Shown here: positions 1-64,000 of the stretch, in pieces | Layout of the letters: each line of letters begins with the position of its first letter | Numbering within the stretch: the stretch's first letter is position 1 | DNA from: Nitrospira sp. ND1 | GTDB lineage: Bacteria; Nitrospirota; Nitrospiria; Nitrospirales; Nitrospiraceae | Assembly: GCF_900170025.1 (NCBI RefSeq) | Contig: NZ_FWEX01000006.1 | Coordinates: 514,501 to 578,500 of the forward strand | Direction: 5' to 3' | DNA length: 64,000 nt | Program-made: the position numbers and the translations under genes | The notes under the pieces: generated by a model | Database searches by the model: none | Seen by the model: only the letters and a program-made list of their open reading frames with translations | What the model was told of the DNA's origin: nothing

Positions 1-1
1 G

Positions 2-783
<782 letters not shown>

Positions 784-787
<4 letters not shown>

Positions 788-2598
788 GGTTTCCGTTTCT
801 TCTTCGCTGTCGAAGACCGGTCCGGCGGTGGCCCCGCCGGGCCGGTCTCTTTTTCGAGCCGAGACGCGCTGCGGCGGGAGTGGCCTTCCGCCGCAGCCAC
901 CACGGCGGCAAACAGGGCGGAAGTCTCCGGGTGGTAGAAGAGAGACCGGAACGTCTGATGTACGATTGCCGTGTGCCGCTGCCGGTCCGCTAGAAACTTG
1001 GCCAACGCCCCCTCGCGCGACTCCGCGCTATATCCCATCCGAATCGCACAACGTTGCAGTTCCTCATCGCTGTCAGGCAACGCGTGCGTCTGCAAATCAT
1101 GCATCATCTGCAACTTATGTTCGACATCCCGTAAGAACCAATAGGCCTCGGTCAGTCGACGCTGATCGTCTGCATCCACGAACCGGTGTTGGCAAAACCG
1201 GTGCAGGGCACCCACCGTTCTGCGATCCAAAATCTCGGGAACCGCCTTGCCGATGAGCACCTGAATCGTTTGGACGAGGAATTCCAGTTCTCGAATCCCC
1301 CCCGTGCCCAACTTCACATTCCGATGCTGATGCCCGCGTCCCGCGATCTTTTCATCGATCATCTCCTTGACTGAACGGACATCGCGGATGATCGCCAACG
1401 CCCGCTCCCTGGAGAGAGGCTGCAGATCAGCCTGAAAGACAAATCCTTCGACCATCTGCACGAACGCCTGGCCGACCGCGGGAGACCCGGCGATAGGCCA
1501 GGCCTTCAGCAACGCCAGCCGCTCCCACACCTGACCACGCTGGGCATAGTACTTCTCGTAGGCCTCGACCGATCGTGCGAGCTGGCCGACCGACCCCTCT
1601 GCACGCAGCCGCAAATCGACGCGAAACACCGCACCTTCCCGGGTTTGCTCGGCCAGGGCCTTCGTTAGTGAACGCGCCAGCAGCTCAAAATATTCTTCGT
1701 TGGACAGACCATGATTGTTCGACTGGCGCCCGCCCTTTCCTTTTCTCGTCTCACCTTCCGCAGATGCGTACACATAAATCAGATCCACGTCCGAGCTGTA
1801 ATTGAGCTCATGCGCGCCGAGTTTGCCCATCCCGATGACGACAAACTCCGTCTCCATCCAGGCACCGTTCGCGTCTCGATGCATCGGCGTTCCATGGACC
1901 GCCTTGAGATCCTGATCGACGATTTCATACGCCGCATGAATGAGGACCGAGGCCAGATCGGACAATGAGCCGGTCGTGTCCTCGACCGTGGCCAGATGCA
2001 GAAGATCCCGTACTCCGATGCGCAACATTTCCCGTCGACGCACCCGTCGCAGGACATCCAACTTCAATTCGATCACCTTGAGCGAACCCAGGCTTTGACG
2101 AAGGGCCGCCACCATTCCGTCCCGGGTCGGAGCGGTCGTCAAGACATCTTCCTCCGCCAACCAGTACACGAGCATGGGGTCGCGAATGAGAGCAAAGGCA
2201 AGAGAATCGCTATTTCCGAAAATCGTACAGAGCAGCCCCAACATCTTCGGCGAGGCTTGCAGATACTGCAGGAGCGAGGAGCGATTGACACTCCCTGAAA
2301 GCAGTCGTTCCCAATGATTCAGAGCTTGATCAGGATCGGCCGTGCGGGCAATCTCCGTCAGAAGACCGGGCAACACCGTAGCCAGAATCCGGCGTGTATG
2401 CGGATCTCCGGCCATACTCTGGATATTCGTATCCGCCTCGGCCGGATGGGTGATCCCGTAGGGACTCAGAATCTTGACTACCTGCTCGGGCTCAAGACGG
2501 GACGCCACCAACAAGGAGGATGGATCGGGGAAGACCCGGGAGGAAACGGAATCCCGTCGCTGGGCAGGCGGGTCGTGCTGCGGTGAACGTCTGGTCAT
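784..2598 (-). CDS. glnE: GlnE-like glutamine synthetase adenylyltransferase/deadenylylase, single catalytic half
   Basis: Predicted nucleotidyltransferase acting on glutamine synthetase. It carries the GlnE signature [15 protein letters not shown] at about residues 256-270 with metal-binding Asp270 and Asp272, the third acidic residue in FRVDLRLR (Asp328), and the following helical GlnE/PII-uridylyltransferase-type region ([13 protein letters not shown], about 430-445). At 604 aa it is about two thirds of the ~950-aa enterobacterial enzyme, which has two such catalytic halves; only one is here. The signature resembles the N-terminal (deadenylylating) half more. The C-terminus is a basic low-complexity tail. 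It is divergent from a second GlnE-like gene 69 bases away, and GlnA in this window has the target Tyr397. Which activity it keeps is unknown. Confidence 0.85.
815..854 (+). terminator. Intrinsic terminator of groEL
   Basis: A near-perfect 14-bp stem (815-828 with 834-847, one G-U pair) closes a five-base loop and is followed by a T run (848-854). It lies within the 3' coding end of the opposing GlnE-like gene, whose last residues ([11 protein letters not shown]) are encoded by the hairpin. Confidence 0.85.
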
Positions 2599-2605
2599 GG
2601 GGCCG

Positions 2606-2657
2606 CATTATACTGGCGCAATTCTTCCGGTACAACGAGACCGCCTTCGGGTATACT
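2606..2657. promoter_or_regulatory. Overlapping divergent promoters of the two GlnE-like genes
   Basis: Minus strand: TTGTAC (2635-2630), 17-base spacer, TATAAT (2612-2607). Predicted transcription start near 2600, almost at the ATG (2598). Plus strand: TATACT at 2652-2657, only 10 bases before the ATG at 2668, with no clear -35 box. Both transcripts would have nearly no 5' leader, and neither start has a Shine-Dalgarno sequence. Inferred from consensus only. Confidence 0.5.
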
Positions 2658-2667
2658 CCACCGACAC

Positions 2668-4944
2668 ATGCTGCACGCGAACGTAGACCGCGACCAGCTC
2701 CTTGCCACCCTGACTCCGCTTTGTCAGGGCATCGACCGCGACATCCTGCAAGACTTCGTCACGCGGATGGACCCGGACTATTTTTCTGCGTTTTCCCCGA
2801 ACACACTCGCCGCGCACATCAAGCAAGCCGCCACCCTCACACCGGACCATCCATGCGATGTGTCCATTGAGGAAACCGCAGGAGGCCACTTCCTCATCAC
2901 CATCGTGGCCTACGATTACTTCTCGGAGTTCGCCACGATCTGCGGGCTCCTGTCTGCCTTCGGTCTCAACATCGAGGAAGGACGCATCTTTACTTCGGCA
3001 GAAAGTGAACAACCCAACCGCAACCGATCGGCCGATCCGTACCCGATCCGGACAAGGCCGCAAGGTCGCCCTGGGCTGACCAGGAAGAAGATCGTGGACG
3101 TGTTCACGGTGAGCCCCATCGAGGGGCAGACATTCGCTGCCGCAAATCGCAAACGCCTGACCGACCAACTTACCCGAATGATCATGCTGCTCGACGAAGG
3201 ACAACTGGACGAGGCCCGGCAGCAGGTCAACCGCCAATTGGTCGAACACCTGGGCAAACGCCGAAGTTCCTTCAGCGGTCTCCTCCACACCGTCCAGATC
3301 ACTTTCGACAACAGCCAGTCGGCGACCGATACGATCATGGACATCCGGTCCGACGACACGCCGGCGTTTCTCTACGCGTTCGCGAACGCGCTCGCGATGC
3401 GCAACGTCTACATCAGCAAGGCGCTGTTCGCGATCGAAGACGGCAAGCTGCACGACCGCTTTTACATCCGCAACCGCTTCGGACAGAAGCTGCTTGATCC
3501 GGGCGACCTGGAGCAGTTGCGCCTCACCGCCGTGCTCATCAAACAGTTCACACATGCCCTCACCTGGGCGCCCGATCCGGCGAAGGCACTGGAAGCCTTC
3601 GACCAGTTCCTGGACCTCGTGCTCGAAGGCTCGCGCCAGGCCGGACGAAAACAGGCCTGGGCCTTCGTGAAAGACAAGAACACGTTTCCGCTCTTGGCAC
3701 GGCTGCTCGGGGCGAGCGATTTTCTGTGGGAAGACTTCCTCCGGCGGCAACACGTCAACCTGCTGCCGTTGCTGAAAGATTATCGCGATGCGCCGCTCAT
3801 CAAATCCCAGGCGACGCTACGCAAGGAATTGAACCGCGCCATCGTCAAGGCGAAGACCGACGAGGCACGGAAGGAAGCCCTCAACCGATTCAAGGATCAG
3901 GAACTCTTCCGCATCGATATGAAACATATCGTCGAACCGGGGACGAGCCTGCCCGACTTCTCGCTCGCCATCTCAGAACTGGCTGAAGTGATCGTCGAAC
4001 GCAGCCTCGTGGACTGCCAGGCCAAACTGACGAAGCTCTATGGCAGCCCCCGTTTGCCCAACAGAAAGCCCTGTCCCTTTGCGATCCTGGGCGCGGGGAA
4101 ATTCGGCGGCAAGGAAATGGGCTACGCCTCCGACATCGAGGTGCTCTTCGTCTACGGCGGGCCCGGACGCACAAGCGGCAAACAGGGGATTGAGAACAGC
4201 GAATACTTCGAACGCCTCGCGCAGGAATTTTTGCAATGGATCGAAGCCAAGCAGGAAGGCATTTTTCACATCGACGTCCGACTGCGGCCCCACGGCGGCA
4301 AGGGGTCCCTCGCCAACGCGTTCGATGAGGTCTGCAAGTATTACAGCGCCGAAGGTCAGGCTGCTCCGTTCGAGCGGCAGGCGCTCATCAAGCTGCGCCA
4401 TATCGCGGGAGACGCCGCGCTCGGCAAGAAGGTCGAGAGTCATCGCGACAGTTTCGTTTACAGCGGCGCGCCCTGGGATCTGACGGTGGCGCTCGACCTG
4501 CGGCGGCAACAGGTCAAACAACTCGTCGAGCCGGGCCAGATCAACCTCAAGCACAGCCACGGCGGCATCGTCACGCTGGAATACGCCATCCAGTACCTGC
4601 AGGTCATGCACGGCCACCGGCACCCGAGCCTGCGCACGCCGAACACCCTCCGGGCCTTAGCCGCCCTGATCGACGTAGGGCTCATTCCCCGCGCCACTGG
4701 CGAGAACCTGCGTAAGTCCTATCTCTTCATCCGCATGCTGATCGACGGCTTGCGCATGGTGCGAGGCAACACCAAAGACCTCGTCATCCCGCCGCCCGAC
4801 TCCGACGAATTCATCTTCCTCGCCCGCCGCGTCGGCTACCAAACCGAAGATTGGCAGGCCGGGGCAAGACATCTCCAGACAGATATCGAAGAGCACATGA
4901 AGCAAAACAGACAGTTCTTCGAGAAGATGTTTGGGAAGGTGTGA
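2668..4944 (+). CDS. ACT-domain GlnE-like nucleotidyltransferase
   Basis: Predicted adenylyl/uridylyltransferase of the GlnE/GlnD superfamily. Residues about 73-110 and 205-265 look like two ACT-type sensory folds (the second, from MDIRSDDTPAFLYAFANAL, resembles the ACT repeats at the end of GlnD). They precede the catalytic motif GAGKFGGKEMGYASDIE (about 475-491, acidic pair Asp489/Glu491) and FHIDVRLRPHGGKG, then the helical GlnE-type domain. Total length is 758 aa with one catalytic domain. ACT domains in GlnD sense glutamine, so a glutamine-gated glutamine synthetase modifier is a reasonable inference, but substrate and direction are unproven. Divergent from the 604-aa GlnE-like gene. The start is the first Met and has a poor Shine-Dalgarno. 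Confidence 0.75.
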   Translation: MLHANVDRDQLLATLTPLCQGIDRDILQDFVTRMDPDYFSAFSPNTLAAHIKQAATLTPDHPCDVSIEETAGGHFLITIVAYDYFSEFATICGLLSAFGLNIEEGRIFTSAESEQPNRNRSADPYPIRTRPQGRPGLTRKKIVDVFTVSPIEGQTFAAANRKRLTDQLTRMIMLLDEGQLDEARQQVNRQLVEHLGKRRSSFSGLLHTVQITFDNSQSATDTIMDIRSDDTPAFLYAFANALAMRNVYISKALFAIEDGKLHDRFYIRNRFGQKLLDPGDLEQLRLTAVLIKQFTHALTWAPDPAKALEAFDQFLDLVLEGSRQAGRKQAWAFVKDKNTFPLLARLLGASDFLWEDFLRRQHVNLLPLLKDYRDAPLIKSQATLRKELNRAIVKAKTDEARKEALNRFKDQELFRIDMKHIVEPGTSLPDFSLAISELAEVIVERSLVDCQAKLTKLYGSPRLPNRKPCPFAILGAGKFGGKEMGYASDIEVLFVYGGPGRTSGKQGIENSEYFERLAQEFLQWIEAKQEGIFHIDVRLRPHGGKGSLANAFDEVCKYYSAEGQAAPFERQALIKLRHIAGDAALGKKVESHRDSFVYSGAPWDLTVALDLRRQQVKQLVEPGQINLKHSHGGIVTLEYAIQYLQVMHGHRHPSLRTPNTLRALAALIDVGLIPRATGENLRKSYLFIRMLIDGLRMVRGNTKDLVIPPPDSDEFIFLARRVGYQTEDWQAGARHLQTDIEEHMKQNRQFFEKMFGKV

Positions 4945-4969
4945 GCGAGAGTGGGTGGGTAGTCTGGTG

Positions 4970-5050
4970 TCTCCCTGCTCGCGGCACGCGCACGCTCAGA
5001 AGTAGATGAGCGGGCCGGTTAGATAATCTCCTGTGCTCGTGCAACGCGCG
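4970..5050 (+). repeat. Two copies of a short TCTCC-TGCTCG-ACGCGC repeat
   Basis: Bases 4970-4991 and 5027-5050 are imperfect direct copies of a ~22-base motif. A third copy lies on the minus strand at 30794-30815. They sit in the gap between the ACT-GlnE gene and the Sel1 gene. REP-like; function unknown. Confidence 0.5.
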
Positions 5051-5196
5051 ATCCCGGACGCCCCTCGCTGGACACGCGCAGTGGGAGACCATCTACCCCG
5101 CCCTCAAGGGAGAAGATAGAAGAGCTTTTCGCTGCGGTGAGAAAAGACTCCCGACCATTTAATTTGTCCTAAGGCGACCTTTTCAAGAATAAGGAT

Positions 5197-5883
5197 CTAT
5201 TTCACTTTCGCCTTCCACTCTCGCGCAAGTCGCTGAGCCTCGGCAATCTGCGCAGCCGTCATGTGCCTGGCCGCGTACTCGAGGAACTTTGCCGCATCTT
5301 TTTCGCCCCCCGCTGCCGCAAGGTTGAACCACATATGAGCCTGAACATAATCTTGCGGAACAGCTTCACCGAGAAAGTACATTGCACCGACTTTGCCTTG
5401 AGCTTCGGGTAAACCTTGATCGGCTGCTAACCGACGCCATTTCATCCCTTCGACATAGTCCCTGGGGATGCCCTCGCCATTGCTATACATATTTCCTAAA
5501 TTTAACTGGGCTGCAGGAAGACCTTGTGTAGCGGCCAAACGATACCACTTCAGCGCCTCGGTATAATCTTGTGGGACACCCTCGCCAGTTGCATACATCG
5601 ACGCGAGTTTCCCTTGGGCAAGGGAATTGCCTTGGGAAGCAGCAAGAAGAAACCACTTGCGTGCCTCGACATAATCTTGTTTCACCCCTTTACCATGAAA
5701 AAAAAGATTGCCATAGTTTACTTGAGCGGCAGACAATCCCTGCTCAGCTAGAGGTCGCCATTGCTGTAGGGCTGAGGCGTAGTCGCCACGCAAATCTGCT
5801 TTAAGGCCTTCTTCAAAGCCTGCCTGAACGCAAACTGTCCAAAGCATCACGCTCAAAAATGAGACCACGCAGGCTTTGCTCAT
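5197..5883 (-). CDS. Exported Sel1-repeat (TPR-like) protein
   Basis: Protein of 228 aa with an N-terminal signal peptide (start MSKACVVSFLSVMLW, cleavage near VQA-GFEEG) and about five Sel1-like repeats of ~36 residues. The repeats show the pattern A-x-x-x-x-G-x-x-x-A-Q and end in GEGVPQDYxEAxKW(Y/F)xLAA. Such alpha-helical solenoids mediate protein-protein contacts in the periplasm or envelope; the partner cannot be told from sequence. I chose the ATG at 5883 because AGGAGG lies just upstream; an upstream in-frame Met at 5970 would bury the signal peptide. Isolated gene with no clear operon partner. Confidence 0.85.
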   Translation of the reverse strand: MSKACVVSFLSVMLWTVCVQAGFEEGLKADLRGDYASALQQWRPLAEQGLSAAQVNYGNLFFHGKGVKQDYVEARKWFLLAASQGNSLAQGKLASMYATGEGVPQDYTEALKWYRLAATQGLPAAQLNLGNMYSNGEGIPRDYVEGMKWRRLAADQGLPEAQGKVGAMYFLGEAVPQDYVQAHMWFNLAAAGGEKDAAKFLEYAARHMTAAQIAEAQRLAREWKAKVK

Positions 5884-6147
5884 GAGGACCTCCTCGTAAA
5901 AGATGGCCAGAACGATACCCTGACACTTGTATAATGGCAAGTGATCGAGAAAGTGTCTCGTGATTATCATGTCTCTCTGTCGGAAGGAGAAACGCCGAGA
6001 TCAGAGCCGAGGGTGCGACAGAGGGCTTTCAGCCGCACAGACCTGTTTCCGATCATCATCAAGCGGGTGTGTCCTTGAACCGACAAGTGCGGGTATCCAT
6101 CTCCTTCCTCTCTATCCACCGATCGATAATCTTGGTAAAGCACGAAC

Positions 6148-7122
6148 ATGAGGCTTGAATACTCCTACCCGATAGATCAGTGCGATATTCACGATAAGTC
6201 GAAAGTCGAAGAATTTCGTAAACAGCGGATCAAGTGGATCTCATGGCTGATCGGTTCTGATCCACATGCCATCTCCCGCCAGATCTCTTCTATGCTTTGG
6301 GGTTATGCGGTCTTCTCCGTCGTGAACGAATTGAGAAGGATCGGCACCTTAGAGGCAGACAAGGGGGTGGGTTTCAATGGCCCCGTAATGCGTTTGTTCG
6401 ATGCGGGGTTCGTTTCAACCCAGGCCACAGCCATCAGACGCCTTATTGAAGAGCCTAAAAGCAGCCCTAAGTTGGCCGTGATCTCACTGCGCAGCATTCT
6501 CGAAGATATAAAGAAGAACGCTGGCCTGTTTACTCGAGAGAACTATGTATGTCATGACGGATTGCCGTATGACCACGAAACGGTGCACCATCACTGGCTA
6601 TCGGAATTGCCAATCGATACCGAAGTCTATAGCTGCTCACTTCCCGTAAGTGGTCCAACGGCATGGGCCACATCGGCACGAAACCATAACACGTTTGATG
6701 AGCTTTCCGGCGTGTCACCTTCAAATCGAAAAAGACACGACACAATCAATGCTGAAATATTCGAGGATCTGGCAAGCCGAATCGAAAGCTGTGAAGACAT
6801 TAAGAAGTACGTTGATAAATTTCTTGCTCATGCTGCAGCCCCAGAAACCAGGGAGGAACTAACAGATAAACAACGAGGAGTTACTCTCGAAAGACTGAAG
6901 GCTCACCACAAAACTATCTATCAAGTTGCCGAGTTCATTTCGACGAGGATTCTTTATGGAACCAGTCTTGGTGGTGTGCCTGTACCTCAGTTCGATCATC
7001 TAGAAAATCTTGATAAGTGCTGGAGCACTAGCGACAATCTTGACCGTGCACGAAAGACATGGGACGAGTATTCCGAGGAGGTTGCCAAATGGAACTTAAC
7101 ACCGATATTGAACCCGGGATGA
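6148..7122 (+). CDS. Orphan protein, possibly AbiU2-like HEPN family
   Basis: A 324-aa soluble protein without signal or membrane segment. Segments such as RLFDAGFVSTQATAIRRL, SLRSILEDIKKNAGLFTRENYVCHDGLPYD and KYVDKFLAHAA resemble, from memory, AbiU2-type HEPN proteins, where a basic-His patch before an alpha helix (here KFLAH) is typical. HEPN proteins are often RNases in phage defence or toxin systems, but no partner antitoxin or nucleotidyltransferase is adjacent. The DNA is visibly more AT-rich than its neighbours, the gene stands alone between gaps of ~265 bases, and its start lacks a good ribosome site. These are signs of recent acquisition. The gene call is good; the family assignment is tentative. 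Confidence 0.6.
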   Translation: MRLEYSYPIDQCDIHDKSKVEEFRKQRIKWISWLIGSDPHAISRQISSMLWGYAVFSVVNELRRIGTLEADKGVGFNGPVMRLFDAGFVSTQATAIRRLIEEPKSSPKLAVISLRSILEDIKKNAGLFTRENYVCHDGLPYDHETVHHHWLSELPIDTEVYSCSLPVSGPTAWATSARNHNTFDELSGVSPSNRKRHDTINAEIFEDLASRIESCEDIKKYVDKFLAHAAAPETREELTDKQRGVTLERLKAHHKTIYQVAEFISTRILYGTSLGGVPVPQFDHLENLDKCWSTSDNLDRARKTWDEYSEEVAKWNLTPILNPG

Positions 7123-7390
7123 ACGAAACAGCAGAGCGGCCTGCAGTCTTCTCTAATCGCTCAGCGTAAGGAGTTCACCAACCTAAATTCCTAGTATTCA
7201 ACAGCCTGCCTTCTGCCGTTGAGCTCGTAAACCTCATTCTCTCTCTCGACTCACTGCACGGCGACCACCGGCCCGTGACCGACCGGCTTCGACGCAAAAC
7301 TCGAGAATAGCACTACGCCGGTTGACTCCGCCGCCATCTCCCTCATAAGTTCTTTCACCGAACATCCACCCACTGCTCAAAGGAACACCT

Positions 7391-8464
7391 ATGCCTACAT
7401 TATTTACCCCGCTTCAAGTTGGAAATATCCGATTACCCAACCGCATTGTCATGTCACCCCTTACCCGCGCGCGGGCCGGAACCACACACATTCCCAACGA
7501 CATGATGGTGGATTACTACTCCCAACGCGCCTCGAGCGGGCTCATGATGACGGAATGCACCATGGTCGATGCCCATGCCTGCGCCTTTATCGGTGAAGGC
7601 GGCATTTACAGCTCCGCGCATGTGGCAGGCTGGAAACGAGTGACTGATGCCGTGCACACCAAGCGGGGCCGCATCTTTATGCAGATCTGGCACCCCGGCC
7701 GTGCCGCACACTCCTCGCTGAACGACGGCGAACAACCGGTCTCCAGCAGTGCCAAGCCTATCCGAAATGACGTAACCAAGACGCCGGAGGGGGCGAAACC
7801 CTATGAAGTGCCCCGCCCGCTTCGCACCGAAGAAATGCCGCGGTATGTGGAAATGTTCCGGCTCGCCGCACGGAACGCCAGACAGGCCGGCTTCGACGGG
7901 GTACAAATCCATGGCGCCCACGGCTATTTGATCGATAACTTTCTGCGCGACGGCGTCAATGCACGCACGGATGCCTATGGCGGTTCTATCCCTAATCGTA
8001 CTCGGTTTCTGCTGGAAGTCACCGATGCCGCCATCGGCGTCTGGGGAGCCGGACGTGTGGCGGTGCGGATCTCGCCCCTGGTCCCGTTTAACGACATGGT
8101 CGACAGCCAACCCGAGGCGCTGGTGACCTATGTCGCGCAGGAGTTGAGCCGGAGAGCGATTGCGTTCCTGGAAATCCGGCACGAGAACCATGCCTTGCCT
8201 GAGGAGCAAGCTATTCTGAAGGTCGCCCGCGGACATTTCCCGGGTGTGCTGATGAGCAACGGGAGCTACACACGCGAAAGCGGTGAATCGATAGTGGCAG
8301 GCGGAGCAGCCGATGCAATCGTCTACGGACGTCCCTATATCGCCAATCCGGACCTCGTCGAGCGCTTCGCGAAGCAGGCTCCGCTCAACCAGGTCAATTA
8401 CGATCGGCTTTATGGCGGGGGGCCGGACGGCTACAGCGACTATCCCGCCTTGGCCGCAGGCTGA
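7391..8464 (+). CDS. Old Yellow Enzyme family FMN-dependent alkene reductase
   Basis: NAD(P)H-dependent flavin reductase of activated C=C bonds, nitro compounds or related electrophiles. The 357-aa protein shows the full OYE barrel: N-terminal LFTPLQVGNIRLPNRIVMSPLTR, the substrate-binding His pair in IHGAHGYLIDNFL, and YGGSIPNRTRFLLEV. The phosphate-binding end follows with GAADAIVYGRPYIANPDL. Length and motifs match NemA/xenobiotic reductase types, but the natural substrate is unknown. AAGGAAC lies just before the ATG. It appears to be a single-gene unit. Confidence 0.92.
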   Translation: MPTLFTPLQVGNIRLPNRIVMSPLTRARAGTTHIPNDMMVDYYSQRASSGLMMTECTMVDAHACAFIGEGGIYSSAHVAGWKRVTDAVHTKRGRIFMQIWHPGRAAHSSLNDGEQPVSSSAKPIRNDVTKTPEGAKPYEVPRPLRTEEMPRYVEMFRLAARNARQAGFDGVQIHGAHGYLIDNFLRDGVNARTDAYGGSIPNRTRFLLEVTDAAIGVWGAGRVAVRISPLVPFNDMVDSQPEALVTYVAQELSRRAIAFLEIRHENHALPEEQAILKVARGHFPGVLMSNGSYTRESGESIVAGGAADAIVYGRPYIANPDLVERFAKQAPLNQVNYDRLYGGGPDGYSDYPALAAG

Positions 8465-8626
8465 TCCCAAACAGAACCGATCACTCGATCGGATGACGTT
8501 CAGACCCACCTCTCCGGAAGCGGGAACCACACTGGGTTCTCTTTATGTCTACGTAGCGCATTGCCCCGCGTCGAGATTCGGCAAAACCATGTTACAGTGG
8601 GAACTGCGGAGTGATTGGAGGGGATG

Positions 8627-9058
8627 ATGCTACGACGACTATCTGTGGTCCTGCTTTGCTGCGCGGGTCTGGCTGCATGCGGAGAAAGCGGTGACAGCAC
8701 CGGCTCCGTCCTCAAGCCGGTGGGAGAATGGGCGAAGATCGGCGAGACGGACAACTACGTGTATTACGCCGACTACGCCAGCATCAAGAAGGCCGATGAG
8801 ACCGTCGTGATGCTGGACCTGTTCGATTACAAGAGCGTACAGACCGAAGGTGGAAACGCCCCCGCTCTTTCCAAAGCCACACAACGCGAATACGACTGCC
8901 AAAACAAGAAAAGCCAGTCGCTCAAGTCGAGCTGGTTTTCAGGACAAATGGGAGCCGGAAACGTCGTGCGCTCCGCCGGCACGTCGAACCAATGGTCCGT
9001 GGCCACGCAGGGCACCGCCACCGGCGGGCTCTTGAAGGCCGCCTGCGGGAGTTCGTAG
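8627..9058 (+). CDS. Small lipoprotein, surface-adhesin-E-like
   Basis: A 143-aa protein with a lipoprotein signal peptide ending in the lipobox LAAC-G. The mature part has the pattern EWAKIGETDNYVYYADYASIKK...VMLDLFDYK...REYDCQNKKSQSL, typical of the short 'surface-adhesin protein E-like' family, in which one Cys pair is usual (here C in YDCQ and C near the end). Function unknown; probably anchored to the outer or inner membrane. Two Met codons (8624, 8627) follow GGAGGGG; I chose 8627 for spacing. A TTG start at 8615 is less likely. Confidence 0.75.
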   Translation: MLRRLSVVLLCCAGLAACGESGDSTGSVLKPVGEWAKIGETDNYVYYADYASIKKADETVVMLDLFDYKSVQTEGGNAPALSKATQREYDCQNKKSQSLKSSWFSGQMGAGNVVRSAGTSNQWSVATQGTATGGLLKAACGSS

Positions 9059-9122
9059 CCCCCACTATCGGACGCGGCACTCCAACACGATCTCCACCGA
9101 CGCCTCTAATCGAGTGGCCTTG

Positions 9123-10307
9123 CTACTGTCCGCCTGCCCCTACTCCACACAGGACGCGTAGACCTTGGGGGCAGGTCGGATTGAGCCCGCGCGCCGGGCC
9201 ATCCGCCGCAGGCAGCCCATTCATAAATTCCAGCACCTTGGGGGAGTAGTTCTGGGCACGGGTCCAAAAAATATAGTTCGCCCGCAGTCGTTCCCTCGCG
9301 AACGAGAACAATTCGGGAATGGTCGGCACTCTTCCCTTCCCGTCGTGTTGCGTATTCTCATAGTTGGACTGCATCACCGACGGCGTCAGCGGCACGACTC
9401 CGGACAGCGGCGCATAAAAATGATAGACCCCCTTGGGTTTGTGCGGATGGTCGTAGTTCAATCCAGGATCGTCGATGAACACATCGGGCCCGCCCAATGC
9501 CGTCCCGATCGTGCGCATCTGGCCCACGAACGACGGCAAAATCTCGCGCGGATAATTCACAAGCTGATACGTCATCGTGTTCGGAAACGCCCCGCGCATG
9601 GCCCGTTGCACGCTGAGTAGATGGTCATACTGTCGCTCGAGGTCACGCGTGGACACCGGGACGAGCGGTTGTCCCATCGCAGTTTCCGGAAGACCGATAC
9701 CCTCGAAATACACATGGCCATTGAAGCGCTGTCCCAACTCACGAATGAGCGCAACGAGACGATCACGAACCGCCGGGTTCCAGAGTTTGAGATTATTCCC
9801 GCGTGGCACGTCCTTGCCGAAACTACTGAACGGGAAAGCCCCTCCCTCATATTTCTCGGTTGCCATGTAGGATGGCACGGGTAACACCTGAGGCTTGAAG
9901 GATTTCAGTTCCAACAGCATAATCAGCCGCTTGTTCTGCGGTGCCAATTCAGCTAACACCCGCTCGATTGCCGTGAAGTCATACCGGCCCTCTTCCGGCT
10001 CCAATTCAGGCCACTCATAACGAACCTGCAACCCGCGCAAGGCAGGTGTTGCTTTGAGTTCGCGATACACCTGCGCCATGATTCTCGGGTTGGTCCTCAT
10101 GAAATTCATCAGCGCATAATAGTGGCCGGGGTGCCACTTCACCGCACCCGGAACCGACGATCCAGCAAGGCCACTCGTTTCTGCCCACCCGCCCATACAG
10201 ACCGCGCCGAACATCACAATCGCGAGGCCCATGGCGATGCCATGCCGCCGAATGGTCACCGGATATCCGAAGCGACATTTCCAGGCTTGCTGTCCGCCAT
10301 CGTTCAT
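9123..10307 (-). CDS. Exported glycoside-hydrolase-like TIM-barrel protein of unknown substrate
   Basis: A 394-aa protein with an N-terminal signal or anchor (hydrophobic AMGLAIVMFGAVCMGGWA). The mature part begins like a barrel glycosidase: YRELKATPALRGLQVRYEWPELEPEEGRYDF matches the W-x-x-x-E/P-x-x-G-x-Y-D-F opening of GH42/GH5-like enzymes. It continues with a RLIMLLELKSF strand and acidic residues in YFEGIGLPE and DVFIDDPG that could be catalytic. No family-specific motif lets me name an activity. Start chosen at 10307, where AAGGAG precedes the ATG; the longer frame adds an implausible N-terminus. It follows the CBS gene after a 367-base gap. Confidence 0.65.
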   Translation of the reverse strand: MNDGGQQAWKCRFGYPVTIRRHGIAMGLAIVMFGAVCMGGWAETSGLAGSSVPGAVKWHPGHYYALMNFMRTNPRIMAQVYRELKATPALRGLQVRYEWPELEPEEGRYDFTAIERVLAELAPQNKRLIMLLELKSFKPQVLPVPSYMATEKYEGGAFPFSSFGKDVPRGNNLKLWNPAVRDRLVALIRELGQRFNGHVYFEGIGLPETAMGQPLVPVSTRDLERQYDHLLSVQRAMRGAFPNTMTYQLVNYPREILPSFVGQMRTIGTALGGPDVFIDDPGLNYDHPHKPKGVYHFYAPLSGVVPLTPSVMQSNYENTQHDGKGRVPTIPELFSFARERLRANYIFWTRAQNYSPKVLEFMNGLPAADGPARGLNPTCPQGLRVLCGVGAGGQ

Positions 10308-10674
10308 CGCAACTCCTTCTCTCAAACATTGCACAGCCCGCTGACATCGGAAACGACCAACATGTGGGTGGCCTCTGACGAGGACCGATTCTGGCAGGAA
10401 GGCCGTGATGCCGCCATACCAGGCAGCACGGCTTTGACGTAGTGGAAATGAGGAGGGTCGTGTAACGGTCCTACAAGGGATCGGAATCAAATTTGACTTC
10501 GCGCGTCCACGACGAGGCTATAGATGAACCAGTAGAAGAGATGAGACGTTGCAATATATATACGGTGGCCGCGACGACGAGGTGAGAGCCGACGCGGAGG
10601 CGACACGTACCCTGTGAGGTATGGTCAGCCTCCGCGTGAAGAGAGCATGGACTGTGGAGACTTCCTGCGTAGGC
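10308..10674. other. Gene-free stretch between the CBS gene and the hydrolase-like gene
   Basis: No convincing ORF, hairpin or repeat. There is an AT-rich patch near 10552-10563 (ATATATATAC) that could hold a promoter element for the downstream minus-strand gene, but no -35 box is clear. Confidence 0.4.
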
Positions 10675-11451
10675 CTACAGCTCCAGCACTTTTTGATAGG
10701 CCCTGAGCAAATCGCCCACGGACAACACCCCGATGATCGTGCCGTCTTCCGTGACCGGCAGGTGGCGGATGCCCTCTTTCTTCATCAATCTAAGTGCTTC
10801 CATCAGCGGTTCACTGTCCTCGATGGTGACCACGGATTTGCTCATGCAGGAGAGCACCACGGTTGTGTTCGGATCCAATCCCTTGGCCACGGCCTTCCGG
10901 CTGAGATCCGTATCCGTGATGATACCGATGTAACGTGACCCGTCATCGACCAGCAGTGAGCCGATCCGCCACTTCTGCAGCAACCGTCCCGCCTCTTTGA
11001 TCGACGCGCTTTTATGCACACTCCGGACTTCCGCGGACATGAACTCCGCCACCGTGCGGCCGTCGATCCGTTCACCGACGGTCCTCCGCCAATCCCGACC
11101 GGCCCTGGTAGCCTTTCTCAACTCAAGCTGCGCCAGACAACTTTCCAGCACCTGCTTGCGTTGGTGGAGGCTTTCACGGTCCACGTTGTGCGTCCCGGCC
11201 TCTTGAGCCTCCTCCGGCAAGATCGCAGCTTCGCCGAGCTTGGCGTAGTGATAGGCTTCGAGCTCCTCGGAGGCTCCCCCGAAGGTTTCACTCAGCACCT
11301 CTTCCGTCTGCTCATCGAATCCGTCCAGCGAGGCGGTAGCCTTACGTCGGGATAAGAATGGCTGGATCGCCACCAACGTCGCTTGAATCTGCTCTATGTG
11401 CCGGCTGAGAAGATCCGCCGGTTCCTGACTCGATTTCACTCTCTTGGCCAT
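10675..11451 (-). CDS. CBS-domain pair protein with an N-terminal helical extension
   Basis: A 258-aa cytosolic protein. Residues ~135-258 form a tandem CBS (Bateman) module: TVAEFMSAEVRSVHKSASIKEAGRLL then SCMSKSVVTIEDSEPLMEALRLMKKEGIRHLPV, with the D-x-D end GIITDTDLSRK typical of adenosine-nucleotide-binding modules. Residues 1-130 are charged and helical and I do not recognise them. AAGGAGG precedes the ATG. Such proteins usually sense adenylate charge and gate another activity. No effector is fused beyond the unknown N-terminus and no neighbour suggests a partner. Confidence 0.85.
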   Translation of the reverse strand: MAKRVKSSQEPADLLSRHIEQIQATLVAIQPFLSRRKATASLDGFDEQTEEVLSETFGGASEELEAYHYAKLGEAAILPEEAQEAGTHNVDRESLHQRKQVLESCLAQLELRKATRAGRDWRRTVGERIDGRTVAEFMSAEVRSVHKSASIKEAGRLLQKWRIGSLLVDDGSRYIGIITDTDLSRKAVAKGLDPNTTVVLSCMSKSVVTIEDSEPLMEALRLMKKEGIRHLPVTEDGTIIGVLSVGDLLRAYQKVLEL

Positions 11452-11514
11452 GCTGCCTCCTTGTTGAGGGCAAGAGAATAACGCAACTATGGCATCGGCT
11501 CAAGCCTTCCCGGC

Positions 11515-11645
11515 AAGATGCTGAAAATGTCCGCCCGCTTTGTTCTCGCGTCGCTCAAAGCCTCAACGTACCTCAAAGGGTACGCCTCGCCTTCTCGCAT
11601 CGCTGCGGCCGCGCGGGACAGACATTTTGAGCATCCTGCTGGGAG
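11515..11645 (-). repeat. Palindromic intergenic repeat, copy 1 (downstream of nirA)
   Basis: Imperfect palindrome of ~130 bases. Read on the minus strand it begins AGGATGCTCAAAATGTC and ends GACATTTTCAGCATCT. The core is GGCCGCAG...GGCGTACCC...GGTACGTTGAG...GAGAACA. The same order of blocks occurs at 27534-27657 and 31572-31694 on the plus strand. It starts about 50 bases after the nirA stop and could end transcription or protect the mRNA. Confidence 0.75.
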
Positions 11646-11695
11646 CACTCCCTACTGCCATCTCCGTGCTTACGTTCTGCAGCTTCCAAAACTGT

Positions 11696-13291
11696 CTAGG
11701 CAGGAAGCGGTTGGGGTGTGAGCCCCGTCGTCTCGTTGCCGGATGCCGTCGACTTTGAGGCTCCCGTGCCTTTTGGCACGGCCTTCCCGCGCACACGATG
11801 CATTTTTTCGCGCGTGTGGTAGGGCATGATCATTTCCAACACCGCTGGAAGCCGATCGCAGGGCACATCCTCCATGATTTTGGTGGCGAGCTTGGGATCG
11901 GGGCCCGAGCGCCCGCCCACGAACACATCCACGGCATCGACGACCTTGCCGCCCACCTTCGCCTTCTTGCCCAAGAGTCCGATATCCGCCACGAGATGGT
12001 TTCCACACCCGGCCGGACAACCGGACCAATGCAAGGTGATCGGCTTGAGGGTATCGCCCAGCTTCCGCTCCAGCACCCGCGCCGTTTCGACGGCCCGGCT
12101 TTTGGTTTCAATGACGGCCAGATTGCAGTAGTCGCTTCCCACACAACTGACCAGTCCCTTGTAGAGGGCGGACGGGTTGTAGGCGAATTGCTTGACCAGC
12201 GGCTCTTCCGCCAGTTCACCCACCAGCCGGTCGCTGATATGAGGGATCACGAAGGCTTGCGCCGGCGAGAGACGTACTTCTCCATTGCCGTACCGAACCG
12301 CCAACGCAGCGATGCTCCGGAGATCAGCCGCCTTCACCCGACCGACCAGCACCTTCAGCCCGACATAGTTCATGCCCCGTTGTTTTTGACGGAAGATGCC
12401 GATGTGGTCGCGCTCCGCCGCTCCCCTCGCATCCACCCCCGCCGTGGGCAGGGTTCTCCCGACCAGCCGTTCGACTTCGTGCCGCAACCGAGCTTCGCCC
12501 CAGGCCTCCACGAGAAATGCGAGGCGCGCTTGGGTGCGATTCTCCCGCGGTCCATGATCGCGATAGATGTGCAGCAGCGTCCGGCAAACCTCGAAGGCTT
12601 CCGCCGGATTCACGAACATGTCCAGGGAGCCAGCAATGCGATAGCCGCCGGACCCCAACTTGCCCCCGACCAGCACGTTGTACCCGTAACACTTGTCATG
12701 CCCCAGGTCGTGATAGGCCGGGACCAACGCGATGTCTTGCGTCTCCGTGTGGAGGCAATTGTCCGGACAACCGGTGACCGCAATATTGCACTTGCGCGGC
12801 AGATTCGTATAGGCCGGATTACCCAGCACTTCGTGATTGATCGCGCGCACGATGTCCGTCCCGTCGAGCAACTCGTTGGGATTCAGACCTGCCACGGGGC
12901 AGGTCATGATGTTCCGTACCGTGTCCATTCCGGTTTGCAGTGACGTCAGGCCCGCCTCCTCCAACTTACTAAACACCGACGGCACATGGGCAATCGTCAG
13001 ATGCCGGAGTTGGACTTGTTGCCTGGTGGTAACATCGACCACCCCGTTGCCGTATTGCAGCGCGATGTCGGCCAACGTCTCGAGTTGAGCCGACGTGGTT
13101 TGACCACCCGGCAGGCGTACCCGCAACATGAAGTGGCCCGGAGTCGGATTTCGCAAAAATAACCCGTACCACTTCAACCGTTGAATATCGTCTTCCGGAA
13201 TAGCCTCCCATCCCGCTTGCGCATAGTGTGCGATCATGTCCCGCACCGTCAGCCCGTCCCGCTCCGACTTGATGACCTCGATCTTATTCAT
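11696..13291 (-). CDS. nirA: Ferredoxin-type siroheme nitrite reductase NirA
   Basis: Assimilatory six-electron reduction of nitrite to ammonium in the cytosol. The 531-aa protein has two ferrodoxin-like/sulfite-nitrite reductase repeats. Siroheme-binding residues are in TRQQVQLR and RKCNIAVTGCPDNC, and the [4Fe-4S]-siroheme ligands are in SCVGSDYC (C-x5-C) and SGCPAGCGNH (C-x3-C). A sulfite reductase is the alternative, but the cyanase/FNT neighbourhood argues for nitrite. I chose the ATG at 13291, which overlaps the stop of the upstream small wHTH gene (TGATG). The longer frame to 13516 overlaps that gene. Last gene of FNT-cynS-wHTH-nirA; a palindromic repeat follows. Confidence 0.9.
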   Translation of the reverse strand: MNKIEVIKSERDGLTVRDMIAHYAQAGWEAIPEDDIQRLKWYGLFLRNPTPGHFMLRVRLPGGQTTSAQLETLADIALQYGNGVVDVTTRQQVQLRHLTIAHVPSVFSKLEEAGLTSLQTGMDTVRNIMTCPVAGLNPNELLDGTDIVRAINHEVLGNPAYTNLPRKCNIAVTGCPDNCLHTETQDIALVPAYHDLGHDKCYGYNVLVGGKLGSGGYRIAGSLDMFVNPAEAFEVCRTLLHIYRDHGPRENRTQARLAFLVEAWGEARLRHEVERLVGRTLPTAGVDARGAAERDHIGIFRQKQRGMNYVGLKVLVGRVKAADLRSIAALAVRYGNGEVRLSPAQAFVIPHISDRLVGELAEEPLVKQFAYNPSALYKGLVSCVGSDYCNLAVIETKSRAVETARVLERKLGDTLKPITLHWSGCPAGCGNHLVADIGLLGKKAKVGGKVVDAVDVFVGGRSGPDPKLATKIMEDVPCDRLPAVLEMIMPYHTREKMHRVRGKAVPKGTGASKSTASGNETTGLTPQPLPA

Positions 13292-13485
13292 CACCTGCCT
13301 CCCAATGCGACGGAATAGTCCGGTCCGGATTTCCTCAATACCACCGCTCCTGCCCGACTCAACTGATCCACGACCAGCAGCACCTGTGACGCGCTCAAAC
13401 CGGAGAGGGTCATCAGTTGCTCGAATGTCTGAGGAGCCTGATGCTCCAGGACTGTCAGTACGGCAGTTTCTGCATTCGTGCTCAT
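13291..13485 (-). CDS. Small winged-helix-like protein coupled to nirA
   Basis: A 64-aa protein with the layout of a minimal winged helix-turn-helix: helices in ETAVLTVLEHQAPQTFEQL, the turn and recognition helix in SGLSASQVLLVVDQLSRAGAV, and a short wing VLRKSGPDYSVA. Its stop overlaps the nirA start by one base, implying translational coupling. AGGAGG lies upstream. It could regulate the operon or assist NirA. No enzyme motif is present, and I cannot assign it to a named family. Confidence 0.75.
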   Translation of the reverse strand: MSTNAETAVLTVLEHQAPQTFEQLMTLSGLSASQVLLVVDQLSRAGAVVLRKSGPDYSVALGGR

Positions 13486-13536
13486 GATGTCCTCCTTTCG
13501 GTTGATCGTGATCCACGCATCAGGGACCGATTCCTC

Positions 13537-13977
13537 TTAAAACGTTTTGTACTCAAGCCACTTGCCGTTCAGCGTGATCTTGCACCGGGCCTCGCCCTGA
13601 CTGCCGGTGACCTTTTCCATATCCAGCGTAAAGTCGATGGCGCTCATGATCCCGTCGCCGAACATTTCATTCGCCATCTCCCGCATCGAATCGCCGTAGA
13701 CACCGATGACTTCCAACAGGCGATACTTAAACGGATCCGTCGCATTCGGGAAATCGGCCCGGACGGGAAACGCGCTCAGGGAGCTGATTTGTTCTTTATC
13801 CAAATCCAGCAGCTTCCCCACTTTGCCCGCTTCCTCCGGTGACAGGCGGTGATTCCCGTTTAACGCTGCGGCGACGAACGTCGGATTCTTCCCGACCGTC
13901 TTCGCCACCTCTGCAATCGTGACCTTCTTGTTCAACCGTTGTGCCTTGATCGCCTTGCGTACTGCTGCTTTTTCCAT
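13537..13977 (-). CDS. cynS: Cyanate hydratase (cyanase)
   Basis: Converts cyanate and bicarbonate to ammonia and CO2 (via carbamate), supplying nitrogen and detoxifying cyanate. Length (146 aa) is near the usual ~156. The N-terminal HTH-like domain (residues 1-75) is followed by the catalytic domain. The three catalytic residues of the family are present: Arg86 and Glu89 in YRLLE, and Ser112 in FGDGIMSAIDF. GGAGAT precedes the ATG. It lies between the FNT channel and nirA in one minus-strand unit, so cyanate and nitrite use are probably co-controlled by the upstream leader. Confidence 0.97.
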   Translation of the reverse strand: MEKAAVRKAIKAQRLNKKVTIAEVAKTVGKNPTFVAAALNGNHRLSPEEAGKVGKLLDLDKEQISSLSAFPVRADFPNATDPFKYRLLEVIGVYGDSMREMANEMFGDGIMSAIDFTLDMEKVTGSQGEARCKITLNGKWLEYKTF

Positions 13978-14030
13978 TGTGATCTCCCTTTAGTGACTCG
14001 CCCGTGAATACACTCCCGCACCGCGCTTCA

Positions 14031-14861
14031 TTACGATCCTGCCACCGCCGACACCACCGGTTGAGCTACCGGGGCCGCCGTCGCTTCCGTTACGCGATAG
14101 GGGCTCACCATCCAATAGAGCCCCCCGACAAACAACCCGCCGCCCACCAGGTTCCCCAGCACGACGAACAGCTGGTTGTACCAAAAGGCCCCCCAACTCA
14201 CAGCCGCGTCATGCGGCAGAAACAACGCCATGCCCAACAACGATTGATTGGCGATGCTATGCTCGAACCCGGTGCCGATGAAGGCGAACAGGCACCAGAA
14301 GATCAGGAGAATCTTCGCCGTATCGTTGCTCGTTCGCCCCGTCATCCAGACCGCCAGACAGATCAGCCAATTGCAGAGAATGCCCCGCACGAACAGCTCC
14401 CAGGCAGGCAGCGACATCTTTACCGAGGCCACTTTCTCGATCAGTTCCGTCGTCGGCCCTTTGGCGAACACGCCCGATTGGACAATGAGCCAGGCCAACC
14501 CCAACGAGCCCGCCAGATTGCCGAGCCAGGACCAGGCATTGAGTTGCATGACTTGCGCCCAGGTGAGACTTCTCGTCAGGCCACCGATGGTGCCGATGAG
14601 GTTATTGCCGGTGAACAACTCAGACCCCGCGAAAATCACGAGCGTCAATGCAATCCCGAACGACACCCCCATCACGAGTTTGACCACCGGAGACCCGGCC
14701 GCGGCCAATGGTCCCCCCACACTGAAGATCAACGCAATCCCAAACCCGAGATAGATCCCGGCCAAGGCCGAGAGGATGAGATATCCGCCCGGTGACCGTT
14801 CGAAAAATGACCACTTCTTTGCTGCTACCCCTGCGATCCGCTCGTGATCCGCTGTATGCAT
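14031..14861 (-). CDS. Formate/nitrite transporter (FNT) family channel
   Basis: A 276-aa inner-membrane protein with six hydrophobic segments. It has FNT hallmarks: the YLILSALAGIYLGFGIAL helix, GSELFTGNN (the conserved N-terminal signature loop), AWELFVRGILCNWLICLAVWM and a C-terminal GNLVGGGLFVGGLYW helix. With nirA and cynS downstream, nitrite uptake (NirC-like) is the best inference, though formate cannot be excluded. Start at 14861 after AAGGAGA; a longer frame to 14918 would run into the leader terminator. First gene of the FNT-cynS-wHTH-nirA operon, behind a tandem antiterminator-like leader. Confidence 0.9.
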   Translation of the reverse strand: MHTADHERIAGVAAKKWSFFERSPGGYLILSALAGIYLGFGIALIFSVGGPLAAAGSPVVKLVMGVSFGIALTLVIFAGSELFTGNNLIGTIGGLTRSLTWAQVMQLNAWSWLGNLAGSLGLAWLIVQSGVFAKGPTTELIEKVASVKMSLPAWELFVRGILCNWLICLAVWMTGRTSNDTAKILLIFWCLFAFIGTGFEHSIANQSLLGMALFLPHDAAVSWGAFWYNQLFVVLGNLVGGGLFVGGLYWMVSPYRVTEATAAPVAQPVVSAVAGS

Positions 14862-14900
14862 GAGGCTCTCCTTTCGGTGGTCACTATGTCCGCACAACTC

Positions 14901-14939
14901 AAAAAAAAACGTCCTCATCCCGCATTCGGGAAGAGGACG
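14901..14939 (-). terminator. Leader terminator 2 before the FNT gene
   Basis: Stem 14910-14916 with 14933-14939 (CGTCCTC/GAGGACG), extended by an inner CCCG/CGGG pairing, followed on the minus strand by nine U (14909-14901). Its 5' arm is shared with the hexaloop hairpin at 14934-14949, so the two structures exclude each other. Confidence 0.85.
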
Positions 14940-15011
14940 TCGTTGTCCTGCTTGGCAAGGTCGCTACGACCTCGCCCGGTGCTGTGTGCCGACTTCAGCG
15001 TCGACAGCAAT

Positions 15012-15053
15012 AAAAAAGGCGCCCGCCACTCTTGGAAGAATGACGGACGCCTT
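15012..15053 (-). terminator. Leader terminator 1 before the FNT gene
   Basis: Arms 15016-15027 and 15042-15053 pair with two mismatches (AAGGCG-CCG type), followed on the minus strand by a U run at 15017-15012. The 5' arm overlaps the 3' half of the P2 hexaloop hairpin (15043-15060). Confidence 0.8.
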
Positions 15054-15123
15054 TGTCCGTTTACCGTATTTCATGCGGGTGTGATTTCAGGCGTCGTTGC
15101 CTGCTCTCACCCAACCCCTGCAT

Positions 15124-15151
15124 GTATACCATCGCCTCGTGGATTCGTCAA
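15124..15151 (-). promoter_or_regulatory. Promoter of the FNT-cynS-nirA leader
   Basis: TTGACG (15151-15146), 16-base spacer, GTATAC (15129-15124), then AT. Same layout as the promoters at 24179-24207 and 38158-38186. It lies 25 bases beyond the glnA stop. Confidence 0.7.
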
Positions 15152-15175
15152 GCGCTCTCGACGAGGAAACCCTCA

Positions 15176-16585
15176 CTACACGTCATAATACAGGAAGAAC
15201 TCGTACGGATGCGGTCGCAACCGCATAGTATCCACTTCCTTGGTACGCTTGTACCCGATCCAGGCCTCAATGAGGTCCTCGCTGAACACCCCGCCCTTGA
15301 GCAGGAATTGATGGTCCTTCTCCAGGTGATTGAGGGCCTCGTCCAGACTCCCCGGCATCGTGCGAATCTTCGCGGCTTCCTTGGCTTCGAGATCGTACAG
15401 ATCCTTCTCGGCCGGCTCTCCCGGATTGATCTTGTTTTCGATACCGTCCAATCCGGCCATCAACATGGCCGCAAACGCGAGATAGGGGTTGGCTGCGGGG
15501 TCCGGAAAGCGCACCTCAATTCGCTTCGCCTTCGGGCTCGGAGAATACATGGGAATGCGAATACCGGCCGACCGGTTCCGGCTCGAATAGGCCAGCAACA
15601 CCGGCGCTTCAAAGCCAGGGGTCAACCGCTTATAGGAGTTCGTCGAGGGGTTGGTGAAGGCCGCCAGGGCCGGTGCATGCTTCAGAATTCCACCGATGTA
15701 GTGCAGGCACATCTGCGACACGCCGGCATATTCCTTCCCTGCGAACAGAGGCTTTCCGTCTTTCCAGATGCTCTGGTGGGTGTGCATGCCCGATCCGTTG
15801 TCGCCGAAAATCGGCTTCGGCATGAAGGTGACCGTCTTGCCGTGCCGTCGCGCCACGTTCTTGACGATGTATTTGAACATCATCATCTTGTCCGCAGTTC
15901 TCAGCAGGCTGTCGAAGCGGATATCGATTTCAGCCTGGCCTGCCGTGGCCACTTCGTGGTGATGTTTCTCGGTGGCGATGCCCGCCTTCTCCATCTCGAG
16001 AATCATTTCCGTGCGGATGTCCTGCTGCGTATCGGTCGGCGGAACCGGGAAGTACCCTTCCTTGTGGCGGATCTTGCCGCCCAGGTTGACGCCCTCCTGC
16101 CCCATATTCCACACGCCCTCGTCGGAATCGATGTGGTAGTAGGCGCTGTGGTTCGTCTGGTCGTACCGCGCATGATCGAAAATGAAAAACTCGGCTTCCG
16201 GTCCCCAATAGGAGGTGTCGCCGATCTTGGTGCTCTGGAGATATTTCTCCGCCTTCTGGGCGATGAACCGCGGATCGCGATCGTACATTTCACGCGTGAT
16301 CGGATCGACGACATTGCCGATGAGGCTCAGGGTGGGCACCGAACAAAACGGATCCATGCAAGCGGTTGCCGGGTCCGGCACGAGCAGCATGTCGCTGTTG
16401 TTGATCGCCCTCCAGCCTCGAATCGACGATCCGTCGAGCCCGGACCCGTCCTTGAACAGGCCTTCCGTCAGTTCGCTGACTGGAATCGTAAAATGCTGCC
16501 AGGTGCCGATCAGATCCACGAACTTCATGTCCACGACCTGGACCTTATTCTTCTTTGCAAAATCTAACACCTCACGAACGTTCAT
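15176..16585 (-). CDS. glnA: Glutamine synthetase type I
   Basis: ATP-dependent condensation of glutamate and ammonium, the entry point of ammonium into biomass. The dodecameric GSI family is clear at 469 aa: DGSSIRGW near the N-terminus, metal-binding YWGPEAEFF, the ATP-binding [16 protein letters not shown] loop, and NRSAGIRIP. Tyr397 in KDLYDL is the adenylylation site, so the enzyme is a target for a GlnE-type transferase, matching the two GlnE-like genes at the left end. AGGAGG precedes the ATG. It follows glnD by 50 bases and ends the nitrogen block that includes amt and glnB. Confidence 0.98.
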
Positions 16586-16635
16586 CCCCTCCTCCTTTCA
16601 ACCGCCGATAAAATAACCGCACCACACGCTGTCGT

Positions 16636-19320
16636 TTACGCCGCATGAGCCCCGAGAAACAGTTCTATCTCATTGAGAATCGACGCCCGAATCGATTCCA
16701 GACGACCGGCCTCCTCCACCTTCTTCCCGTCCATACCCGTTACATAAAACACGTCGGCCACCTGATCGAGCCGGGTGGAGATCCGGGACGCATGCACCGA
16801 CAACCCCAACTGAAAAATCGCGTTCGTGATAATGTACAACAATCCCTGCCGATCATCCGCAAAAACATCCAGAATGGTAAAGCGGTCGGACGTCTCATTG
16901 TCGATCCGCACCTCAGACGGCTGCCGGTGGGCAGGCAACGATCGCCCCATGTTCAGCCTGGTCCCGCGACGCATCAGCGTCTCAATGGCCTGACGCCCCG
17001 TCAACACCTCCGTGATCGTGCCGGCAATCGATTCACACCGGTCAGCAGGCGGAGCCCCCTGGTAGTCCGGATCAGCCACCTGGAAGGTATCGACGACCAC
17101 GCCGTCCTTTCGCGTCACGATCTGGGCATCCAGAATCTGCAATCCGCCGGCCGCCATCACCCCGGCGATCTTCGAGAACAACCCGGGGATCAGATCGTCG
17201 TGCGCAATCACGGCATATTCGCAGGTTCCCAATGGGGCATTGAATTCCGTCTCCACCACCACCCCACCGACTTGCAACCGGCGAATGGCGCCAAGATGCG
17301 CGGCGATGCGTCGGGGAGAGGTTCCATAGACGTATCGCAGGGGAAACTGTTCCAGCTCCGACCGGATCCATGCCTTGTCGGACAGGAGATCCCGATCGGC
17401 TCCCTGCTGTGAAGCCACGTCGTCGGCAATACGCGCGAGGCGCTGCGGTTCATCCGCCGTCTCACGCTCGCCGGACACTTCCTGCATGGCCCGCAGGTAT
17501 AACTCGATCAGCAGGGACTCTTTCCACTTGGTCAGGACATCCGGCCCGACTGCAGCGATATCTGCAGCCGTCAGGGCCAGCAACTTGCGCAACACTTCCG
17601 GCGTGCCCACTTCGCGTGCAAACGGCAGCAACACTTTTTCATCGTAAGGATCACGACGAAAGGCCGTATGGGCCATCAGCAAATGGCGATGCACCAACAT
17701 GACCAACGTCCGCGAATCCCGCTCATCAAACCCCAATCGCGCGGCCGTTTCTTCCGCCAACCGCTTACCGACTTCGCTGTGGTCTTCTTCGTGGCCCTTT
17801 CCCAGATCGTGAAGCAGCAACGCCAGATGCAGCAAATCCTTCCGTTTGATCTCCCGGTAGACTTCACCGAGCACACCGGTATGCTCAGCCAAGGCTTCGG
17901 CCTTCGCCACTGCCAACAGACTATGCTCGTCGACCGTGTACTTGTGGTACTGATTGAATTGCATCAACCCGCGCACGCGCGAAAAGGCCGGCACCAGTTT
18001 CTCCAGGAGATGCGCTCGATGCATCGCCTCCAGTGTCCGCGCCGTGCCGGGCCCCGCGAGAATCGACAAGAACGTACGGCCGGTCTCCGGGGTATGAAAT
18101 TGCTCAGCCGACAGCGTCTCCGCCTGACGATGAATGTCTTCGAGGAGTGACGGATCGATATTCAATCGGCGCGATCGCGCCAGATCGAACAGCGTCAGGA
18201 GCGATGCCGGCCGATCCAACACCTGAGAACGCAATTCAACCGGCACCGTCAGCGCCTCGCCGTCGACGACAAAGTACTGATCGATCCGGGGAGACGGCAA
18301 CCATCGCACCACGCGCTGCCACAAGGAACGACGGCGACACCGCTCGACAAATCGCATCAACGCCGCGTGCAGCCCCATCGTGTGTCGATAGTATTGCTGC
18401 ATGAATTGCTCGACGGCGAGCAGATGCGGCCGGTCGGTGAAGCCCAGATGTGTGGCCAGCCAGACCTGCTCATCGAACGTGAGAATTTCCTGCGCCATGC
18501 CGGCCCGAGTGTGGAGGAACGAGCGGACGCGCAGCAAAAATTCTTTCGCCTCCTTGATCGCCCGATAATCGGCTTGCGAGAGAATCCCGCGATCGGACAA
18601 TTCACGAATCGTCGCGGTATGGAAGCGCGCAGCCCCGATCCACTGCAGGAGATGGAGATCCCGCAACCCGCCTTTGCTTTTTTTGACGTTCGGCTCCAGA
18701 AGGTAGACTGTTTCACCGAACTTCTGGTACTCACGCTGCCGCTCGGCCACCTTCTGGTCGAGGTAGGTATCGAATCCGTGCGCCACGACTTTCCGGACAT
18801 ACCGCGCATGAAACTGCTGGAACAGGTCGGCGCTGCCGGCCAGGAAGCGGGCCTCCATCATCGACGTCCGGACCGTCAGATCGGCGAGGCCCAAATCCAC
18901 ACAGTCTTGAATAGTCCGTACGCTATGGCCGACCTGGAATCCGCTGTCCCACAACGGGTGGAGCACCTGCTTGACCAGCTCAGGCATCACCTTCGCGGCA
19001 TCCGGGTGAAACAGAAACATCAGGTCGATATCGGAGTACGGCGCCAATTCCCGCCGGCCATACCCGCCGATCGCCACCAGGCAACAATGTTGAAAGCCAG
19101 CCGTCGTGAGCGCCTCGCCGCCGGTTCTCGCCGCAGTCCGGTAGCGGCCGACGATCAATCCATCGACCATGTCGGTGGTCGCCGTGACCACCTCGTCGCC
19201 CGAGGCGCCCGCGAGCAGCCGTTGCCGGATCGCCCGTCGTTGCTCGACCAGCAGCTGGGATACCGACGCGGGGGCCGCGTCCTGGGCTGTATGAGAATCC
19301 GCATTCACAGCGTGCGACAT
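16636..19320 (-). CDS. glnD: Bifunctional PII uridylyltransferase/uridylyl-removing enzyme GlnD
   Basis: Senses glutamine and sets the uridylylation of PII (GlnB). The 894-aa protein has all four expected modules: a nucleotidyltransferase with GGYGRREL and YSDIDLMF (Asp97, Asp99), a helical GlnE/GlnD linker, and an HD hydrolase domain (VDEHSLLAV and LALLLHDLGKGHEEDHS). Two C-terminal ACT domains follow (around TCEYAVIAHDDLIPGLFSKIA and FTILDVFADDRQGLLYIIT). The start is 2 bases after the glnB stop, so the two are tightly coupled. Confidence 0.97.
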   Translation of the reverse strand: MSHAVNADSHTAQDAAPASVSQLLVEQRRAIRQRLLAGASGDEVVTATTDMVDGLIVGRYRTAARTGGEALTTAGFQHCCLVAIGGYGRRELAPYSDIDLMFLFHPDAAKVMPELVKQVLHPLWDSGFQVGHSVRTIQDCVDLGLADLTVRTSMMEARFLAGSADLFQQFHARYVRKVVAHGFDTYLDQKVAERQREYQKFGETVYLLEPNVKKSKGGLRDLHLLQWIGAARFHTATIRELSDRGILSQADYRAIKEAKEFLLRVRSFLHTRAGMAQEILTFDEQVWLATHLGFTDRPHLLAVEQFMQQYYRHTMGLHAALMRFVERCRRRSLWQRVVRWLPSPRIDQYFVVDGEALTVPVELRSQVLDRPASLLTLFDLARSRRLNIDPSLLEDIHRQAETLSAEQFHTPETGRTFLSILAGPGTARTLEAMHRAHLLEKLVPAFSRVRGLMQFNQYHKYTVDEHSLLAVAKAEALAEHTGVLGEVYREIKRKDLLHLALLLHDLGKGHEEDHSEVGKRLAEETAARLGFDERDSRTLVMLVHRHLLMAHTAFRRDPYDEKVLLPFAREVGTPEVLRKLLALTAADIAAVGPDVLTKWKESLLIELYLRAMQEVSGERETADEPQRLARIADDVASQQGADRDLLSDKAWIRSELEQFPLRYVYGTSPRRIAAHLGAIRRLQVGGVVVETEFNAPLGTCEYAVIAHDDLIPGLFSKIAGVMAAGGLQILDAQIVTRKDGVVVDTFQVADPDYQGAPPADRCESIAGTITEVLTGRQAIETLMRRGTRLNMGRSLPAHRQPSEVRIDNETSDRFTILDVFADDRQGLLYIITNAIFQLGLSVHASRISTRLDQVADVFYVTGMDGKKVEEAGRLESIRASILNEIELFLGAHAA

Positions 19321-19322
19321 AC

Positions 19323-19765
<443 letters not shown>

Positions 19766-19768
19766 GCT

Positions 19769-21097
19769 TCACGAATACGCCCGCTCGTTATGTTGGCTCA
19801 AGTCCAAACCGGTCGCTTCTTCCTCAGACGACACCCGTAGCCCGGTCATAGAATCCACCAGCTTGAGAATGACAAACGTGCCGATGATCGAGAAAATCGT
19901 CGTGACGGCCGCGACCAGGAGTTGGATGCCGAAGAGGCCGGGGTTACCGAAGAACAATCCATCGGCGCCGCCCGGATTGACGACCTTGCTGGCGAACAGT
20001 CCCGTCGCCAGAATCCCGATCACCCCCCCGACTCCGTGGATTCCCACGACGTCAAGCGAGTCATCATAGCCGAATCGCCCTTTCCAGACAATCGCGGCGT
20101 AGCACGTCATGCCGGCGACCAAACCGATGGCAATGGCCGACATGGGTGCGATATAGCCGGCCGCCGGGGTCACGGTCGCCAATCCTGCCACCGCGCCGCT
20201 GGCGACTCCGAGTACCGTGGGTTTGCCGCGATGCGCCCATTCGGCGCCGCACCAGGCAATGGCCCCCATTGCCGCCGCTGCATGAGTCGCGATAATCGCT
20301 GAGACGGCGATCCCGTTGGCGCCGAGCGCGCTGCCTCCATTGAACCCAAACCAGCCGAACCAGAGGAATCCGGTTCCGAGCAATGTCATCGGCAGATTGT
20401 GGGGTGCCATATAATCCGTCCCGTACCCTCGCCGCTTCCCCAGCACAATGGCGCAGACCAGAGCCGCCGCCCCGGAGCTGATATGGATCACCGCGCCCCC
20501 GGCGAAATCCAAGGCACCCAGCTTGGCCAGCCAGCCTCCGCCCCAGATCCAGTGCGCCAGGGGCACATAGACGAACACCGACCACAAGGCCGCAAACAAG
20601 ACGACCGAGGTAAACCGCTTTCTCTCAGCAAACGCGCCGGTGATCAACGCCGGTGCGATGGCGGCGAACATCAATTGGAACAACATGAAGGCCTGGTGCG
20701 GAATCGTCGGTCCATAGACCGGATGGGGCTCACTACCCACCCCGCTGAGCCCGACCCATTCCAAACCACCGATCAACCCGCCCTTATCCGGCCCGAACGC
20801 CAGGCTATACCCGAACAGGATCCACAGCAGGCTCACCACGCTCAGGATCATGACACTTTGCATGATCGTGCCGAGTACGTTCTTGGTCCGTACCAGGCCC
20901 CCATAAAACAGCGCCAATCCCGGCATGAGCATCGCCAGTACAAAAGCCGAGGACACCAGCACCCATGCCGTATCACCGGTATCGACCTTCAGCGGCGTAT
21001 TCTGTGCCCAGACCTGAGTCCCCCATGACTCCGCAAGGAGGATCAACACCCCTGCCATGCCCACGACGACCGTTTTCCGCTGTGCCGATCTCTTCAC
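19769..21097 (-). CDS. amt: Ammonium transporter Amt
   Basis: Inner-membrane trimeric ammonium channel. The 442-aa precursor has a signal peptide (cleavage near VWA-QNT) and eleven hydrophobic helices. The twin pore histidines are in DFAGGAVIHISSG and DVVGIHGVGG, and the gate region reads FGWFGFNGGSALGAN. It is Amt/MEP type, not Rh type. GTG start at 21097 after AAGGAGG. It lies directly upstream of glnB, the usual partner of Amt, and downstream of an outer-membrane protein gene and a hexaloop leader. Confidence 0.97.
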   Translation of the reverse strand: MKRSAQRKTVVVGMAGVLILLAESWGTQVWAQNTPLKVDTGDTAWVLVSSAFVLAMLMPGLALFYGGLVRTKNVLGTIMQSVMILSVVSLLWILFGYSLAFGPDKGGLIGGLEWVGLSGVGSEPHPVYGPTIPHQAFMLFQLMFAAIAPALITGAFAERKRFTSVVLFAALWSVFVYVPLAHWIWGGGWLAKLGALDFAGGAVIHISSGAAALVCAIVLGKRRGYGTDYMAPHNLPMTLLGTGFLWFGWFGFNGGSALGANGIAVSAIIATHAAAAMGAIAWCGAEWAHRGKPTVLGVASGAVAGLATVTPAAGYIAPMSAIAIGLVAGMTCYAAIVWKGRFGYDDSLDVVGIHGVGGVIGILATGLFASKVVNPGGADGLFFGNPGLFGIQLLVAAVTTIFSIIGTFVILKLVDSMTGLRVSSEEEATGLDLSQHNERAYS

Positions 21098-21130
21098 TAT
21101 GTCCTCCTTCGGCTGCGCCGCTGACCGATC

Positions 21131-21163
21131 GGCCTCCTCCCTGACTCAGCAGAGGAGGAGGCC
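21131..21163. other. Strong hairpin between the outer-membrane protein gene and amt
   Basis: Ten-base perfect stem (21131-21140 with 21154-21163, GGCCTCCTCC/GGAGGAGGCC) with a 13-base loop. No U run follows on either strand, so it is more likely an mRNA-stability or attenuation element than a simple terminator. Confidence 0.6.
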
Positions 21164-21173
21164 AGGCCAGAGA

Positions 21174-22052
21174 CTAAAACGTCTTCGTGAACTTCAATTT
21201 ATAGAAATCCTGATTGTCTGTCAGGTCCTTACCCGCCGTAAATCGGAAGGCCATGTTCCCCGGCAATTTCATTTCAACGTACGGTCCGATCCAGCGATAG
21301 TAGTCCTGAGCCGCCCCGGGGGCGCTGCTGTCTCTCGTCGTCAACAAATGCTCGTAGTGGGCCCCGAGGGACCACATGCTGTTCACGCGCATTCCGGCAC
21401 TCACCCAATAATGCAAGAAATCCCAGGTCCCTCGGCCACCGGTTTGACTGGTGCCCAAGCAATTCGTGTCGACGAGTCCGGTGCAACCGGTCGCACCGCC
21501 TCCTCCGCTGCCCCCTTCACTCCGGATAGCCTTGTAGTAGCCCAGATAGAACTCGCCTTCGAAGCGATCGTCCGTATAATTCGCGATAATATTGGGAACG
21601 ACGCCTTCAAATGCCGTCGTTCGCTCGTTCACACTCCCACCACCGTTGGGAAAGAAGCCGCCGCGAGAAGAGAGCAATTGCCCGTGCACGAACCCAATCA
21701 TAGGAGTGACCGATAACCGCTTGTCCAGGAAGGTAAAATTCAAGCCCATATCAGTTTCAAGCCAGGGCGCGTTGTCGTGCACACCCACGCCGTTGATCAT
21801 AGTCCAATAGGTGAAGTTGAAGGCCAGGGCGATGTTGTCGGTCAGTCCATAGGTCCCGTAGATGGAGGGATTAAACCCGAAGAAACTGTCGGCTTGCATC
21901 GCCATGGTCACCGACACGGGGTGTTTGGTCGTATCCATCAGGTCGTCTGTCGTCCCGGCTTGCGCCTCGCCGAGCGCCCCACCTCCGCCCCCCGCAAGTA
22001 ATGCCAACCCCAACACCCATGTCCGTACCTTTCGGCCAACCAGCATATTCAT
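21174..22052 (-). CDS. Predicted outer-membrane beta-barrel protein linked to amt
   Basis: A 292-aa precursor with a signal peptide (ending ALGEAQA-GTT) and alternating-residue beta strands throughout, e.g. IALAFNFTYWTMI, RFEGEFYLGYYKAI and MAFRFTAGKDL. It ends in Phe (KFTKTF), as expected for BAM-inserted proteins. A Gly/Ser/Cys-containing loop (EGGSGGGGATGCTG) is probably exposed. I do not recognise a characterised family. Its position just before amt, behind a leader with hexaloop hairpins, suggests a role in nitrogen-compound passage across the outer membrane (inference). GGAGGCG precedes the ATG. Confidence 0.7.
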   Translation of the reverse strand: MNMLVGRKVRTWVLGLALLAGGGGGALGEAQAGTTDDLMDTTKHPVSVTMAMQADSFFGFNPSIYGTYGLTDNIALAFNFTYWTMINGVGVHDNAPWLETDMGLNFTFLDKRLSVTPMIGFVHGQLLSSRGGFFPNGGGSVNERTTAFEGVVPNIIANYTDDRFEGEFYLGYYKAIRSEGGSGGGGATGCTGLVDTNCLGTSQTGGRGTWDFLHYWVSAGMRVNSMWSLGAHYEHLLTTRDSSAPGAAQDYYRWIGPYVEMKLPGNMAFRFTAGKDLTDNQDFYKLKFTKTF

Positions 22053-22076
22053 GACGCCTCCAAAGAGAGAAGAAGT

Positions 22077-22173
22077 AAAAGTGCCCGCTCAGAAGACCGT
22101 CGTACAGAACGGTCTATGAGCCCCGTCTCTCTGGCGCCATTGCCAGTGTTGCCGACCGACGTCGTTGTCGGTC
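22077..22173 (-). promoter_or_regulatory. Fourth ANTAR-like leader, before the outer-membrane protein-amt genes
   Basis: Minus strand: P1 22173-22154 (GACCGAC, loop AACGAC, GTCGGTC, seven perfect pairs); P2 22146-22131 (CTGGC, loop AATGGC, GCCAG); then a hairpin 22121-22087 (GCTCA/TGAGC plus GACCGT/ACGGTC) and a short U run (22080-22077). Both loops have A1 and G4. Unlike the other leaders, the terminator-like hairpin starts about 10 bases after P2 rather than overlapping it, and no TTGACR/GTATAC promoter is visible upstream, so it may act on read-through from nadE. Confidence 0.6.
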
Positions 22174-22188
22174 CTGATGCAGCCCGTA

Positions 22189-23958
22189 CTACCGATACCC
22201 GTTAGTGATCGGCATCCGCCGATCCTTCCCGAACGCTCGATGCGTAATCTTGATTCCCAGCGGCGCCTGCCGCCGCTTGTACTCACTCCGGTCCACCAGC
22301 ACGATCACCCGCGCGACCGTCTCCCGATCGAACCCCATCGCTGTAATGTCTTCCAACGCACGGTCTTCTTCGACATAGGCCTTGAGAATCGGATCGAGGA
22401 TGGCGTAAGGCGGCAAACTGTCTTCGTCTTTTTGATCGGGGCGCAATTCCGCGGTCGGAGCCCGCTCGAGCACTCGCTTTGGAATCGCCGGGGCCGGCCC
22501 GACCTGATTGCGCATGTGCGACAACTCATACACCATGGTCTTCGGCACATCCTTGATCACCGCAAACCCTCCGGCCATATCGCCGTACAGCGTCGCGTAT
22601 CCGACGCTCATTTCACTCTTATTGCCGGTGGTCAGCACCAGATGACCGAACTTATTTGAATAGGCCATCAGCAGATTGCCCCTGATCCGGGCCTGTAGAT
22701 TCTCTTCGGTCGTGTCCGGGCGCCGTCCCTTGAAGGATCGGCTGAGGGCGCGCAGGTAACTCTTAAACGTCGCCGTAATGGACAGGGTATCGACCTGAAT
22801 GTGCAGCCGGCTGGCCAGATCGGCGACATCTTCGCGGCTGGCTCTGGACGTATAGGGCGAGGGCATGAACACCCCGAGCACATTCTCAGCGCCCAAGGCG
22901 TCTACCGCGATGACCGCTGTGATGGCCGAGTCCACCCCGCCGCTCAATCCGATGACGACGCGCTTGAACCCGTTCTTGCGGACATAGTCCTGCACCCCGA
23001 GGACCAAGGCGCGATAGGCCTCGTCGAGGCGACCCAGCGGAGGCTCCAGATCCGGCACCACGACCGATTGCAACTTTCTCGCAGGCAGGCGCACATCGAC
23101 CCGATCAATGAGGGCCGCCACACGCGGCGGCAGGGGTCTCTTGCGTCCCTGGGTCAGTCGTGCCCGCCCCACGGCCGCGACGTCGAGATCCGCCACGATG
23201 AGATCCTGCTCAAACGCCTTCCCCCGCCCCACGATCTCGCCAGCCTGGTCCACAATCATGCTGCAGCCGTCGAACACCAGTTCGTCCTGCCCGCCGACCG
23301 TGTTGGTGTACGTCACGATCACGCGATTTTCGCGGGCCCTGGTCGCCAGCACCTGTTCGCGCATCCGTCCCTTCCCGACATGGAACGGGGATGCGTTGAT
23401 ATTGACGATGACCTCGGCCCCCGCTGCAGCCTGCGCACGGGTGGGACCGTCAGAAAACCAGATGTCTTCGCAAATATTGACGCCGATCGTGACGCCGTTC
23501 AGGACCAGCAGAGGCAGACGGGAGCCGGGGTGGAAATACCGGCTCTCGTCGAACACGCCGTAGTTCGGCAGATGCCGTTTCCGGTAGGTGGCCAGAATCC
23601 GCCGATCGGACAGCACCGCCGCCTCGTTGTACAACTCGTGCCGGCCAGCCAGCGGGAACGAAGGAGCATCCGACGTCAAAACAGCCGTGGCCCCCTGCCC
23701 TACATACCCGACGACCACGACCACCCCGCGCGCTTCCGCCGCGACCGCCCTCAATGCACGATGCGTGTCCTCGATGAAACGGGGCTTGAACAACAGATCC
23801 TCCGGCGGATAGCCGGTGATGGCCAGTTCCGGGAAGGCCACGAGGTCGGCCTTGGCTTGGCGCGCTTCCTTGATCCACGTCTGGATCAAGCGCGTGTTGC
23901 CGACAATATCCCCGACGGTCGGATTGATCTGGGCCATGGCAATTCGGAGCGACCGCAT
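22189..23958 (-). CDS. nadE: Glutamine-dependent NAD+ synthetase
   Basis: Final step of NAD biosynthesis, amidating deamido-NAD with glutamine as nitrogen donor. The N-terminal nitrilase-type glutaminase domain (about 1-280) shows its triad in FPELAITGYPPEDL (Glu), YRKRHLPNYGVFDE (Lys) and GVNICEDIWF (Cys). The C-terminal ATP pyrophosphatase domain has the P-loop GLSGGVDSA and TGNKSEMSVGYATLYGDMAGGF. Length 589 aa fits the two-domain form. The gene follows an ANTAR-type leader. Use of glutamine ties it to nitrogen status, which may explain its place in the nitrogen block. Confidence 0.96.
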   Translation of the reverse strand: MRSLRIAMAQINPTVGDIVGNTRLIQTWIKEARQAKADLVAFPELAITGYPPEDLLFKPRFIEDTHRALRAVAAEARGVVVVVGYVGQGATAVLTSDAPSFPLAGRHELYNEAAVLSDRRILATYRKRHLPNYGVFDESRYFHPGSRLPLLVLNGVTIGVNICEDIWFSDGPTRAQAAAGAEVIVNINASPFHVGKGRMREQVLATRARENRVIVTYTNTVGGQDELVFDGCSMIVDQAGEIVGRGKAFEQDLIVADLDVAAVGRARLTQGRKRPLPPRVAALIDRVDVRLPARKLQSVVVPDLEPPLGRLDEAYRALVLGVQDYVRKNGFKRVVIGLSGGVDSAITAVIAVDALGAENVLGVFMPSPYTSRASREDVADLASRLHIQVDTLSITATFKSYLRALSRSFKGRRPDTTEENLQARIRGNLLMAYSNKFGHLVLTTGNKSEMSVGYATLYGDMAGGFAVIKDVPKTMVYELSHMRNQVGPAPAIPKRVLERAPTAELRPDQKDEDSLPPYAILDPILKAYVEEDRALEDITAMGFDRETVARVIVLVDRSEYKRRQAPLGIKITHRAFGKDRRMPITNGYR

Positions 23959-23970
23959 ATCTAAAGCCTG

Positions 23971-24057
23971 TAAGCCCTCAGCGTTCAGCTATCAGCCTGA
24001 ACACGAGTCATCGGAACTTTAAGATCCTGAGCTGACGGGATTCATCAGCATGCTGAT
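23971..24057. repeat. TCAGC-rich intergenic element, copy 2
   Basis: Between the leader terminator and the nadE start. It shares the order AGCC-TCAGC-TCAGCT-TCAG, then TCCTGA, with 19679-19765. It lengthens this leader to ~100 bases between terminator and ATG, against about 40-60 in the two other well-formed leaders. Confidence 0.5.
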
Positions 24058-24099
24058 AAAAAAAACGTCCTCAGACCCACCTCGGTGGATCGGAGGACG
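24058..24099 (-). terminator. Leader terminator before nadE
   Basis: Stem 24066-24072 with 24093-24099 (CGTCCTC/GAGGACG), inner CCAC/GTGG pairing, and U run 24065-24058 on the minus strand. Confidence 0.85.
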
Positions 24100-24173
24100 T
24101 CGTTGTCCTGCTTCCAATGTATCGTTCGGAACGAATTACTCGTCGGAGACGCCATTGTCCCCGGAAATTATCC
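24058..24173 (-). promoter_or_regulatory. ANTAR-type antiterminator leader before nadE
   Basis: Minus strand from the predicted start near 24173: P1 24162-24145 (GGGGAC, loop AATGGC, GTCTCC, one G-U pair); P2 24109-24094 (AGGAC, loop AACGAC, GTCCT). The 3' arm of P2 is also the 5' arm of a terminator (24099-24066) followed by eight U. Both hexaloops have A1 and G4. This matches the mutually exclusive hairpin/terminator design known for ANTAR antiterminators. Confidence 0.85.
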
Positions 24174-24178
24174 CGTGT

Positions 24179-24207
24179 GTATACCACCGGCCTAAACAGG
24201 CTGTCAA
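24179..24207 (-). promoter_or_regulatory. Promoter of the nadE leader
   Basis: TTGACA (24207-24202), 17-base spacer, GTATAC (24184-24179), then ACAC. Matches the promoter at 38158-38186 in both boxes and spacer length. Confidence 0.8.
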
Positions 24208-24277
24208 CCAATTGAATCGCACTTTTCCAGGGAAAACCAGGCGGTTCCGCGGTCAGCCTGTGGTACAATCGGCCGCC

Positions 24278-25189
24278 ATGCGGTTCATGATTCGCCCTCC
24301 CACCCCAACACAATCACGACTCAGCAGTTTCCGGCTCGCCTGGCAGCTGGCGCTTCCCTGCCTCCTCCTCTGCGCCTGCAGCCTCGGGACGAACCTGACT
24401 CCTGTCGGACAGGGCCCCCTGGGAGCCGTCGCTCTTGAACGCCAGACCAGCCGTGGTACGACCGCTAAATACGGCACCCCGCAGACTTTTCAGGCGTCGC
24501 ATCCTGCCCATCTGACGGCCTCGCTGACGGGACGCCTGCTCACCGGCCTGTCCGTTTCAGGACTCGATCGGCCGGGAAGCAGCATGGCGCAGGAGAGTTA
24601 TCCGCTGTTCTCTCACGAGGAAGTGGAGTTTCTGGCCCCGCTCATCGTCGGCGCACTCGCACAGGCCCAACCTGACCAGCGGGTTCGCTTCACCATGCAG
24701 GATGACGGTCTCACGACCCAAGGCACACTCTACATGCACAAGACCACCCTGCGAGTGAACCTGTCTCACTACCGATCGGGGTCCGCGGATGGACAGACCA
24801 GACCCGCAACACTCAGGCTCTCCTTCAGGCCCCCACAAGCCCTCGTGCGAGCCGATGTCCCTCAACCCTGGATGATCGTCGAGCCTGAACAGCCGCGTAT
24901 CGCTGTCTCCCTTGAGGCGCTGAGCCAGCTTCCTGCGCCATCCCCTGTCGAAGCCGACCACAACACAACTGCCGAGGCAGCGCAGACACAAACCTCGCCC
25001 CTTGCCGACCAGAGCCGCTTGCAGCAGGAACTGCAATCCACGAAGGATGTGGTGGTCAAACAGGCGGAGGAACTCCAGAAGCTCAAGGCAGAGTTGGAAT
25101 CGGTACGACGTCAGTTAGCTGAGAAAGACGCCGCTGGCTCAAAGGCGAAGCCGAAAGCGGCGCCCCGCAAGCCGACGACGGCACCATAA
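24278..25189 (+). CDS. Coiled-coil lipoprotein, paralogue of the gene at 38282
   Basis: A 303-aa lipoprotein: signal peptide with lipobox LLCAC-S, a middle domain with FQASHPAHLTASLTGRLLTGLSV and FSHEEVEFLAPLIVGALAQAQPDQRVRF, then a C-terminal coiled coil (KDVVVKQAEELQKLKAELESVRRQL region) and a Lys/Pro-rich tail. The same blocks occur in the protein at 38282-39202, so the two are paralogues of a family I do not recognise. Start at 24278; the longer frame to 24050 would run through the opposite leader. It is divergent from the nadE leader and convergent with ureD. Function unknown; envelope location is inferred from the lipobox. Confidence 0.75.
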   Translation: MRFMIRPPTPTQSRLSSFRLAWQLALPCLLLCACSLGTNLTPVGQGPLGAVALERQTSRGTTAKYGTPQTFQASHPAHLTASLTGRLLTGLSVSGLDRPGSSMAQESYPLFSHEEVEFLAPLIVGALAQAQPDQRVRFTMQDDGLTTQGTLYMHKTTLRVNLSHYRSGSADGQTRPATLRLSFRPPQALVRADVPQPWMIVEPEQPRIAVSLEALSQLPAPSPVEADHNTTAEAAQTQTSPLADQSRLQQELQSTKDVVVKQAEELQKLKAELESVRRQLAEKDAAGSKAKPKAAPRKPTTAP

Positions 25190-25195
25190 CTCCGG

Positions 25196-26065
25196 TTAGT
25201 ACCGACGCAGGGCCGGCCTCGTGAGACCAAGCAACTCCCGACGTACTACGTCCCACAACAATTCCTGTACCGTAACCAACACCTCCGCCGAGCGGGCCAC
25301 CAATTTGACGGCCAACCCTGGAACGGTCGGCTCCGTCACCCCGCCCAATACTTCATCACCCATCGAGTCCAGAATATCCGCCACGATTCCACGTAAGGGC
25401 GGCCACTTCATCGGATCGATGCCGTCGCTCACCACAAAGAGGGAAGCGACGTAATCATACCGGGACACCAACCCGACCTGTCCCTGTTCAGGCTTCACCT
25501 CATACCGTTCCAATAGCTGGGCTCCGGATGCGGCCATGACTCGAATCTCGTTCCGTAACGAAGTGAAGGCCCAGCGTTCCCCGCGAGCAACACGCCCGGA
25601 GACCAGGCTATCCCAGATCATCGCAGTGGCGCCCTTCGCGAGTTGCACGTCCATCGTTTGAGTGAAACGCGAACCGGCGAACGGAATCGTCACCTCGGGG
25701 AACCATTCGAGAATCGCACCTGCTGCCACAGAAAGATCGACCGTCTGTCTGGCTTCTTCACCCAATGAGCGATACACACGATTCGCCGAGGGAGTCGAGA
25801 GTACGGCATGCGCATCACGTTCCAGCGACGCATGAATCGAGAGGTGATCACCTGCCACGAACCCACCCGATGGATTGACGAGGGAGGTGAACGCGCAGCC
25901 AGAAGAGTCCAGATACATCGGCGGAAACAGATGCCAGGGGCTGGAACATCGGGACGTGGCCAGGATAGTCCTTTGGCCCTGCCGCTTATACTGCAAGTCA
26001 AGCCGGCCGACACGACCGACATCCGATATGGCCGACTGGTGTGAGCGCAGGGTTGACAGGGACAC
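25196..26065 (-). CDS. ureD: Urease accessory protein UreD
   Basis: Scaffold of the UreD-UreF-UreG complex that delivers nickel to apo-urease. The 289-aa protein has the family's beta-helix pattern: PSGGFVAGDHL (the GG-GD signature), STPSANRVYRS, ILEWFPEVTIPFAGSRF, and WDSLVSGRVARGERWAF. It is the last gene of the urea operon, 8 bases after ureG, and ends 6 bases from the convergent lipoprotein gene. Confidence 0.94.
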   Translation of the reverse strand: MSLSTLRSHQSAISDVGRVGRLDLQYKRQGQRTILATSRCSSPWHLFPPMYLDSSGCAFTSLVNPSGGFVAGDHLSIHASLERDAHAVLSTPSANRVYRSLGEEARQTVDLSVAAGAILEWFPEVTIPFAGSRFTQTMDVQLAKGATAMIWDSLVSGRVARGERWAFTSLRNEIRVMAASGAQLLERYEVKPEQGQVGLVSRYDYVASLFVVSDGIDPMKWPPLRGIVADILDSMGDEVLGGVTEPTVPGLAVKLVARSAEVLVTVQELLWDVVRRELLGLTRPALRRY

Positions 26066-26073
26066 CTGACAGC

Positions 26074-26745
26074 CTAATGTTGGTGGGTGTGTAACGGCAA
26101 TGCCTGTTCAATCCACTCGATGACGCGGTCCAAACCTTCGCCCGTATGCAGGTTGGTGAAGATGAATGGCAGCTCGCCACGCATGCGTCGGCTGTCGCGA
26201 TCCATCACCTCGAGATCCGCTCCGACGTGCGGGGCCAGGTCGATCTTGTTGATTACCAACAGATCCGAACGCGTAATCCCAGGCCCGCCCTTGCGAGGAA
26301 TCTTATCTCCTGCTGCCACATCGATCACGTAGATGACCTTGTCGACCAACTCGGGACTAAAAGTGGCCGCCAGATTGTCGCCGCCGCTTTCCACGAACAT
26401 CAGTTCAACCTCGGAATGGCGTTTCAGCAAATCGTCCAGCGCCGCCTGATTGTGAGACGCGTCTTCGCGAATCGCCGTGTGCGGGCACCCGCCCGTTTCC
26501 ACACCAAGAATGCGGTCCTGCGGCAGCGCCCCTCGTTTCGTCAGAAACTCCGCATCTTCCTTCGTGAAAATATCGTTGGTTACCACCGCCAAACTATACC
26601 GATCCCGCAATTTTAAGCAGAGCGCTTCAACAAGGGCCGTCTTGCCCGATCCGACCGGCCCTCCGATGCCGATGACGGGAATACCTTTCGCTCGCGCGTC
26701 AGTCGGACGACCGCTCCCACAGAAATGTTCATCCTCACGATGCAT
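26074..26745 (-). CDS. ureG: Urease accessory GTPase UreG
   Basis: SIMIBI-class GTPase that drives nickel insertion into urease. 223 aa with P-loop [14 protein letters not shown], the nickel-binding CPH motif in [33 protein letters not shown] and base-specificity [13 protein letters not shown]. The N-terminus is short and lacks the His-rich stretch of some UreG proteins. No ureE is found in the window, so nickel delivery to UreG is by another route or by a gene elsewhere. Confidence 0.97.
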
Positions 26746-26813
26746 GGTCTTCGTCCCTCGTCGTTCGTATGTCCGGAAGCGCCGCGATCAAGGATGCTTC
26801 AGGCGTCCCCCTG

Positions 26814-27512
26814 CTACGACCTGAATAGTTTCGATTCCAAGCGGCCGTGGCGCATGGCGTAAATAGCCTGTACCGGCGACCAGGCGGTCATGGTGGTCAA
26901 CTGAGCGGCCTCTCGCACGCATTCGCCGATTGTCGGCGTCCATCGTTCAAGCAGATGCTGGCTTTCACGTTGCCCGATCGGTAACAGTTTCAATCCGGCA
27001 GATACAAACCCGACGGCAGTCTGATAGCAAAACGCGGCAATGGTCTCCGCTTTCTCCCAGCCGGCATCCGCCAACGCTAGTGCCAGGGTGACCGGGAAAT
27101 GGCCCGGCGTCCGACCGGCCTCCATGGCCGCATGAAAGCCCAACACAACGGCATGCGCCGCAGGCTGCTCCACCGCAATCTTCACCACCTGTCTCGCCAT
27201 CTGTTGGCTCGCCAACCGCGATTCCCGGCCGAGCTTCAACGCATGCAACTCGTGATCGATCGATAACGCCGACTGAACGTCGTTGCTGAACAAGGCGTTG
27301 TGGGCCACACCGACCGCCACAGCCTCGCGATGCGCGATCTCATGCCGAAACATGTCTTCCACATACAAAAACAAGTCGTCCCCGGAACGCACCGCTAGAG
27401 CCTGCACCGCCGCTTCCAACCCCGATGAGTAGGCGTATCCGCCGGAAGGAAAAAAACTATCGATAAACCGGAGGCCATTGATCAGGGACACGGTATTCAT
27501 ATTGGCACTCAC
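26814..27512 (-). CDS. ureF: Urease accessory protein UreF
   Basis: Helical accessory protein that links UreD and UreG. 232 aa; typical RFIDSFFPSGGYAYSSGLEAAVQ near the N-terminus, LHALKLGRESRLASQQMARQ in the middle and a GVSHR-like basic end. It follows ureC after a 143-base gap filled by a palindromic repeat. Confidence 0.93.
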   Translation of the reverse strand: MSANMNTVSLINGLRFIDSFFPSGGYAYSSGLEAAVQALAVRSGDDLFLYVEDMFRHEIAHREAVAVGVAHNALFSNDVQSALSIDHELHALKLGRESRLASQQMARQVVKIAVEQPAAHAVVLGFHAAMEAGRTPGHFPVTLALALADAGWEKAETIAAFCYQTAVGFVSAGLKLLPIGQRESQHLLERWTPTIGECVREAAQLTTMTAWSPVQAIYAMRHGRLESKLFRS

Positions 27513-27533
27513 CGACTACTGGCTCCGATAGTC

Positions 27534-27657
27534 AGGCTGCTCAAAGCGCTTCCCAGCAAGACCGCAGACGGCGAACGCACCGGAGGCGCACCCTTGGGGT
27601 ACGTGGAGGATGCTTTCGAGCTGAGCACGTCGCCCGGCGGCGTGTTCAGCAGCCGTC
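27534..27657 (+). repeat. Palindromic intergenic repeat, copy 2 (ureC-ureF gap)
   Basis: Plus-strand form begins GGCTGCTCAAAGCG and ends CGTGTTCAGCAGCC. Inner blocks ACCGCAG, GGAGGCGCACCC and GGGTACGTGGAGG correspond to copies 1 and 3. Its end reaches the ureC stop codon (27656-27658), so it directly abuts the coding region within the urease operon. Confidence 0.75.
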
Positions 27658-29383
27658 AGAAGAGGAAGTACCGCTGCGCCATGGGAAGAACCGAAACCGG
27701 CTCACATCTGAGCAGTTCCCCATTCGCGCGGACTTCGTACGTTTCCGAATCGACTTCGATCCGCGGCAAAGCATCGTTCAACTTCAAATCGCGTTTGCCG
27801 ATGTTGCGGCACCCCTTCACCGCCGCCACGCGCTTCTGCAGTCCCAACTGTTTCGGCACCTCTCGTTCCATTGCTGCCTGCGAGAGAAACGTCAGGCTCG
27901 TGGAGAAGGGGGTACGACCGAAGCTTCCGAACATAGGCCGCGTCAGCACCGGTTGCGGGGTCGGGATCGAAGCATTGGGATCACCCATGGCCGCCGACAT
28001 CGGAAAGCCCCCCTTGATCACGATCTCCGGCTTTACACCGAAGAACGCCGGCTTCCACAACACCAAATCCGCCAGCTTGCCGACTTCGACCGACCCCACC
28101 TTGTGGGCCACTCCATGCGCAATGGCGGGATTGATCGTGTATTTCGCCACATAGCGTCGCGCGCGCCAGTTATCATGTTGGCCATCCTGCTTCTCAACGC
28201 CGTGCTCCGACAAGTGGCCGCGCTGCACTTTCATTTTGTGCGCCGTCTGCCAGGTGCGGATGATGACTTCGCCCACGCGTCCCATCGCTTGTGAGTCGGA
28301 CGACATGATACTGATCGCGCCCATGTCGTGGAGAATGTCCTCGGCCGCAATGGTCTCACGACGAATACGTGATTCGGCGAAGGCGATATCTTCCGGCACT
28401 CGCGGATTCAGATGGTGGCACACCATCAGCATATCGAGATGTTCGTCCATCGTATTGATGGTGAACGGCATGGTGGGATTCGTCGAGGAGGGCAACACGT
28501 TCGGCTCGCCACACACCTTGATGATGTCCGGCGCATGGCCGCCGCCGGCGCCTTCAGTATGGAACGAGTGGATCGTCCGGCCCTTGAAGGCTTTGATCGT
28601 GTCTTCGACGAACCCGGCCTCATTGATCGTATCAGTGTGGATCGCCACCTGCACGTCATAACGTTCTGCCACACTCAGGCAGGTATCGATCGTAGCCGGT
28701 GTCGTCCCCCAGTCTTCATGCAACTTCAGGCCGATCGCACCCGCCTCAACCTGTTCGTTTAATCCTTCAGGCAGCGACGAGTTCCCCTTGCCCAAAAAAC
28801 CGAGATTGATCGGAAAACCATCCGCCGCCTCCAACATGCGATGAATGTTCCAGGGCCCCGGCGTACAGGTAGTGGCATTCGTGCCTGTCGCCGGCCCGGT
28901 GCCGCCGCCGATGAGCGTGGTCAATCCATTGGCCAAGGCTTCGGTGATGATCTGCGGACAAATAAAGTGGATATGCGTATCGATCCCGCCGGCCGTGACG
29001 ATCTTGCCTTCCGCAGACAACACCTCCGTGCAAGGCCCGATCTCCATGCCCTTCGTGACACCATCCATCAGATCGGGATTGCCGGCTTTGCCGAGGCTCA
29101 CGATTCGCCCGTCGCGAACACCGATGTCGGCCTTCACCACGCCCCACCAATCGATGATAACGGCATTCGTAATGACGAGATCCAGCCCGCCCTTCGCCCT
29201 GGTGGCAGTCGGCGACTGCCCCATGCCGTCGCGAATAACCTTGCCGCCGCCGAACTTCGCCTCTTCGCCGGGCATGGTCAGATCGCGCATGATTTCGACA
29301 ACCAGATCTGTATCGGCCAGGCGAATGCGATCTCCGGTCGTGGGGCCGTAAAGGTCGGCGTATTGGCGTCGTGGAATTTTCAT
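27656..29383 (-). CDS. ureC: Urease subunit alpha
   Basis: Catalytic nickel subunit hydrolysing urea to ammonia and carbamate in the cytosol. 575 aa. Nickel ligands and active-site residues are all present: His137 and His139 ([10 protein letters not shown]), carbamylated Lys220 (GLKLHEDWG), His249, His275 ([12 protein letters not shown]), and flap Cys322/His323 (MVCHHLN). I chose the ATG at 29383, preceded by GAGGA, over a frame opening at 29446, because homologues start at [15 protein letters not shown]. Confidence 0.98.
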
Positions 29384-29423
29384 ATGGTCCTCGTGAAGGG
29401 TCGTTCGTGAAACGTATCTCGTG

Positions 29424-29885
29424 TCAGCGCTTAGCGACAAAGCCACGTTCCACGGCTCGTTCCAGCGCAGCCGCCTTCACCTGCGCATCATCCAGCTTGC
29501 CGTTCACCAAACCATTGATGCCATAGGCCACACGGTTGCCGCCGAGTGCGACGAGCGTCACTCGCTTAGACTCGCCAGGCTCGAACCGCACCGCCGTTCC
29601 GGCCGGCACTTGCAGACGAAACCCATAGCTCTTTTCACGATCAAATGTGAGCGCTCGATTGGCCTCGAAAAAATGGCAATGGGAGCCAACCTGGATCGGC
29701 CGATCACCGGTATTGGACACGGTCAGGTCGAGCGTCTGTCGGCCATGCAGGGCGATGATGTCGCCTTCACCGAGAATGACTTCTCCGGGGATGACGGGTG
29801 CAGGCATTGCAAGGCTGCGCTGGCTCTTTGCGCGAGACGACATTGATCGTGGCTTCTTCTCGGCTATCTTAGATTTCCTCTTCAT
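29424..29885 (-). CDS. ureB: Urease subunit beta with basic N-terminal extension
   Basis: Structural urease subunit. The core (from [17 protein letters not shown], residue 27) carries [22 protein letters not shown] and [17 protein letters not shown], as in all UreB. The frame from 29885 adds 26 Lys/Arg/Ser-rich residues. It starts 8 bases after the ureA stop, which favours it, but the ATG at 29807 would give a standard-length protein. The start is uncertain. Confidence 0.93.
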
Positions 29886-29893
29886 TCAATCAC

Positions 29894-30196
29894 CTACCGG
29901 ATCGGCTCATGCACGGTCACCAGTTTCGTGCCATCAGGGAACGTGCCCTCGACCTGAAGTTCGGGAATCATTTCCGGCACACCGGACATCACATCTTTTC
30001 GACTAAGCAGCGTGGCGCCGTAACTCATCAATTCCGACACCGACTTGCCGTCGCGAATTCCCTCAAGGATTTCTGCCGTGATGAAGGCGACGGCTTCCGG
30101 GTGGTTGAGCTTCAGCCCGCGCCCCTTGCGCTCTTTCGCCAAATTCGCCGCCACATAGATCAATAACTTTTCCTGCTCACGCGGTGTCAGATGCAT
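29894..30196 (-). CDS. ureA: Urease subunit gamma
   Basis: 100-aa structural subunit with the canonical [27 protein letters not shown] start region and the [13 protein letters not shown] and [24 protein letters not shown] blocks. First of the urease structural genes, 34 bases after the small lipoprotein gene. Confidence 0.97.
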
Positions 30197-30230
30197 TCCA
30201 AACCCTCATTCAATTGTCATGCGGAAGCCG

Positions 30231-30623
30231 TTAATCGTGCGTCAGCGAGATCGCCGGCACAGCCAGGACTTCCTTCGCATCGAAGACATCGTCTGCGCCA
30301 ACCGGCTTCATCCCCTTATACATCGTCACCGTCATCGAGGTGCGCCGTGAGAGCGCCAACACATCAGCCCGCTGAGCGAGGTGGAAGAAATCGTAGCCCT
30401 CGCGCAATGTCAGCTCGGCGCAACGCCGCCTCAAATAAGCATCCAACTGCTCCTGCGAGGTGAACGAACTGACCCGATACTCGACACGGAAGACGTTCTC
30501 CTTGAGTTGCTCGACCTCATCCTTATCAGCCCCTGCAAGCGGAGTATAATTACCGGTTGTACAAGCTGCCAAAGTAAGGAGACACGCCACAAACGGCATC
30601 TTAAAAGATGTCTTAAGAACCAT
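30231..30623 (-). CDS. Small lipoprotein inside the urea operon
   Basis: 130-aa protein with signal peptide and lipobox LTLAAC-T. The mature part (VEYRVSSFTSQEQLDAYLRRRCAELTLREGYDFFHL) resembles the CC0125/CC1285-type lipoproteins, which keep a LRRCAE-Cys and GYDFF block. Function unknown. It lies between urtE and ureA in the same direction; gaps of 216 and 34 bases suggest it is cotranscribed with ureA. GAGGGGGA precedes the ATG. Confidence 0.75.
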   Translation of the reverse strand: MVLKTSFKMPFVACLLTLAACTTGNYTPLAGADKDEVEQLKENVFRVEYRVSSFTSQEQLDAYLRRRCAELTLREGYDFFHLAQRADVLALSRRTSMTVTMYKGMKPVGADDVFDAKEVLAVPAISLTHD

Positions 30624-30793
30624 TCCCCCTCAGGTAGGAAAAAGAACAGCCAACACGGCATGCGGCACACATACTAGCCAGGGAAGCCCATCAGATCAAC
30701 CGTATCCTTTCGCTATCCTGGCCCGAGGTATAGCTCTCCGCAGAGCGGCACAGGTAGCCCAGATGCGATTGTCGAACCAGGGCCTTCTGAGGC

Positions 30794-30815
30794 CGCGCGT
30801 TGCGCGAGCAGGAGA
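30794..30815 (-). repeat. Third copy of the TCTCC-TGCTCG-ACGCGC repeat
   Basis: The minus strand reads TCTCCTGCTCGCGCAACGCG, close to 4970-4991 and 5027-5050 on the plus strand. It lies just after the urtE stop. Confidence 0.5.
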
Positions 30816-30839
30816 CGACCCCCAGCTCCTCTGTCCTGA

Positions 30840-31550
30840 TCACACCGTCAAGTGCTGTTTCACCATCTCAGCGCTGAGCTCATCTTTTTTCCCCGCGGCC
30901 ATCACCGTTCCCTTCGCCATCACGACATAACTGTCCGCCAGTCGCGCGGCGAAGTGCAGGCCCTGCTCAACCAGAACAATCGCAAACCGGCGCGCCGTTT
31001 TAAACCCGATGATGACGTCTTCGATCTGGTCGACGATCGACGGCTGAATGCCTTCGGTGGGTTCGTCCAATAACAGCACCTTCGGGCTCGACAGGATAGC
31101 GCGCCCGATTGCGAGCTGTTGTTGTTCCCCGCCGCTCAAGACCCCGCCCGGCCTCTCCAGAATTTGCGTGAGCTTCGGAAACAGCGTGAACACCTCGTCG
31201 AACGCGGCTTTCTCCGACGTGCCATTCGCCGAAGTCCCACGCGCCCAAAATCCCAATTGCAGATTTTCGCGTACGCTGAGATGCGGAATAATCTCTCGCC
31301 CCTGAGGCACATAGGCAAGGCCGCGCTTGGCCCGCCGGTCGGTCGACGCCTTGGTGATATCGCTTCCATCGAAAAAAACGCTTCCGCTACGGACGGGCAA
31401 CAGGCCCATGATGGCCTTGAGGGTCGTGGACTTGCCGACGCCGTTACGCCCCATCACGCAGGCGACCTGCCCCGCCTCGATGTCAAACGAGACGTTCCGC
31501 AGGATATGGCTTTCACCGTAATAGACGTTAACCTTTTCAAGTCGTAGCAT
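30840..31550 (-). CDS. urtE: Urea ABC transporter ATP-binding protein UrtE
   Basis: One of two ATPases of the urea importer (branched-chain amino acid transporter family). 236 aa with Walker A GRNGVGKST, signature LSGGEQQQLAIGRA and Walker B VLLLDEPTEGIQPSIV, a LivF-like arrangement. Last urt gene, separated from urtD by a palindromic repeat. Confidence 0.95.
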   Translation of the reverse strand: MLRLEKVNVYYGESHILRNVSFDIEAGQVACVMGRNGVGKSTTLKAIMGLLPVRSGSVFFDGSDITKASTDRRAKRGLAYVPQGREIIPHLSVRENLQLGFWARGTSANGTSEKAAFDEVFTLFPKLTQILERPGGVLSGGEQQQLAIGRAILSSPKVLLLDEPTEGIQPSIVDQIEDVIIGFKTARRFAIVLVEQGLHFAARLADSYVVMAKGTVMAAGKKDELSAEMVKQHLTV

Positions 31551-31571
31551 CGTATTTCTTGATTACCACTT

Positions 31572-31694
31572 CAGGATGTTCAAAAGAGTGTCCAGCACGG
31601 CCGCAGGTGAGACAAAACCGGAGGCGTATCCTTGCGGTACGTTGAGAAGCGTGCCGAGCCGAGAACGCCGCTGGAAGCACGTTTCAACATCCTA
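31572..31694 (+). repeat. Palindromic intergenic repeat, copy 3 (urtD-urtE gap)
   Basis: Plus-strand form begins AGGATGTTCAAAAGAGTG and ends CACGTTTCAACATCCT. It has GGCCGCAG, GGAGGCGTATCC, GGTACGTTGAG and GAGAACGCCG blocks in the same order as the other copies. It abuts the urtD stop (31695) inside the urea operon. Confidence 0.8.
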
Positions 31695-32462
31695 CTACCC
31701 CTGCGCCACCTTCTGGCGCCCCAGATAAATCTCTCTTACCCGGTCATCTGCCTGCACTTTTTCCACCGACCCTTCGCAGATCACGGTTCCCTCATGCAGC
31801 ACGGTCACGGTCCGCGCGATCTGCCGGACAAACTCCATGTCATGCTCGATGACAACGATGGCATGCCTCTTCGCCAGTGACTGAAGCAGCAGGCCTGTCT
31901 GCGCGGTCTCTTCATCCGTCATGCCGGCTACCGGCTCATCCACCAGCAGCAACTCAGGGTCCTGTAAAATGACCATGCCGATTTCGAGCCATTGCTTCTG
32001 GCCATGAGAAAGGGACCCGGCGCGCAGCGACGCCTGCCCCGTGAGACCGATCGTCTCCAAGGCCTCGTCGATTTGCTGCCGCTCTGCTTGGGTGGACTGG
32101 CCCCTCAACGTCGACAACACGCCCTTGCTGGGACGGCTCAACGACAGATCCAGATTGTCCCACACGGTGAGGTTGCCATAGATGGAGGGGGCCTGGAATT
32201 TGCGCCCGATTCCCAGCTGCGTAATCTCATACTCCCGCATGCCGATCAGGTCCATGTCTTTGCCGAAGATCACACGCCCGGCCACCGGTTTGGTCTTGCC
32301 CGAAATGACATCGAGCAACGTCGTCTTGCCGGCTCCGTTCGGGCCGATCACCACCCGCAGTTCGCGATGGTTGACGATGAAATTTAGATTGTTCAACGCT
32401 TTGAACCCGTCATAATCGACGACAACGCCTTCCAAATAGATAATGGAACCGTGTTCCGTCAT
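31695..32462 (-). CDS. urtD: Urea ABC transporter ATP-binding protein UrtD
   Basis: LivG-like ATPase of the urea importer, 255 aa. Walker [10 protein letters not shown], signature LSHGQKQWLEIGMV, Walker B LLLVDEPVAGMTDEE. The ATG at 32462 follows AGGAGG and overlaps the urtC stop (ATGA); a longer upstream frame lies within urtC. The signature Q-W-L-E-I is typical of UrtD as opposed to LivG. Confidence 0.95.
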   Translation of the reverse strand: MTEHGSIIYLEGVVVDYDGFKALNNLNFIVNHRELRVVIGPNGAGKTTLLDVISGKTKPVAGRVIFGKDMDLIGMREYEITQLGIGRKFQAPSIYGNLTVWDNLDLSLSRPSKGVLSTLRGQSTQAERQQIDEALETIGLTGQASLRAGSLSHGQKQWLEIGMVILQDPELLLVDEPVAGMTDEETAQTGLLLQSLAKRHAIVVIEHDMEFVRQIARTVTVLHEGTVICEGSVEKVQADDRVREIYLGRQKVAQG

Positions 32463-33604
32463 GCCTGTTCCTCCTCGACCGCAGGGGGCTTTCGCAATCG
32501 GGCGCTCCACTCCAAAGCCTTCTCACGCACCTGCGTGCTGATCCCCATAACCCCGTCGGGAAACAACAGCACCACCACAACAAACAGTCCCCCCAGGAAA
32601 AACGGCCACAGTTCCGGAAAGTGATTCGTGAGAATGCTGCGGCCTAGATTGACGCCGACGGCGCCGACAATGGCACCGACAAGCGTCGCGCGGCCTCCCA
32701 CTGCTACCCAAATAACCATTTCAAGCGAGGGCAATACCCCCATCTGCGCCGGAGTAATGATCCCGACTTGCGGGACATACAGAATTCCGGCTAGGCCCGC
32801 CAGCGCTGCGGAGACCACAAAAACAAACAATTTGTAATTGGCCGGCGCGTAACCAGAAAACAGGACGCGTTGCTCGCTGTCGCGAATGGCGATCAGCACC
32901 CGGCCGGCCCGCGACGCAATGATCCAGCGGCACAGCACATAGGATCCGCCCAGACACAACACCGTCACAACATAGAGGGCCAGTTGTGTTCCAGGTTCAG
33001 ATAGGCGAAAGCCTAAAATGGTTTTAAAGTCCGTTAGACCGTTGGTCCCGCCAAGGTTCGTTTCATTCCGATTGAACACGAGCCAGGCCATGAGGGCCAA
33101 GGCCTGCGTGATGATCGCGAAATACACGCCACGAATCCGGCTGCGAAAGGCAAGAAAGCCGAATAGCAACGCAAAGCCCGCCGGCACCAGCAGGCCGGCC
33201 AGGACGGCAGCCGTGAAGCTGTAGAAGGGCCTCCAGAATAACGGCAACTCCGTCACCTGATTCCAGACCATGAAGTCCGGCAGGGCGCTGCCGTAGACAC
33301 TCTCGTTCCCGATCGTGAGCATGAGGTGCATCCCGATGCAGTAGGCACCCACACCAAAGAACACCCCCTGCCCCAAACTGAGGATGCCTGCGTACCCCCA
33401 GATGAGATCGAGGCCGAGCGCAAGGATGGCAAACGCCAGAAACTTTCCAAAGCGGTTCAAGGCAAAATCGGACACATGCAACCAGGAATCCTCGGCCGGC
33501 AACACGTTGAGAATCGGCAGCACAAAGAGAAGTATAAACCCGATGCCCCAAAGGATGGGGCCTTCGTTTCGTGTGTTCGACTGTGACGCCAATGATTCTC
33601 CCAT
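32459..33604 (-). CDS. urtC: Urea ABC transporter permease UrtC
   Basis: LivM-like inner-membrane permease, 381 aa with about ten hydrophobic helices. Family motifs include LGLDLIWGYAGILSLGQGVFFGVGAY, RSRIRGVYFAIITQALALMAW and NLGGTNGLTDF. GGAAGA precedes the ATG. It follows urtB by 14 bases. Confidence 0.95.
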   Translation of the reverse strand: MGESLASQSNTRNEGPILWGIGFILLFVLPILNVLPAEDSWLHVSDFALNRFGKFLAFAILALGLDLIWGYAGILSLGQGVFFGVGAYCIGMHLMLTIGNESVYGSALPDFMVWNQVTELPLFWRPFYSFTAAVLAGLLVPAGFALLFGFLAFRSRIRGVYFAIITQALALMAWLVFNRNETNLGGTNGLTDFKTILGFRLSEPGTQLALYVVTVLCLGGSYVLCRWIIASRAGRVLIAIRDSEQRVLFSGYAPANYKLFVFVVSAALAGLAGILYVPQVGIITPAQMGVLPSLEMVIWVAVGGRATLVGAIVGAVGVNLGRSILTNHFPELWPFFLGGLFVVVVLLFPDGVMGISTQVREKALEWSARLRKPPAVEEEQA

Positions 33605-33618
33605 TCTTCCGGAAATGC

Positions 33619-35160
33619 CTATCCTTCTGCGTGACGCCCCTTGACCGCAAACAGTCCGGCCGGCCGTCGCTGGAGGAAGAGAATCACCAGCACAAGGATC
33701 AAGACCTTGCCGTAGACCGCTCCAAGACTGGGCTCCATCACTTTGTTCAACCCGCCGATCCCCAACGAGGCAATGATGGTGCCGGCAAGTTTCCCGACAC
33801 CGCCTGTCACCACCACCATGAATGAATCCACGATGTAGTTTTGCCCGAGTCCCGGCTCCACATTCCCGACCAGCGTTAAGGCCCAGCCCGCGATCCCGGC
33901 CAAGCCGGACCCGAAGGCAAACGTGTACGCATCGACCTTCCTGGTGGGGATACCCAGGCAGGCGCTCATGTTGCGGTTCTGCGTCACGGCTCGCACTCGT
34001 AACCCTAAGCTCGACCGAAACAGAAATGCGTAAATCCCGGTCACACAGAGGATGGAGAGGCCGATGATGAACAGGCGATTAAACGGCAAAAACACCCCCA
34101 CCATGGCCTGCGTCCCGCCGTTTAGCCAGGCAGGAGCCGCGACCGCCGTCAAATCCCCGAAATAGATCCGTGCCCCCTGAATCAGAATCAGGCTCACGCC
34201 CCAGGTCGCCAGCATCGTCTCTAAAGGACGTCCGTAGAGGAAGCGAATCACCGTCGCTTCCAGGATAAATCCGAGCAAGCCGGCAGCGAGAAACGAGGCC
34301 GGCAATGCCGCAAGGTAGTATGAATCAAGCCAGGCTGGAGGGGCATAGAGCTTGAAGCATTCCTGCATCACAAACGTGGCATAGGCGCCGATCATCATCA
34401 GTTCGCCGTGCGCCATATTGATGACGCCCATCAACCCAAAGACAATCGCGAGTCCCACGGACATGATGAGAAGGATGGAACTCAGACTGATGCCGCGAAA
34501 CACCGTTTCGATCACCGTCGACCAGACGTTCCAGGTTTCAATCTGCTCGATGGCAAGAGTCGCCACCGGCGCAAGCGTTTTCTGCTGCTCGGTACTGTTC
34601 GGGTCACTGGCGGCGTGCACCAGTTCCTTCAATGCCGGGACTGCGTTCTGACTACGCATCTCCCCCAATTTCGCCGCAGCCTGCGCCTTCACGTTCGGAT
34701 CGTTAGAAGCGAGCTTCAGCAACTGTGTGGACTCGTCCATCGCATACCGAGCCCACCGGTGGGTCTCACCGCTCGCCGCCGCTTCCAACCAGGGAATGGC
34801 CATGACTCGCCCGCCCGTCCCCAGGTCGGTCGCAGCCGAGCGCCGCGTGTCGGCATCCAGGCTGGCCAGGTTGGCGCGGTGTCTCCAGGCATCGGCCACC
34901 GGCTTGATCGCCATGCGCAGACTTCTATCCGCGTTGGCCCGCAACTCCTCCAACCGTGGCAACCAGGTGATGTCCCCCTGTTCGATCAACAGACCAATCG
35001 CCCGTTCTCGCACCGATTCTTCGTCACTCGACAACTCTTTCAACACCTGCTCAAGTTGATCCGGCGCGGAGGCACCGGGACGTGCCTCCGCCCCAGACCC
35101 GTCCGTCACGCCCAATGTCACCGCGCACCAGACCAACAGGATCCCCACGAGGAAATTCAT
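33619..35160 (-). CDS. urtB: Urea ABC transporter permease UrtB
   Basis: LivH-like permease with the extra N-terminal exported region usual for UrtB. A signal peptide (MNFLVGILLVWCAVTLG) comes first. About 190 periplasmic residues with HEAT-like repeats follow (LEQVLKELSSDEESVRERAIGLLI, SNDPNVKAQAAAKLGEM). The membrane part has GLMGVINMAHGELMMIGAYAT and GIAGWALTLVGNVEPGLGQNYIVDSF. I chose ATG 35160 because the signal peptide begins there; a GTG at 35208 overlapping the urtA stop is also possible. Neither has a good ribosome site. Confidence 0.93.
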   Translation of the reverse strand: MNFLVGILLVWCAVTLGVTDGSGAEARPGASAPDQLEQVLKELSSDEESVRERAIGLLIEQGDITWLPRLEELRANADRSLRMAIKPVADAWRHRANLASLDADTRRSAATDLGTGGRVMAIPWLEAAASGETHRWARYAMDESTQLLKLASNDPNVKAQAAAKLGEMRSQNAVPALKELVHAASDPNSTEQQKTLAPVATLAIEQIETWNVWSTVIETVFRGISLSSILLIMSVGLAIVFGLMGVINMAHGELMMIGAYATFVMQECFKLYAPPAWLDSYYLAALPASFLAAGLLGFILEATVIRFLYGRPLETMLATWGVSLILIQGARIYFGDLTAVAAPAWLNGGTQAMVGVFLPFNRLFIIGLSILCVTGIYAFLFRSSLGLRVRAVTQNRNMSACLGIPTRKVDAYTFAFGSGLAGIAGWALTLVGNVEPGLGQNYIVDSFMVVVTGGVGKLAGTIIASLGIGGLNKVMEPSLGAVYGKVLILVLVILFLQRRPAGLFAVKGRHAEG

Positions 35161-35209
35161 TCGCAGTGTGCTTTCATGCGTGTGTGAGTCACTCCGTGCT
35201 CTGCTCACA

Positions 35210-36574
35210 TCAGGCTTTCTTATAGGTGCCTTGATGATTTACCCAATCGCATCCCTTTTCCGGATTCGTATACTCGCTCCACGGTTCCGGTTTGACCAAA
35301 CCTTTCGATCGCCAGACGACTTTGAACTGGCCGTCCTTGAGAATTTCGCCGATCAGCACGGGTTTGTTCGTATGGTGGTTAGCTTCGTCCATCACGATCT
35401 CTCCGCCCGGCGCGAGGAACTTCTGGCCGTACACGGCCTTGCGAACCACGTCCACCTCGATGCTGCCTGCCTTCTCAACCGCTTGTTTCCACACGTGCAC
35501 ACCAAAATAGGCGGCTTCCATCGGATCGTCGGTGACACGTTTGTCACTGTCCGGCAGATTGTTCTTCTTGCAGTAAGCTTTGAAGCTCGCCACGAACTGC
35601 TTGTTCTGCGGCGTGTCGACGCTTTGATAGTAATTCCATGCCGCCAAATGCCCAACCAGTGCCGTCTTGTCCATTCCACGCAGCTCGTCTTCCGCCACGC
35701 TGAAGGCCATAATCGGCGCGTCTTCGGCACGTAGACCTTGATTGGCAAACTCCTTATAGAAGGGGACATTGCTGTCGCCGTTGATCGTGCTGATGACACA
35801 GGCACCGCCCCCGGCCGAGAATTTCTTAATCTTCCCGACGATCGTCTGATAGTCTTGATGATGGAACGGCGTGTACTCCTCCATGATGTTGGCCGCGGGC
35901 ACTTTCTTGGCCAGCAACATGGCACGAAGAATCTTGTTCGTCGTCCGTGGGTAGACGTAATCCGTTCCCAACAGATAGAACTTTTTAAACCCGCCCCCTT
36001 CCTTGCTCATCAGATATTCCACGGCCGGCACCGCCTGCTGGTTGACCGCCGCCCCGGTGTAGAAGACATTCTTGGAACACTCTTCCCCTTCATACTGCAC
36101 GGGATAGAAGAGCAAGCCATTATTCTTTTCAAACACCGGCAAAACAGACTTCCGACTGACCGACGTCCAGCATCCAAAGACCACCGCAACCTTGTCTTGC
36201 ACCAATAGTTGTTTGGCCTTCTCCGAGAACAAATCCCAATTCGAAGCCGGATCGACGACGACCAGTTTCAGCTGGCGCCCCAGCAGCCCGCCTTTCGCAT
36301 TAATTTCTTCGACCGCCATCGAGACGACGTCCTTCAACGACACCTCGCTGATCGCCATCGTGCCGCTGAGCGAGTGCAACACCCCGACCTTGATCGGTTC
36401 CTTGTCGGCCCCATAGGAGAGCGCCCAGTTCCCGAGGTTTCCCAACAACGCGGCAATCCCGATCCCGACCGCGGTTCGAGAACTCCGCACCAAAAATTCA
36501 CGCCGCGAGGAGGACTCCTCAGGCATCGAACCGGATGTCACGTCATCTATCCCCTGTCGTTTCTGAGTGCTCAT
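35210..36574 (-). CDS. urtA: Urea ABC transporter substrate-binding protein UrtA
   Basis: Periplasmic urea receptor, 454 aa. The N-terminus has a twin-arginine signal (SSSRREFLVRSS followed by a hydrophobic stretch GIGIAALLGNLGNWAL). The mature fold starts IKVGVLHSLSGTMAISEVS and contains VVFGCWTSVSRKSVLPVFE and LVGHLAAWNYYQSVDTP, characteristic of UrtA. Start at 36574 after AAGGAG. First transporter gene after the porin. Confidence 0.96.
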   Translation of the reverse strand: MSTQKRQGIDDVTSGSMPEESSSRREFLVRSSRTAVGIGIAALLGNLGNWALSYGADKEPIKVGVLHSLSGTMAISEVSLKDVVSMAVEEINAKGGLLGRQLKLVVVDPASNWDLFSEKAKQLLVQDKVAVVFGCWTSVSRKSVLPVFEKNNGLLFYPVQYEGEECSKNVFYTGAAVNQQAVPAVEYLMSKEGGGFKKFYLLGTDYVYPRTTNKILRAMLLAKKVPAANIMEEYTPFHHQDYQTIVGKIKKFSAGGGACVISTINGDSNVPFYKEFANQGLRAEDAPIMAFSVAEDELRGMDKTALVGHLAAWNYYQSVDTPQNKQFVASFKAYCKKNNLPDSDKRVTDDPMEAAYFGVHVWKQAVEKAGSIEVDVVRKAVYGQKFLAPGGEIVMDEANHHTNKPVLIGEILKDGQFKVVWRSKGLVKPEPWSEYTNPEKGCDWVNHQGTYKKA

Positions 36575-36603
36575 CGTTCGACTCCTTTCACCGTCATCGC
36601 TGG

Positions 36604-37974
36604 CTAGAAGTTGTACCAAGTTGAGAGCATGAAATTATCGCCGGCAAAATGCTCCCCAGTTGACCATTCGCTCATGAGATGATTCCATTCCAACGACGCA
36701 TACAAGTCGCCCCAGATATGGCGGACGGCCGTCAGGTACGTCCGATGATTGAGCACATATTGCGTGTCTACTCCCGCGCTGGTCCCGCGCAGATCGGAAT
36801 TGAGCGGGTTGTCGAATCCATACCCGGCAATGAGGGTGAGCCGCCGGTCATAGGCGTAGTCAAACTCTCCCCAGCCGATCACGGTGCGGATCGGTTTTCC
36901 TGTCCCCAGATTTCGCTCTTGGCCGTAACGGAAGAACTCCACTCCCAATGCCTGGCCGTAGGCAATCTCGCCGGTGAATTTCAAGCGGCTGGTCAGGGGC
37001 GCGGCAAACTCTGCGCCGACGAGGTACGAATTGATATCGTTGCCGGCCGGAATACCACCGGCCGTGGGCGCAGACCGGTAATGCCGGAAAGCAGCGTTCA
37101 GGGCCACCATGTAGCCTGCCTGATCGCCCGTTCCCATGTATGCGAACCGAGTTCCAACATAGGGCATCTGCACCGGGTCGTTGAACGCGTTTTCGGAACA
37201 AGCAAATCCGCTGTTCCCGCAACTGCCTGGTGCCGCCGCGGCAGCGCCGGCGCCCTGAAAGGTTCGCCGCTGTGTTTGTGGTTGAATGGCCGACAGACCG
37301 CGCTCGAATCGCATGACGGTCAAGAGGCCGTTGACGTTCTCGTTAAATTGATGTTTCACGGTGATCTGCGGAAGACGCTGCCACAGATTCCCGTTGTACC
37401 CCATGATAGAGAAATCGATCAGGTTCGGATGGGACGACATGATCGGCGTCCAATCCATACCGGCCGTAATGGTCGTCCGGCTGTTATTCGGCGAGTATTT
37501 AACGTTCGCCAACCGCAGGCGGGGCGAGATATTGCCCGCATTGTCGGTCTGGCTGTAGAAATCCGCCTCGACGACGCCGGTGAGCGAATGGGTTCCATCC
37601 GTTCGGTCGGCACGTAACCCGAAGACGCTGTATCGAGGGTTTAACGTCGAGGAAGCGTTGCTGCTCTTGCCGGCGGCTGTCGCATAGCCGTTAAACTGAC
37701 CGGGATCGAGCGGGTTGGTATTTCGGTTACTATAGATCCCATCCAACTCGATGCGACCGTAGGGAACGATGCTCCCCTTGCCTTCACCGGCAAAGGTGGG
37801 GGTTACACACCCTCCACAGATCACGGCCGGCGGGGCTTCCACGTCTCGCAATCGTTGACCGGCCCCTGCTGCCTCTCCGGCACTCTGCTCCTCCGCGCCG
37901 ACCGTCGTCGCAACCACAGCGACCATCATCACGATCGCGCAGAGTGTGTAGACTCCTGTCCTTCGTACCTGCAT
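36604..37974 (-). CDS. Outer-membrane porin of the urea operon (FmdC-like by position)
   Basis: 456-aa precursor with a signal peptide (MQVRRTGVYTLCAIVMMVAVVATTVGA) and a beta-barrel. Amphipathic strands run from GSIVPYGRIELDGIYSN to a C-terminal STWYNF ending in Phe. It resembles porins of the DcaP/FmdC kind described next to urea transporters in Nitrospira (recalled knowledge). Urea or short-chain amide uptake is inferred from position, 30 bases before urtA. GGAGGG lies before the ATG at 37974. The gene is preceded by an ANTAR-type leader. Confidence 0.82.
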   Translation of the reverse strand: MQVRRTGVYTLCAIVMMVAVVATTVGAEEQSAGEAAGAGQRLRDVEAPPAVICGGCVTPTFAGEGKGSIVPYGRIELDGIYSNRNTNPLDPGQFNGYATAAGKSSNASSTLNPRYSVFGLRADRTDGTHSLTGVVEADFYSQTDNAGNISPRLRLANVKYSPNNSRTTITAGMDWTPIMSSHPNLIDFSIMGYNGNLWQRLPQITVKHQFNENVNGLLTVMRFERGLSAIQPQTQRRTFQGAGAAAAAPGSCGNSGFACSENAFNDPVQMPYVGTRFAYMGTGDQAGYMVALNAAFRHYRSAPTAGGIPAGNDINSYLVGAEFAAPLTSRLKFTGEIAYGQALGVEFFRYGQERNLGTGKPIRTVIGWGEFDYAYDRRLTLIAGYGFDNPLNSDLRGTSAGVDTQYVLNHRTYLTAVRHIWGDLYASLEWNHLMSEWSTGEHFAGDNFMLSTWYNF

Positions 37975-38035
37975 GCTATGTTGCCCTCCTGGCTCGAAAC
38001 GATTCGACTCACGCCAGACCGGAGGGCTCACGCGC

Positions 38036-38079
38036 AAAAAAAAACGCCCTTCCGGTCCAACCATCGGACCAAAAGGACG
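38036..38079 (-). terminator. Leader terminator before the urea operon
   Basis: Outer stem 38045-38051 with 38073-38079 (one G-U pair), inner GGTCC/GGACC pairing, and U run 38044-38036 on the minus strand. Confidence 0.85.
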
Positions 38080-38151
38080 CCGTTGTCCTCTGCGCACTTG
38101 CTGCCTACAACAAGTCAGGACCACGTTGTCCTGACTTTATCCTCGCACAGG
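38036..38151 (-). promoter_or_regulatory. ANTAR-type antiterminator leader before porin-urt-ure
   Basis: Minus strand from the predicted start near 38151: P1 38135-38114 (GTCAGGAC, loop AACGTG, GTCCTGAC, eight perfect pairs); P2 38089-38074 (AGGAC, loop AACGGC, GTCCT). The 3' arm of P2 forms the 5' arm of a terminator (38079-38045) followed by nine U. Both loops have A1 and G4. It is the clearest of the leaders, and its product would govern the whole ~13-kb urea uptake and hydrolysis operon. Confidence 0.87.
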
Positions 38152-38157
38152 TTGGGT

Positions 38158-38186
38158 GTATACGCCTCTGAGCTCTCGATTGTCAA
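38158..38186 (-). promoter_or_regulatory. Promoter of the porin-urt-ure leader
   Basis: TTGACA (38186-38181), 17-base spacer, GTATAC (38163-38158), then ACCC. Matches the nadE-leader promoter in both boxes and spacer length. Confidence 0.8.
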
Positions 38187-38281
38187 GCAAGGCTATACGT
38201 TGTTCTTCCCACTCTTACGATTTTCCCTGTGGTACACTACCTCGCGCGGAGGCAATTCGATCACGAAACAGGAAGCACTCC

Positions 38282-39202
38282 ATGTACTGGCGTCAAACAG
38301 GCTTCGTATTATTGACTCTGCTGATGTCAGGCTGCATGAGCGGCCTGCAAGTGGACGTGATCGTGCAGGAATCCGCGCAGGGCCAGGTCTACCTGGATCG
38401 TATTCCCGATCGCCAATTCCAGGCGACCCACCCCATTCGACTCGACCAGGGCCTCATCGCGAGCAGCCTGCAAGGCATCAGGGTGCATGAAGAGACGGGC
38501 CTCCTGCGAGCCATGGGCATGACTCAAACATCGACGGTCCCGGCTTTCTCCTGGCAGGACATTGCCTTTCTCGCTCCCGCGATCACAGACGCCTTGCGGC
38601 GAGCGGCGGCAGATCAACAGATTGGATTTCGTCTGATACAGCGGGGAGAACGTGGATATGGAGAACGGGCCGGCGCCGCTGTCGGTTCATCCGAGCCTCC
38701 GCTCCGGCTCTCGCCGGAAGAAACCACAACCGGCTCCGTCTTCGCGTACGGACATTCTCTCTTCATCACGCTGACTGAGTACCGACAACGCCGCGACAAT
38801 CCCGATACGGTCAACATGCCGAATCGCCGTCTTCCGCAGCCGAGCGGACAGCTGAATCGCCAGCTAACATTTGCTCCGGCCGAGGCATTGCGTTCGAACC
38901 AGTTCGCACCGGCCTTTCTCGACGACCCGACCAACGTCCTCATCATCGATTATGAGGCCTTGGCGAAACTCCCCCTCCCCTCAGCACCGTCGGCACTCTC
39001 CCATCGCGCGACGGAGAGTCTCCAGCCGTCACCGACAACACAACCAGCCGGGTCGGGTGCTGCGGACAGCGAACTTCACACCATCAAAGAGGAGATGAAG
39101 AAACGAGATTCCGAGGTGGAAGAACTCAAGAAAGAACTTCAGGACATCAAACGGCAACTAGGGAGTCGACAGAACAATCGAGGCGCCACGCCTTTCAAAT
39201 AA
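38282..39202 (+). CDS. Coiled-coil lipoprotein, paralogue of the gene at 24278
   Basis: 306-aa lipoprotein: signal peptide with lipobox LMSGC-M, then FQATHPIRLDQGLIASSLQGIRV and FSWQDIAFLAPAITDALRRAAADQQIGFRL. A C-terminal coiled coil (EMKKRDSEVEELKKELQDIK) and a polar tail follow. The block order matches the 24278-25189 protein. GGAAG lies before the ATG at 38282; a GTG frame from 38156 would start inside the opposing promoter. Divergent from the urea-operon leader and convergent with the GAF-ANTAR gene. Family and function not recognised. Confidence 0.75.
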   Translation: MYWRQTGFVLLTLLMSGCMSGLQVDVIVQESAQGQVYLDRIPDRQFQATHPIRLDQGLIASSLQGIRVHEETGLLRAMGMTQTSTVPAFSWQDIAFLAPAITDALRRAAADQQIGFRLIQRGERGYGERAGAAVGSSEPPLRLSPEETTTGSVFAYGHSLFITLTEYRQRRDNPDTVNMPNRRLPQPSGQLNRQLTFAPAEALRSNQFAPAFLDDPTNVLIIDYEALAKLPLPSAPSALSHRATESLQPSPTTQPAGSGAADSELHTIKEEMKKRDSEVEELKKELQDIKRQLGSRQNNRGATPFK

Positions 39203-39242
39203 CCCCATCCGACACCATCATCGGCTCACAGGCGGTTCGGAA

Positions 39243-40502
39243 CTAGTCTCGACGCTTATCGGCCCGTTCTTCGATTTCTCCGGCCAGGAGAATGGCTTCT
39301 GCGATCTCTCGCATGGATTTGCGAAGATCCATGCTCTGGCGTTGAATCAATTTGAATGCGTCTTCTTCCGACAGCCGCTTCGACCGCATGAGATACCCCT
39401 TAGCCCGGTCGAGCAACTTCCGGACCTGCAAGGCTTCCTGCATTTCAAACGATTTCTCAAGCAACGTGGTGTGCTCAATGGAAATCGCGGCCTGATTGGC
39501 AATCGCCTGCATCAATTTGACATCTTCCGCCGTGAAGGTATGCGGCTTGGACGTATACGTATTGATCACGCCGATGGCCTTCTCACGCACCAGCATCGGC
39601 ACGCACAGGAGCGAGCAGAGGCCCTCCTTCGCAGCCATGTCCGGATACATGTAGGTGCCTTCTTTAGTGACATCCGGCACGATGATCGGCCGACGATCCT
39701 GAACGGCACGCCCGCTGATGCTTTGCCCGATCTTCACGTTGGGCTTGCGCCGATACTGCTCGCTCAGACTTTGCGTGGCGGCGATCCGAAGTTCACCGGT
39801 CGGCTGATCCAGAAGAATGATGGAGCAAATCTTCGATCCCATCATTTGAGCCGTCATCGTCACAATCAACTGCAGCACGTCCTCTATCAATCGGTTCGAC
39901 GACACGGTCTCCGAGACCTGGGACAGCGTATCCAGTTGTAGCGCCTTCCGCGTCATCTGATCGTACAGGCGGGCGTTCTCAATGGCCCCTCCGACCTGCG
40001 TGGCAATGGTCGAGAGCAACGCCAGTTCGTCGGGCCGGTATCGGCGCGACCGCTTGTGCTGCACATTGATGACGCCGACGACCTCCTGCTTGGTCGTAAT
40101 CGGCACGGAGACAAATGCCTGGTAGCGGTCTTCCGGCAGATTGTGAAAGAACTTAAACCGTGTGTCATCGCTAGCGCTGTTGGGAATGACGACACGCGTC
40201 CGCTCCCGCGCCACCCATCCGGTGATACCCTCGCCCATGCCGATGGTGATTCGCCCGATCAGCTTCGGATGCGGATTCTTGGAGGCCCTCAGGATCAGCT
40301 CGTCCCTTTTATCCGACAACAAATACAGCAAGCAGGCGTCGGCCTTGGTCACTTCCACGACCATATCCACGATATGCCGGAGCACGGCCTCCAAGTCGAG
40401 CGTGTTGCTGATCGACTCGCTGATGCGATGGAGGACATCCACCTCACGCGTCTTTTCACGCAAGGCTTGCTCGACTTGAGTCAGCGTTCGTTTAGTCGCC
40501 AT
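39243..40502 (-). CDS. GAF-GAF-ANTAR RNA-binding antiterminator protein
   Basis: 419-aa cytosolic regulator. A short helix (residues 1-25) is followed by two GAF sensory domains (about 25-175 and 195-340; each starts with a L-x-x-V/I-x-x-x-I helix and ends with a GVINV/GVINT strand), then a C-terminal ANTAR domain (about 345-405: RKLLDRAKGYLM, LSEEDAFKLIQRQSMD, RKSMREIAEAILL). ANTAR proteins bind twin hexaloop hairpins in leader RNA and block terminators, and such leaders occur in this window. No receiver domain is present, so the GAF domains probably provide the signal input; the ligand is unknown. ATG at 40502 follows AGGAG, 7 bases after the aroB stop. Confidence 0.93.
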   Translation of the reverse strand: MATKRTLTQVEQALREKTREVDVLHRISESISNTLDLEAVLRHIVDMVVEVTKADACLLYLLSDKRDELILRASKNPHPKLIGRITIGMGEGITGWVARERTRVVIPNSASDDTRFKFFHNLPEDRYQAFVSVPITTKQEVVGVINVQHKRSRRYRPDELALLSTIATQVGGAIENARLYDQMTRKALQLDTLSQVSETVSSNRLIEDVLQLIVTMTAQMMGSKICSIILLDQPTGELRIAATQSLSEQYRRKPNVKIGQSISGRAVQDRRPIIVPDVTKEGTYMYPDMAAKEGLCSLLCVPMLVREKAIGVINTYTSKPHTFTAEDVKLMQAIANQAAISIEHTTLLEKSFEMQEALQVRKLLDRAKGYLMRSKRLSEEDAFKLIQRQSMDLRKSMREIAEAILLAGEIEERADKRRD

Positions 40503-40509
40503 TCCACTC

Positions 40510-41667
40510 CTAACGTGCCCGTCCGACGGGCCTTGCACGCTTCAATTCGGCTGCCTCTCTGGTGTGGACATCCTGAAACCAGGCGCGCGTCGTGGCCTTC
40601 TCCAATGGAACAATGCGCACGGCCCCGATCTGCTCCGGCACCACACAAAAAATCGTTCCGGCAGACACTTTCTTGTCCTGCTGCATGGCACCCCACAACG
40701 CATTGAACGCGACCTTCGGCAACCGGTCCGGCAAACCCGCGGCCTTCACCAGTGCGCGCAATCGAGCAACCACCTCTGCGCCACAATAGCCGAGGTGCCT
40801 GGCCAGGTCGGCCTCATAAACCATCCCGACCGCAACGGCCTCCCCATGGATGAAGCCCCGATACCCGCCGAGGGATTCCAACGCATGCCCAATCGTATGG
40901 CCGAAGTTCAAAATGCGGCGTCGGTCGGCCTCACGCTCATCTTCCGACACCACCTGTGCCTTGATCTCACAGGACCGCTTCACGATGTGCGCAACGGCGT
41001 CATCGGTCAACTTCTGGATCGATGCCATGTTCTGTTCCAGATACTCAAAGAAGGCCGCGTCCGCAATCACACCATATTTGATGACCTCAGCCAGACCAGC
41101 CACCCACTCGCGCAGCGGCAGAGTCGCCAGCATCGCAGGATCGATGAACACCGCGCGCGGCTGGTTGAAGGCCCCGATCAAATTCTTCCCCTTGGGGTGA
41201 TCGACACCCGTCTTCCCGCCGACACTTGAATCGACCTGGGCCACCAGACTCGTCGGCACTTGCACGAACGGGATGCCACGCTGATAGATTGCGGCGGCAA
41301 ATCCCGTGATGTCGCCGATGACACCCCCACCCAAGGCCAGCAACGTCGAGGAACGCTCAAATCTGGCATTCACGAGGGCATCCATGACCGTCCCGATGGA
41401 GCGAAGGGTTTTTGTCCGCTCCCCGGGAGGCAGCACGATGGGAACGACCGTAAACCCGGCGGCCTTCAGCCTGCGAGTCACCTGCGTGAGATAGTGCTTG
41501 GCAAGATTGCGATCGGTCACGACCCCTACCTTGCCCACGCATTTGAGACGCTTCAGCTCCTCCCCGATCTCCCGAAGAAGATCGCGGCGAATGACGATGG
41601 CGTAACTTCGCGCACCGAGTTCGACATGAATGGAGTGGGACGGCCTATCAATAGAAGAACGTGTCAT
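40510..41667 (-). CDS. aroB: 3-dehydroquinate synthase
   Basis: Second step of the shikimate pathway, NAD- and Zn-dependent. 385 aa. Visible are the NAD-binding GGGVIGDITGFAAAIYQRGIPF and TSLVAQVDSSVGGKTGVDH segments. The metal ligands are a Glu in EVIKYGVIAD and the His residues of LNFGHTIGHALES and HGEAVAVGM. The gene lies between the pil operon (beyond a terminator-like hairpin) and the GAF-ANTAR gene, with which it is probably cotranscribed. Confidence 0.96.
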   Translation of the reverse strand: MTRSSIDRPSHSIHVELGARSYAIVIRRDLLREIGEELKRLKCVGKVGVVTDRNLAKHYLTQVTRRLKAAGFTVVPIVLPPGERTKTLRSIGTVMDALVNARFERSSTLLALGGGVIGDITGFAAAIYQRGIPFVQVPTSLVAQVDSSVGGKTGVDHPKGKNLIGAFNQPRAVFIDPAMLATLPLREWVAGLAEVIKYGVIADAAFFEYLEQNMASIQKLTDDAVAHIVKRSCEIKAQVVSEDEREADRRRILNFGHTIGHALESLGGYRGFIHGEAVAVGMVYEADLARHLGYCGAEVVARLRALVKAAGLPDRLPKVAFNALWGAMQQDKKVSAGTIFCVVPEQIGAVRIVPLEKATTRAWFQDVHTREAAELKRARPVGRAR

Positions 41668-41873
41668 CAGGTATCACGCAGCGTGTGGACGCAGGGCTGA
41701 GTCTCAAGTCCATGATGGCGGCATGGCCCGGGAAGCGAGCCACGCGAACAATCCAGATACCCCGATAGGCCATGAGGCGAAGGAGACTGGATCGTAACCT
41801 GCGATATCTAGAGGAAGAAGACACCCGGAAGGAGCGCTATCAGATAGGGGGAGAAGACACGTTCCGCAGGATT

Positions 41874-41912
41874 CGCCCCCATTGAGATAGCGTACCATCT
41901 TCAATGGGGGCG
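41874..41912. terminator. Strong inverted repeat between pilQ and aroB
   Basis: Perfect 12-bp stem (41874-41885 with 41901-41912, CGCCCCCATTGA/TCAATGGGGGCG) with a 15-base loop, directly after the pilQ stop. No long U run follows on the minus strand, so it is a likely but not classic terminator. The rest of the 41668-41939 gap shows no supported gene. Confidence 0.6.
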
Positions 41913-41939
41913 ATTATTAACTTGCCGCGCTGGGACCTG

Positions 41940-43934
41940 TCAAGTTGTCGAGCGCACGATCGTCGGCGTCAGGAAGATCAGCAACTCTTGCTTGGAGACG
42001 TTCTCGGTCTTGTTCTTGAACAACCAGCCCAGGACCGGGATACGTGACAGATAGGGAATTCCTGCCACGTTGTTCGACTGAGTATCGACGAAGACACCGC
42101 CGATGACCATGGTTTCCCCGTCACGCACCAGCACCTGGGTCGTCGCTTCACGACGATCGATGCTCGGACCGGCCGGGTTGCTCCGGGCGCCGACGGCGTT
42201 CCGGGTGGCCCGCACCTTCATGAGAATCTGCTTGCCGATCTCTTTCGGGTCGCGAGAGGTAATTTGCGGCGTCACGTTCAACTCCAGGTTTGCATCCACG
42301 AAGGTCGTCTGGGTTCCCTGCAAGGACGTGGTCTGGAACGGGATCGATTCACCCTGGGCAATCTTGGCGTCCCGCTTGTCCAGCGTCGTGATCTTCGGCG
42401 CCGCAATCACTTTGGTCAAGCCCAGCAATTCACCGGCCGACAACCGCACATCCAACATCGCCCCGTCGGTTTTCCCGATCGAGAATCCGGCACCCGGCAC
42501 CGACGGCAATCCGGGGTTAGCCGGCAAGTTGATCAGGAAGTCCGAGACTTGGGCGCCGAATGCCCCGGTAGTTCCGGTCTTGAAGGCAGACGTTCCGCTG
42601 GAGCTTCCCAGCTGGTTGACGTTCTGGATACCCCACTGCACACCGAGTGAGCGGGTATAGGTCGTGTCGGCTTGAACGATGCGGGCCTCAATCTGCACTT
42701 GCGGTACTTCGAGATCGACGCCGTCCAGCAACTGCCGCAGGACTTCCAGCTTGGACTCCGTGTCGCTGATGATGAGGGCATTGCTCGCAGCGCTGACCGT
42801 CATGGTCCCGCGCGGACTCAAGTTCTGGCGTAACGACGTTTGCACTTCCGTGGCGTTGAGATTCCGGATATAGAATACCCGGGTGACGATCGGCTCTGCC
42901 TTCGCCTTCGAGTCCTTTGCCCGCGCTTCTTCATCCTGCTGCTTGGCAATATTCTGCAGGGTATCCACCCACACGATGTTGCCCTGGCGAATCATCCCCA
43001 ACGCATTCATTTTCAGCAGCATCTCGAGGGCCTGATCCCACGGCACATTCGCCAGCTTCATCGTGACTTTGCTTTTGACACCCTCCCCGACCACAATGTT
43101 GAAGCCGCTGACCTCCGCAATCAACCGCAACACATTGCTGATATCGGCTTGCTGAAAATCGAGGGAGATACGCCGGCCGACGAATCGGGATGCGCCGTTC
43201 ACCACCTCATTACTCTCAGGCTTCCGGTCTTCTTTCTGAACCGACTCCGCCGTCAACTGGATCGGCTGGATACGAAACAGGGCTTTCGGTGATTTATGCG
43301 TCACTAACGTGGGGTGGGACGTCGGCTGCTTCGGTTCCAGCGAACCCGTCTGTTCCGCCGACGCTTCAACATGGGCCAAGGCGCCACCGTCCACAGTTTT
43401 CGTTTCAACGACGGACGCCGCCGCCTTCGGCTCCAGAGTCAGGACCAGGCGGCCGTCGGTTGAATCGATGGTATGTTCGACGGACTGCGTCAAATCCAGC
43501 ACTAACCGCACCTTGTCCGCGTGATACCCGAATCGGACTCTCGACAACAAGGCATGACCGACCATCAGCTGTGACTGGTGGCCGTCCGACTGAATGTGCG
43601 GCATATCGACGACCATCCGGCGATCCCCGATCATCTTCACCGTATGCGTAAAGACGCCGTTCCCGCTGAGAATCAACGCCATCCGGCTCCCATCAGGCTT
43701 CACTTCCACCTTTGTCAGCATCGTCGCAGCCGGGGCGGCGGCAACTGCACGCTCGGGGACGGGTGCGGCGCTCTCCACGGACAGGGCCGCACTCTGGTCA
43801 GTGGCCTGCGTGAATCCGGTCAGTCCGGTCGTCTCGCCTGGCGCCGCGGCTTGCACATATCCGGCAAGCCCCAACACTCCGGCCATCACAGTGACACTCA
43901 GCAGCGGATGTACACCAACCTGTGCATGTTTCAT
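41940..43934 (-). CDS. pilQ: Type IV pilus secretin PilQ
   Basis: Outer-membrane secretin through which the pilus emerges. 664 aa with signal peptide, one AMIN-type domain (around MLTKVEVKPDGSRMALILSG), a secretin/TonB short N-terminal domain (RRISLDFQQADISNVLRLIAEVSGFNIVV), N1-type domains and the C-terminal secretin barrel (VPQVQIEARIVQADTTY...ETMVIGGVFVDTQSNNVAGIPYLSRIPVLGWLF). Start overlaps the pilP stop (ATGA). Confidence 0.96.
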   Translation of the reverse strand: MKHAQVGVHPLLSVTVMAGVLGLAGYVQAAAPGETTGLTGFTQATDQSAALSVESAAPVPERAVAAAPAATMLTKVEVKPDGSRMALILSGNGVFTHTVKMIGDRRMVVDMPHIQSDGHQSQLMVGHALLSRVRFGYHADKVRLVLDLTQSVEHTIDSTDGRLVLTLEPKAAASVVETKTVDGGALAHVEASAEQTGSLEPKQPTSHPTLVTHKSPKALFRIQPIQLTAESVQKEDRKPESNEVVNGASRFVGRRISLDFQQADISNVLRLIAEVSGFNIVVGEGVKSKVTMKLANVPWDQALEMLLKMNALGMIRQGNIVWVDTLQNIAKQQDEEARAKDSKAKAEPIVTRVFYIRNLNATEVQTSLRQNLSPRGTMTVSAASNALIISDTESKLEVLRQLLDGVDLEVPQVQIEARIVQADTTYTRSLGVQWGIQNVNQLGSSSGTSAFKTGTTGAFGAQVSDFLINLPANPGLPSVPGAGFSIGKTDGAMLDVRLSAGELLGLTKVIAAPKITTLDKRDAKIAQGESIPFQTTSLQGTQTTFVDANLELNVTPQITSRDPKEIGKQILMKVRATRNAVGARSNPAGPSIDRREATTQVLVRDGETMVIGGVFVDTQSNNVAGIPYLSRIPVLGWLFKNKTENVSKQELLIFLTPTIVRSTT

Positions 43935-44560
43935 TCTGTACCCTCTTTCGGGTGCAGGAGCTTGACGTATTCCCGCTCCTGTTTATTCCCGTACACGTCC
44001 GTGAACCGCTCTTGAACGATGATGCCTCGTTCGGTGATTGAACTGACCACACCATTGTTGGGCCCGATTCGTGTCCCGCGGCGGATGCTGTACCCTTTGC
44101 CGTCCGGCGTCTGAACCATGGCCGTGTAACCGTAATTGCCCCAGAGCACCCCGATCAAACTCAGTTCCGTGAGGCCGACGCGCTGCAGCGGGGGAAGAGT
44201 CACATCCTGCTCTGTCTGCTGGCCCAGCTGGATCATAGGCAGGAAGGGATCCCGACGACCCGACGGATCGTACGAGGTTCCTGAAAATTCCGTCGACAAT
44301 GAATCCCCCGATGCTGAGACCGCCGCTTCGGAACGCGAGGCCGGAGCTTCAACAGCCGGCTCAGACCGCTTCCCCTCGGGCAACGGCATGACCTTCAAGG
44401 AATCGGCCGGCCGCATGGACGCCACTTGGCGCAAGTGAGGCAGTGTTTTCGCCTCAACAGGCGACACCGCGCCTCCACTCACCAGCAGGACCGCTGCAAC
44501 GGCCATCGACCCGCGCCACCAGATTCGTCTCTTCACGGTGCGTCCCCTCGCGTTGGGCAT
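43931..44560 (-). CDS. pilP: Type IV pilus assembly protein PilP
   Basis: Links the inner-membrane PilMNO platform to the secretin. 209 aa. The C-terminal PilP fold is clear (YDPSGRRDPFLPMIQ, LSLIGVLWGNYGYTAMVQTPDGKGYSIRRGTRIG). PilP is commonly a lipoprotein, but here the N-terminal hydrophobic segment (MAVAAVLLVSGGAVS) has no lipobox Cys, so it is secreted or anchored by an uncleaved signal. Confidence 0.92.
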   Translation of the reverse strand: MPNARGRTVKRRIWWRGSMAVAAVLLVSGGAVSPVEAKTLPHLRQVASMRPADSLKVMPLPEGKRSEPAVEAPASRSEAAVSASGDSLSTEFSGTSYDPSGRRDPFLPMIQLGQQTEQDVTLPPLQRVGLTELSLIGVLWGNYGYTAMVQTPDGKGYSIRRGTRIGPNNGVVSSITERGIIVQERFTDVYGNKQEREYVKLLHPKEGTE

Positions 44561-44577
44561 AAGCTAGGCTCCAATCC

Positions 44578-45201
44578 TCACTTTGGCTTCGCCGCAGGAA
44601 CGGGCGCGGCGGCCTTTTTCTCTCCCGGGGCAGCATAGGCCACCAGATCGAACACCGTCTGCGTGACCACACGTCCTTGATCGACACGAGCCGCGCCAAT
44701 CCGCACATCCTGAACCGTCACGATACGGGACAGCTTGCTGATACGATCGAAGAAGATGGCGGCTGTATGGTATCCGCCGGCCACTTCCACGTTGATTGGC
44801 ATCCGAATGAAGAGCTTCGACGGATCCTCAGCTTGCGTCCCCGGCTTCCAGAGACGGACATCCAACCCCAGTCGCATGCCAAGATCGGACACTTGCTTGA
44901 GCAGCATCACCGCCTCTTCTTCCGGCGGGAGGCGTTCCTTCTTCGCGGCCAATTCGATTTCCAGCTGCTTGCTCGCCGCCACCAATTCATCCAGATGTTT
45001 GACCTTCAAGGTCAGATTCTGAATCTCGGTATCCAACTGGGCGACCTGACCCTGAACCGCTTCCAGCTCCATGGTCTTGGGATCGACCACGTAGAAATAG
45101 AACCCTACCAAAATCGCCGCCACCAACAGTCCGAGCAGCGCGACTTTCTGACCTGTCGGAATGCTGCGGAGGCCGTCTAAGCTGATTGCATTCAGACTCA
45201 T
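44578..45201 (-). CDS. pilO: Type IV pilus assembly protein PilO
   Basis: Inner-membrane alignment protein, 207 aa: one membrane segment (VALLGLLVAAILVGFYFYVV), a coiled coil (about 45-95) and a ferredoxin-like periplasmic domain (GYHTAAIFFDRISKLSRIVTVQDVRIG). An Ala/Pro/Lys-rich tail ends the protein. Starts one base after the pilN stop. Confidence 0.94.
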   Translation of the reverse strand: MSLNAISLDGLRSIPTGQKVALLGLLVAAILVGFYFYVVDPKTMELEAVQGQVAQLDTEIQNLTLKVKHLDELVAASKQLEIELAAKKERLPPEEEAVMLLKQVSDLGMRLGLDVRLWKPGTQAEDPSKLFIRMPINVEVAGGYHTAAIFFDRISKLSRIVTVQDVRIGAARVDQGRVVTQTVFDLVAYAAPGEKKAAAPVPAAKPK

Positions 45202-45202
45202 G

Positions 45203-45757
45203 TTAGCCTTTCATCGACAGGTCGAGTTTGAATTGATAGGTGTTCATCTTGTTGTCCAGTCCCGCCCGGCTCTCCATCAACTTGATGGCGCCGAATTGAT
45301 CGGTCCGCCGCAGGTTGTTCACGAATTCCACCACATCATCGTTCGTCAGCGCGCGACCTTCGAGCTCGACGTTGTTGCCCTTGAGATTCAGCCGCACGAG
45401 CCAGACCTTCAGGGGATTCAGACTCTGACTGACGTGGTCCAACACCTTGACCGGTCCCGTCCGGCTCTTTTCGAGCTGGTCGATGATGCGATTCTTCGCT
45501 TCAAGCTGCTTCTTTTTCTCTTCAAAGTCCTGCACGGCCTTGACTTGCTCTTTCAACTGAGCAACCTGCTTGTCCTTGACCTGCTTCTCGCTCTGCTTGG
45601 CCTGGATGTCCTCATCAAGGGAAGCGGCGTAATACCAACACCCCGTCAAGGTGACCAGCAACACCCCGATGCCGATCAAGGCCTCAGCACGTACATCCCA
45701 CTGCGGTTTGGCTTTCCTGGACCGGGGTCCAGTTGCGAGCAAGTTGATTCTAATCAT
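45203..45757 (-). CDS. pilN: Type IV pilus assembly protein PilN
   Basis: Inner-membrane partner of PilM and PilO. 184 aa with the conserved N-terminal peptide MIRINLLA that docks into PilM, one membrane helix (ALIGIGVLLVTLTGCWYY), a long charged coiled coil and a ferredoxin-like domain. ATG 45757 overlaps the pilM stop (ATGA); the longer frame lies in pilM. Confidence 0.94.
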   Translation of the reverse strand: MIRINLLATGPRSRKAKPQWDVRAEALIGIGVLLVTLTGCWYYAASLDEDIQAKQSEKQVKDKQVAQLKEQVKAVQDFEEKKKQLEAKNRIIDQLEKSRTGPVKVLDHVSQSLNPLKVWLVRLNLKGNNVELEGRALTNDDVVEFVNNLRRTDQFGAIKLMESRAGLDNKMNTYQFKLDLSMKG

Positions 45758-46857
45758 CGGTCCCCCACCGTCCGGAGCGCGAGGCCTACCCCCACCGCCG
45801 CAAGCGGCCCCATTTCGGTCAACTGATCGGGATCGACGTCGCACTGCGAAGTGTCGATCTCATTAAAGGGATTCGCGATTTCCACCTCGACGTGCATGCG
45901 ATCGCGAAGCTGTTGAGCCAGGCCCTTGACCTTAGCTCCCCCGCCGAACAGCAAGACCCGCGCAATTTCGCTCTCCGAAGAGGTCGTCTTGAAGTAATCG
46001 ATCGTGCGGGCGATCTCCGACGCCACTTCCGCATTCACACTCTCCATGACCGATGCTAGTGTATGATCGTCGTCTCGGTCGCTTTTCTTGAGTTGCTCCG
46101 CCTCTTCGAACGAGACGCCCATCTCCCGCTGCACGGCCTCGGAATACCGGTTCCCTCCCAAGGGAATATCGCGAGTAAAGAGGGAGACTCCCCCTCCCAC
46201 GATATTCACGTTCATCACGCTGGCCCCGATGTTCACCAGAATCGTGGTGTCGTCTTGCGTGGCGGGCGAGGTCACGCCATACATGTTCTCCACCGCAAAT
46301 GCGTCGACATCCATCACGACCGGACTCAGTCCGGCCGCCTTCACCAGTTCGGTCAATTCGTTGATCTTGTCCTTTTTCGCCGCGACCAGCACAATCGACA
46401 TTTCGCTCTGCTCGTCCGGATTCTCCGACGGGGGTAAGACATGAAAGTCCAGGTTCACTTCATTGATGTCGAAGGGAATGTACTGTTCGGCAGACAGTTT
46501 CACCTGTGCATCGAGCTCCTCATCGGGCATCGGCGGTAGGGAAATTTTCTTCACAATGACCGCATGGCCGGAGATGGAGATGGCGACCTGCTTCAATTTG
46601 ATATTCTGTTCGGCCAACAATTCCTTGATGGCCGACACGACACGCCCTTCGTCCATGACCGTGCCGTCCACGATCACTTCAGGCTCCAATTCCTTGACGG
46701 CAAACTTCTGCAACGTATACCGGCCCCGGTGTTCCTTGATCTGCACCAGTTTGATGCTGCTCGAACCGATGTCGAGCCCCAGCAACTGCCGCTGCGGAGA
46801 AAACATCGAGAGAAATTCCATATCCGCCAGATTTTTCAGTGAAGCCAGCATGTTCAT
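45754..46857 (-). CDS. pilM: Type IV pilus assembly protein PilM
   Basis: Cytosolic actin-like ATPase that binds the PilN tail. 367 aa; actin-fold motifs LLGLDIGSSSIKLVQI (phosphate 1), ILVNIGASVMNVNIV (phosphate 2) and VLLFGGGAKVKGLAQQL (adenosine). Two starts are possible, 46857 and 46851; the latter has better spacing to GAGAGGG. It begins 7 bases after the MerR-like gene. Confidence 0.95.
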   Translation of the reverse strand: MNMLASLKNLADMEFLSMFSPQRQLLGLDIGSSSIKLVQIKEHRGRYTLQKFAVKELEPEVIVDGTVMDEGRVVSAIKELLAEQNIKLKQVAISISGHAVIVKKISLPPMPDEELDAQVKLSAEQYIPFDINEVNLDFHVLPPSENPDEQSEMSIVLVAAKKDKINELTELVKAAGLSPVVMDVDAFAVENMYGVTSPATQDDTTILVNIGASVMNVNIVGGGVSLFTRDIPLGGNRYSEAVQREMGVSFEEAEQLKKSDRDDDHTLASVMESVNAEVASEIARTIDYFKTTSSESEIARVLLFGGGAKVKGLAQQLRDRMHVEVEIANPFNEIDTSQCDVDPDQLTEMGPLAAVGVGLALRTVGDR

Positions 46858-46864
46858 GCCCTCT

Positions 46865-47092
46865 CTACGCGACCTCTTTTCGTCCACCACCCATCACGTG
46901 CCTGATTTGTTCGACATTTTCGGCGGTATACAGACGCCAATTTCGCCAGTCGCGGGGTGGTCCGGTGATCAATCCTTCACGCTCCCAGCGAAATAACGTC
47001 GCGCGCGAGATGTCGAACATCTCGCAGACCTCGTTGGTCTTATACAATTTCTTTTTTGGGACATCGCTGACTTTCTTCACGAACCGCCTCAA
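46865..47092 (-). CDS. Small MerR-type DNA-binding protein at the head of the pil operon
   Basis: 75-aa protein consisting of one MerR-like winged HTH (LYKTNEVCEMFDISRATLFRWEREGLITGPPRDWRNWRLYTAENVEQI). It has no effector-binding or dimerisation helix. The WRLYT-x-E-x-V-x-x-I end is diagnostic. It has its own promoter upstream and lies directly before pilMNOPQ, so control of pilus expression is the natural inference. Confidence 0.85.
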   Translation of the reverse strand: MRRFVKKVSDVPKKKLYKTNEVCEMFDISRATLFRWEREGLITGPPRDWRNWRLYTAENVEQIRHVMGGGRKEVA

Positions 47093-47131
47093 ACGCCGCT
47101 ATTCATCGCATGTTTCGAGCCCACGGAATTA

Positions 47132-47159
47132 AGTATAGTTGATATAGTCCACCTGTCAA
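47132..47159 (-). promoter_or_regulatory. Promoter of the MerR-pilMNOPQ operon
   Basis: TTGACA (47159-47154), 16-base spacer, TATACT (47137-47132). It is flanked by a GCCCAC/GTGGGC inverted repeat (47119-47124, 47164-47169) that could be an operator. Confidence 0.65.
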
Positions 47160-47215
47160 GAAAGTGGGCTCTCCAGGGGCTTCTCGGGAAGAAACGGCGA
47201 AACAGCGCTCAGGAA

Positions 47216-48082
47216 CTAGGGTTTTTGCATGTCGCGGTGGGTAACGGACACATCATAACCGAGGGCGGCAAATTGTTCCCGGAGGTGCACCGCCATGGTC
47301 ACAGACCGATGACGCCCTCCGGTACAACCGATGCCGATGCTGAGGTAGCTGCGCTGATCCCGCTCATAGAGCGGGATCAGAAAGCCGAACAAGCCTTGCA
47401 GATGTTCGAGAAATTGACCGGCCGCGGGATCTCCCAATACATACTGCTGTACGCGAGCATCCTCCCCGGTCAATGCTTTGAGCTCAGGCACGAAGAACGG
47501 ATTGCGAATGAAACGCACGTCGAAGAGCAGGTCGATGTCATAGGGCACGCCGAACTTGTACCCGAATGTGACCAGTGAGATGGTCATGCGGCGAGCGGCC
47601 GTTTCCTGGCGGAACTGCCGGATCAGCAACTCGCGCAATTCATGCACCGTAATGTTGGAGGTGTCGATAACCCGGTCGGCATGCTTCCGCAATTCGCTGA
47701 GGCGCTCACGCTCGAACCGCACGCCTTCCACGACTGGCATGTGCGGCAACAAGGGATGCGGACGGCGACTCTCGGAAAACCGGCGAACCAGCACTTCCTC
47801 TCGGGCTTCCAGAAACACGAGTTGCAGCGCATGTCCCTGCGCTTTTAGCTCGCCCAGGACCTTCGCCAAATCCCCGAAAAAGACTCGCTCGCGAATATCG
47901 ATGCCCAGGGCGACATTCTTAATCTCCCCGCCCTGCTGATGGCATAACTCGACAAAGGTGGGAAGAAGGGCCGGCGGAAGATTGTCGACGCAGAAATACC
48001 CCGCGTCTTCGAAGGCTTTCAAGGCATGGCTCTTTCCAGATCCGGAAAGGCCGCTGATCACGACGAGATTAAGCGCGGCCAT
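47216..48082 (-). CDS. rapZ: RNase adapter / nucleotide-binding protein RapZ (YvcJ family)
   Basis: 288-aa P-loop protein. Walker A GLSGSGKS (residues 11-18), CVDNLPPALLPTF, the LEAREEVLVRRFSESRRPHPL block and the C-terminal IGCTGGRHRSVTMAVHL signature define the family. In enterobacteria RapZ guides small-RNA decay for amino-sugar synthesis; the role here is unknown. The start overlaps hpf by 14 bases. No ptsN or ptsH homologue lies between hpf and rapZ, unlike in proteobacteria. Confidence 0.94.
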   Translation of the reverse strand: MAALNLVVISGLSGSGKSHALKAFEDAGYFCVDNLPPALLPTFVELCHQQGGEIKNVALGIDIRERVFFGDLAKVLGELKAQGHALQLVFLEAREEVLVRRFSESRRPHPLLPHMPVVEGVRFERERLSELRKHADRVIDTSNITVHELRELLIRQFRQETAARRMTISLVTFGYKFGVPYDIDLLFDVRFIRNPFFVPELKALTGEDARVQQYVLGDPAAGQFLEHLQGLFGFLIPLYERDQRSYLSIGIGCTGGRHRSVTMAVHLREQFAALGYDVSVTHRDMQKP

Positions 48083-48620
48083 GAGCAGTGCGAGCACGGT
48101 CGCTCGTGGGATCGATCAGAGACACTCGTCCATTCGGCAAGCGCTGGAGAACCTGAACCGTGCCGGACAGCGCATTCACAAAGACCAGTACCGCGAGCTT
48201 CGCAGAATTGAGCGCCTCAACGGCCTCTTCCACCGTCAACACTTCGAGCGTCGGTCGAACCACTTCGACCTCATTGCGCGCAGCCCGTGGAGCCTTCCGT
48301 GCGACTGCCCGCACACGTGGTTGATCGCCGAATTTGTGGTTGACCTTGCGCTCTTTCAATTTCCGCAACTGGGCGCCGAGTTTATCGACGACTTCATCGA
48401 TCGAGGCATACATTTCCTCGGTCGACGTCTTCGCTTGCAAACGCCGGCTCTGCACGACACCCACCACTTCGGCCACATGATGAAACTTTTCCACGCTGAG
48501 CAGAATCTGCAAGGTCCCGAGCTTCAGTCCGTAGCGGTCTAACCGTTCCATGCGTGTTTCGATATACTCCCGTAGAGCAGGAGTGACTGCCACATGCCGA
48601 CCCGTGATCATCAATCGCAT
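48069..48620 (-). CDS. hpf: Ribosome hibernation promoting factor, long form
   Basis: Binds and dimerises inactive 70S ribosomes. The 183-aa protein has the N-terminal HPF/YfiA domain (MRLMITGRHVAVTPALREYIETRMERL...) and a C-terminal long-HPF dimerisation domain (VVRPTLEVLTVEEAVEALNSAKLAVLVFVNA...GRVSLIDP). Located between rpoN and rapZ, a very common order. Confidence 0.95.
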   Translation of the reverse strand: MRLMITGRHVAVTPALREYIETRMERLDRYGLKLGTLQILLSVEKFHHVAEVVGVVQSRRLQAKTSTEEMYASIDEVVDKLGAQLRKLKERKVNHKFGDQPRVRAVARKAPRAARNEVEVVRPTLEVLTVEEAVEALNSAKLAVLVFVNALSGTVQVLQRLPNGRVSLIDPTSDRARTAHGRA

Positions 48621-48726
48621 TCCATCCTCGTTTCTCAGGCTGCCCGCACCACCGTACGTTCATGCCCGTTGCGACGATTGTTGTACCCCCAGGGGAACTT
48701 CCTCCCTGGTGCCAGACCCGACCAGC

Positions 48727-50244
48727 TTAGAAAAACTTCCTGCGTTGGGTGGCGGAGGGAATGTTGTCCTCCGCACGATACTTCGCAACGGTACGACGGG
48801 CGATCAGCACTTGCTGCGTCCGCAGCCGCGCGGCGATCTCCTCATCTTTGAGAGGCTTACGCGCGTCTTCCGCCGCAACCATTTGCCGGATCATTTCGCG
48901 TACCGTGAGGGACGACAGCATGTCCGTCGGCTGATCCGCGCGCTGAAGCCCGGCGTTAAAGAAAAATTTCAACTCCAACATCCCCTGCGGACAATACATA
49001 TATTTATTGGCCGTCACCCGGCTGATCGTCGATTCGTGCATCCCGATATCCTCGGCAACTTGCTTGAGAACCAACGGTTTCAAATGCTGGATCCCGCGCT
49101 CGAAAAAGCCTTCTTGAAACTTCACGATACTCGACACGACCTTCACAATGGTCTTGTTGCGCTGTTCGATGCTCCGAATCACCCACTGCGCCGCCCGCAA
49201 CTTGTCGTCCAGATAGGCCTTGGTCTCCGCCGACCCCGATTGCCCTGACGACATCAACTGCTTGTAGTACGGACTGATCCGCATGCGCGGCAGGCCGTCG
49301 TCATTGAGTAATACTTCCCACACCCCTTCGTTCTTGACGACAAAGACATCCGGGACGATGGCGTAATTCTGCGTATTGGAGAAGGGGCGTCCAGGCTTCG
49401 GTTCCAACCCTTCGATAATCCGGGTCGCTTCAAAAACGTCGTCCATCGAAATATTCAGCGCCTTCGCGATGCGGTTGTACTGTTTCTTCTCCAGATCCTT
49501 CAGATGGTGGAGCACGATGGATTCCAACACCGTCCCCTTCAGCACTCCCGGGCGCGACCCTAAGGAGCCAATCTGGCTCCGGCCCAAAAACTTCAGTTGA
49601 AGCAACAGACATTCGGATAAGTCCCGTGCCGCCACACCATTTGGATCGAATCCCTGAACATCTTTCAACACCGACTCAGCGTCCGCCACCGAATAGCTCG
49701 TGCCGGCGACCAGCTCATCCAAGCTGATCCGGAGATACCCGTCGTCGTCCAGATTTCCGATGATCAGGCGTCCGATCGCTTTTTCTCGATCCGAAAGGCC
49801 CGATAACGACAACTGCCAGACAAGGTGATCTTCCAACGATGTCGACTTCGCCACGGTTTGTTCATAGGAGGGGAACTCTTCCTTCGAAGAAGAGCTGTAC
49901 TCGGTTTCACCGCGACGCATATCCGTATCGAAGTAATCTTCCCAGCTGGAGGCCGAAAATTCCTCGGCGTTTTCCCCGCTTTCGGCAGGCTTATCGTCGC
50001 CCTCTCCTCGCACTTCACTGGATACGGTGGTCGACGTATCGGGCTGTTCTCGCTCCGCCGTCGCCGTCTCCTCACTTTCTTCCGTCTCCGTCGCCAATTC
50101 ATCCAACAACGGATTTTCCATGAGGTGCTGCTGCAGACTTTGCTGAAGCTCCAAACGAGACAGTTGCAGCAATTTGATCGCCTGCTGCAATTGCGGCGTC
50201 ATAATCAGTTTTTGACTGAGCCTGAGATCCAGTCGCAGCTTCAT
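48727..50244 (-). CDS. rpoN: RNA polymerase sigma-54 factor
   Basis: Alternative sigma factor needing AAA+ activators. 505 aa: Gln/Leu-rich region I (LSQKLIMTPQLQQAIKLLQLSRLELQQSL), an acidic Glu/Ser-rich region II, the core-binding domain, the HTH (HESTISRVTANKYMYCPQG) and the RpoN box ARRTVAKYR near the C-terminus. I saw no convincing -24/-12 promoters before glnA, glnB or amt, so its targets are probably elsewhere. Confidence 0.97.
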   Translation of the reverse strand: MKLRLDLRLSQKLIMTPQLQQAIKLLQLSRLELQQSLQQHLMENPLLDELATETEESEETATAEREQPDTSTTVSSEVRGEGDDKPAESGENAEEFSASSWEDYFDTDMRRGETEYSSSSKEEFPSYEQTVAKSTSLEDHLVWQLSLSGLSDREKAIGRLIIGNLDDDGYLRISLDELVAGTSYSVADAESVLKDVQGFDPNGVAARDLSECLLLQLKFLGRSQIGSLGSRPGVLKGTVLESIVLHHLKDLEKKQYNRIAKALNISMDDVFEATRIIEGLEPKPGRPFSNTQNYAIVPDVFVVKNEGVWEVLLNDDGLPRMRISPYYKQLMSSGQSGSAETKAYLDDKLRAAQWVIRSIEQRNKTIVKVVSSIVKFQEGFFERGIQHLKPLVLKQVAEDIGMHESTISRVTANKYMYCPQGMLELKFFFNAGLQRADQPTDMLSSLTVREMIRQMVAAEDARKPLKDEEIAARLRTQQVLIARRTVAKYRAEDNIPSATQRRKFF

Positions 50245-50264
50245 CGCACACTCACTCCCTGCCG

Positions 50265-51041
50265 CTACAGGCGGAATCCTTCGCCCAAATACACGGCCCT
50301 GGCCATTTCACTTTTCTCGATTACCCCGGGCGGGCCCGCTTCCAGGATCGTGCCTTCATTGATGATGTAGGCTCGATCGGTAATCGACAACGTCTCCCGG
50401 ACATTGTGGTCCGTAATCAACACGCCGATATTCCGTTGCTTCAACCGGATAATGATTTGCTGGATATCGGCCACCGCAATGGGATCGATACCGGCAAAAG
50501 GCTCATCCAGCAGCATGAATGAGGGGCTGGTCGCTAATGCTCGCGTGATCTCCAGACGTCGACGTTCTCCACCCGACAAGGCATAGGCCTTACTTTTGCG
50601 AATATGCACCAGATCCAGTTCCTTGAGCAATGTCTCGACCCGCTCCATGCGCTCACTTCTCGAATAGCCCAGCATCTCCAGAATCGCAAGGATATTGTGT
50701 TCCACTGACAGCCGGCGAAACACCGACGACTCCTGCGGCAAATACCCGATGCCCCTCCGGGCCCGTTTATACATGGGCAAATCGGTTATTTCTTGGCCGC
50801 TTAAGGCAATCGTGCCTTCATCCGGCTGACACAGTCCCACCATCATGTCGAAAATGGTCGTTTTTCCTGCTCCATTGGGCCCGAGAAGACCGACGACTTC
50901 GCCGGCCTGCACATCGAGCGACACACCCTTGACCACTTTTCGTCCGCGAAAACTCTTCACCAGGCCGTTGGCAGCCAGGCGATCCGGCATGCCCGTTGAT
51001 GTCGCACCCTGGGCGACCGATGTCTGGGCGTCGGAAGACAT
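50265..51041 (-). CDS. lptB: Lipopolysaccharide export ATPase LptB
   Basis: Cytosolic ATPase of the LptB2FG exporter. 258 aa with Walker [10 protein letters not shown], signature [15 protein letters not shown] and Walker [17 protein letters not shown], the LptB-specific pattern. About 20 extra N-terminal residues precede the usual start at [17 protein letters not shown] 51041 is used, 6 bases after lptA. It sits between lptA and rpoN. Confidence 0.95.
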
Positions 51042-51046
51042 CGGGA

Positions 51047-51640
51047 TCACCGCTTGCCACCGCTTTCGCCCTCGATGACCACCTGAGAGTCCCCCTCCAC
51101 CACACTGCGATCCTCGTCCAGGAACATAATGATCCGCTTGCCGGATACGCGCGTCCCCTTCTGCCAAGCCACCGGATCACCTGTCAGAATGATTTTCTTT
51201 TCATCTTCGTAGTACACGGCCTTCTGGCAGGTCGCGCGCCCATCTTCTTTCTCAATTCTCACTCGGCCCGTCGCTTCGACCATCCGAATACTGCGCTCCG
51301 AGACCGCGGGTGCCGCATCCTGCCCTTGTGGTTCCGGCTTGTTCGCACTCGAATTGTTCTTCGGCTTGGTTGTACCGTTAGCATTCTTGCTGTCGGCCCC
51401 ATTGCGGTTGGGATGAAACGAGACCACCATATGATCCGAATGCACCACCAGCAGGCCACGAGTCAAGACAACCGCCCCGTCAAAAATCGCGGTATTTGCC
51501 TGATTACTGACCGTCATGGTGCGAGACGTAATCGTCGTCGGTGCAGGATGGGAAGTCGACTCTTTCGCAACGCTTGGCTCTGCCCCATGCGCCCAGGGAA
51601 GGGTCTGCAGCGCAACGCCGCTAAGAAGCAGGCACCACAT
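51047..51640 (-). CDS. lptA: Lipopolysaccharide transport periplasmic protein LptA
   Basis: Periplasmic bridge protein carrying LPS from LptC to LptD. About 197 aa from [20 protein letters not shown] (signal peptide). OstA-type strands follow: [65 protein letters not shown]. An Asn/Lys-rich insert (around [19 protein letters not shown]) splits the fold. The start overlaps lptC by 20 bases and is my choice; longer frames run back through lptC. Confidence 0.85.
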
Positions 51641-52193
51641 CGACGCGCACGTCGTCCAACACCTGAAACTCTTCTGTGTCCATTTTTCCCAGCAATCCCC
51701 TGCCGGTGACTTGCAACCCATGTCCGTTAATCGTGACATGGTCTGGAGTTTGAATTTCATGCCGCGCATCAGTCCACACAAGATGATTTGTCTGAATGGT
51801 ATAGCCACTTTGAGTTTCAACCACAATCGGCGTGGTCCTGTTGGAAAGTTGAAAGTTCTTGGTCTGTGTATCAAGCGTGCCCTCATCCCCGGACAAGGTC
51901 AGTTCCTTTCCCTGAGCCCCGTACATGGTAATTTGGACATTATTCAGTATTGCCCGGCTCTCCTTTTCAAACAGACGCGCCTGTTCAGCTTGAACTTTCC
52001 ACTGAACAAGATCGCCTTTTGTCTGGGTGAAGGTAAAGTCTTGAATTCTGGCGTCGGCCGATTCGGTGTCAACCGGCACGACCGAACGCGACGAAGATCC
52101 AGGATTGGAGCGTGTGACGAGCAAATACCCAAGGAAGGCAGCAAGCACCACACTCAGAGCTAGAAGGCCTCGTCGAATCCAACGTTCCCACAT
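51621..52193 (-). CDS. lptC: Lipopolysaccharide export protein LptC
   Basis: Bitopic inner-membrane protein that receives LPS from LptFG. 190 aa with one N-terminal membrane segment (LLALSVVLAAFLGYLLV) and a beta-jellyroll repeat pattern (IQDFTFTQTKGDLVQWKVQAEQARLFEKESRAILNNVQI, LSGDEGTLDTQTKNFQLSN). First gene of lptC-lptA-lptB-rpoN-hpf-rapZ. The ribosome site is weak. Confidence 0.88.
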   Translation of the reverse strand: MWERWIRRGLLALSVVLAAFLGYLLVTRSNPGSSSRSVVPVDTESADARIQDFTFTQTKGDLVQWKVQAEQARLFEKESRAILNNVQITMYGAQGKELTLSGDEGTLDTQTKNFQLSNRTTPIVVETQSGYTIQTNHLVWTDARHEIQTPDHVTINGHGLQVTGRGLLGKMDTEEFQVLDDVRVDVVPAS

Positions 52194-52345
52194 GGCAAAA
52201 AGCCCCTAATTTAAAGAGCTTCCCAGGTCACAGTCGGTGGCATGATAGTAGCATTCCACCCTGGCCAAGTAAACCTACAGCCGGCGCATGGCCTGAGAAA
52301 ATGATCGGAGATAACGATGCAGAGTGAGGTAGGGAGAGAACAAGG

Positions 52346-52371
52346 CCACGACGCCCCTGAGGTCGTCGTGG
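52346..52371 (-). terminator. Hairpin ending the ribosomal operon after rplQ
   Basis: Perfect 8-bp stem (52346-52353 with 52364-52371, CCACGACG/CGTCGTGG), 10 bases after the rplQ stop. The following minus-strand sequence is only moderately U-rich. Confidence 0.6.
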
Positions 52372-52381
52372 CTCTCGATGT

Positions 52382-52828
52382 TTAGCTTTCTGCTTGGGCT
52401 GAAGTCTTTTCTGTCGTATCTTTCTTCTCAGCGACCGCGACGTCCGTCGATGGCACGGCCTTCGGCTTCTCCGGCCTGGTCACCAATTCAATGGCCACCA
52501 TCTCCGCGGCATCACCGATCCGCCGACGGGTACGGATGATACGCGTGTAGCCTCCGGGGCGCTCACGAAAGCGCGATGCAACATCGCTGAACAGCTTCGC
52601 CACCACCGCCTTGCTTCGCAAGAAGCTCAGAGCACGGCGACGGGCAGGAAGCCCCCCCTCTTTCCCAAGAGTAATCATGCGATCGGTAAAGCCACGAACT
52701 TCCTTGGCCTTGGCTTCCGTCGTTTCGATTCGCTCATGTTCGAGTAACGAAGTCACCAGACTCCGGAACAGAGCCCATCGGTGTTTAGTTTGACGTCCGA
52801 GCTGTCGACCCTTCTTTTTGTGGCGCAC
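52382..52828 (-). CDS. rplQ: 50S ribosomal protein L17
   Basis: 148 aa. The core [37 protein letters not shown] is canonical. It carries a ~30-residue Lys/Ala/Glu/Thr-rich C-terminal tail beyond the usual L17 length. Last gene of the spc/alpha operon, 18 bases after rpoA. Confidence 0.97.
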
Positions 52829-52846
52829 GGTAGTCCTGTTCCTTTC

Positions 52847-53848
52847 TTACTCTGAACGTACGCCCGCGTCGCCTGACGGCAAGGCGTCGACTTTCATTCC
52901 AAGGCTCAGTCCCATTTCGGTCAGGATTTCCTTGATTTCGTTGAGGGATTTTTTTCCGAAATTCTTGGTCTTCAACATTTCTGCTTCTGTTTTTTGCACC
53001 AAGTCGGCAATCGTCTTGATATTGGCATTCTTCAGGCAATTGGCTGCCCGAACGGACAATTCCAACTCATTCACGCTGCGATAAAGATTCTTATTCACTT
53101 CATCCGACAAATCTTCACTGCCCGCAGCCGGTTTCGCATCAGAGCGCTCTTCAGGATTAATGAAGATATCCAAATGTTCGCGGAGGATGCCTGCCGCGTT
53201 GGACAACGCGTCACGCGGAGAAATCGTGCCGTCCGTCCAAATTTCAAGCGTCAGCTTGTCATAGTCGGTCATACGACCCACACGCGCGTTCTCGACATGG
53301 AAATTCACCCGCTTGATCGGGGAGAAAATCGAGTCCACGGCGATCACCCCGATGGGCAATCCTTCTTCTTTATTTCGTTCAGCCGGCACAAATCCACGGC
53401 CATGCTTGATCGTCATTTCCAAATCTAGCGAGGCATCTTTATCCAGAGTCGCAATATGCAGATCAGGAGTGAGAATCGTGACATCCCCATCGTGCGTAAT
53501 ATCAGAGCCCTTCGCTTCCCCAGGCCCTTTTTTCTTGAGCCGGATGGTCTTTGGCTTGTCGCCCTGCAACGCCAACCGCAGGCTTTTCACATTCAAAATA
53601 ATGGATGTGACATCTTCTGTCACGCCAGGAATCGTGGAGAATTCGTGCAACACTCCTTCGATCTTGACGGTGGTTACCGCAGCCCCCGTCAAAGAAGACA
53701 GCAACACACGACGCAGGGAGTTCCCCACCGTGGTGCCAAATCCTCGCTCAAATGCCTCGGTCGTAAATCTGCCGAATGTCGGGGAAAGAGTGTCCTTGTC
53801 GACTTCCACCCGCATGGGGATCTGAAAGTCTTTCATCGCTTTAATCAT
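52847..53848 (-). CDS. rpoA: RNA polymerase subunit alpha
   Basis: 333 aa. N-terminal assembly domain ([44 protein letters not shown]) and C-terminal domain that contacts UP elements and activators ([47 protein letters not shown]). A second Met at 53836 is also usable as a start. Confidence 0.98.
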
Positions 53849-53931
53849 GACTCCCCCTTCATTAACTCGTGTGTGCCCATCTATCGTTCAGCCATGACTG
53901 GATGAGCAAGCCGCCATCCAGCCACGTATTC

Positions 53932-54558
53932 TTAGCGCGAGTACAATTCCACGACCATCTGTTCGTTGACCGGGAGCACGATGTGCTCCTTGGTCGGCAA
54001 CGAACGAATGGTGCCCTTGCAGGCTGCACGGTCCAATTCAAGCCACTCCGGAATACCCCGGCCATCCACGGCCGCCAGTGCTCCTTGAATGGGGAGGAGT
54101 TCACGGCTCTTCTGCCGGACTTCCACGGAATCCCCCGCTTTGACAAGGGCACCGGGCGCCTTCACTTTTCGACCGTTGATCATCAAGTGACCATGATTGA
54201 CCAACTGCCGAGCCTCTTTCCGAGAGGCTCCAAAGCCGAGCCGATACACCACGTTATCCAAGCGGCATTCCAGGAGGCGCAGCAATGTATCGCCAGTGAC
54301 GCCGGCTTGCCGTTCCGCCCGCTCAAAAATGCCACGGAATTGGCACTCTTGAAGTCCGTAAATCCTCTTGAGCTTCTGCTTTTCACGCAACTGCAGACTA
54401 TAATCCGACGTCCGCTGACGAGCCTGACCATGCTGCCCAGGGGGATAGCTCCGGCGCTCAATCGCGCACTTCTCGGTCATGCAACGAGACCCTTTTAAAA
54501 AGAGCTTCTCGCCCTCTCTCCGACACAAGCGGCAGACAGGTCCACTATATTTTGCCAC
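53932..54558 (-). CDS. rpsD: 30S ribosomal protein S4
   Basis: 208 aa, primary 16S rRNA binder. MAKYSGPVCRLCRREGEKLFLKG start with a CxxC pair, and the S4 RNA-binding domain (RLDNVVYRLGFGASRKEARQLVNHGHLMING). In other bacteria S4 represses this operon. Confidence 0.98.
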   Translation of the reverse strand: MAKYSGPVCRLCRREGEKLFLKGSRCMTEKCAIERRSYPPGQHGQARQRTSDYSLQLREKQKLKRIYGLQECQFRGIFERAERQAGVTGDTLLRLLECRLDNVVYRLGFGASRKEARQLVNHGHLMINGRKVKAPGALVKAGDSVEVRQKSRELLPIQGALAAVDGRGIPEWLELDRAACKGTIRSLPTKEHIVLPVNEQMVVELYSR

Positions 54559-54639
54559 GCTACTACCCCTCCTCTACCTCAACGACTCAAGTACGACTAA
54601 GTCAGCGATTACCTTGTTCTGATGACGTCGGGACCACAA

Positions 54640-55023
54640 CTAGACACGTCGGCGCTTCGGAGGCCGGCATCCGTTGTGGGGGATTGGCGTCACGTCGCGA
54701 ATCAGATTGATGCGCAACCCGGCGCTTTGCAATGAACGAATGGCGGACTCGCGGCCCGCCCCCGGCCCGTTGACATACACATCAACCTGCCGCATGCCGT
54801 TCTCCATGGCCTTTCTCGCCGCCGCCTCTCCCGCTCGCTGCGCCGCAAACGGCGTGCTTTTACGGGAGCCTTTAAACCCTTGATTCCCTGAGCTGGCCCA
54901 CACCACGGTGTTCCCGCTCATATCCGTAATAGTCACAATCGTGTTATTGAACGACGCTTGAACGTGAGCGACTCCGCTCTGAACAATCTTCCGTTCTTTC
55001 TTCTTGCCCTTCTTCACACTCAT
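54640..55023 (-). CDS. rpsK: 30S ribosomal protein S11
   Basis: 127 aa; [40 protein letters not shown] and the C-terminal [19 protein letters not shown] are canonical. Lies between rpsM and rpsD. Confidence 0.98.
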
Positions 55024-55064
55024 AGAATCTCCCTCAGCGCATGGCGCCTGCTCGGTCTAATCTC

Positions 55065-55454
55065 TTATGCTCTTGAACCAGCGGGCTTCTGCGGTTTGCT
55101 TCCTACACCGGAGCGGCGCCCCTTGCGGGTACGCGCATTGGTCTTGGTCCGCTGTCCACGAACAGGCAACCCCTTGCGATGCCGGAGCCCACGAAATGTT
55201 CCGGTATCCACCAGTCGCTTGATGTTCATCGACACTTCTTTACGCAAATCGCCTTCCACGCGATAGTCACGTTCGATGACTTCTCGAATTTTGACGATTT
55301 TGTCTTCACTGACATCCTTCACGCGAATGGATCCGTCGACTCCGGCCTTTTTCAAAATCGCCTGAGCGGCAACACGGCCAATCCCGTACACATAGGTCAG
55401 ACCGATATCGATCCGTTTGTCTTTTGGCAAATCCACGCCTGCAATACGCGCCAT
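55065..55454 (-). CDS. rpsM: 30S ribosomal protein S13
   Basis: 129 aa; [27 protein letters not shown] start and [23 protein letters not shown] end are canonical. AGGGGG precedes the ATG. Confidence 0.98.
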
Positions 55455-55587
55455 AATTACCCCCTAATTCCTTCCCTTGATTGCACCGTGAGCTGGCTTG
55501 AAGGACCTTCGCAACACCGTTCCGATGTCGCCATGACCAGCCTCTTGCAGGCTCGACATACCCCTGCCAAGGCAACCCACATTCCGG

Positions 55588-55701
55588 TCAACCCTGTCGC
55601 TGCTTGTGACGCGGATTAGCGCATAACACCCGAACGACACCACGCCGGCGGACCACTTTACATTTCGCACAAATCGGCTTGACTGACGACTTGACCTTCA
55701 T
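55588..55701 (-). CDS. rpmJ: 50S ribosomal protein L36
   Basis: 37-aa protein read directly from the sequence: [20 protein letters not shown], then [17 protein letters not shown]. It has the zinc-binding C-x2-C...C...H set, so it is the C+ form. It sits between infA and rpsM, the usual place. Confidence 0.95.
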
Positions 55702-55719
55702 AGCAATTCCATTTCTCCA

Positions 55720-55938
55720 CTACTTGAAGCGATAGGTAATCCGGCCCCTGGTTAGATCATAGGGCGACAATTGCACAGTCACCTTATCGCCAGGAAGAAT
55801 ACGGATGAAGTGCATCCGCATTTTTCCAGAGATGTGCGCTAAAATTCTGTGCCCATGTTCCAGTTCTACGCGAAACATCGCATTCGGGAGTGTTTCAGCC
55901 ACCGTGCCGGTCACTTCTATGACATCTTCTTTTGGCAC
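55720..55938 (-). CDS. infA: Translation initiation factor IF-1
   Basis: 72-aa S1-like OB-fold protein; [27 protein letters not shown] and GRITYRFK are canonical. It lies between map and rpmJ. Confidence 0.98.
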
Positions 55939-55959
55939 GTATCGGTACGCCTCCCAGTC

Positions 55960-56715
55960 TTAATGTGATAACTGTGACAGAATTCTGGCCGGGCCATTCG
56001 GCTGAATGGCGATCGTGTGCTCGAAATGAGCGGACCAACGCCCGTCATGAGTCACAGCCGTCCATCGATCTTCCAAAATACGAATCGCACTGCTGCCCAT
56101 ATTCACCATGGGTTCAATCGCCAACACCATCCCAACTTGAAGACGCGGCCCCTGCCCTGGCCGTCCATAATTTGGAACCTGAGGTTCTTCATGGAGCTGC
56201 CGTCCTATACCATGACCGACGAATTCAGTCACCACGGTAAAGCCAGCCTCCTCAACATGAGTTTGCACCGCGTGTGACACATCAGAAAGCCGATTACCGA
56301 CCACGGCTTTCGCGATGCCACGGTACATCGACTCTTCGGTCACCTGAATCAGCCGTAGAGCCTCGCTGCTTGCCACACCAACCGGCACCGTCACAGCGGA
56401 GTCACCATAGAAGCCTGAAACGATCGCTCCCAAATCAAGGCCGATAATATCACCTTCCTTGAGGCGACGCTTGGATGGAATTCCGTGAACAACCTGCTCG
56501 TTGACCGATGCACACAACGTCTTGGGGTAGTTCCGATATCCTTTGAAGGCGGGAATGGCACCACGAACTCGAATCGCCTCTTCAGCCATACGATCCAAAT
56601 CATCAGTTGTAATGCCCGGTGCCACCTTCTCCTTTAACAACTCCAACACTTCTGCCACCACATGAGAAGCCTGCGCCATTAACGAGACTTCGTCCGGCGT
56701 CTTGAACACGATCAT
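55960..56715 (-). CDS. map: Methionine aminopeptidase type I
   Basis: 251 aa; removes the initiator Met. Metal ligands are in LDLGAIVSGFYGDSAVTVPVG (two Asp), GHGIGRQLHEEPQVPNYG (His), MVLAIEPMVN (Glu) and the final FEHTIAI (Glu). The start overlaps the adk stop (ATGA). Confidence 0.97.
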   Translation of the reverse strand: MIVFKTPDEVSLMAQASHVVAEVLELLKEKVAPGITTDDLDRMAEEAIRVRGAIPAFKGYRNYPKTLCASVNEQVVHGIPSKRRLKEGDIIGLDLGAIVSGFYGDSAVTVPVGVASSEALRLIQVTEESMYRGIAKAVVGNRLSDVSHAVQTHVEEAGFTVVTEFVGHGIGRQLHEEPQVPNYGRPGQGPRLQVGMVLAIEPMVNMGSSAIRILEDRWTAVTHDGRWSAHFEHTIAIQPNGPARILSQLSH

Positions 56716-57368
56716 TTAGCGCCAAGCCCAGCGAGCACCCTCGATAACCTATCGTAAACGTGAGTCATATCGCCAGACCCATCAAGGTCACTCAGGACTT
56801 TCTTCTTTTCATAGTAGGCAATTAACGGCGCAGTCTGCTCATCATAAACTTTCAAACGGGCTTCAATGGTCTCCGGCTTGTCATCGCTTCGTTGAACCAG
56901 CGAAGCGCCACAGCGGTCACATTGACCCTCAATTTTCGGCGCGGCGAAATTTATATGAAACACGCTCTGGCACTTTGGACAACTTCGGCGACCACTCAGG
57001 CGTCTAATCACATCTTCACGAGAGACCCGGAAATTAACGACGCGATCAAGGCTTACACCTCGCTCGGCCAGAATTCCACTCAACTCTTCGGCCTGGGGAA
57101 CAGTCCGTGGGAATCCATCTAAGATGAAACCATTCTGACAAATCGGTTCAGCCACTTTGGCACGAACCATACCGATAACGACATTGTCAGGAACAAGTTT
57201 CCCGGCATCCATACTCTTTTTCGCCTCGATCCCTAAAGCGGTCTGGTTCCTCACGGCCTCTCTCAAGAGGTCTCCGGTAGAAATCTTGGGCCAACCAAAC
57301 TGAGCGGTCACCCGATCAGCCTGAGTTCCTTTTCCCACCCCTGGTGCACCGAGAAACACGAGACGCAT
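56712..57368 (-). CDS. adk: Adenylate kinase (long, zinc-lid form)
   Basis: 218 aa; P-loop GAPGVGKGTQ, FILDGFPRTVPQAE. A lid domain has four cysteines (CPKCQSVFH...CDRCG) expected to bind zinc, typical of Gram-positive and some other phyla rather than E. coli. Between secY and map. Confidence 0.97.
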   Translation of the reverse strand: MRLVFLGAPGVGKGTQADRVTAQFGWPKISTGDLLREAVRNQTALGIEAKKSMDAGKLVPDNVVIGMVRAKVAEPICQNGFILDGFPRTVPQAEELSGILAERGVSLDRVVNFRVSREDVIRRLSGRRSCPKCQSVFHINFAAPKIEGQCDRCGASLVQRSDDKPETIEARLKVYDEQTAPLIAYYEKKKVLSDLDGSGDMTHVYDRLSRVLAGLGAK

Positions 57369-57377
57369 TGAATTTCC

Positions 57378-58691
57378 TTACGTCGTCCGGCCCCGAAGTT
57401 TACCCTTCTGAAGAAATCCATCGTAATTGCGATTCAGTAGATGCGACTCGATTTGCTGAGCCGTATCAAGCCCGACCCCGATCACGATCAGTAGAGAGGT
57501 ACCCCCGAAATAGAAAGGCATATTCAGTTTGTAGATAAGAAACTCCGGAATCACGCAGACGATGGCGAGATAAATCGCGCCGGCAAAAGTAATTTTCGTC
57601 AATACCGAATAAATATAGTCGGAGGTACGTTGCCCCGGCCTGATTCCAGGAACGAACCCACCGTATTTTTTCAAATTATCTGCCATATCAACGGGGTTCA
57701 TCACCACCGCAGTATAAAAGAAGCAGAAGAAGACGATCAGGCCGACATACATCAAGGTATACAGCAGCGATCCTGGGGCTAACTGTGAGCCAATAGCCTT
57801 AATCCACGGCGTTTCAAAAAACCCGGCAATGGTGGCGGGAAAGGCAATAATCGACGAAGCGAAAATGGGAGGAATGACTCCTGCCGTGTTGATCTTGAGG
57901 GGAATATGTGTACTTTGCCCACCGTAAACCCGTCGACCAATAACTCTTTTTGCATATTGAACCGGCACTTTTCTTCGCCCGCTCTCCAAAAAGACGATGG
58001 CAGCTACCACCCCAAACATGATGAGCGTCAATACGACCAAGAGCGGAAAACTCAGTTGGCCGACCTTATACAGATCGAACGTTTGAGCAACGGCGGCAGG
58101 GAGCCTGGCCACAATTCCTGCAAAAATAATGAGCGAAATACCGTTCCCGATACCACGCTCTGTAATTTGCTCGCCCAGCCACATCAGAAAGCCGGTTCCG
58201 GCGCAGAGCGTAATAACGGTCATGAATCGGAAACCCCAGCCTGGGCTGAGCACGAACGCTCCTTGGTTCATTTGCTCAAGGCCGACGGCAATGCCGAATC
58301 CCTGAATCAAAGCGATGACGATCGTACCGAATCGTGTGTATTGAATAATTTTCTTCCGGCCTCGTTCGCCCTCTTTCGCTAATTTTGAGAGGTGAGGAAT
58401 GACCACCGTCAACAGCTGAAGAATAATCGATGCGCTGATGTAGGGCATGATCCCCAGCGCAAAGATTGTCAGTCGTGAGAGGGAGCCACCGGAAAAAATA
58501 TCCAGGAAGCCTAGAAGCGCACCACCTTGCTTCTGCAGGAACTCAGAAAGAGCCTCTCCATTGATACCAGGCGTGGGAATGTGAGCGCCGACACGATAGA
58601 CGATAAGCATCCCCAGCGTAAACAACACGCGGGTACGGAGCTCAGGGATCTTGAAGATGTTTTGAAAACTAGTCAGCAGACGCTCAAACAC
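57378..58691 (-). CDS. secY: Protein translocase subunit SecY
   Basis: 437-aa inner-membrane channel with ten hydrophobic helices. MLIVYRVGAHIPTPGING, the plug region, and PGIRPGQRTSDYIYSVLTKITFAGAIYL are canonical. The start overlaps the rplO stop by 8 bases. Confidence 0.98.
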   Translation of the reverse strand: MFERLLTSFQNIFKIPELRTRVLFTLGMLIVYRVGAHIPTPGINGEALSEFLQKQGGALLGFLDIFSGGSLSRLTIFALGIMPYISASIILQLLTVVIPHLSKLAKEGERGRKKIIQYTRFGTIVIALIQGFGIAVGLEQMNQGAFVLSPGWGFRFMTVITLCAGTGFLMWLGEQITERGIGNGISLIIFAGIVARLPAAVAQTFDLYKVGQLSFPLLVVLTLIMFGVVAAIVFLESGRRKVPVQYAKRVIGRRVYGGQSTHIPLKINTAGVIPPIFASSIIAFPATIAGFFETPWIKAIGSQLAPGSLLYTLMYVGLIVFFCFFYTAVVMNPVDMADNLKKYGGFVPGIRPGQRTSDYIYSVLTKITFAGAIYLAIVCVIPEFLIYKLNMPFYFGGTSLLIVIGVGLDTAQQIESHLLNRNYDGFLQKGKLRGRTT

Positions 58692-59133
58692 AGGGAATGA
58701 CCTCGGCCCTCCCCCCGGCTGCCTGAATCTTTGCCTCTGCTGACTTGCTGAACTTATGAGCCTGAACCACTAGAGGCTTCGTGAGCTCTCCCTGGGCAAG
58801 GATCTTAATCAGCTCTCCCTTTCGTCGCACAAGGCCTTCATTCATCAAGAGTTGGGGCGTAATGGCTTCTGTCGTCTCCAGATCAGCCAGACTTTTCAAA
58901 TTAATGATCGTATACTCAGTTCGAAATTGATTCGTGAAGCCATACTTCGGGACCCGACGAATCAAGGGCATTTGGCCACCCTCAAACCCAGGGCGCTTCC
59001 CCCCGCCTGAGCGAGCCTTAAGACCCTTGTGACCCTTAGTCGCGGTCTTTCCATGACCGGACCCTGGACCGCGCCCGATTCGCTTCCGCTTGTGTTTCGC
59101 TCCTCGGGAAGGAGCAAGATCATGCAGCTTCAT
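58684..59133 (-). CDS. rplO: 50S ribosomal protein L15
   Basis: 149 aa with the Gly/Lys-rich N-terminus (RKRIGRGPGSGHGKTATKGHKG) and FEGGQMPLIRRVPKYGF. ATGA overlap with rpmD. Confidence 0.98.
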   Translation of the reverse strand: MKLHDLAPSRGAKHKRKRIGRGPGSGHGKTATKGHKGLKARSGGGKRPGFEGGQMPLIRRVPKYGFTNQFRTEYTIINLKSLADLETTEAITPQLLMNEGLVRRKGELIKILAQGELTKPLVVQAHKFSKSAEAKIQAAGGRAEVIPCV

Positions 59134-59339
59134 TGGGGACTCACTTCCAGTAAATAGCCTACCTTTGCAATCATGCCCTTAACCTGATCGCTGGCAGGAC
59201 GCAACACAGTGGCATTGAGTTTCCGAAGCCCCAATCCCCTCAGCACCAATCGATGCTTATGCGGTGTCCCGATAGGGCTCCGCTTCAGGGTGATACGAAG
59301 GCTCGCCTGAGCAATTGTTGATTTCTTTTCAGTAGCCAT
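59130..59339 (-). CDS. rpmD: 50S ribosomal protein L30
   Basis: 69 aa; LRITLKRSPIGTPHKHRLVLRGLGLRKLN is canonical. Slightly longer than the ~60-aa norm at the N-terminus. Shares one base with the rpsE stop. Confidence 0.95.
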   Translation of the reverse strand: MATEKKSTIAQASLRITLKRSPIGTPHKHRLVLRGLGLRKLNATVLRPASDQVKGMIAKVGYLLEVSPQ

Positions 59340-59842
59340 TAGACATGTACCTGCGCTTCGCTTCCAGCACTGCGGCGTAGCCTCATCATTTCTTGAGGAT
59401 CACACAACTGCTGAAGCCCGTGAAGAGTAGCTCTGACGGCATTGAATGGATTGCCGCGACCCAATGTTTTAGCAATGATGTTATGCGCTCCTGCGAGTTC
59501 GACCACAGCCCGCACAGCACCTCCGGCGATGATTCCGGTTCCATCCGCAGCAGGCTTAAGCAGCACATGCTCAGCACCAAAGAGTCCGTGTACTTCGTGC
59601 GGGATAGTACCACCCTTGATTGGAACTCGCACCAGATGCTTTTTCGCTTGCTCAACAGCCTTTGAAATTGCGACGGGGACCTCTGCCGCTTTGCCCTTCC
59701 CTACACCAACGTACCCCTGCCCATCTCCTACCACAACCAAAGCACAGAAGTTAAAACGCTTTCCGCCCTTGACTACTTTGGCAACGCGGTTGATAAATAC
59801 CACCTTGTCCTTGAGGCTCAATTCTTCGGGATTGACTCGCAC
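59339..59842 (-). CDS. rpsE: 30S ribosomal protein S5
   Basis: 167 aa; double-stranded RNA-binding part [30 protein letters not shown] and [30 protein letters not shown] are canonical. Confidence 0.98.
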
Positions 59843-59916
59843 AACGTCATTCTCCTTTAAGTCGTCTCATTTGGCTCGTCACGAGCAGAAGATGGTTAAT
59901 CTGCACGATTCCTTGC

Positions 59917-60282
59917 CTAAAACTGTAGGCCGCCTTCGCGCGACGCATCAGCCAAGGCCTTCACTCGACCATGATACTGCCGCCCTCCGCGATCAAAGAC
60001 CACCATTGAGACCTTGGCAGCCTTAGCACGCTCGGCGATAAGCTTTCCAACCGCCTTCGCACCCTCAATACTTCCGGTTGACTTCACGGATTTCCGCAAC
60101 GACTCGTCCAACGTGGAAGCTGCCGCAACCGTATGCCCGCGAAGGTCATCGATAATTTGGGCGTAAATGTGAGCACGACTGCGAAACACATTTAAGCGTG
60201 GCCGCTCACTCGTTCCGATGACTGACTTCCGAACACGTTGTTTACGGCGCGCTAATTTTCTGTTTTTTTCTTGGGTATTCAT
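59917..60282 (-). CDS. rplR: 50S ribosomal protein L18
   Basis: 121 aa, 5S rRNA binder; [20 protein letters not shown] and [26 protein letters not shown] are canonical. Confidence 0.97.
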
Positions 60283-60291
60283 CAGATGCCT

Positions 60292-60828
60292 CTACTTGCC
60301 GGTCTTGCCCGCCTTCTTCCTCAAGACTTCCCCGGCGTATCGAATTCCTTTTTGCTTATACACATCAGGTGGCTTAATCGAGCGAATGTTCGCTGCGACC
60401 TGACCGACTAGCCGCTTATCAACGCCCTTAATGGAGATGAGAGTTTGCTTGTCCACCTTGACATCAATGCCCGCGGGAACAGTATACGTCACGGGATTAA
60501 TGTACCCGACATTGAAACTCATCTCGCGTCCCTGAAGCTGTGCCTTGTAACCGACGCCAGTAATCTCAAGCGCTTTCTCATAACCCTTCGTGACGCCCTG
60601 GATGATATTACTGAGCTCCGCACGAACCAACCCGTGCATTGCGCGTATCTGGCGCGCATCACCAGAACGGTTGACAACTAGCTGCCCGTCATTTACAGCA
60701 ACGCTCAATCCATCGGTCAGCTTCCAATCAAGTTTCCCAATCGGGCCCTTGACTGAAACAACACGACCGGCAACCTTAATGTCCACACCAGCTGGAACTG
60801 AAATTGGTTTCCGCCCTATCCGCGACAT
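60292..60828 (-). CDS. rplF: 50S ribosomal protein L6
   Basis: 178 aa; MSRIGRKPISVPAGVDIKV start and the C-terminal RSIKPPDVYKQKGIRYAGEVLRKKAGKTGK are canonical. Confidence 0.98.
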   Translation of the reverse strand: MSRIGRKPISVPAGVDIKVAGRVVSVKGPIGKLDWKLTDGLSVAVNDGQLVVNRSGDARQIRAMHGLVRAELSNIIQGVTKGYEKALEITGVGYKAQLQGREMSFNVGYINPVTYTVPAGIDVKVDKQTLISIKGVDKRLVGQVAANIRSIKPPDVYKQKGIRYAGEVLRKKAGKTGK

Positions 60829-60884
60829 ACGAACCCCGTTACGTTACAGCGACCCCAGTTATTACCGCGCCTCAGCCGACACTT

Positions 60885-61280
60885 TTACCAGACGGAACAA
60901 AGAACTTCACCACCTAATCCGGACCGCCTGGAATCACTGTCGGTCATAAGACCTTTCGAGGTAGAGATGACCGCCACACCAATCCCATTCCTTACCTTAG
61001 GCACGTCATCCCGACCGACATACACCCGACGCCCAGGCTTGCTGATTCGACGCATACCCGTGATCATCGGTCGCGCCTCCTCAACATAGCGAAGCTGGAC
61101 GGAGAAGTAGGGATGACCATCTTCTTGAAATTCGCCGTAACCAAGAATGAATCCCTCCTTGCCAAGGATGTTCAGAATCTGCCGCTTTACCTTGGAAACT
61201 GGGACCTTCACCACATCTTGACGCCGACGAGCAGCGTTCCCTAATCTCACTAACAGATCAGCAATTGGATCAGTAATCAT
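60885..61280 (-). CDS. rpsH: 30S ribosomal protein S8
   Basis: 131 aa; MITDPIADLLVRLGNAARR and the C-terminal GIGVAVISTSKGLMTD...GGEVLCSVW match the family. Confidence 0.98.
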   Translation of the reverse strand: MITDPIADLLVRLGNAARRRQDVVKVPVSKVKRQILNILGKEGFILGYGEFQEDGHPYFSVQLRYVEEARPMITGMRRISKPGRRVYVGRDDVPKVRNGIGVAVISTSKGLMTDSDSRRSGLGGEVLCSVW

Positions 61281-61325
61281 GCATTCCTCTTCTACGCTTG
61301 CAGCGGCAAGCTTCCAGCAGGCCGA

Positions 61326-61511
61326 CTACCAGCTTGACTTTCGCACTCCGGGAATTTCACCCTTGAGGCTCAGAAATCGAAAACAAATACGGCACATCCG
61401 AAAACGTCGCAAAAATCCACGGACGCGACCACAGAGCCCGCATCGGTGATAGTCACGACAGGCGAACTTTGACTTTGCGGCGGCCTTATTCTTGAGCGCT
61501 AATCTAGACAC
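61326..61511 (-). CDS. rpsN: 30S ribosomal protein S14, zinc-binding type
   Basis: 61 aa, the short C+ form: two C-x2-C pairs ([20 protein letters not shown]) bind zinc. Between rplE and rpsH. Confidence 0.97.
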
Positions 61512-61568
61512 TGAATCCCCCTTACTCGTACTTGCCTACAACGCCACACCTACCGAACTAAATGTGCA

Positions 61569-62222
61569 CTAGGCCCGAAACGGCATTCCCAAGTGCTTGA
61601 GCAACGCCTTGCCCTCGTCATTCGTTCTCGCGGTAGTGACAATGGTGATATCCATACCGTGGATGGAGGCGACACTATCGTACTCAATCTCTGGGAAAAT
61701 CAATTGCTCTTTTAAGCCGAGCGTATAGTTGCCACGGCCATCAAATGCCTTGGGGGATATGCCACGAAAGTCACGGATTCGTGGGAGCGCGAGAGAAATT
61801 AAACGGTCGAGGAACTCCCACATGCGTCGGCTTCTGAGCGTAACCTTCGCACCGATGGGCATGCCTTGCCTCAACTTAAAACCGGCGATCGCCTTTTTCG
61901 CTCTTGTAGTGACAGGCTTTTGACCGGTGATGATCCCGAGCTCATTCGACGCACTCTCAAGTAACTTGACGTTCTGAATCGCCTCACCCATACCCACGTT
62001 CAAGACAATTCTTTCAAGCCTTGGAACCTGCATCAAATTTCCGTAGCTGAACTCTTTCATGAGAGCCGGAACCACCTGTTCCCGATAAGTCTCCCTGAGT
62101 CGCGGCGCGAACTGATGCTCATTGCCGGAGTCCTGAGAGATCTCAGGAACGGCCGCTTCCTTCTTTGCTGGCGACTTTGGAGTAGCTCCTTTGCCGCTTT
62201 TACCCTTCTCTACTTTTGCCAT
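61569..62222 (-). CDS. rplE: 50S ribosomal protein L5 with N-terminal extension
   Basis: 217 aa against the usual ~180. The core starts near [19 protein letters not shown] (residue ~40) and contains [19 protein letters not shown] and [20 protein letters not shown]. The first ~38 residues are Lys/Ala/Pro-rich and are not part of the L5 fold. Confidence 0.97.
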
Positions 62223-62242
62223 GAACGTCTTTCCTGTTCCGA

Positions 62243-62569
62243 CTATTCGACGATTTCTTTTGATTTCTTACTCAGCCGGGCCCGCCGACCATCTTCCTGG
62301 CGCTTGACCCCCAACCGAGTTGGCTTCTTCGCAACTGGACACAAAAACATCACATTGGAAATGGCAAGCGGGGCCTCGCGCTCAAGAATCCCACCTTGAC
62401 GAAGTTTTTGATTCGGCTTGGTGTGACGCTTGATCATGTTCAATTTTTCAACCAAGACCTTGCCGTTTATAGTGTCCACAGACAAGACCTTGCCTGACTT
62501 GCCACGCTCACGCCCGGTCACCACCACGACGGTGTCGCCCTTGCGAATTTTCGTTTTGATTCGTGCCAT
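62243..62569 (-). CDS. rplX: 50S ribosomal protein L24
   Basis: 108 aa; KOW motif in [22 protein letters not shown], then [23 protein letters not shown]. Confidence 0.97.
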
Positions 62570-62595
62570 CCCTACCAGAACCTTTCTTCCTTCAA

Positions 62596-62964
62596 CTACA
62601 AGACTTCCGGCGCAAGCGAGATAATTTTCATAAACTTCTTCCAGCGAAGCTCACGAGCGACTGGGCCGAAAATACGGGTACCAACAGGCTCCCCTTGCGC
62701 GTTGATCAACACACAGGCATTGCGGTCAAACTTGATGTAAGACCCGTCGTCACGGCGCACTTCCTTCGTAGTACGGACGATGACTGCGCGACTCACATCA
62801 CCCTTCTTCACACCGGCCTGAGGAATCGCTTCCTTGACGGCCACGACAACAATGTCGCCTAACGATCCGTACCGACGCCTGGTCCCACCAAGCACATGAA
62901 AACACATGACTTGCTTCGCGCCTGAATTATCGGCCACATCCATGTATGTGTAATTCTGAATCAT
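62596..62964 (-). CDS. rplN: 50S ribosomal protein L14
   Basis: 122 aa; [22 protein letters not shown] and [24 protein letters not shown] are canonical. Confidence 0.98.
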
Positions 62965-63024
62965 GCCCTGCCCTACTCACTGCCAAGGATCAAATCACCT
63001 CAGCGGTTCAAGTGTGTTCCGTAG

Positions 63025-63294
63025 TTACTTTTCAGGTTGCCCCTTGACCATGACGCGTACCACACGCCAATGCTTATCTTTGCTGATGGGACGTGTCTCA
63101 CTGAGCTGTACCCGATCCCCTACTTTGCACACGTTACCTTCATCGTGCGCCTTAAGCTTTGTCACCCGGCGAAGAACCTTCTTGTAGATGGGATGAATTA
63201 CCGAGCGCTCCACGGCAACGACCACCGTCTTATTCATCTTGTTGCTGACGACGTTGCCATACCATTCACGTCGATGTTGTTGGCCTTCCTTCAT
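63025..63294 (-). CDS. rpsQ: 30S ribosomal protein S17
   Basis: 89 aa; [27 protein letters not shown] and [22 protein letters not shown] are canonical. Confidence 0.97.
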
Positions 63295-63308
63295 ACGACC
63301 CTTCTCTC

Positions 63309-63530
63309 CTACTTACCAACCGGTTGGTCGGCTTGTGTCTGCAGCAATTCCAGTTGGCGCCTGACCGTTTTGAGCCGAGCAATATCTCGCTTCGTACTCC
63401 GCACTTGCATCGGGTTCTCCAACCGCCCGATCCCAAGCTGGAATCGGAAATTAAACAGTTCATGACGCAACTGCTTTTCTTTTTCGGCCAACTCATCAAT
63501 TGAGAGACCGCTCAGATCTTTCACATCCAT
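63309..63530 (-). CDS. rpmC: 50S ribosomal protein L29
   Basis: 73 aa from ATG 63530 ([20 protein letters not shown]); [33 protein letters not shown] is canonical. A GTG at 63548 would add six residues; I prefer the ATG. Confidence 0.96.
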
Positions 63531-63558
63531 CACATCACCACTCAACACGCGCTACAGG

Positions 63559-63975
63559 TTACTGAAACTCACCGCGGACAACGAATTTGGTTGCGATAGG
63601 AAGCTTGTAAGCAGCCAACTTCAGTGCCTGCTTAGCGACATCGGGAGCCACGCCACCCATTTCATACATGATCCGACCTGGCTTGACTACGGCCACCCAA
63701 TACTCAGGGTTCCCCTTACCTTTACCCATGCGAGTCTCTGCTGGCTTCTTGGTAATTGGTTTATCAGGGAAAATCCTTGTCCACACCTGACCACCACGCT
63801 TGACGAAACGAGTGATAGCAATACGCGCTGCCTCAATTTGGCGGCTAGTGACCCAACCGGGCTCCAATGCCTTCAAGCCAAACTCACCAAGCGTGATAGC
63901 TCCTCCGCGGTAGGCCTTCCCCCGCATCCGTCCCTTTTGCATTTTTCTGAACTTAACTTTCTTTGGCGCTAACAC
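63559..63975 (-). CDS. rplP: 50S ribosomal protein L16
   Basis: 138 aa; [40 protein letters not shown] and [29 protein letters not shown] are canonical. GTG start at 63975 with AAGGTGGG upstream. The preceding rpsC would lie mostly beyond the right window edge. Confidence 0.97.
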
Positions 63976-64000
63976 AAACCCACCTTTTCCTTATCGAGGC

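Follow-up and report, generated by a model that had tools for sequence, protein, structure and literature searches.

A probable ANTAR-type attenuation leader of the porin-urt-ure operon in Nitrospira sp. ND1 and its counterparts at other nitrogen operons

Known ANTAR systems and the leader of the urt operon

The closest comparison for the locus considered here is provided by the ANTAR proteins EutV (eut, Enterococcus), NasR (nasF, Klebsiella) and AmiR (amiE, Pseudomonas), whose target RNAs combine twin hexaloops bearing A1 and G4, closed by a C-G pair, with a terminator that overlaps the second hairpin (P2). These proteins respond to their substrates, and the sensors of the group are a receiver, a NIT or, in AmiR, an AmiC-bound domain. 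According to the available text of the respective papers, NasR responds to nitrate and its SELEX yielded a C-G closing pair under the loop (PMC7496416), and EutV contacts RNA through 11 residues (PMC8934654).

For many bacteria, Ramesh et al. 2012 predicted regulons of nitrogen genes under ANTAR control, with ANTAR RNA matches 5' of urea transporter, P-II, ammonium and nitrite genes and, in Desulfotomaculum acetoxidans, 13 predicted sites in six units (available text of PMC3369931). The same text states that, as of 2012, no PAS- or GAF-containing ANTAR protein had been characterised. Since urea transporters were included in these predictions, the kind of system and its mechanism were already known. 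Nitrospira did not turn up when the main text of that paper was searched by word, its supplementary tables may hold an entry for it, and neither "antiterm" nor "ANTAR" occurs in the main text of two Nitrospira papers (PMC6606698, PMC12342949). Literature searches, with most subscription papers outside their coverage, found no account of ANTAR control for Nitrospira. The initial annotation, which knew of no description of such control of a urt-ure operon in Nitrospira, agrees with these searches; in other bacteria, urea-transporter cases had been predicted (PMC3369931, available text).

The analysed stretch of DNA (the window) comprises 64,000 nt of the Nitrospira sp. ND1 genome. The leader occupies positions 38186–38036 of the minus strand and includes the following elements:

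38157–38186, minus: sigma-70-type promoter of the porin-urt-ure leader, TTGACA at 38186–38181 and GTATAC/TATACA inside 38163–38157
38112–38137, minus: P1 hexaloop hairpin, loop AACGTG at 38127–38122, ten perfect pairs
38072–38091, minus: P2 hexaloop hairpin, the putative antiterminator, loop AACGGC at 38084–38079
38036–38081, minus: intrinsic terminator, 18-pair stem at 38081–38043 with a 3-nt loop and nine U at 38044–38036; excludes P2

The promoter, the two A1/G4 hexaloop hairpins and the U-tailed terminator sharing an arm with the second hairpin, all of which had been proposed initially, were confirmed. The one correction concerns P1, to which eight perfect pairs had been ascribed; its letters are AAGTCAGGAC-(AACGTG)-GTCCTGACTT. 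The -10 element is either GTATAC, with a 17-bp spacer, or TATACA, with an 18-bp spacer, and the promoter was not listed under a stricter rule that demands T at the final -10 position. P2, AGAGGAC-(AACGGC)-GTCCTTT, forms seven pairs, one of them G-U, and its 3' arm doubles as the 5' arm of the terminator. Read from the sequence, both hexaloops have A1, G4 and a C-G closing pair.

The fold of the leader had a z-score of -6.7 relative to dinucleotide shuffles, none of 200 shuffles being equally good. Stepwise folding predicted that P2 forms once its 3' arm has emerged and that the terminator replaces it after the terminator's own 3' arm, P2 being transiently lost and regained between the two states. 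Three further leaders of the window followed the same order, with P2 first and the terminator replacing it. An Rfam search of 37950–38250 matched no family, riboswitch or leader, at E ≤ 1. The locus has the features of an ANTAR-responsive attenuator RNA, namely twin A1/G4 hexaloops, C-G closing pairs, a terminator excluding P2 and an ANTAR protein encoded in the genome. The genes behind the leader are as follows:

36604–37974, minus: porin-like gene, first behind the leader, no Pfam match, named by reading; likely start ATG 37974
30840–36619, minus: urtABCDE urea ABC transporter, UrtA-D models above the curated cut-off
30840–31550, minus: urtE, final gene of the urt cluster, an ABC ATPase called urtE by position
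25196–30196, minus: urease and accessory genes, from ureA-like 29894–30196 to ureD 25196–26065

The likely porin start lies 62 nt past the U tract. UreD was assigned by Pfam; the other ure genes are putatively named from their position and sequence likeness. The initial annotation had placed the whole porin-urt-ure operon under the leader. In favour of this, a terminator scan of the minus strand at 24500–38250 found none of more than seven pairs inside the operon (11 sites versus 12.7 expected); against it, a promoter-like site is located at 30572–30543 (minus) ahead of the ure genes, which may have some leader-independent transcription. Separately, the Rfam family 5_ureB_sRNA was matched with 84.3 bits at 28939–29236 of the plus strand, antisense to the interior of the urease alpha gene, and this match may merely reflect conserved coding sequence.

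The ANTAR protein and the other leaders of the genome

One ANTAR domain was found in the whole genome (4.45 Mb, six contigs, completeness 100). It belongs to the following gene, situated some 1.1 kb upstream of the promoter of the urt leader and flanked by aroB and by a convergent gene (38282–39202, plus) that matched no Pfam family:

39243–40538, minus: GAF-GAF-ANTAR protein, 431 aa, the sole ANTAR-domain protein found in the genome

The ANTAR domain (PF03861; 67.3 bits versus a curated cut-off of 27.3) is C-terminal and follows two GAF domains. The ANTAR region matches the solved structures 1s8n, 6wsh and 4akk, which are Rv1626, EutV and NasR, respectively, according to the available text of the ANTAR papers. 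A gapless alignment revealed that six of the 11 RNA-contact positions of EutV are identical, two are conservative and three differ (R168Q, N173D, R177S); the residues that hold G4 are among those kept, as in the EutV, NasR and AmiR systems. Modelling of the protein with 37 sequences led to a mean pLDDT of 80.5 and a pTM of 0.52, and the predicted secondary structure fits two GAF domains, long helices and then the ANTAR bundle. In a Foldseek search with this model, tandem-GAF structures ranked first; the relatives found were cyclic-nucleotide phosphodiesterases, phytochromes and the PtsP GAF, which do not name the ligand. The first GAF domain is similar to NifA- and PtsP-type GAFs. The tandem-GAF sensor distinguishes the protein from the EutV/NasR/AmiR group.

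A covariance model built from 39 leaders (see below) was used to scan the genome. Four strong sites were found (72.4, 68.0, 53.5 and 51.5 bits), all inside the window and confined to one 23-kb stretch, and the next-best match reached 15.9 bits (E 1.2). The scan scored 150 of 1204 first-look candidates, so that weak sites may be missed. The sites precede porin-urtABCDE-ure, nadE-DUF6733-amt-PII-glnD and nirC-cynS-nirA, the last with two leaders in tandem. Besides the urt leader, the features are:

24058–24207, minus: second ANTAR-type leader, before nadE-DUF6733-amt-PII-glnD (72.4 bits, E 3.3e-15, whole genome)
16636–23958, minus: nadE, DUF6733, amt, P-II and glnD-like genes behind the second leader (Pfam)
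15014–15151, minus: third leader, first member of the tandem pair (53.5 bits, E 2.5e-10)
14903–15006, minus: fourth leader, second member of the tandem pair, before nirC-cynS-nirA (51.5 bits, E 7.7e-10)
11696–14861, minus: formate/nitrite transporter (here nirC), cynS and nirA behind the tandem leaders (Pfam)
22104–22173, minus: fifth site, twin hexaloop without a terminator, between nadE and DUF6733 (18.7 bits, E 0.003, window scan)

The second leader has a promoter with TTGACA at 24207–24202, P1 loop AATGGC, P2 loop AACGAC and a terminator; the third has the promoter TTGACG/TATACA, loops AACGAC (P1) and AAAGGC (P2) and a terminator; the fourth has loops GCTGAA (P1) and AACGAC (P2) and a poor promoter of its own (7/12). 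The two attenuators in series occupy 15104–14903 (minus). The fifth site consists of two perfect hexaloop hairpins with the loops AACGAC and AATGGC and was missing from the whole-genome scan report. Both of its hairpins can be drawn by eye in nine stretches 5' of related DUF6733 genes, two of which (L004 and L122) come from one genome, and the surroundings vary. A role in translation or stability is possible for this site. A search with a fixed-word twin-loop pattern adds little, since it gave three matches in this genome versus two for the reversed control; two of the three were known leaders and the other apparently arose by chance.

The Nitrospira system differs from the EutV, NasR and AmiR systems in having one protein over several operons, tandem leaders, a variable P1-P2 spacing and one likely target without a terminator. 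The regulons of Ramesh et al. 2012 are similar in having sites at P-II, ammonium, urea and nitrite genes, several per genome and more than one per unit; the cases named in the available text are from other bacteria. The initial annotation had placed urea uptake and urease under relief of the terminator. The ANTAR part of this claim is supported; a urea-specific switch is not, the leader also standing before ammonium, P-II, nitrite and cyanate operons. Control by urea only was rejected, since the nadE-amt and nirC-cynS-nirA operons have the same leader, the latter as a tandem pair.

A further known system is the control of urt/ure and amt genes by NtrC or NtcA. The leaders precede the same kind of target genes; NtrC and NtcA act on DNA at initiation, whereas the promoters of the Nitrospira leaders look sigma-70-like. 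No protein reached the curated cut-off of the NtrC model in 11 genomes including this one, whose best match had 465 of 558.6 bits, and this strict cut-off was reached in one of 14 control genomes. Since all matches fell below it, an NtrC-like protein was neither found nor fully excluded.

Conservation of the leaders and co-occurrence with the ANTAR gene

To describe the leader family, 80 Nitrospirales loci encoding the GAF-GAF-ANTAR protein were scanned together with the window, and a twin hexaloop with a terminator was found near the ANTAR gene in many of them. From 68 pattern matches, 66 candidates were retained after the removal of two matches in coding sequence (one in L078, one in L080), and 41 deduplicated seeds were reduced to the 39 leaders of the alignment and covariance model by removing the poorly placed L023 and L069. 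Each seed had to show a P1 stem with five or more pairs, P2 as GGAC-loop-GT(C/T)(C/T) and a U run, with either A or G as the first and G as the fourth base of each loop; the P1 and P2 pair counts and the loop conservation in the alignment lean on these rules, and P1 covariation is inflated.

In the 39 leaders, five of six P1 pairs changed on both sides (the seeds having been picked for the P1 stem), and four of five P2 pairs were invariant (GGAC, G4 and GT being demanded by the seed pattern). The C-G closing pair was present in 39 of 39 at both P1 and P2, the latter set by the pattern and the former not. The pairing of the terminator was not selected for, and 8 of its 12 pairs changed on both sides. 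Four of five measures of terminator covariation were above shuffles, the exception being further pair types, where the value was reached by 100 of 500, and one terminator pair was unformed in 26 of the 39 leaders. There was no large conserved core besides the two hexaloops and the terminator.

The expectation of the initial annotation that A1 and G4 would be conserved in homologous leaders was borne out by two loop-blind counts, in both of which loci of close relatives are counted separately. Among the 66 candidates, 55 upstream (P1) hairpins had five or more stem pairs, and 47 of these carried A1 and G4 (shuffled control: mean 2.2 of 22.4). Among 47 hexaloops overlapping a terminator, G4 was present in 41 and A1 together with G4 in 34; of the seven with G4 and without A1, six are GATGAC or GAAGAC. 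P2 loops of these two kinds, starting with G and keeping G4, were observed in eight loci (L047, L051, L053 and L056–L060), as if A1 were dispensable there. The spacing between the two loops varies from 24 to 54 nt in the seeds; EutV was reported to be spacing-sensitive (PMC8934654, available text).

The covariance model matched at E ≤ 0.01 in 68 of the 80 ANTAR-gene loci, the seed loci by construction; the 12 loci without a match include L020 (N. moscoviensis), whose nearest leader lies just past the fetched stretch. A sigma-70-like promoter with at least 9/12 consensus positions was found in 94 of 117 distinct 60-nt stretches 5' of leaders (126 matches minus duplicates and short or N-rich stretches) versus 3.4% of shuffles. 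The promoters mostly have TTGACA and are sited just ahead of P1. By reading, 14 of the 23 leaders without such a promoter are second members of tandem pairs; therefore, tandem attenuators probably act in series on one transcript.

A covariance-model search for the twin hexaloop and terminator, which had been suggested initially for Nitrospira urt upstream regions, found leaders in all 29 genomes of the genus, with one to seven in each and, by reading of the table, at least one close tandem pair in 26. Four matches at E ≤ 1e-5 were obtained in N. moscoviensis and three in Ca. N. defluvii. It is barely conceivable that the urt element constitutively terminates a transcript arriving from upstream and has its hexaloops by chance. 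A strong intrinsic terminator does exist, as this explanation requires, but it is placed between a promoter with a perfect -35 and the operon, twin loops recur in all four leaders of this genome and throughout the genus, and loops and terminator are conserved.

Of 146 genomes from the order Nitrospirales, a leader was detected at E ≤ 0.001 in 109 and an ANTAR domain, always as one match, also in 109: 107 have both, 35 neither, two ANTAR only (G120, G029) and two the leader only (G106, G157). The Fisher p-value of this co-occurrence is 7e-29, ignoring the relatedness of genomes. Closer inspection of G029 revealed a weak leader (22.5 bits) between the ANTAR gene and nadE; in G120, the 12 kb retrieved with the ANTAR gene yielded no leader. 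In G106, a strong leader lies next to urease genes (L190, 9080–9171, minus) and no ANTAR match was found in the genome or in 18 kb fetched; this leader was perhaps carried in with the urease cluster. In a draw of 198 genomes from the phylum, 42 have a leader, of which one, weak, is from outside Nitrospirales; the 146- and 198-genome scans used stricter filters, with weak matches lost. Order-wide co-occurrence with a single ANTAR gene sets the Nitrospirales apart from the cases named in the available text of Ramesh et al. 2012.

A compact structured leader with mutually exclusive folds could also be a protein-free riboswitch, in which the terminator/antiterminator pair answers a metabolite directly. 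This is very improbable: the conserved core is limited to two hexaloops and a terminator, and this candidate was rejected on the lack of Rfam matches at E ≤ 1 and on the presence of leaders following the ANTAR gene across the 146 genomes.

The genus g2 provides a contrast that partly addresses shared descent. Among its genomes listed by name, nine have both leader and ANTAR gene, 19 neither, two the leader only and none ANTAR only; the tally leaves out 17 further negatives whose genus is not shown. Ten ANTAR-less g2 genomes were compared, in which urtA is kept in nine and nadE in ten. No leader was found in 18 urtA or nadE stretches (about 4 to 16 kb upstream) from these genomes, the best E being 0.86 (G037 and G048 are covered for nadE only, G070 for urtA only). 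The ANTAR-bearing G074 has a leader in both stretches, and the ANTAR-bearing G030 is without urtA. A simple sigma-54 pattern scan 5' of urtA and nadE in the ANTAR-less genomes, run with no positive control, gave no sites and no common replacement switch. Conservation, co-occurrence with the ANTAR gene and the absence of the leader at urtA and nadE in ANTAR-less relatives support the initial reading of the leader as an ANTAR antitermination element.

A nitrogen gene (porin of urt, urtA, nadE, amt, P-II, nirC, cynS or nirA) begins within 250 nt of 60 of 115 distinct leaders and within 2.5 kb of 92, versus 2.8% and 15.7%, respectively, of random places in the same loci; the tally leans on loci fetched around the ANTAR gene or leaders. 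The 250-nt count omits most porin-urt cases, since an upstream GTG inside the leader had been used as the start of the reference porin ORF. Other genes behind leaders, named by eye, encode a large NirB-like reductase, an NrtA-like transporter, a PAS sensor kinase, an outer-membrane protein followed by amt, and a lipoprotein. The PAS sensor histidine kinase (about 745 aa) comes first behind the leader in L029, L031, L045, L052 and L054, where read by eye (N-broken in L054), and in L045 urtA is located further downstream. In deep-branching loci, for example L061 and L064, the gene order is ANTAR gene, leader, nadE.

Proposed mechanism and significance

With high confidence, we propose that 38186–38036 (minus) is an attenuation leader read by the tandem-GAF ANTAR protein 39243–40538 and part of a general nitrogen-assimilation regulon. 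At the level of sequence, its anatomy, conservation, terminator covariation, mutually exclusive folds and co-occurrence with the ANTAR gene argue for this; the binding, the direction of the response, the constancy of the promoter and the signal are what we infer. The housekeeping-type promoter would initiate urt transcripts constantly, and P1 and P2 of the nascent RNA would fold first. If active ANTAR protein is absent, the terminator would invade P2 and transcription would end at 38036. When the GAF domains sense nitrogen shortage, an ANTAR dimer would bind the A1/G4 hexaloops and hold P2, so that polymerase could proceed into porin-urtABCDE-ure. The same protein would read the leaders of nadE-amt-PII-glnD and nirC-cynS-nirA. 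Most likely, a single RNA-binding protein turns on the uptake genes for urea, ammonium, cyanate and nitrite in Nitrospira.

The targets span urea, ammonium, cyanate, nitrite, P-II and NAD synthetase, which makes general nitrogen status more probable than urea as the signal. The mechanism could be the same with urea or another substrate as the signal and the urt leader switched separately, as suggested by the position of the leader directly 5' of the porin-like gene and urt and by the substrate-responsive NasR, AmiR and EutV. We regard this as unlikely, given that a single ANTAR protein would have to serve all four leaders, which stand before urea, ammonium, nitrite and cyanate genes, and that Ca. 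N. defluvii still keeps the ANTAR gene although the three leaders found there lie ahead of nadE and nirC and none ahead of urt. For the preferred signal, nitrogen status, 2-oxoglutarate or glutamine would fit but is a guess; the NifA GAF domain binds 2-oxoglutarate (PMC8219145, available text).

The timing with which Nitrospira takes up urea, cyanate, ammonium or nitrite for nitrogen bears on how these bacteria feed ammonia oxidisers and on their life in wastewater plants and soils. The urt switch would be one of at least four such switches in the genome, which provides a single testable regulator with four defined RNA targets, candidate targets for a tandem-GAF ANTAR protein. The cultured relatives N. 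moscoviensis and Ca. N. defluvii carry the same leaders, and sister species without both regulator and leaders offer a natural control. Of particular interest are the order-wide reach, the tandem-GAF sensor and a possible stand-in for NtrC-type control. More tentatively, at somewhat short of an even chance, Nitrospirales may mostly run nitrogen assimilation through one tandem-GAF ANTAR antiterminator on always-on promoters, which would replace NtrC/NtcA-type activators, with an additional terminator-independent mode at 22173–22104. Nitrospirales are globally important nitrifiers and, if this is true, one ANTAR antiterminator would serve in most of the order.
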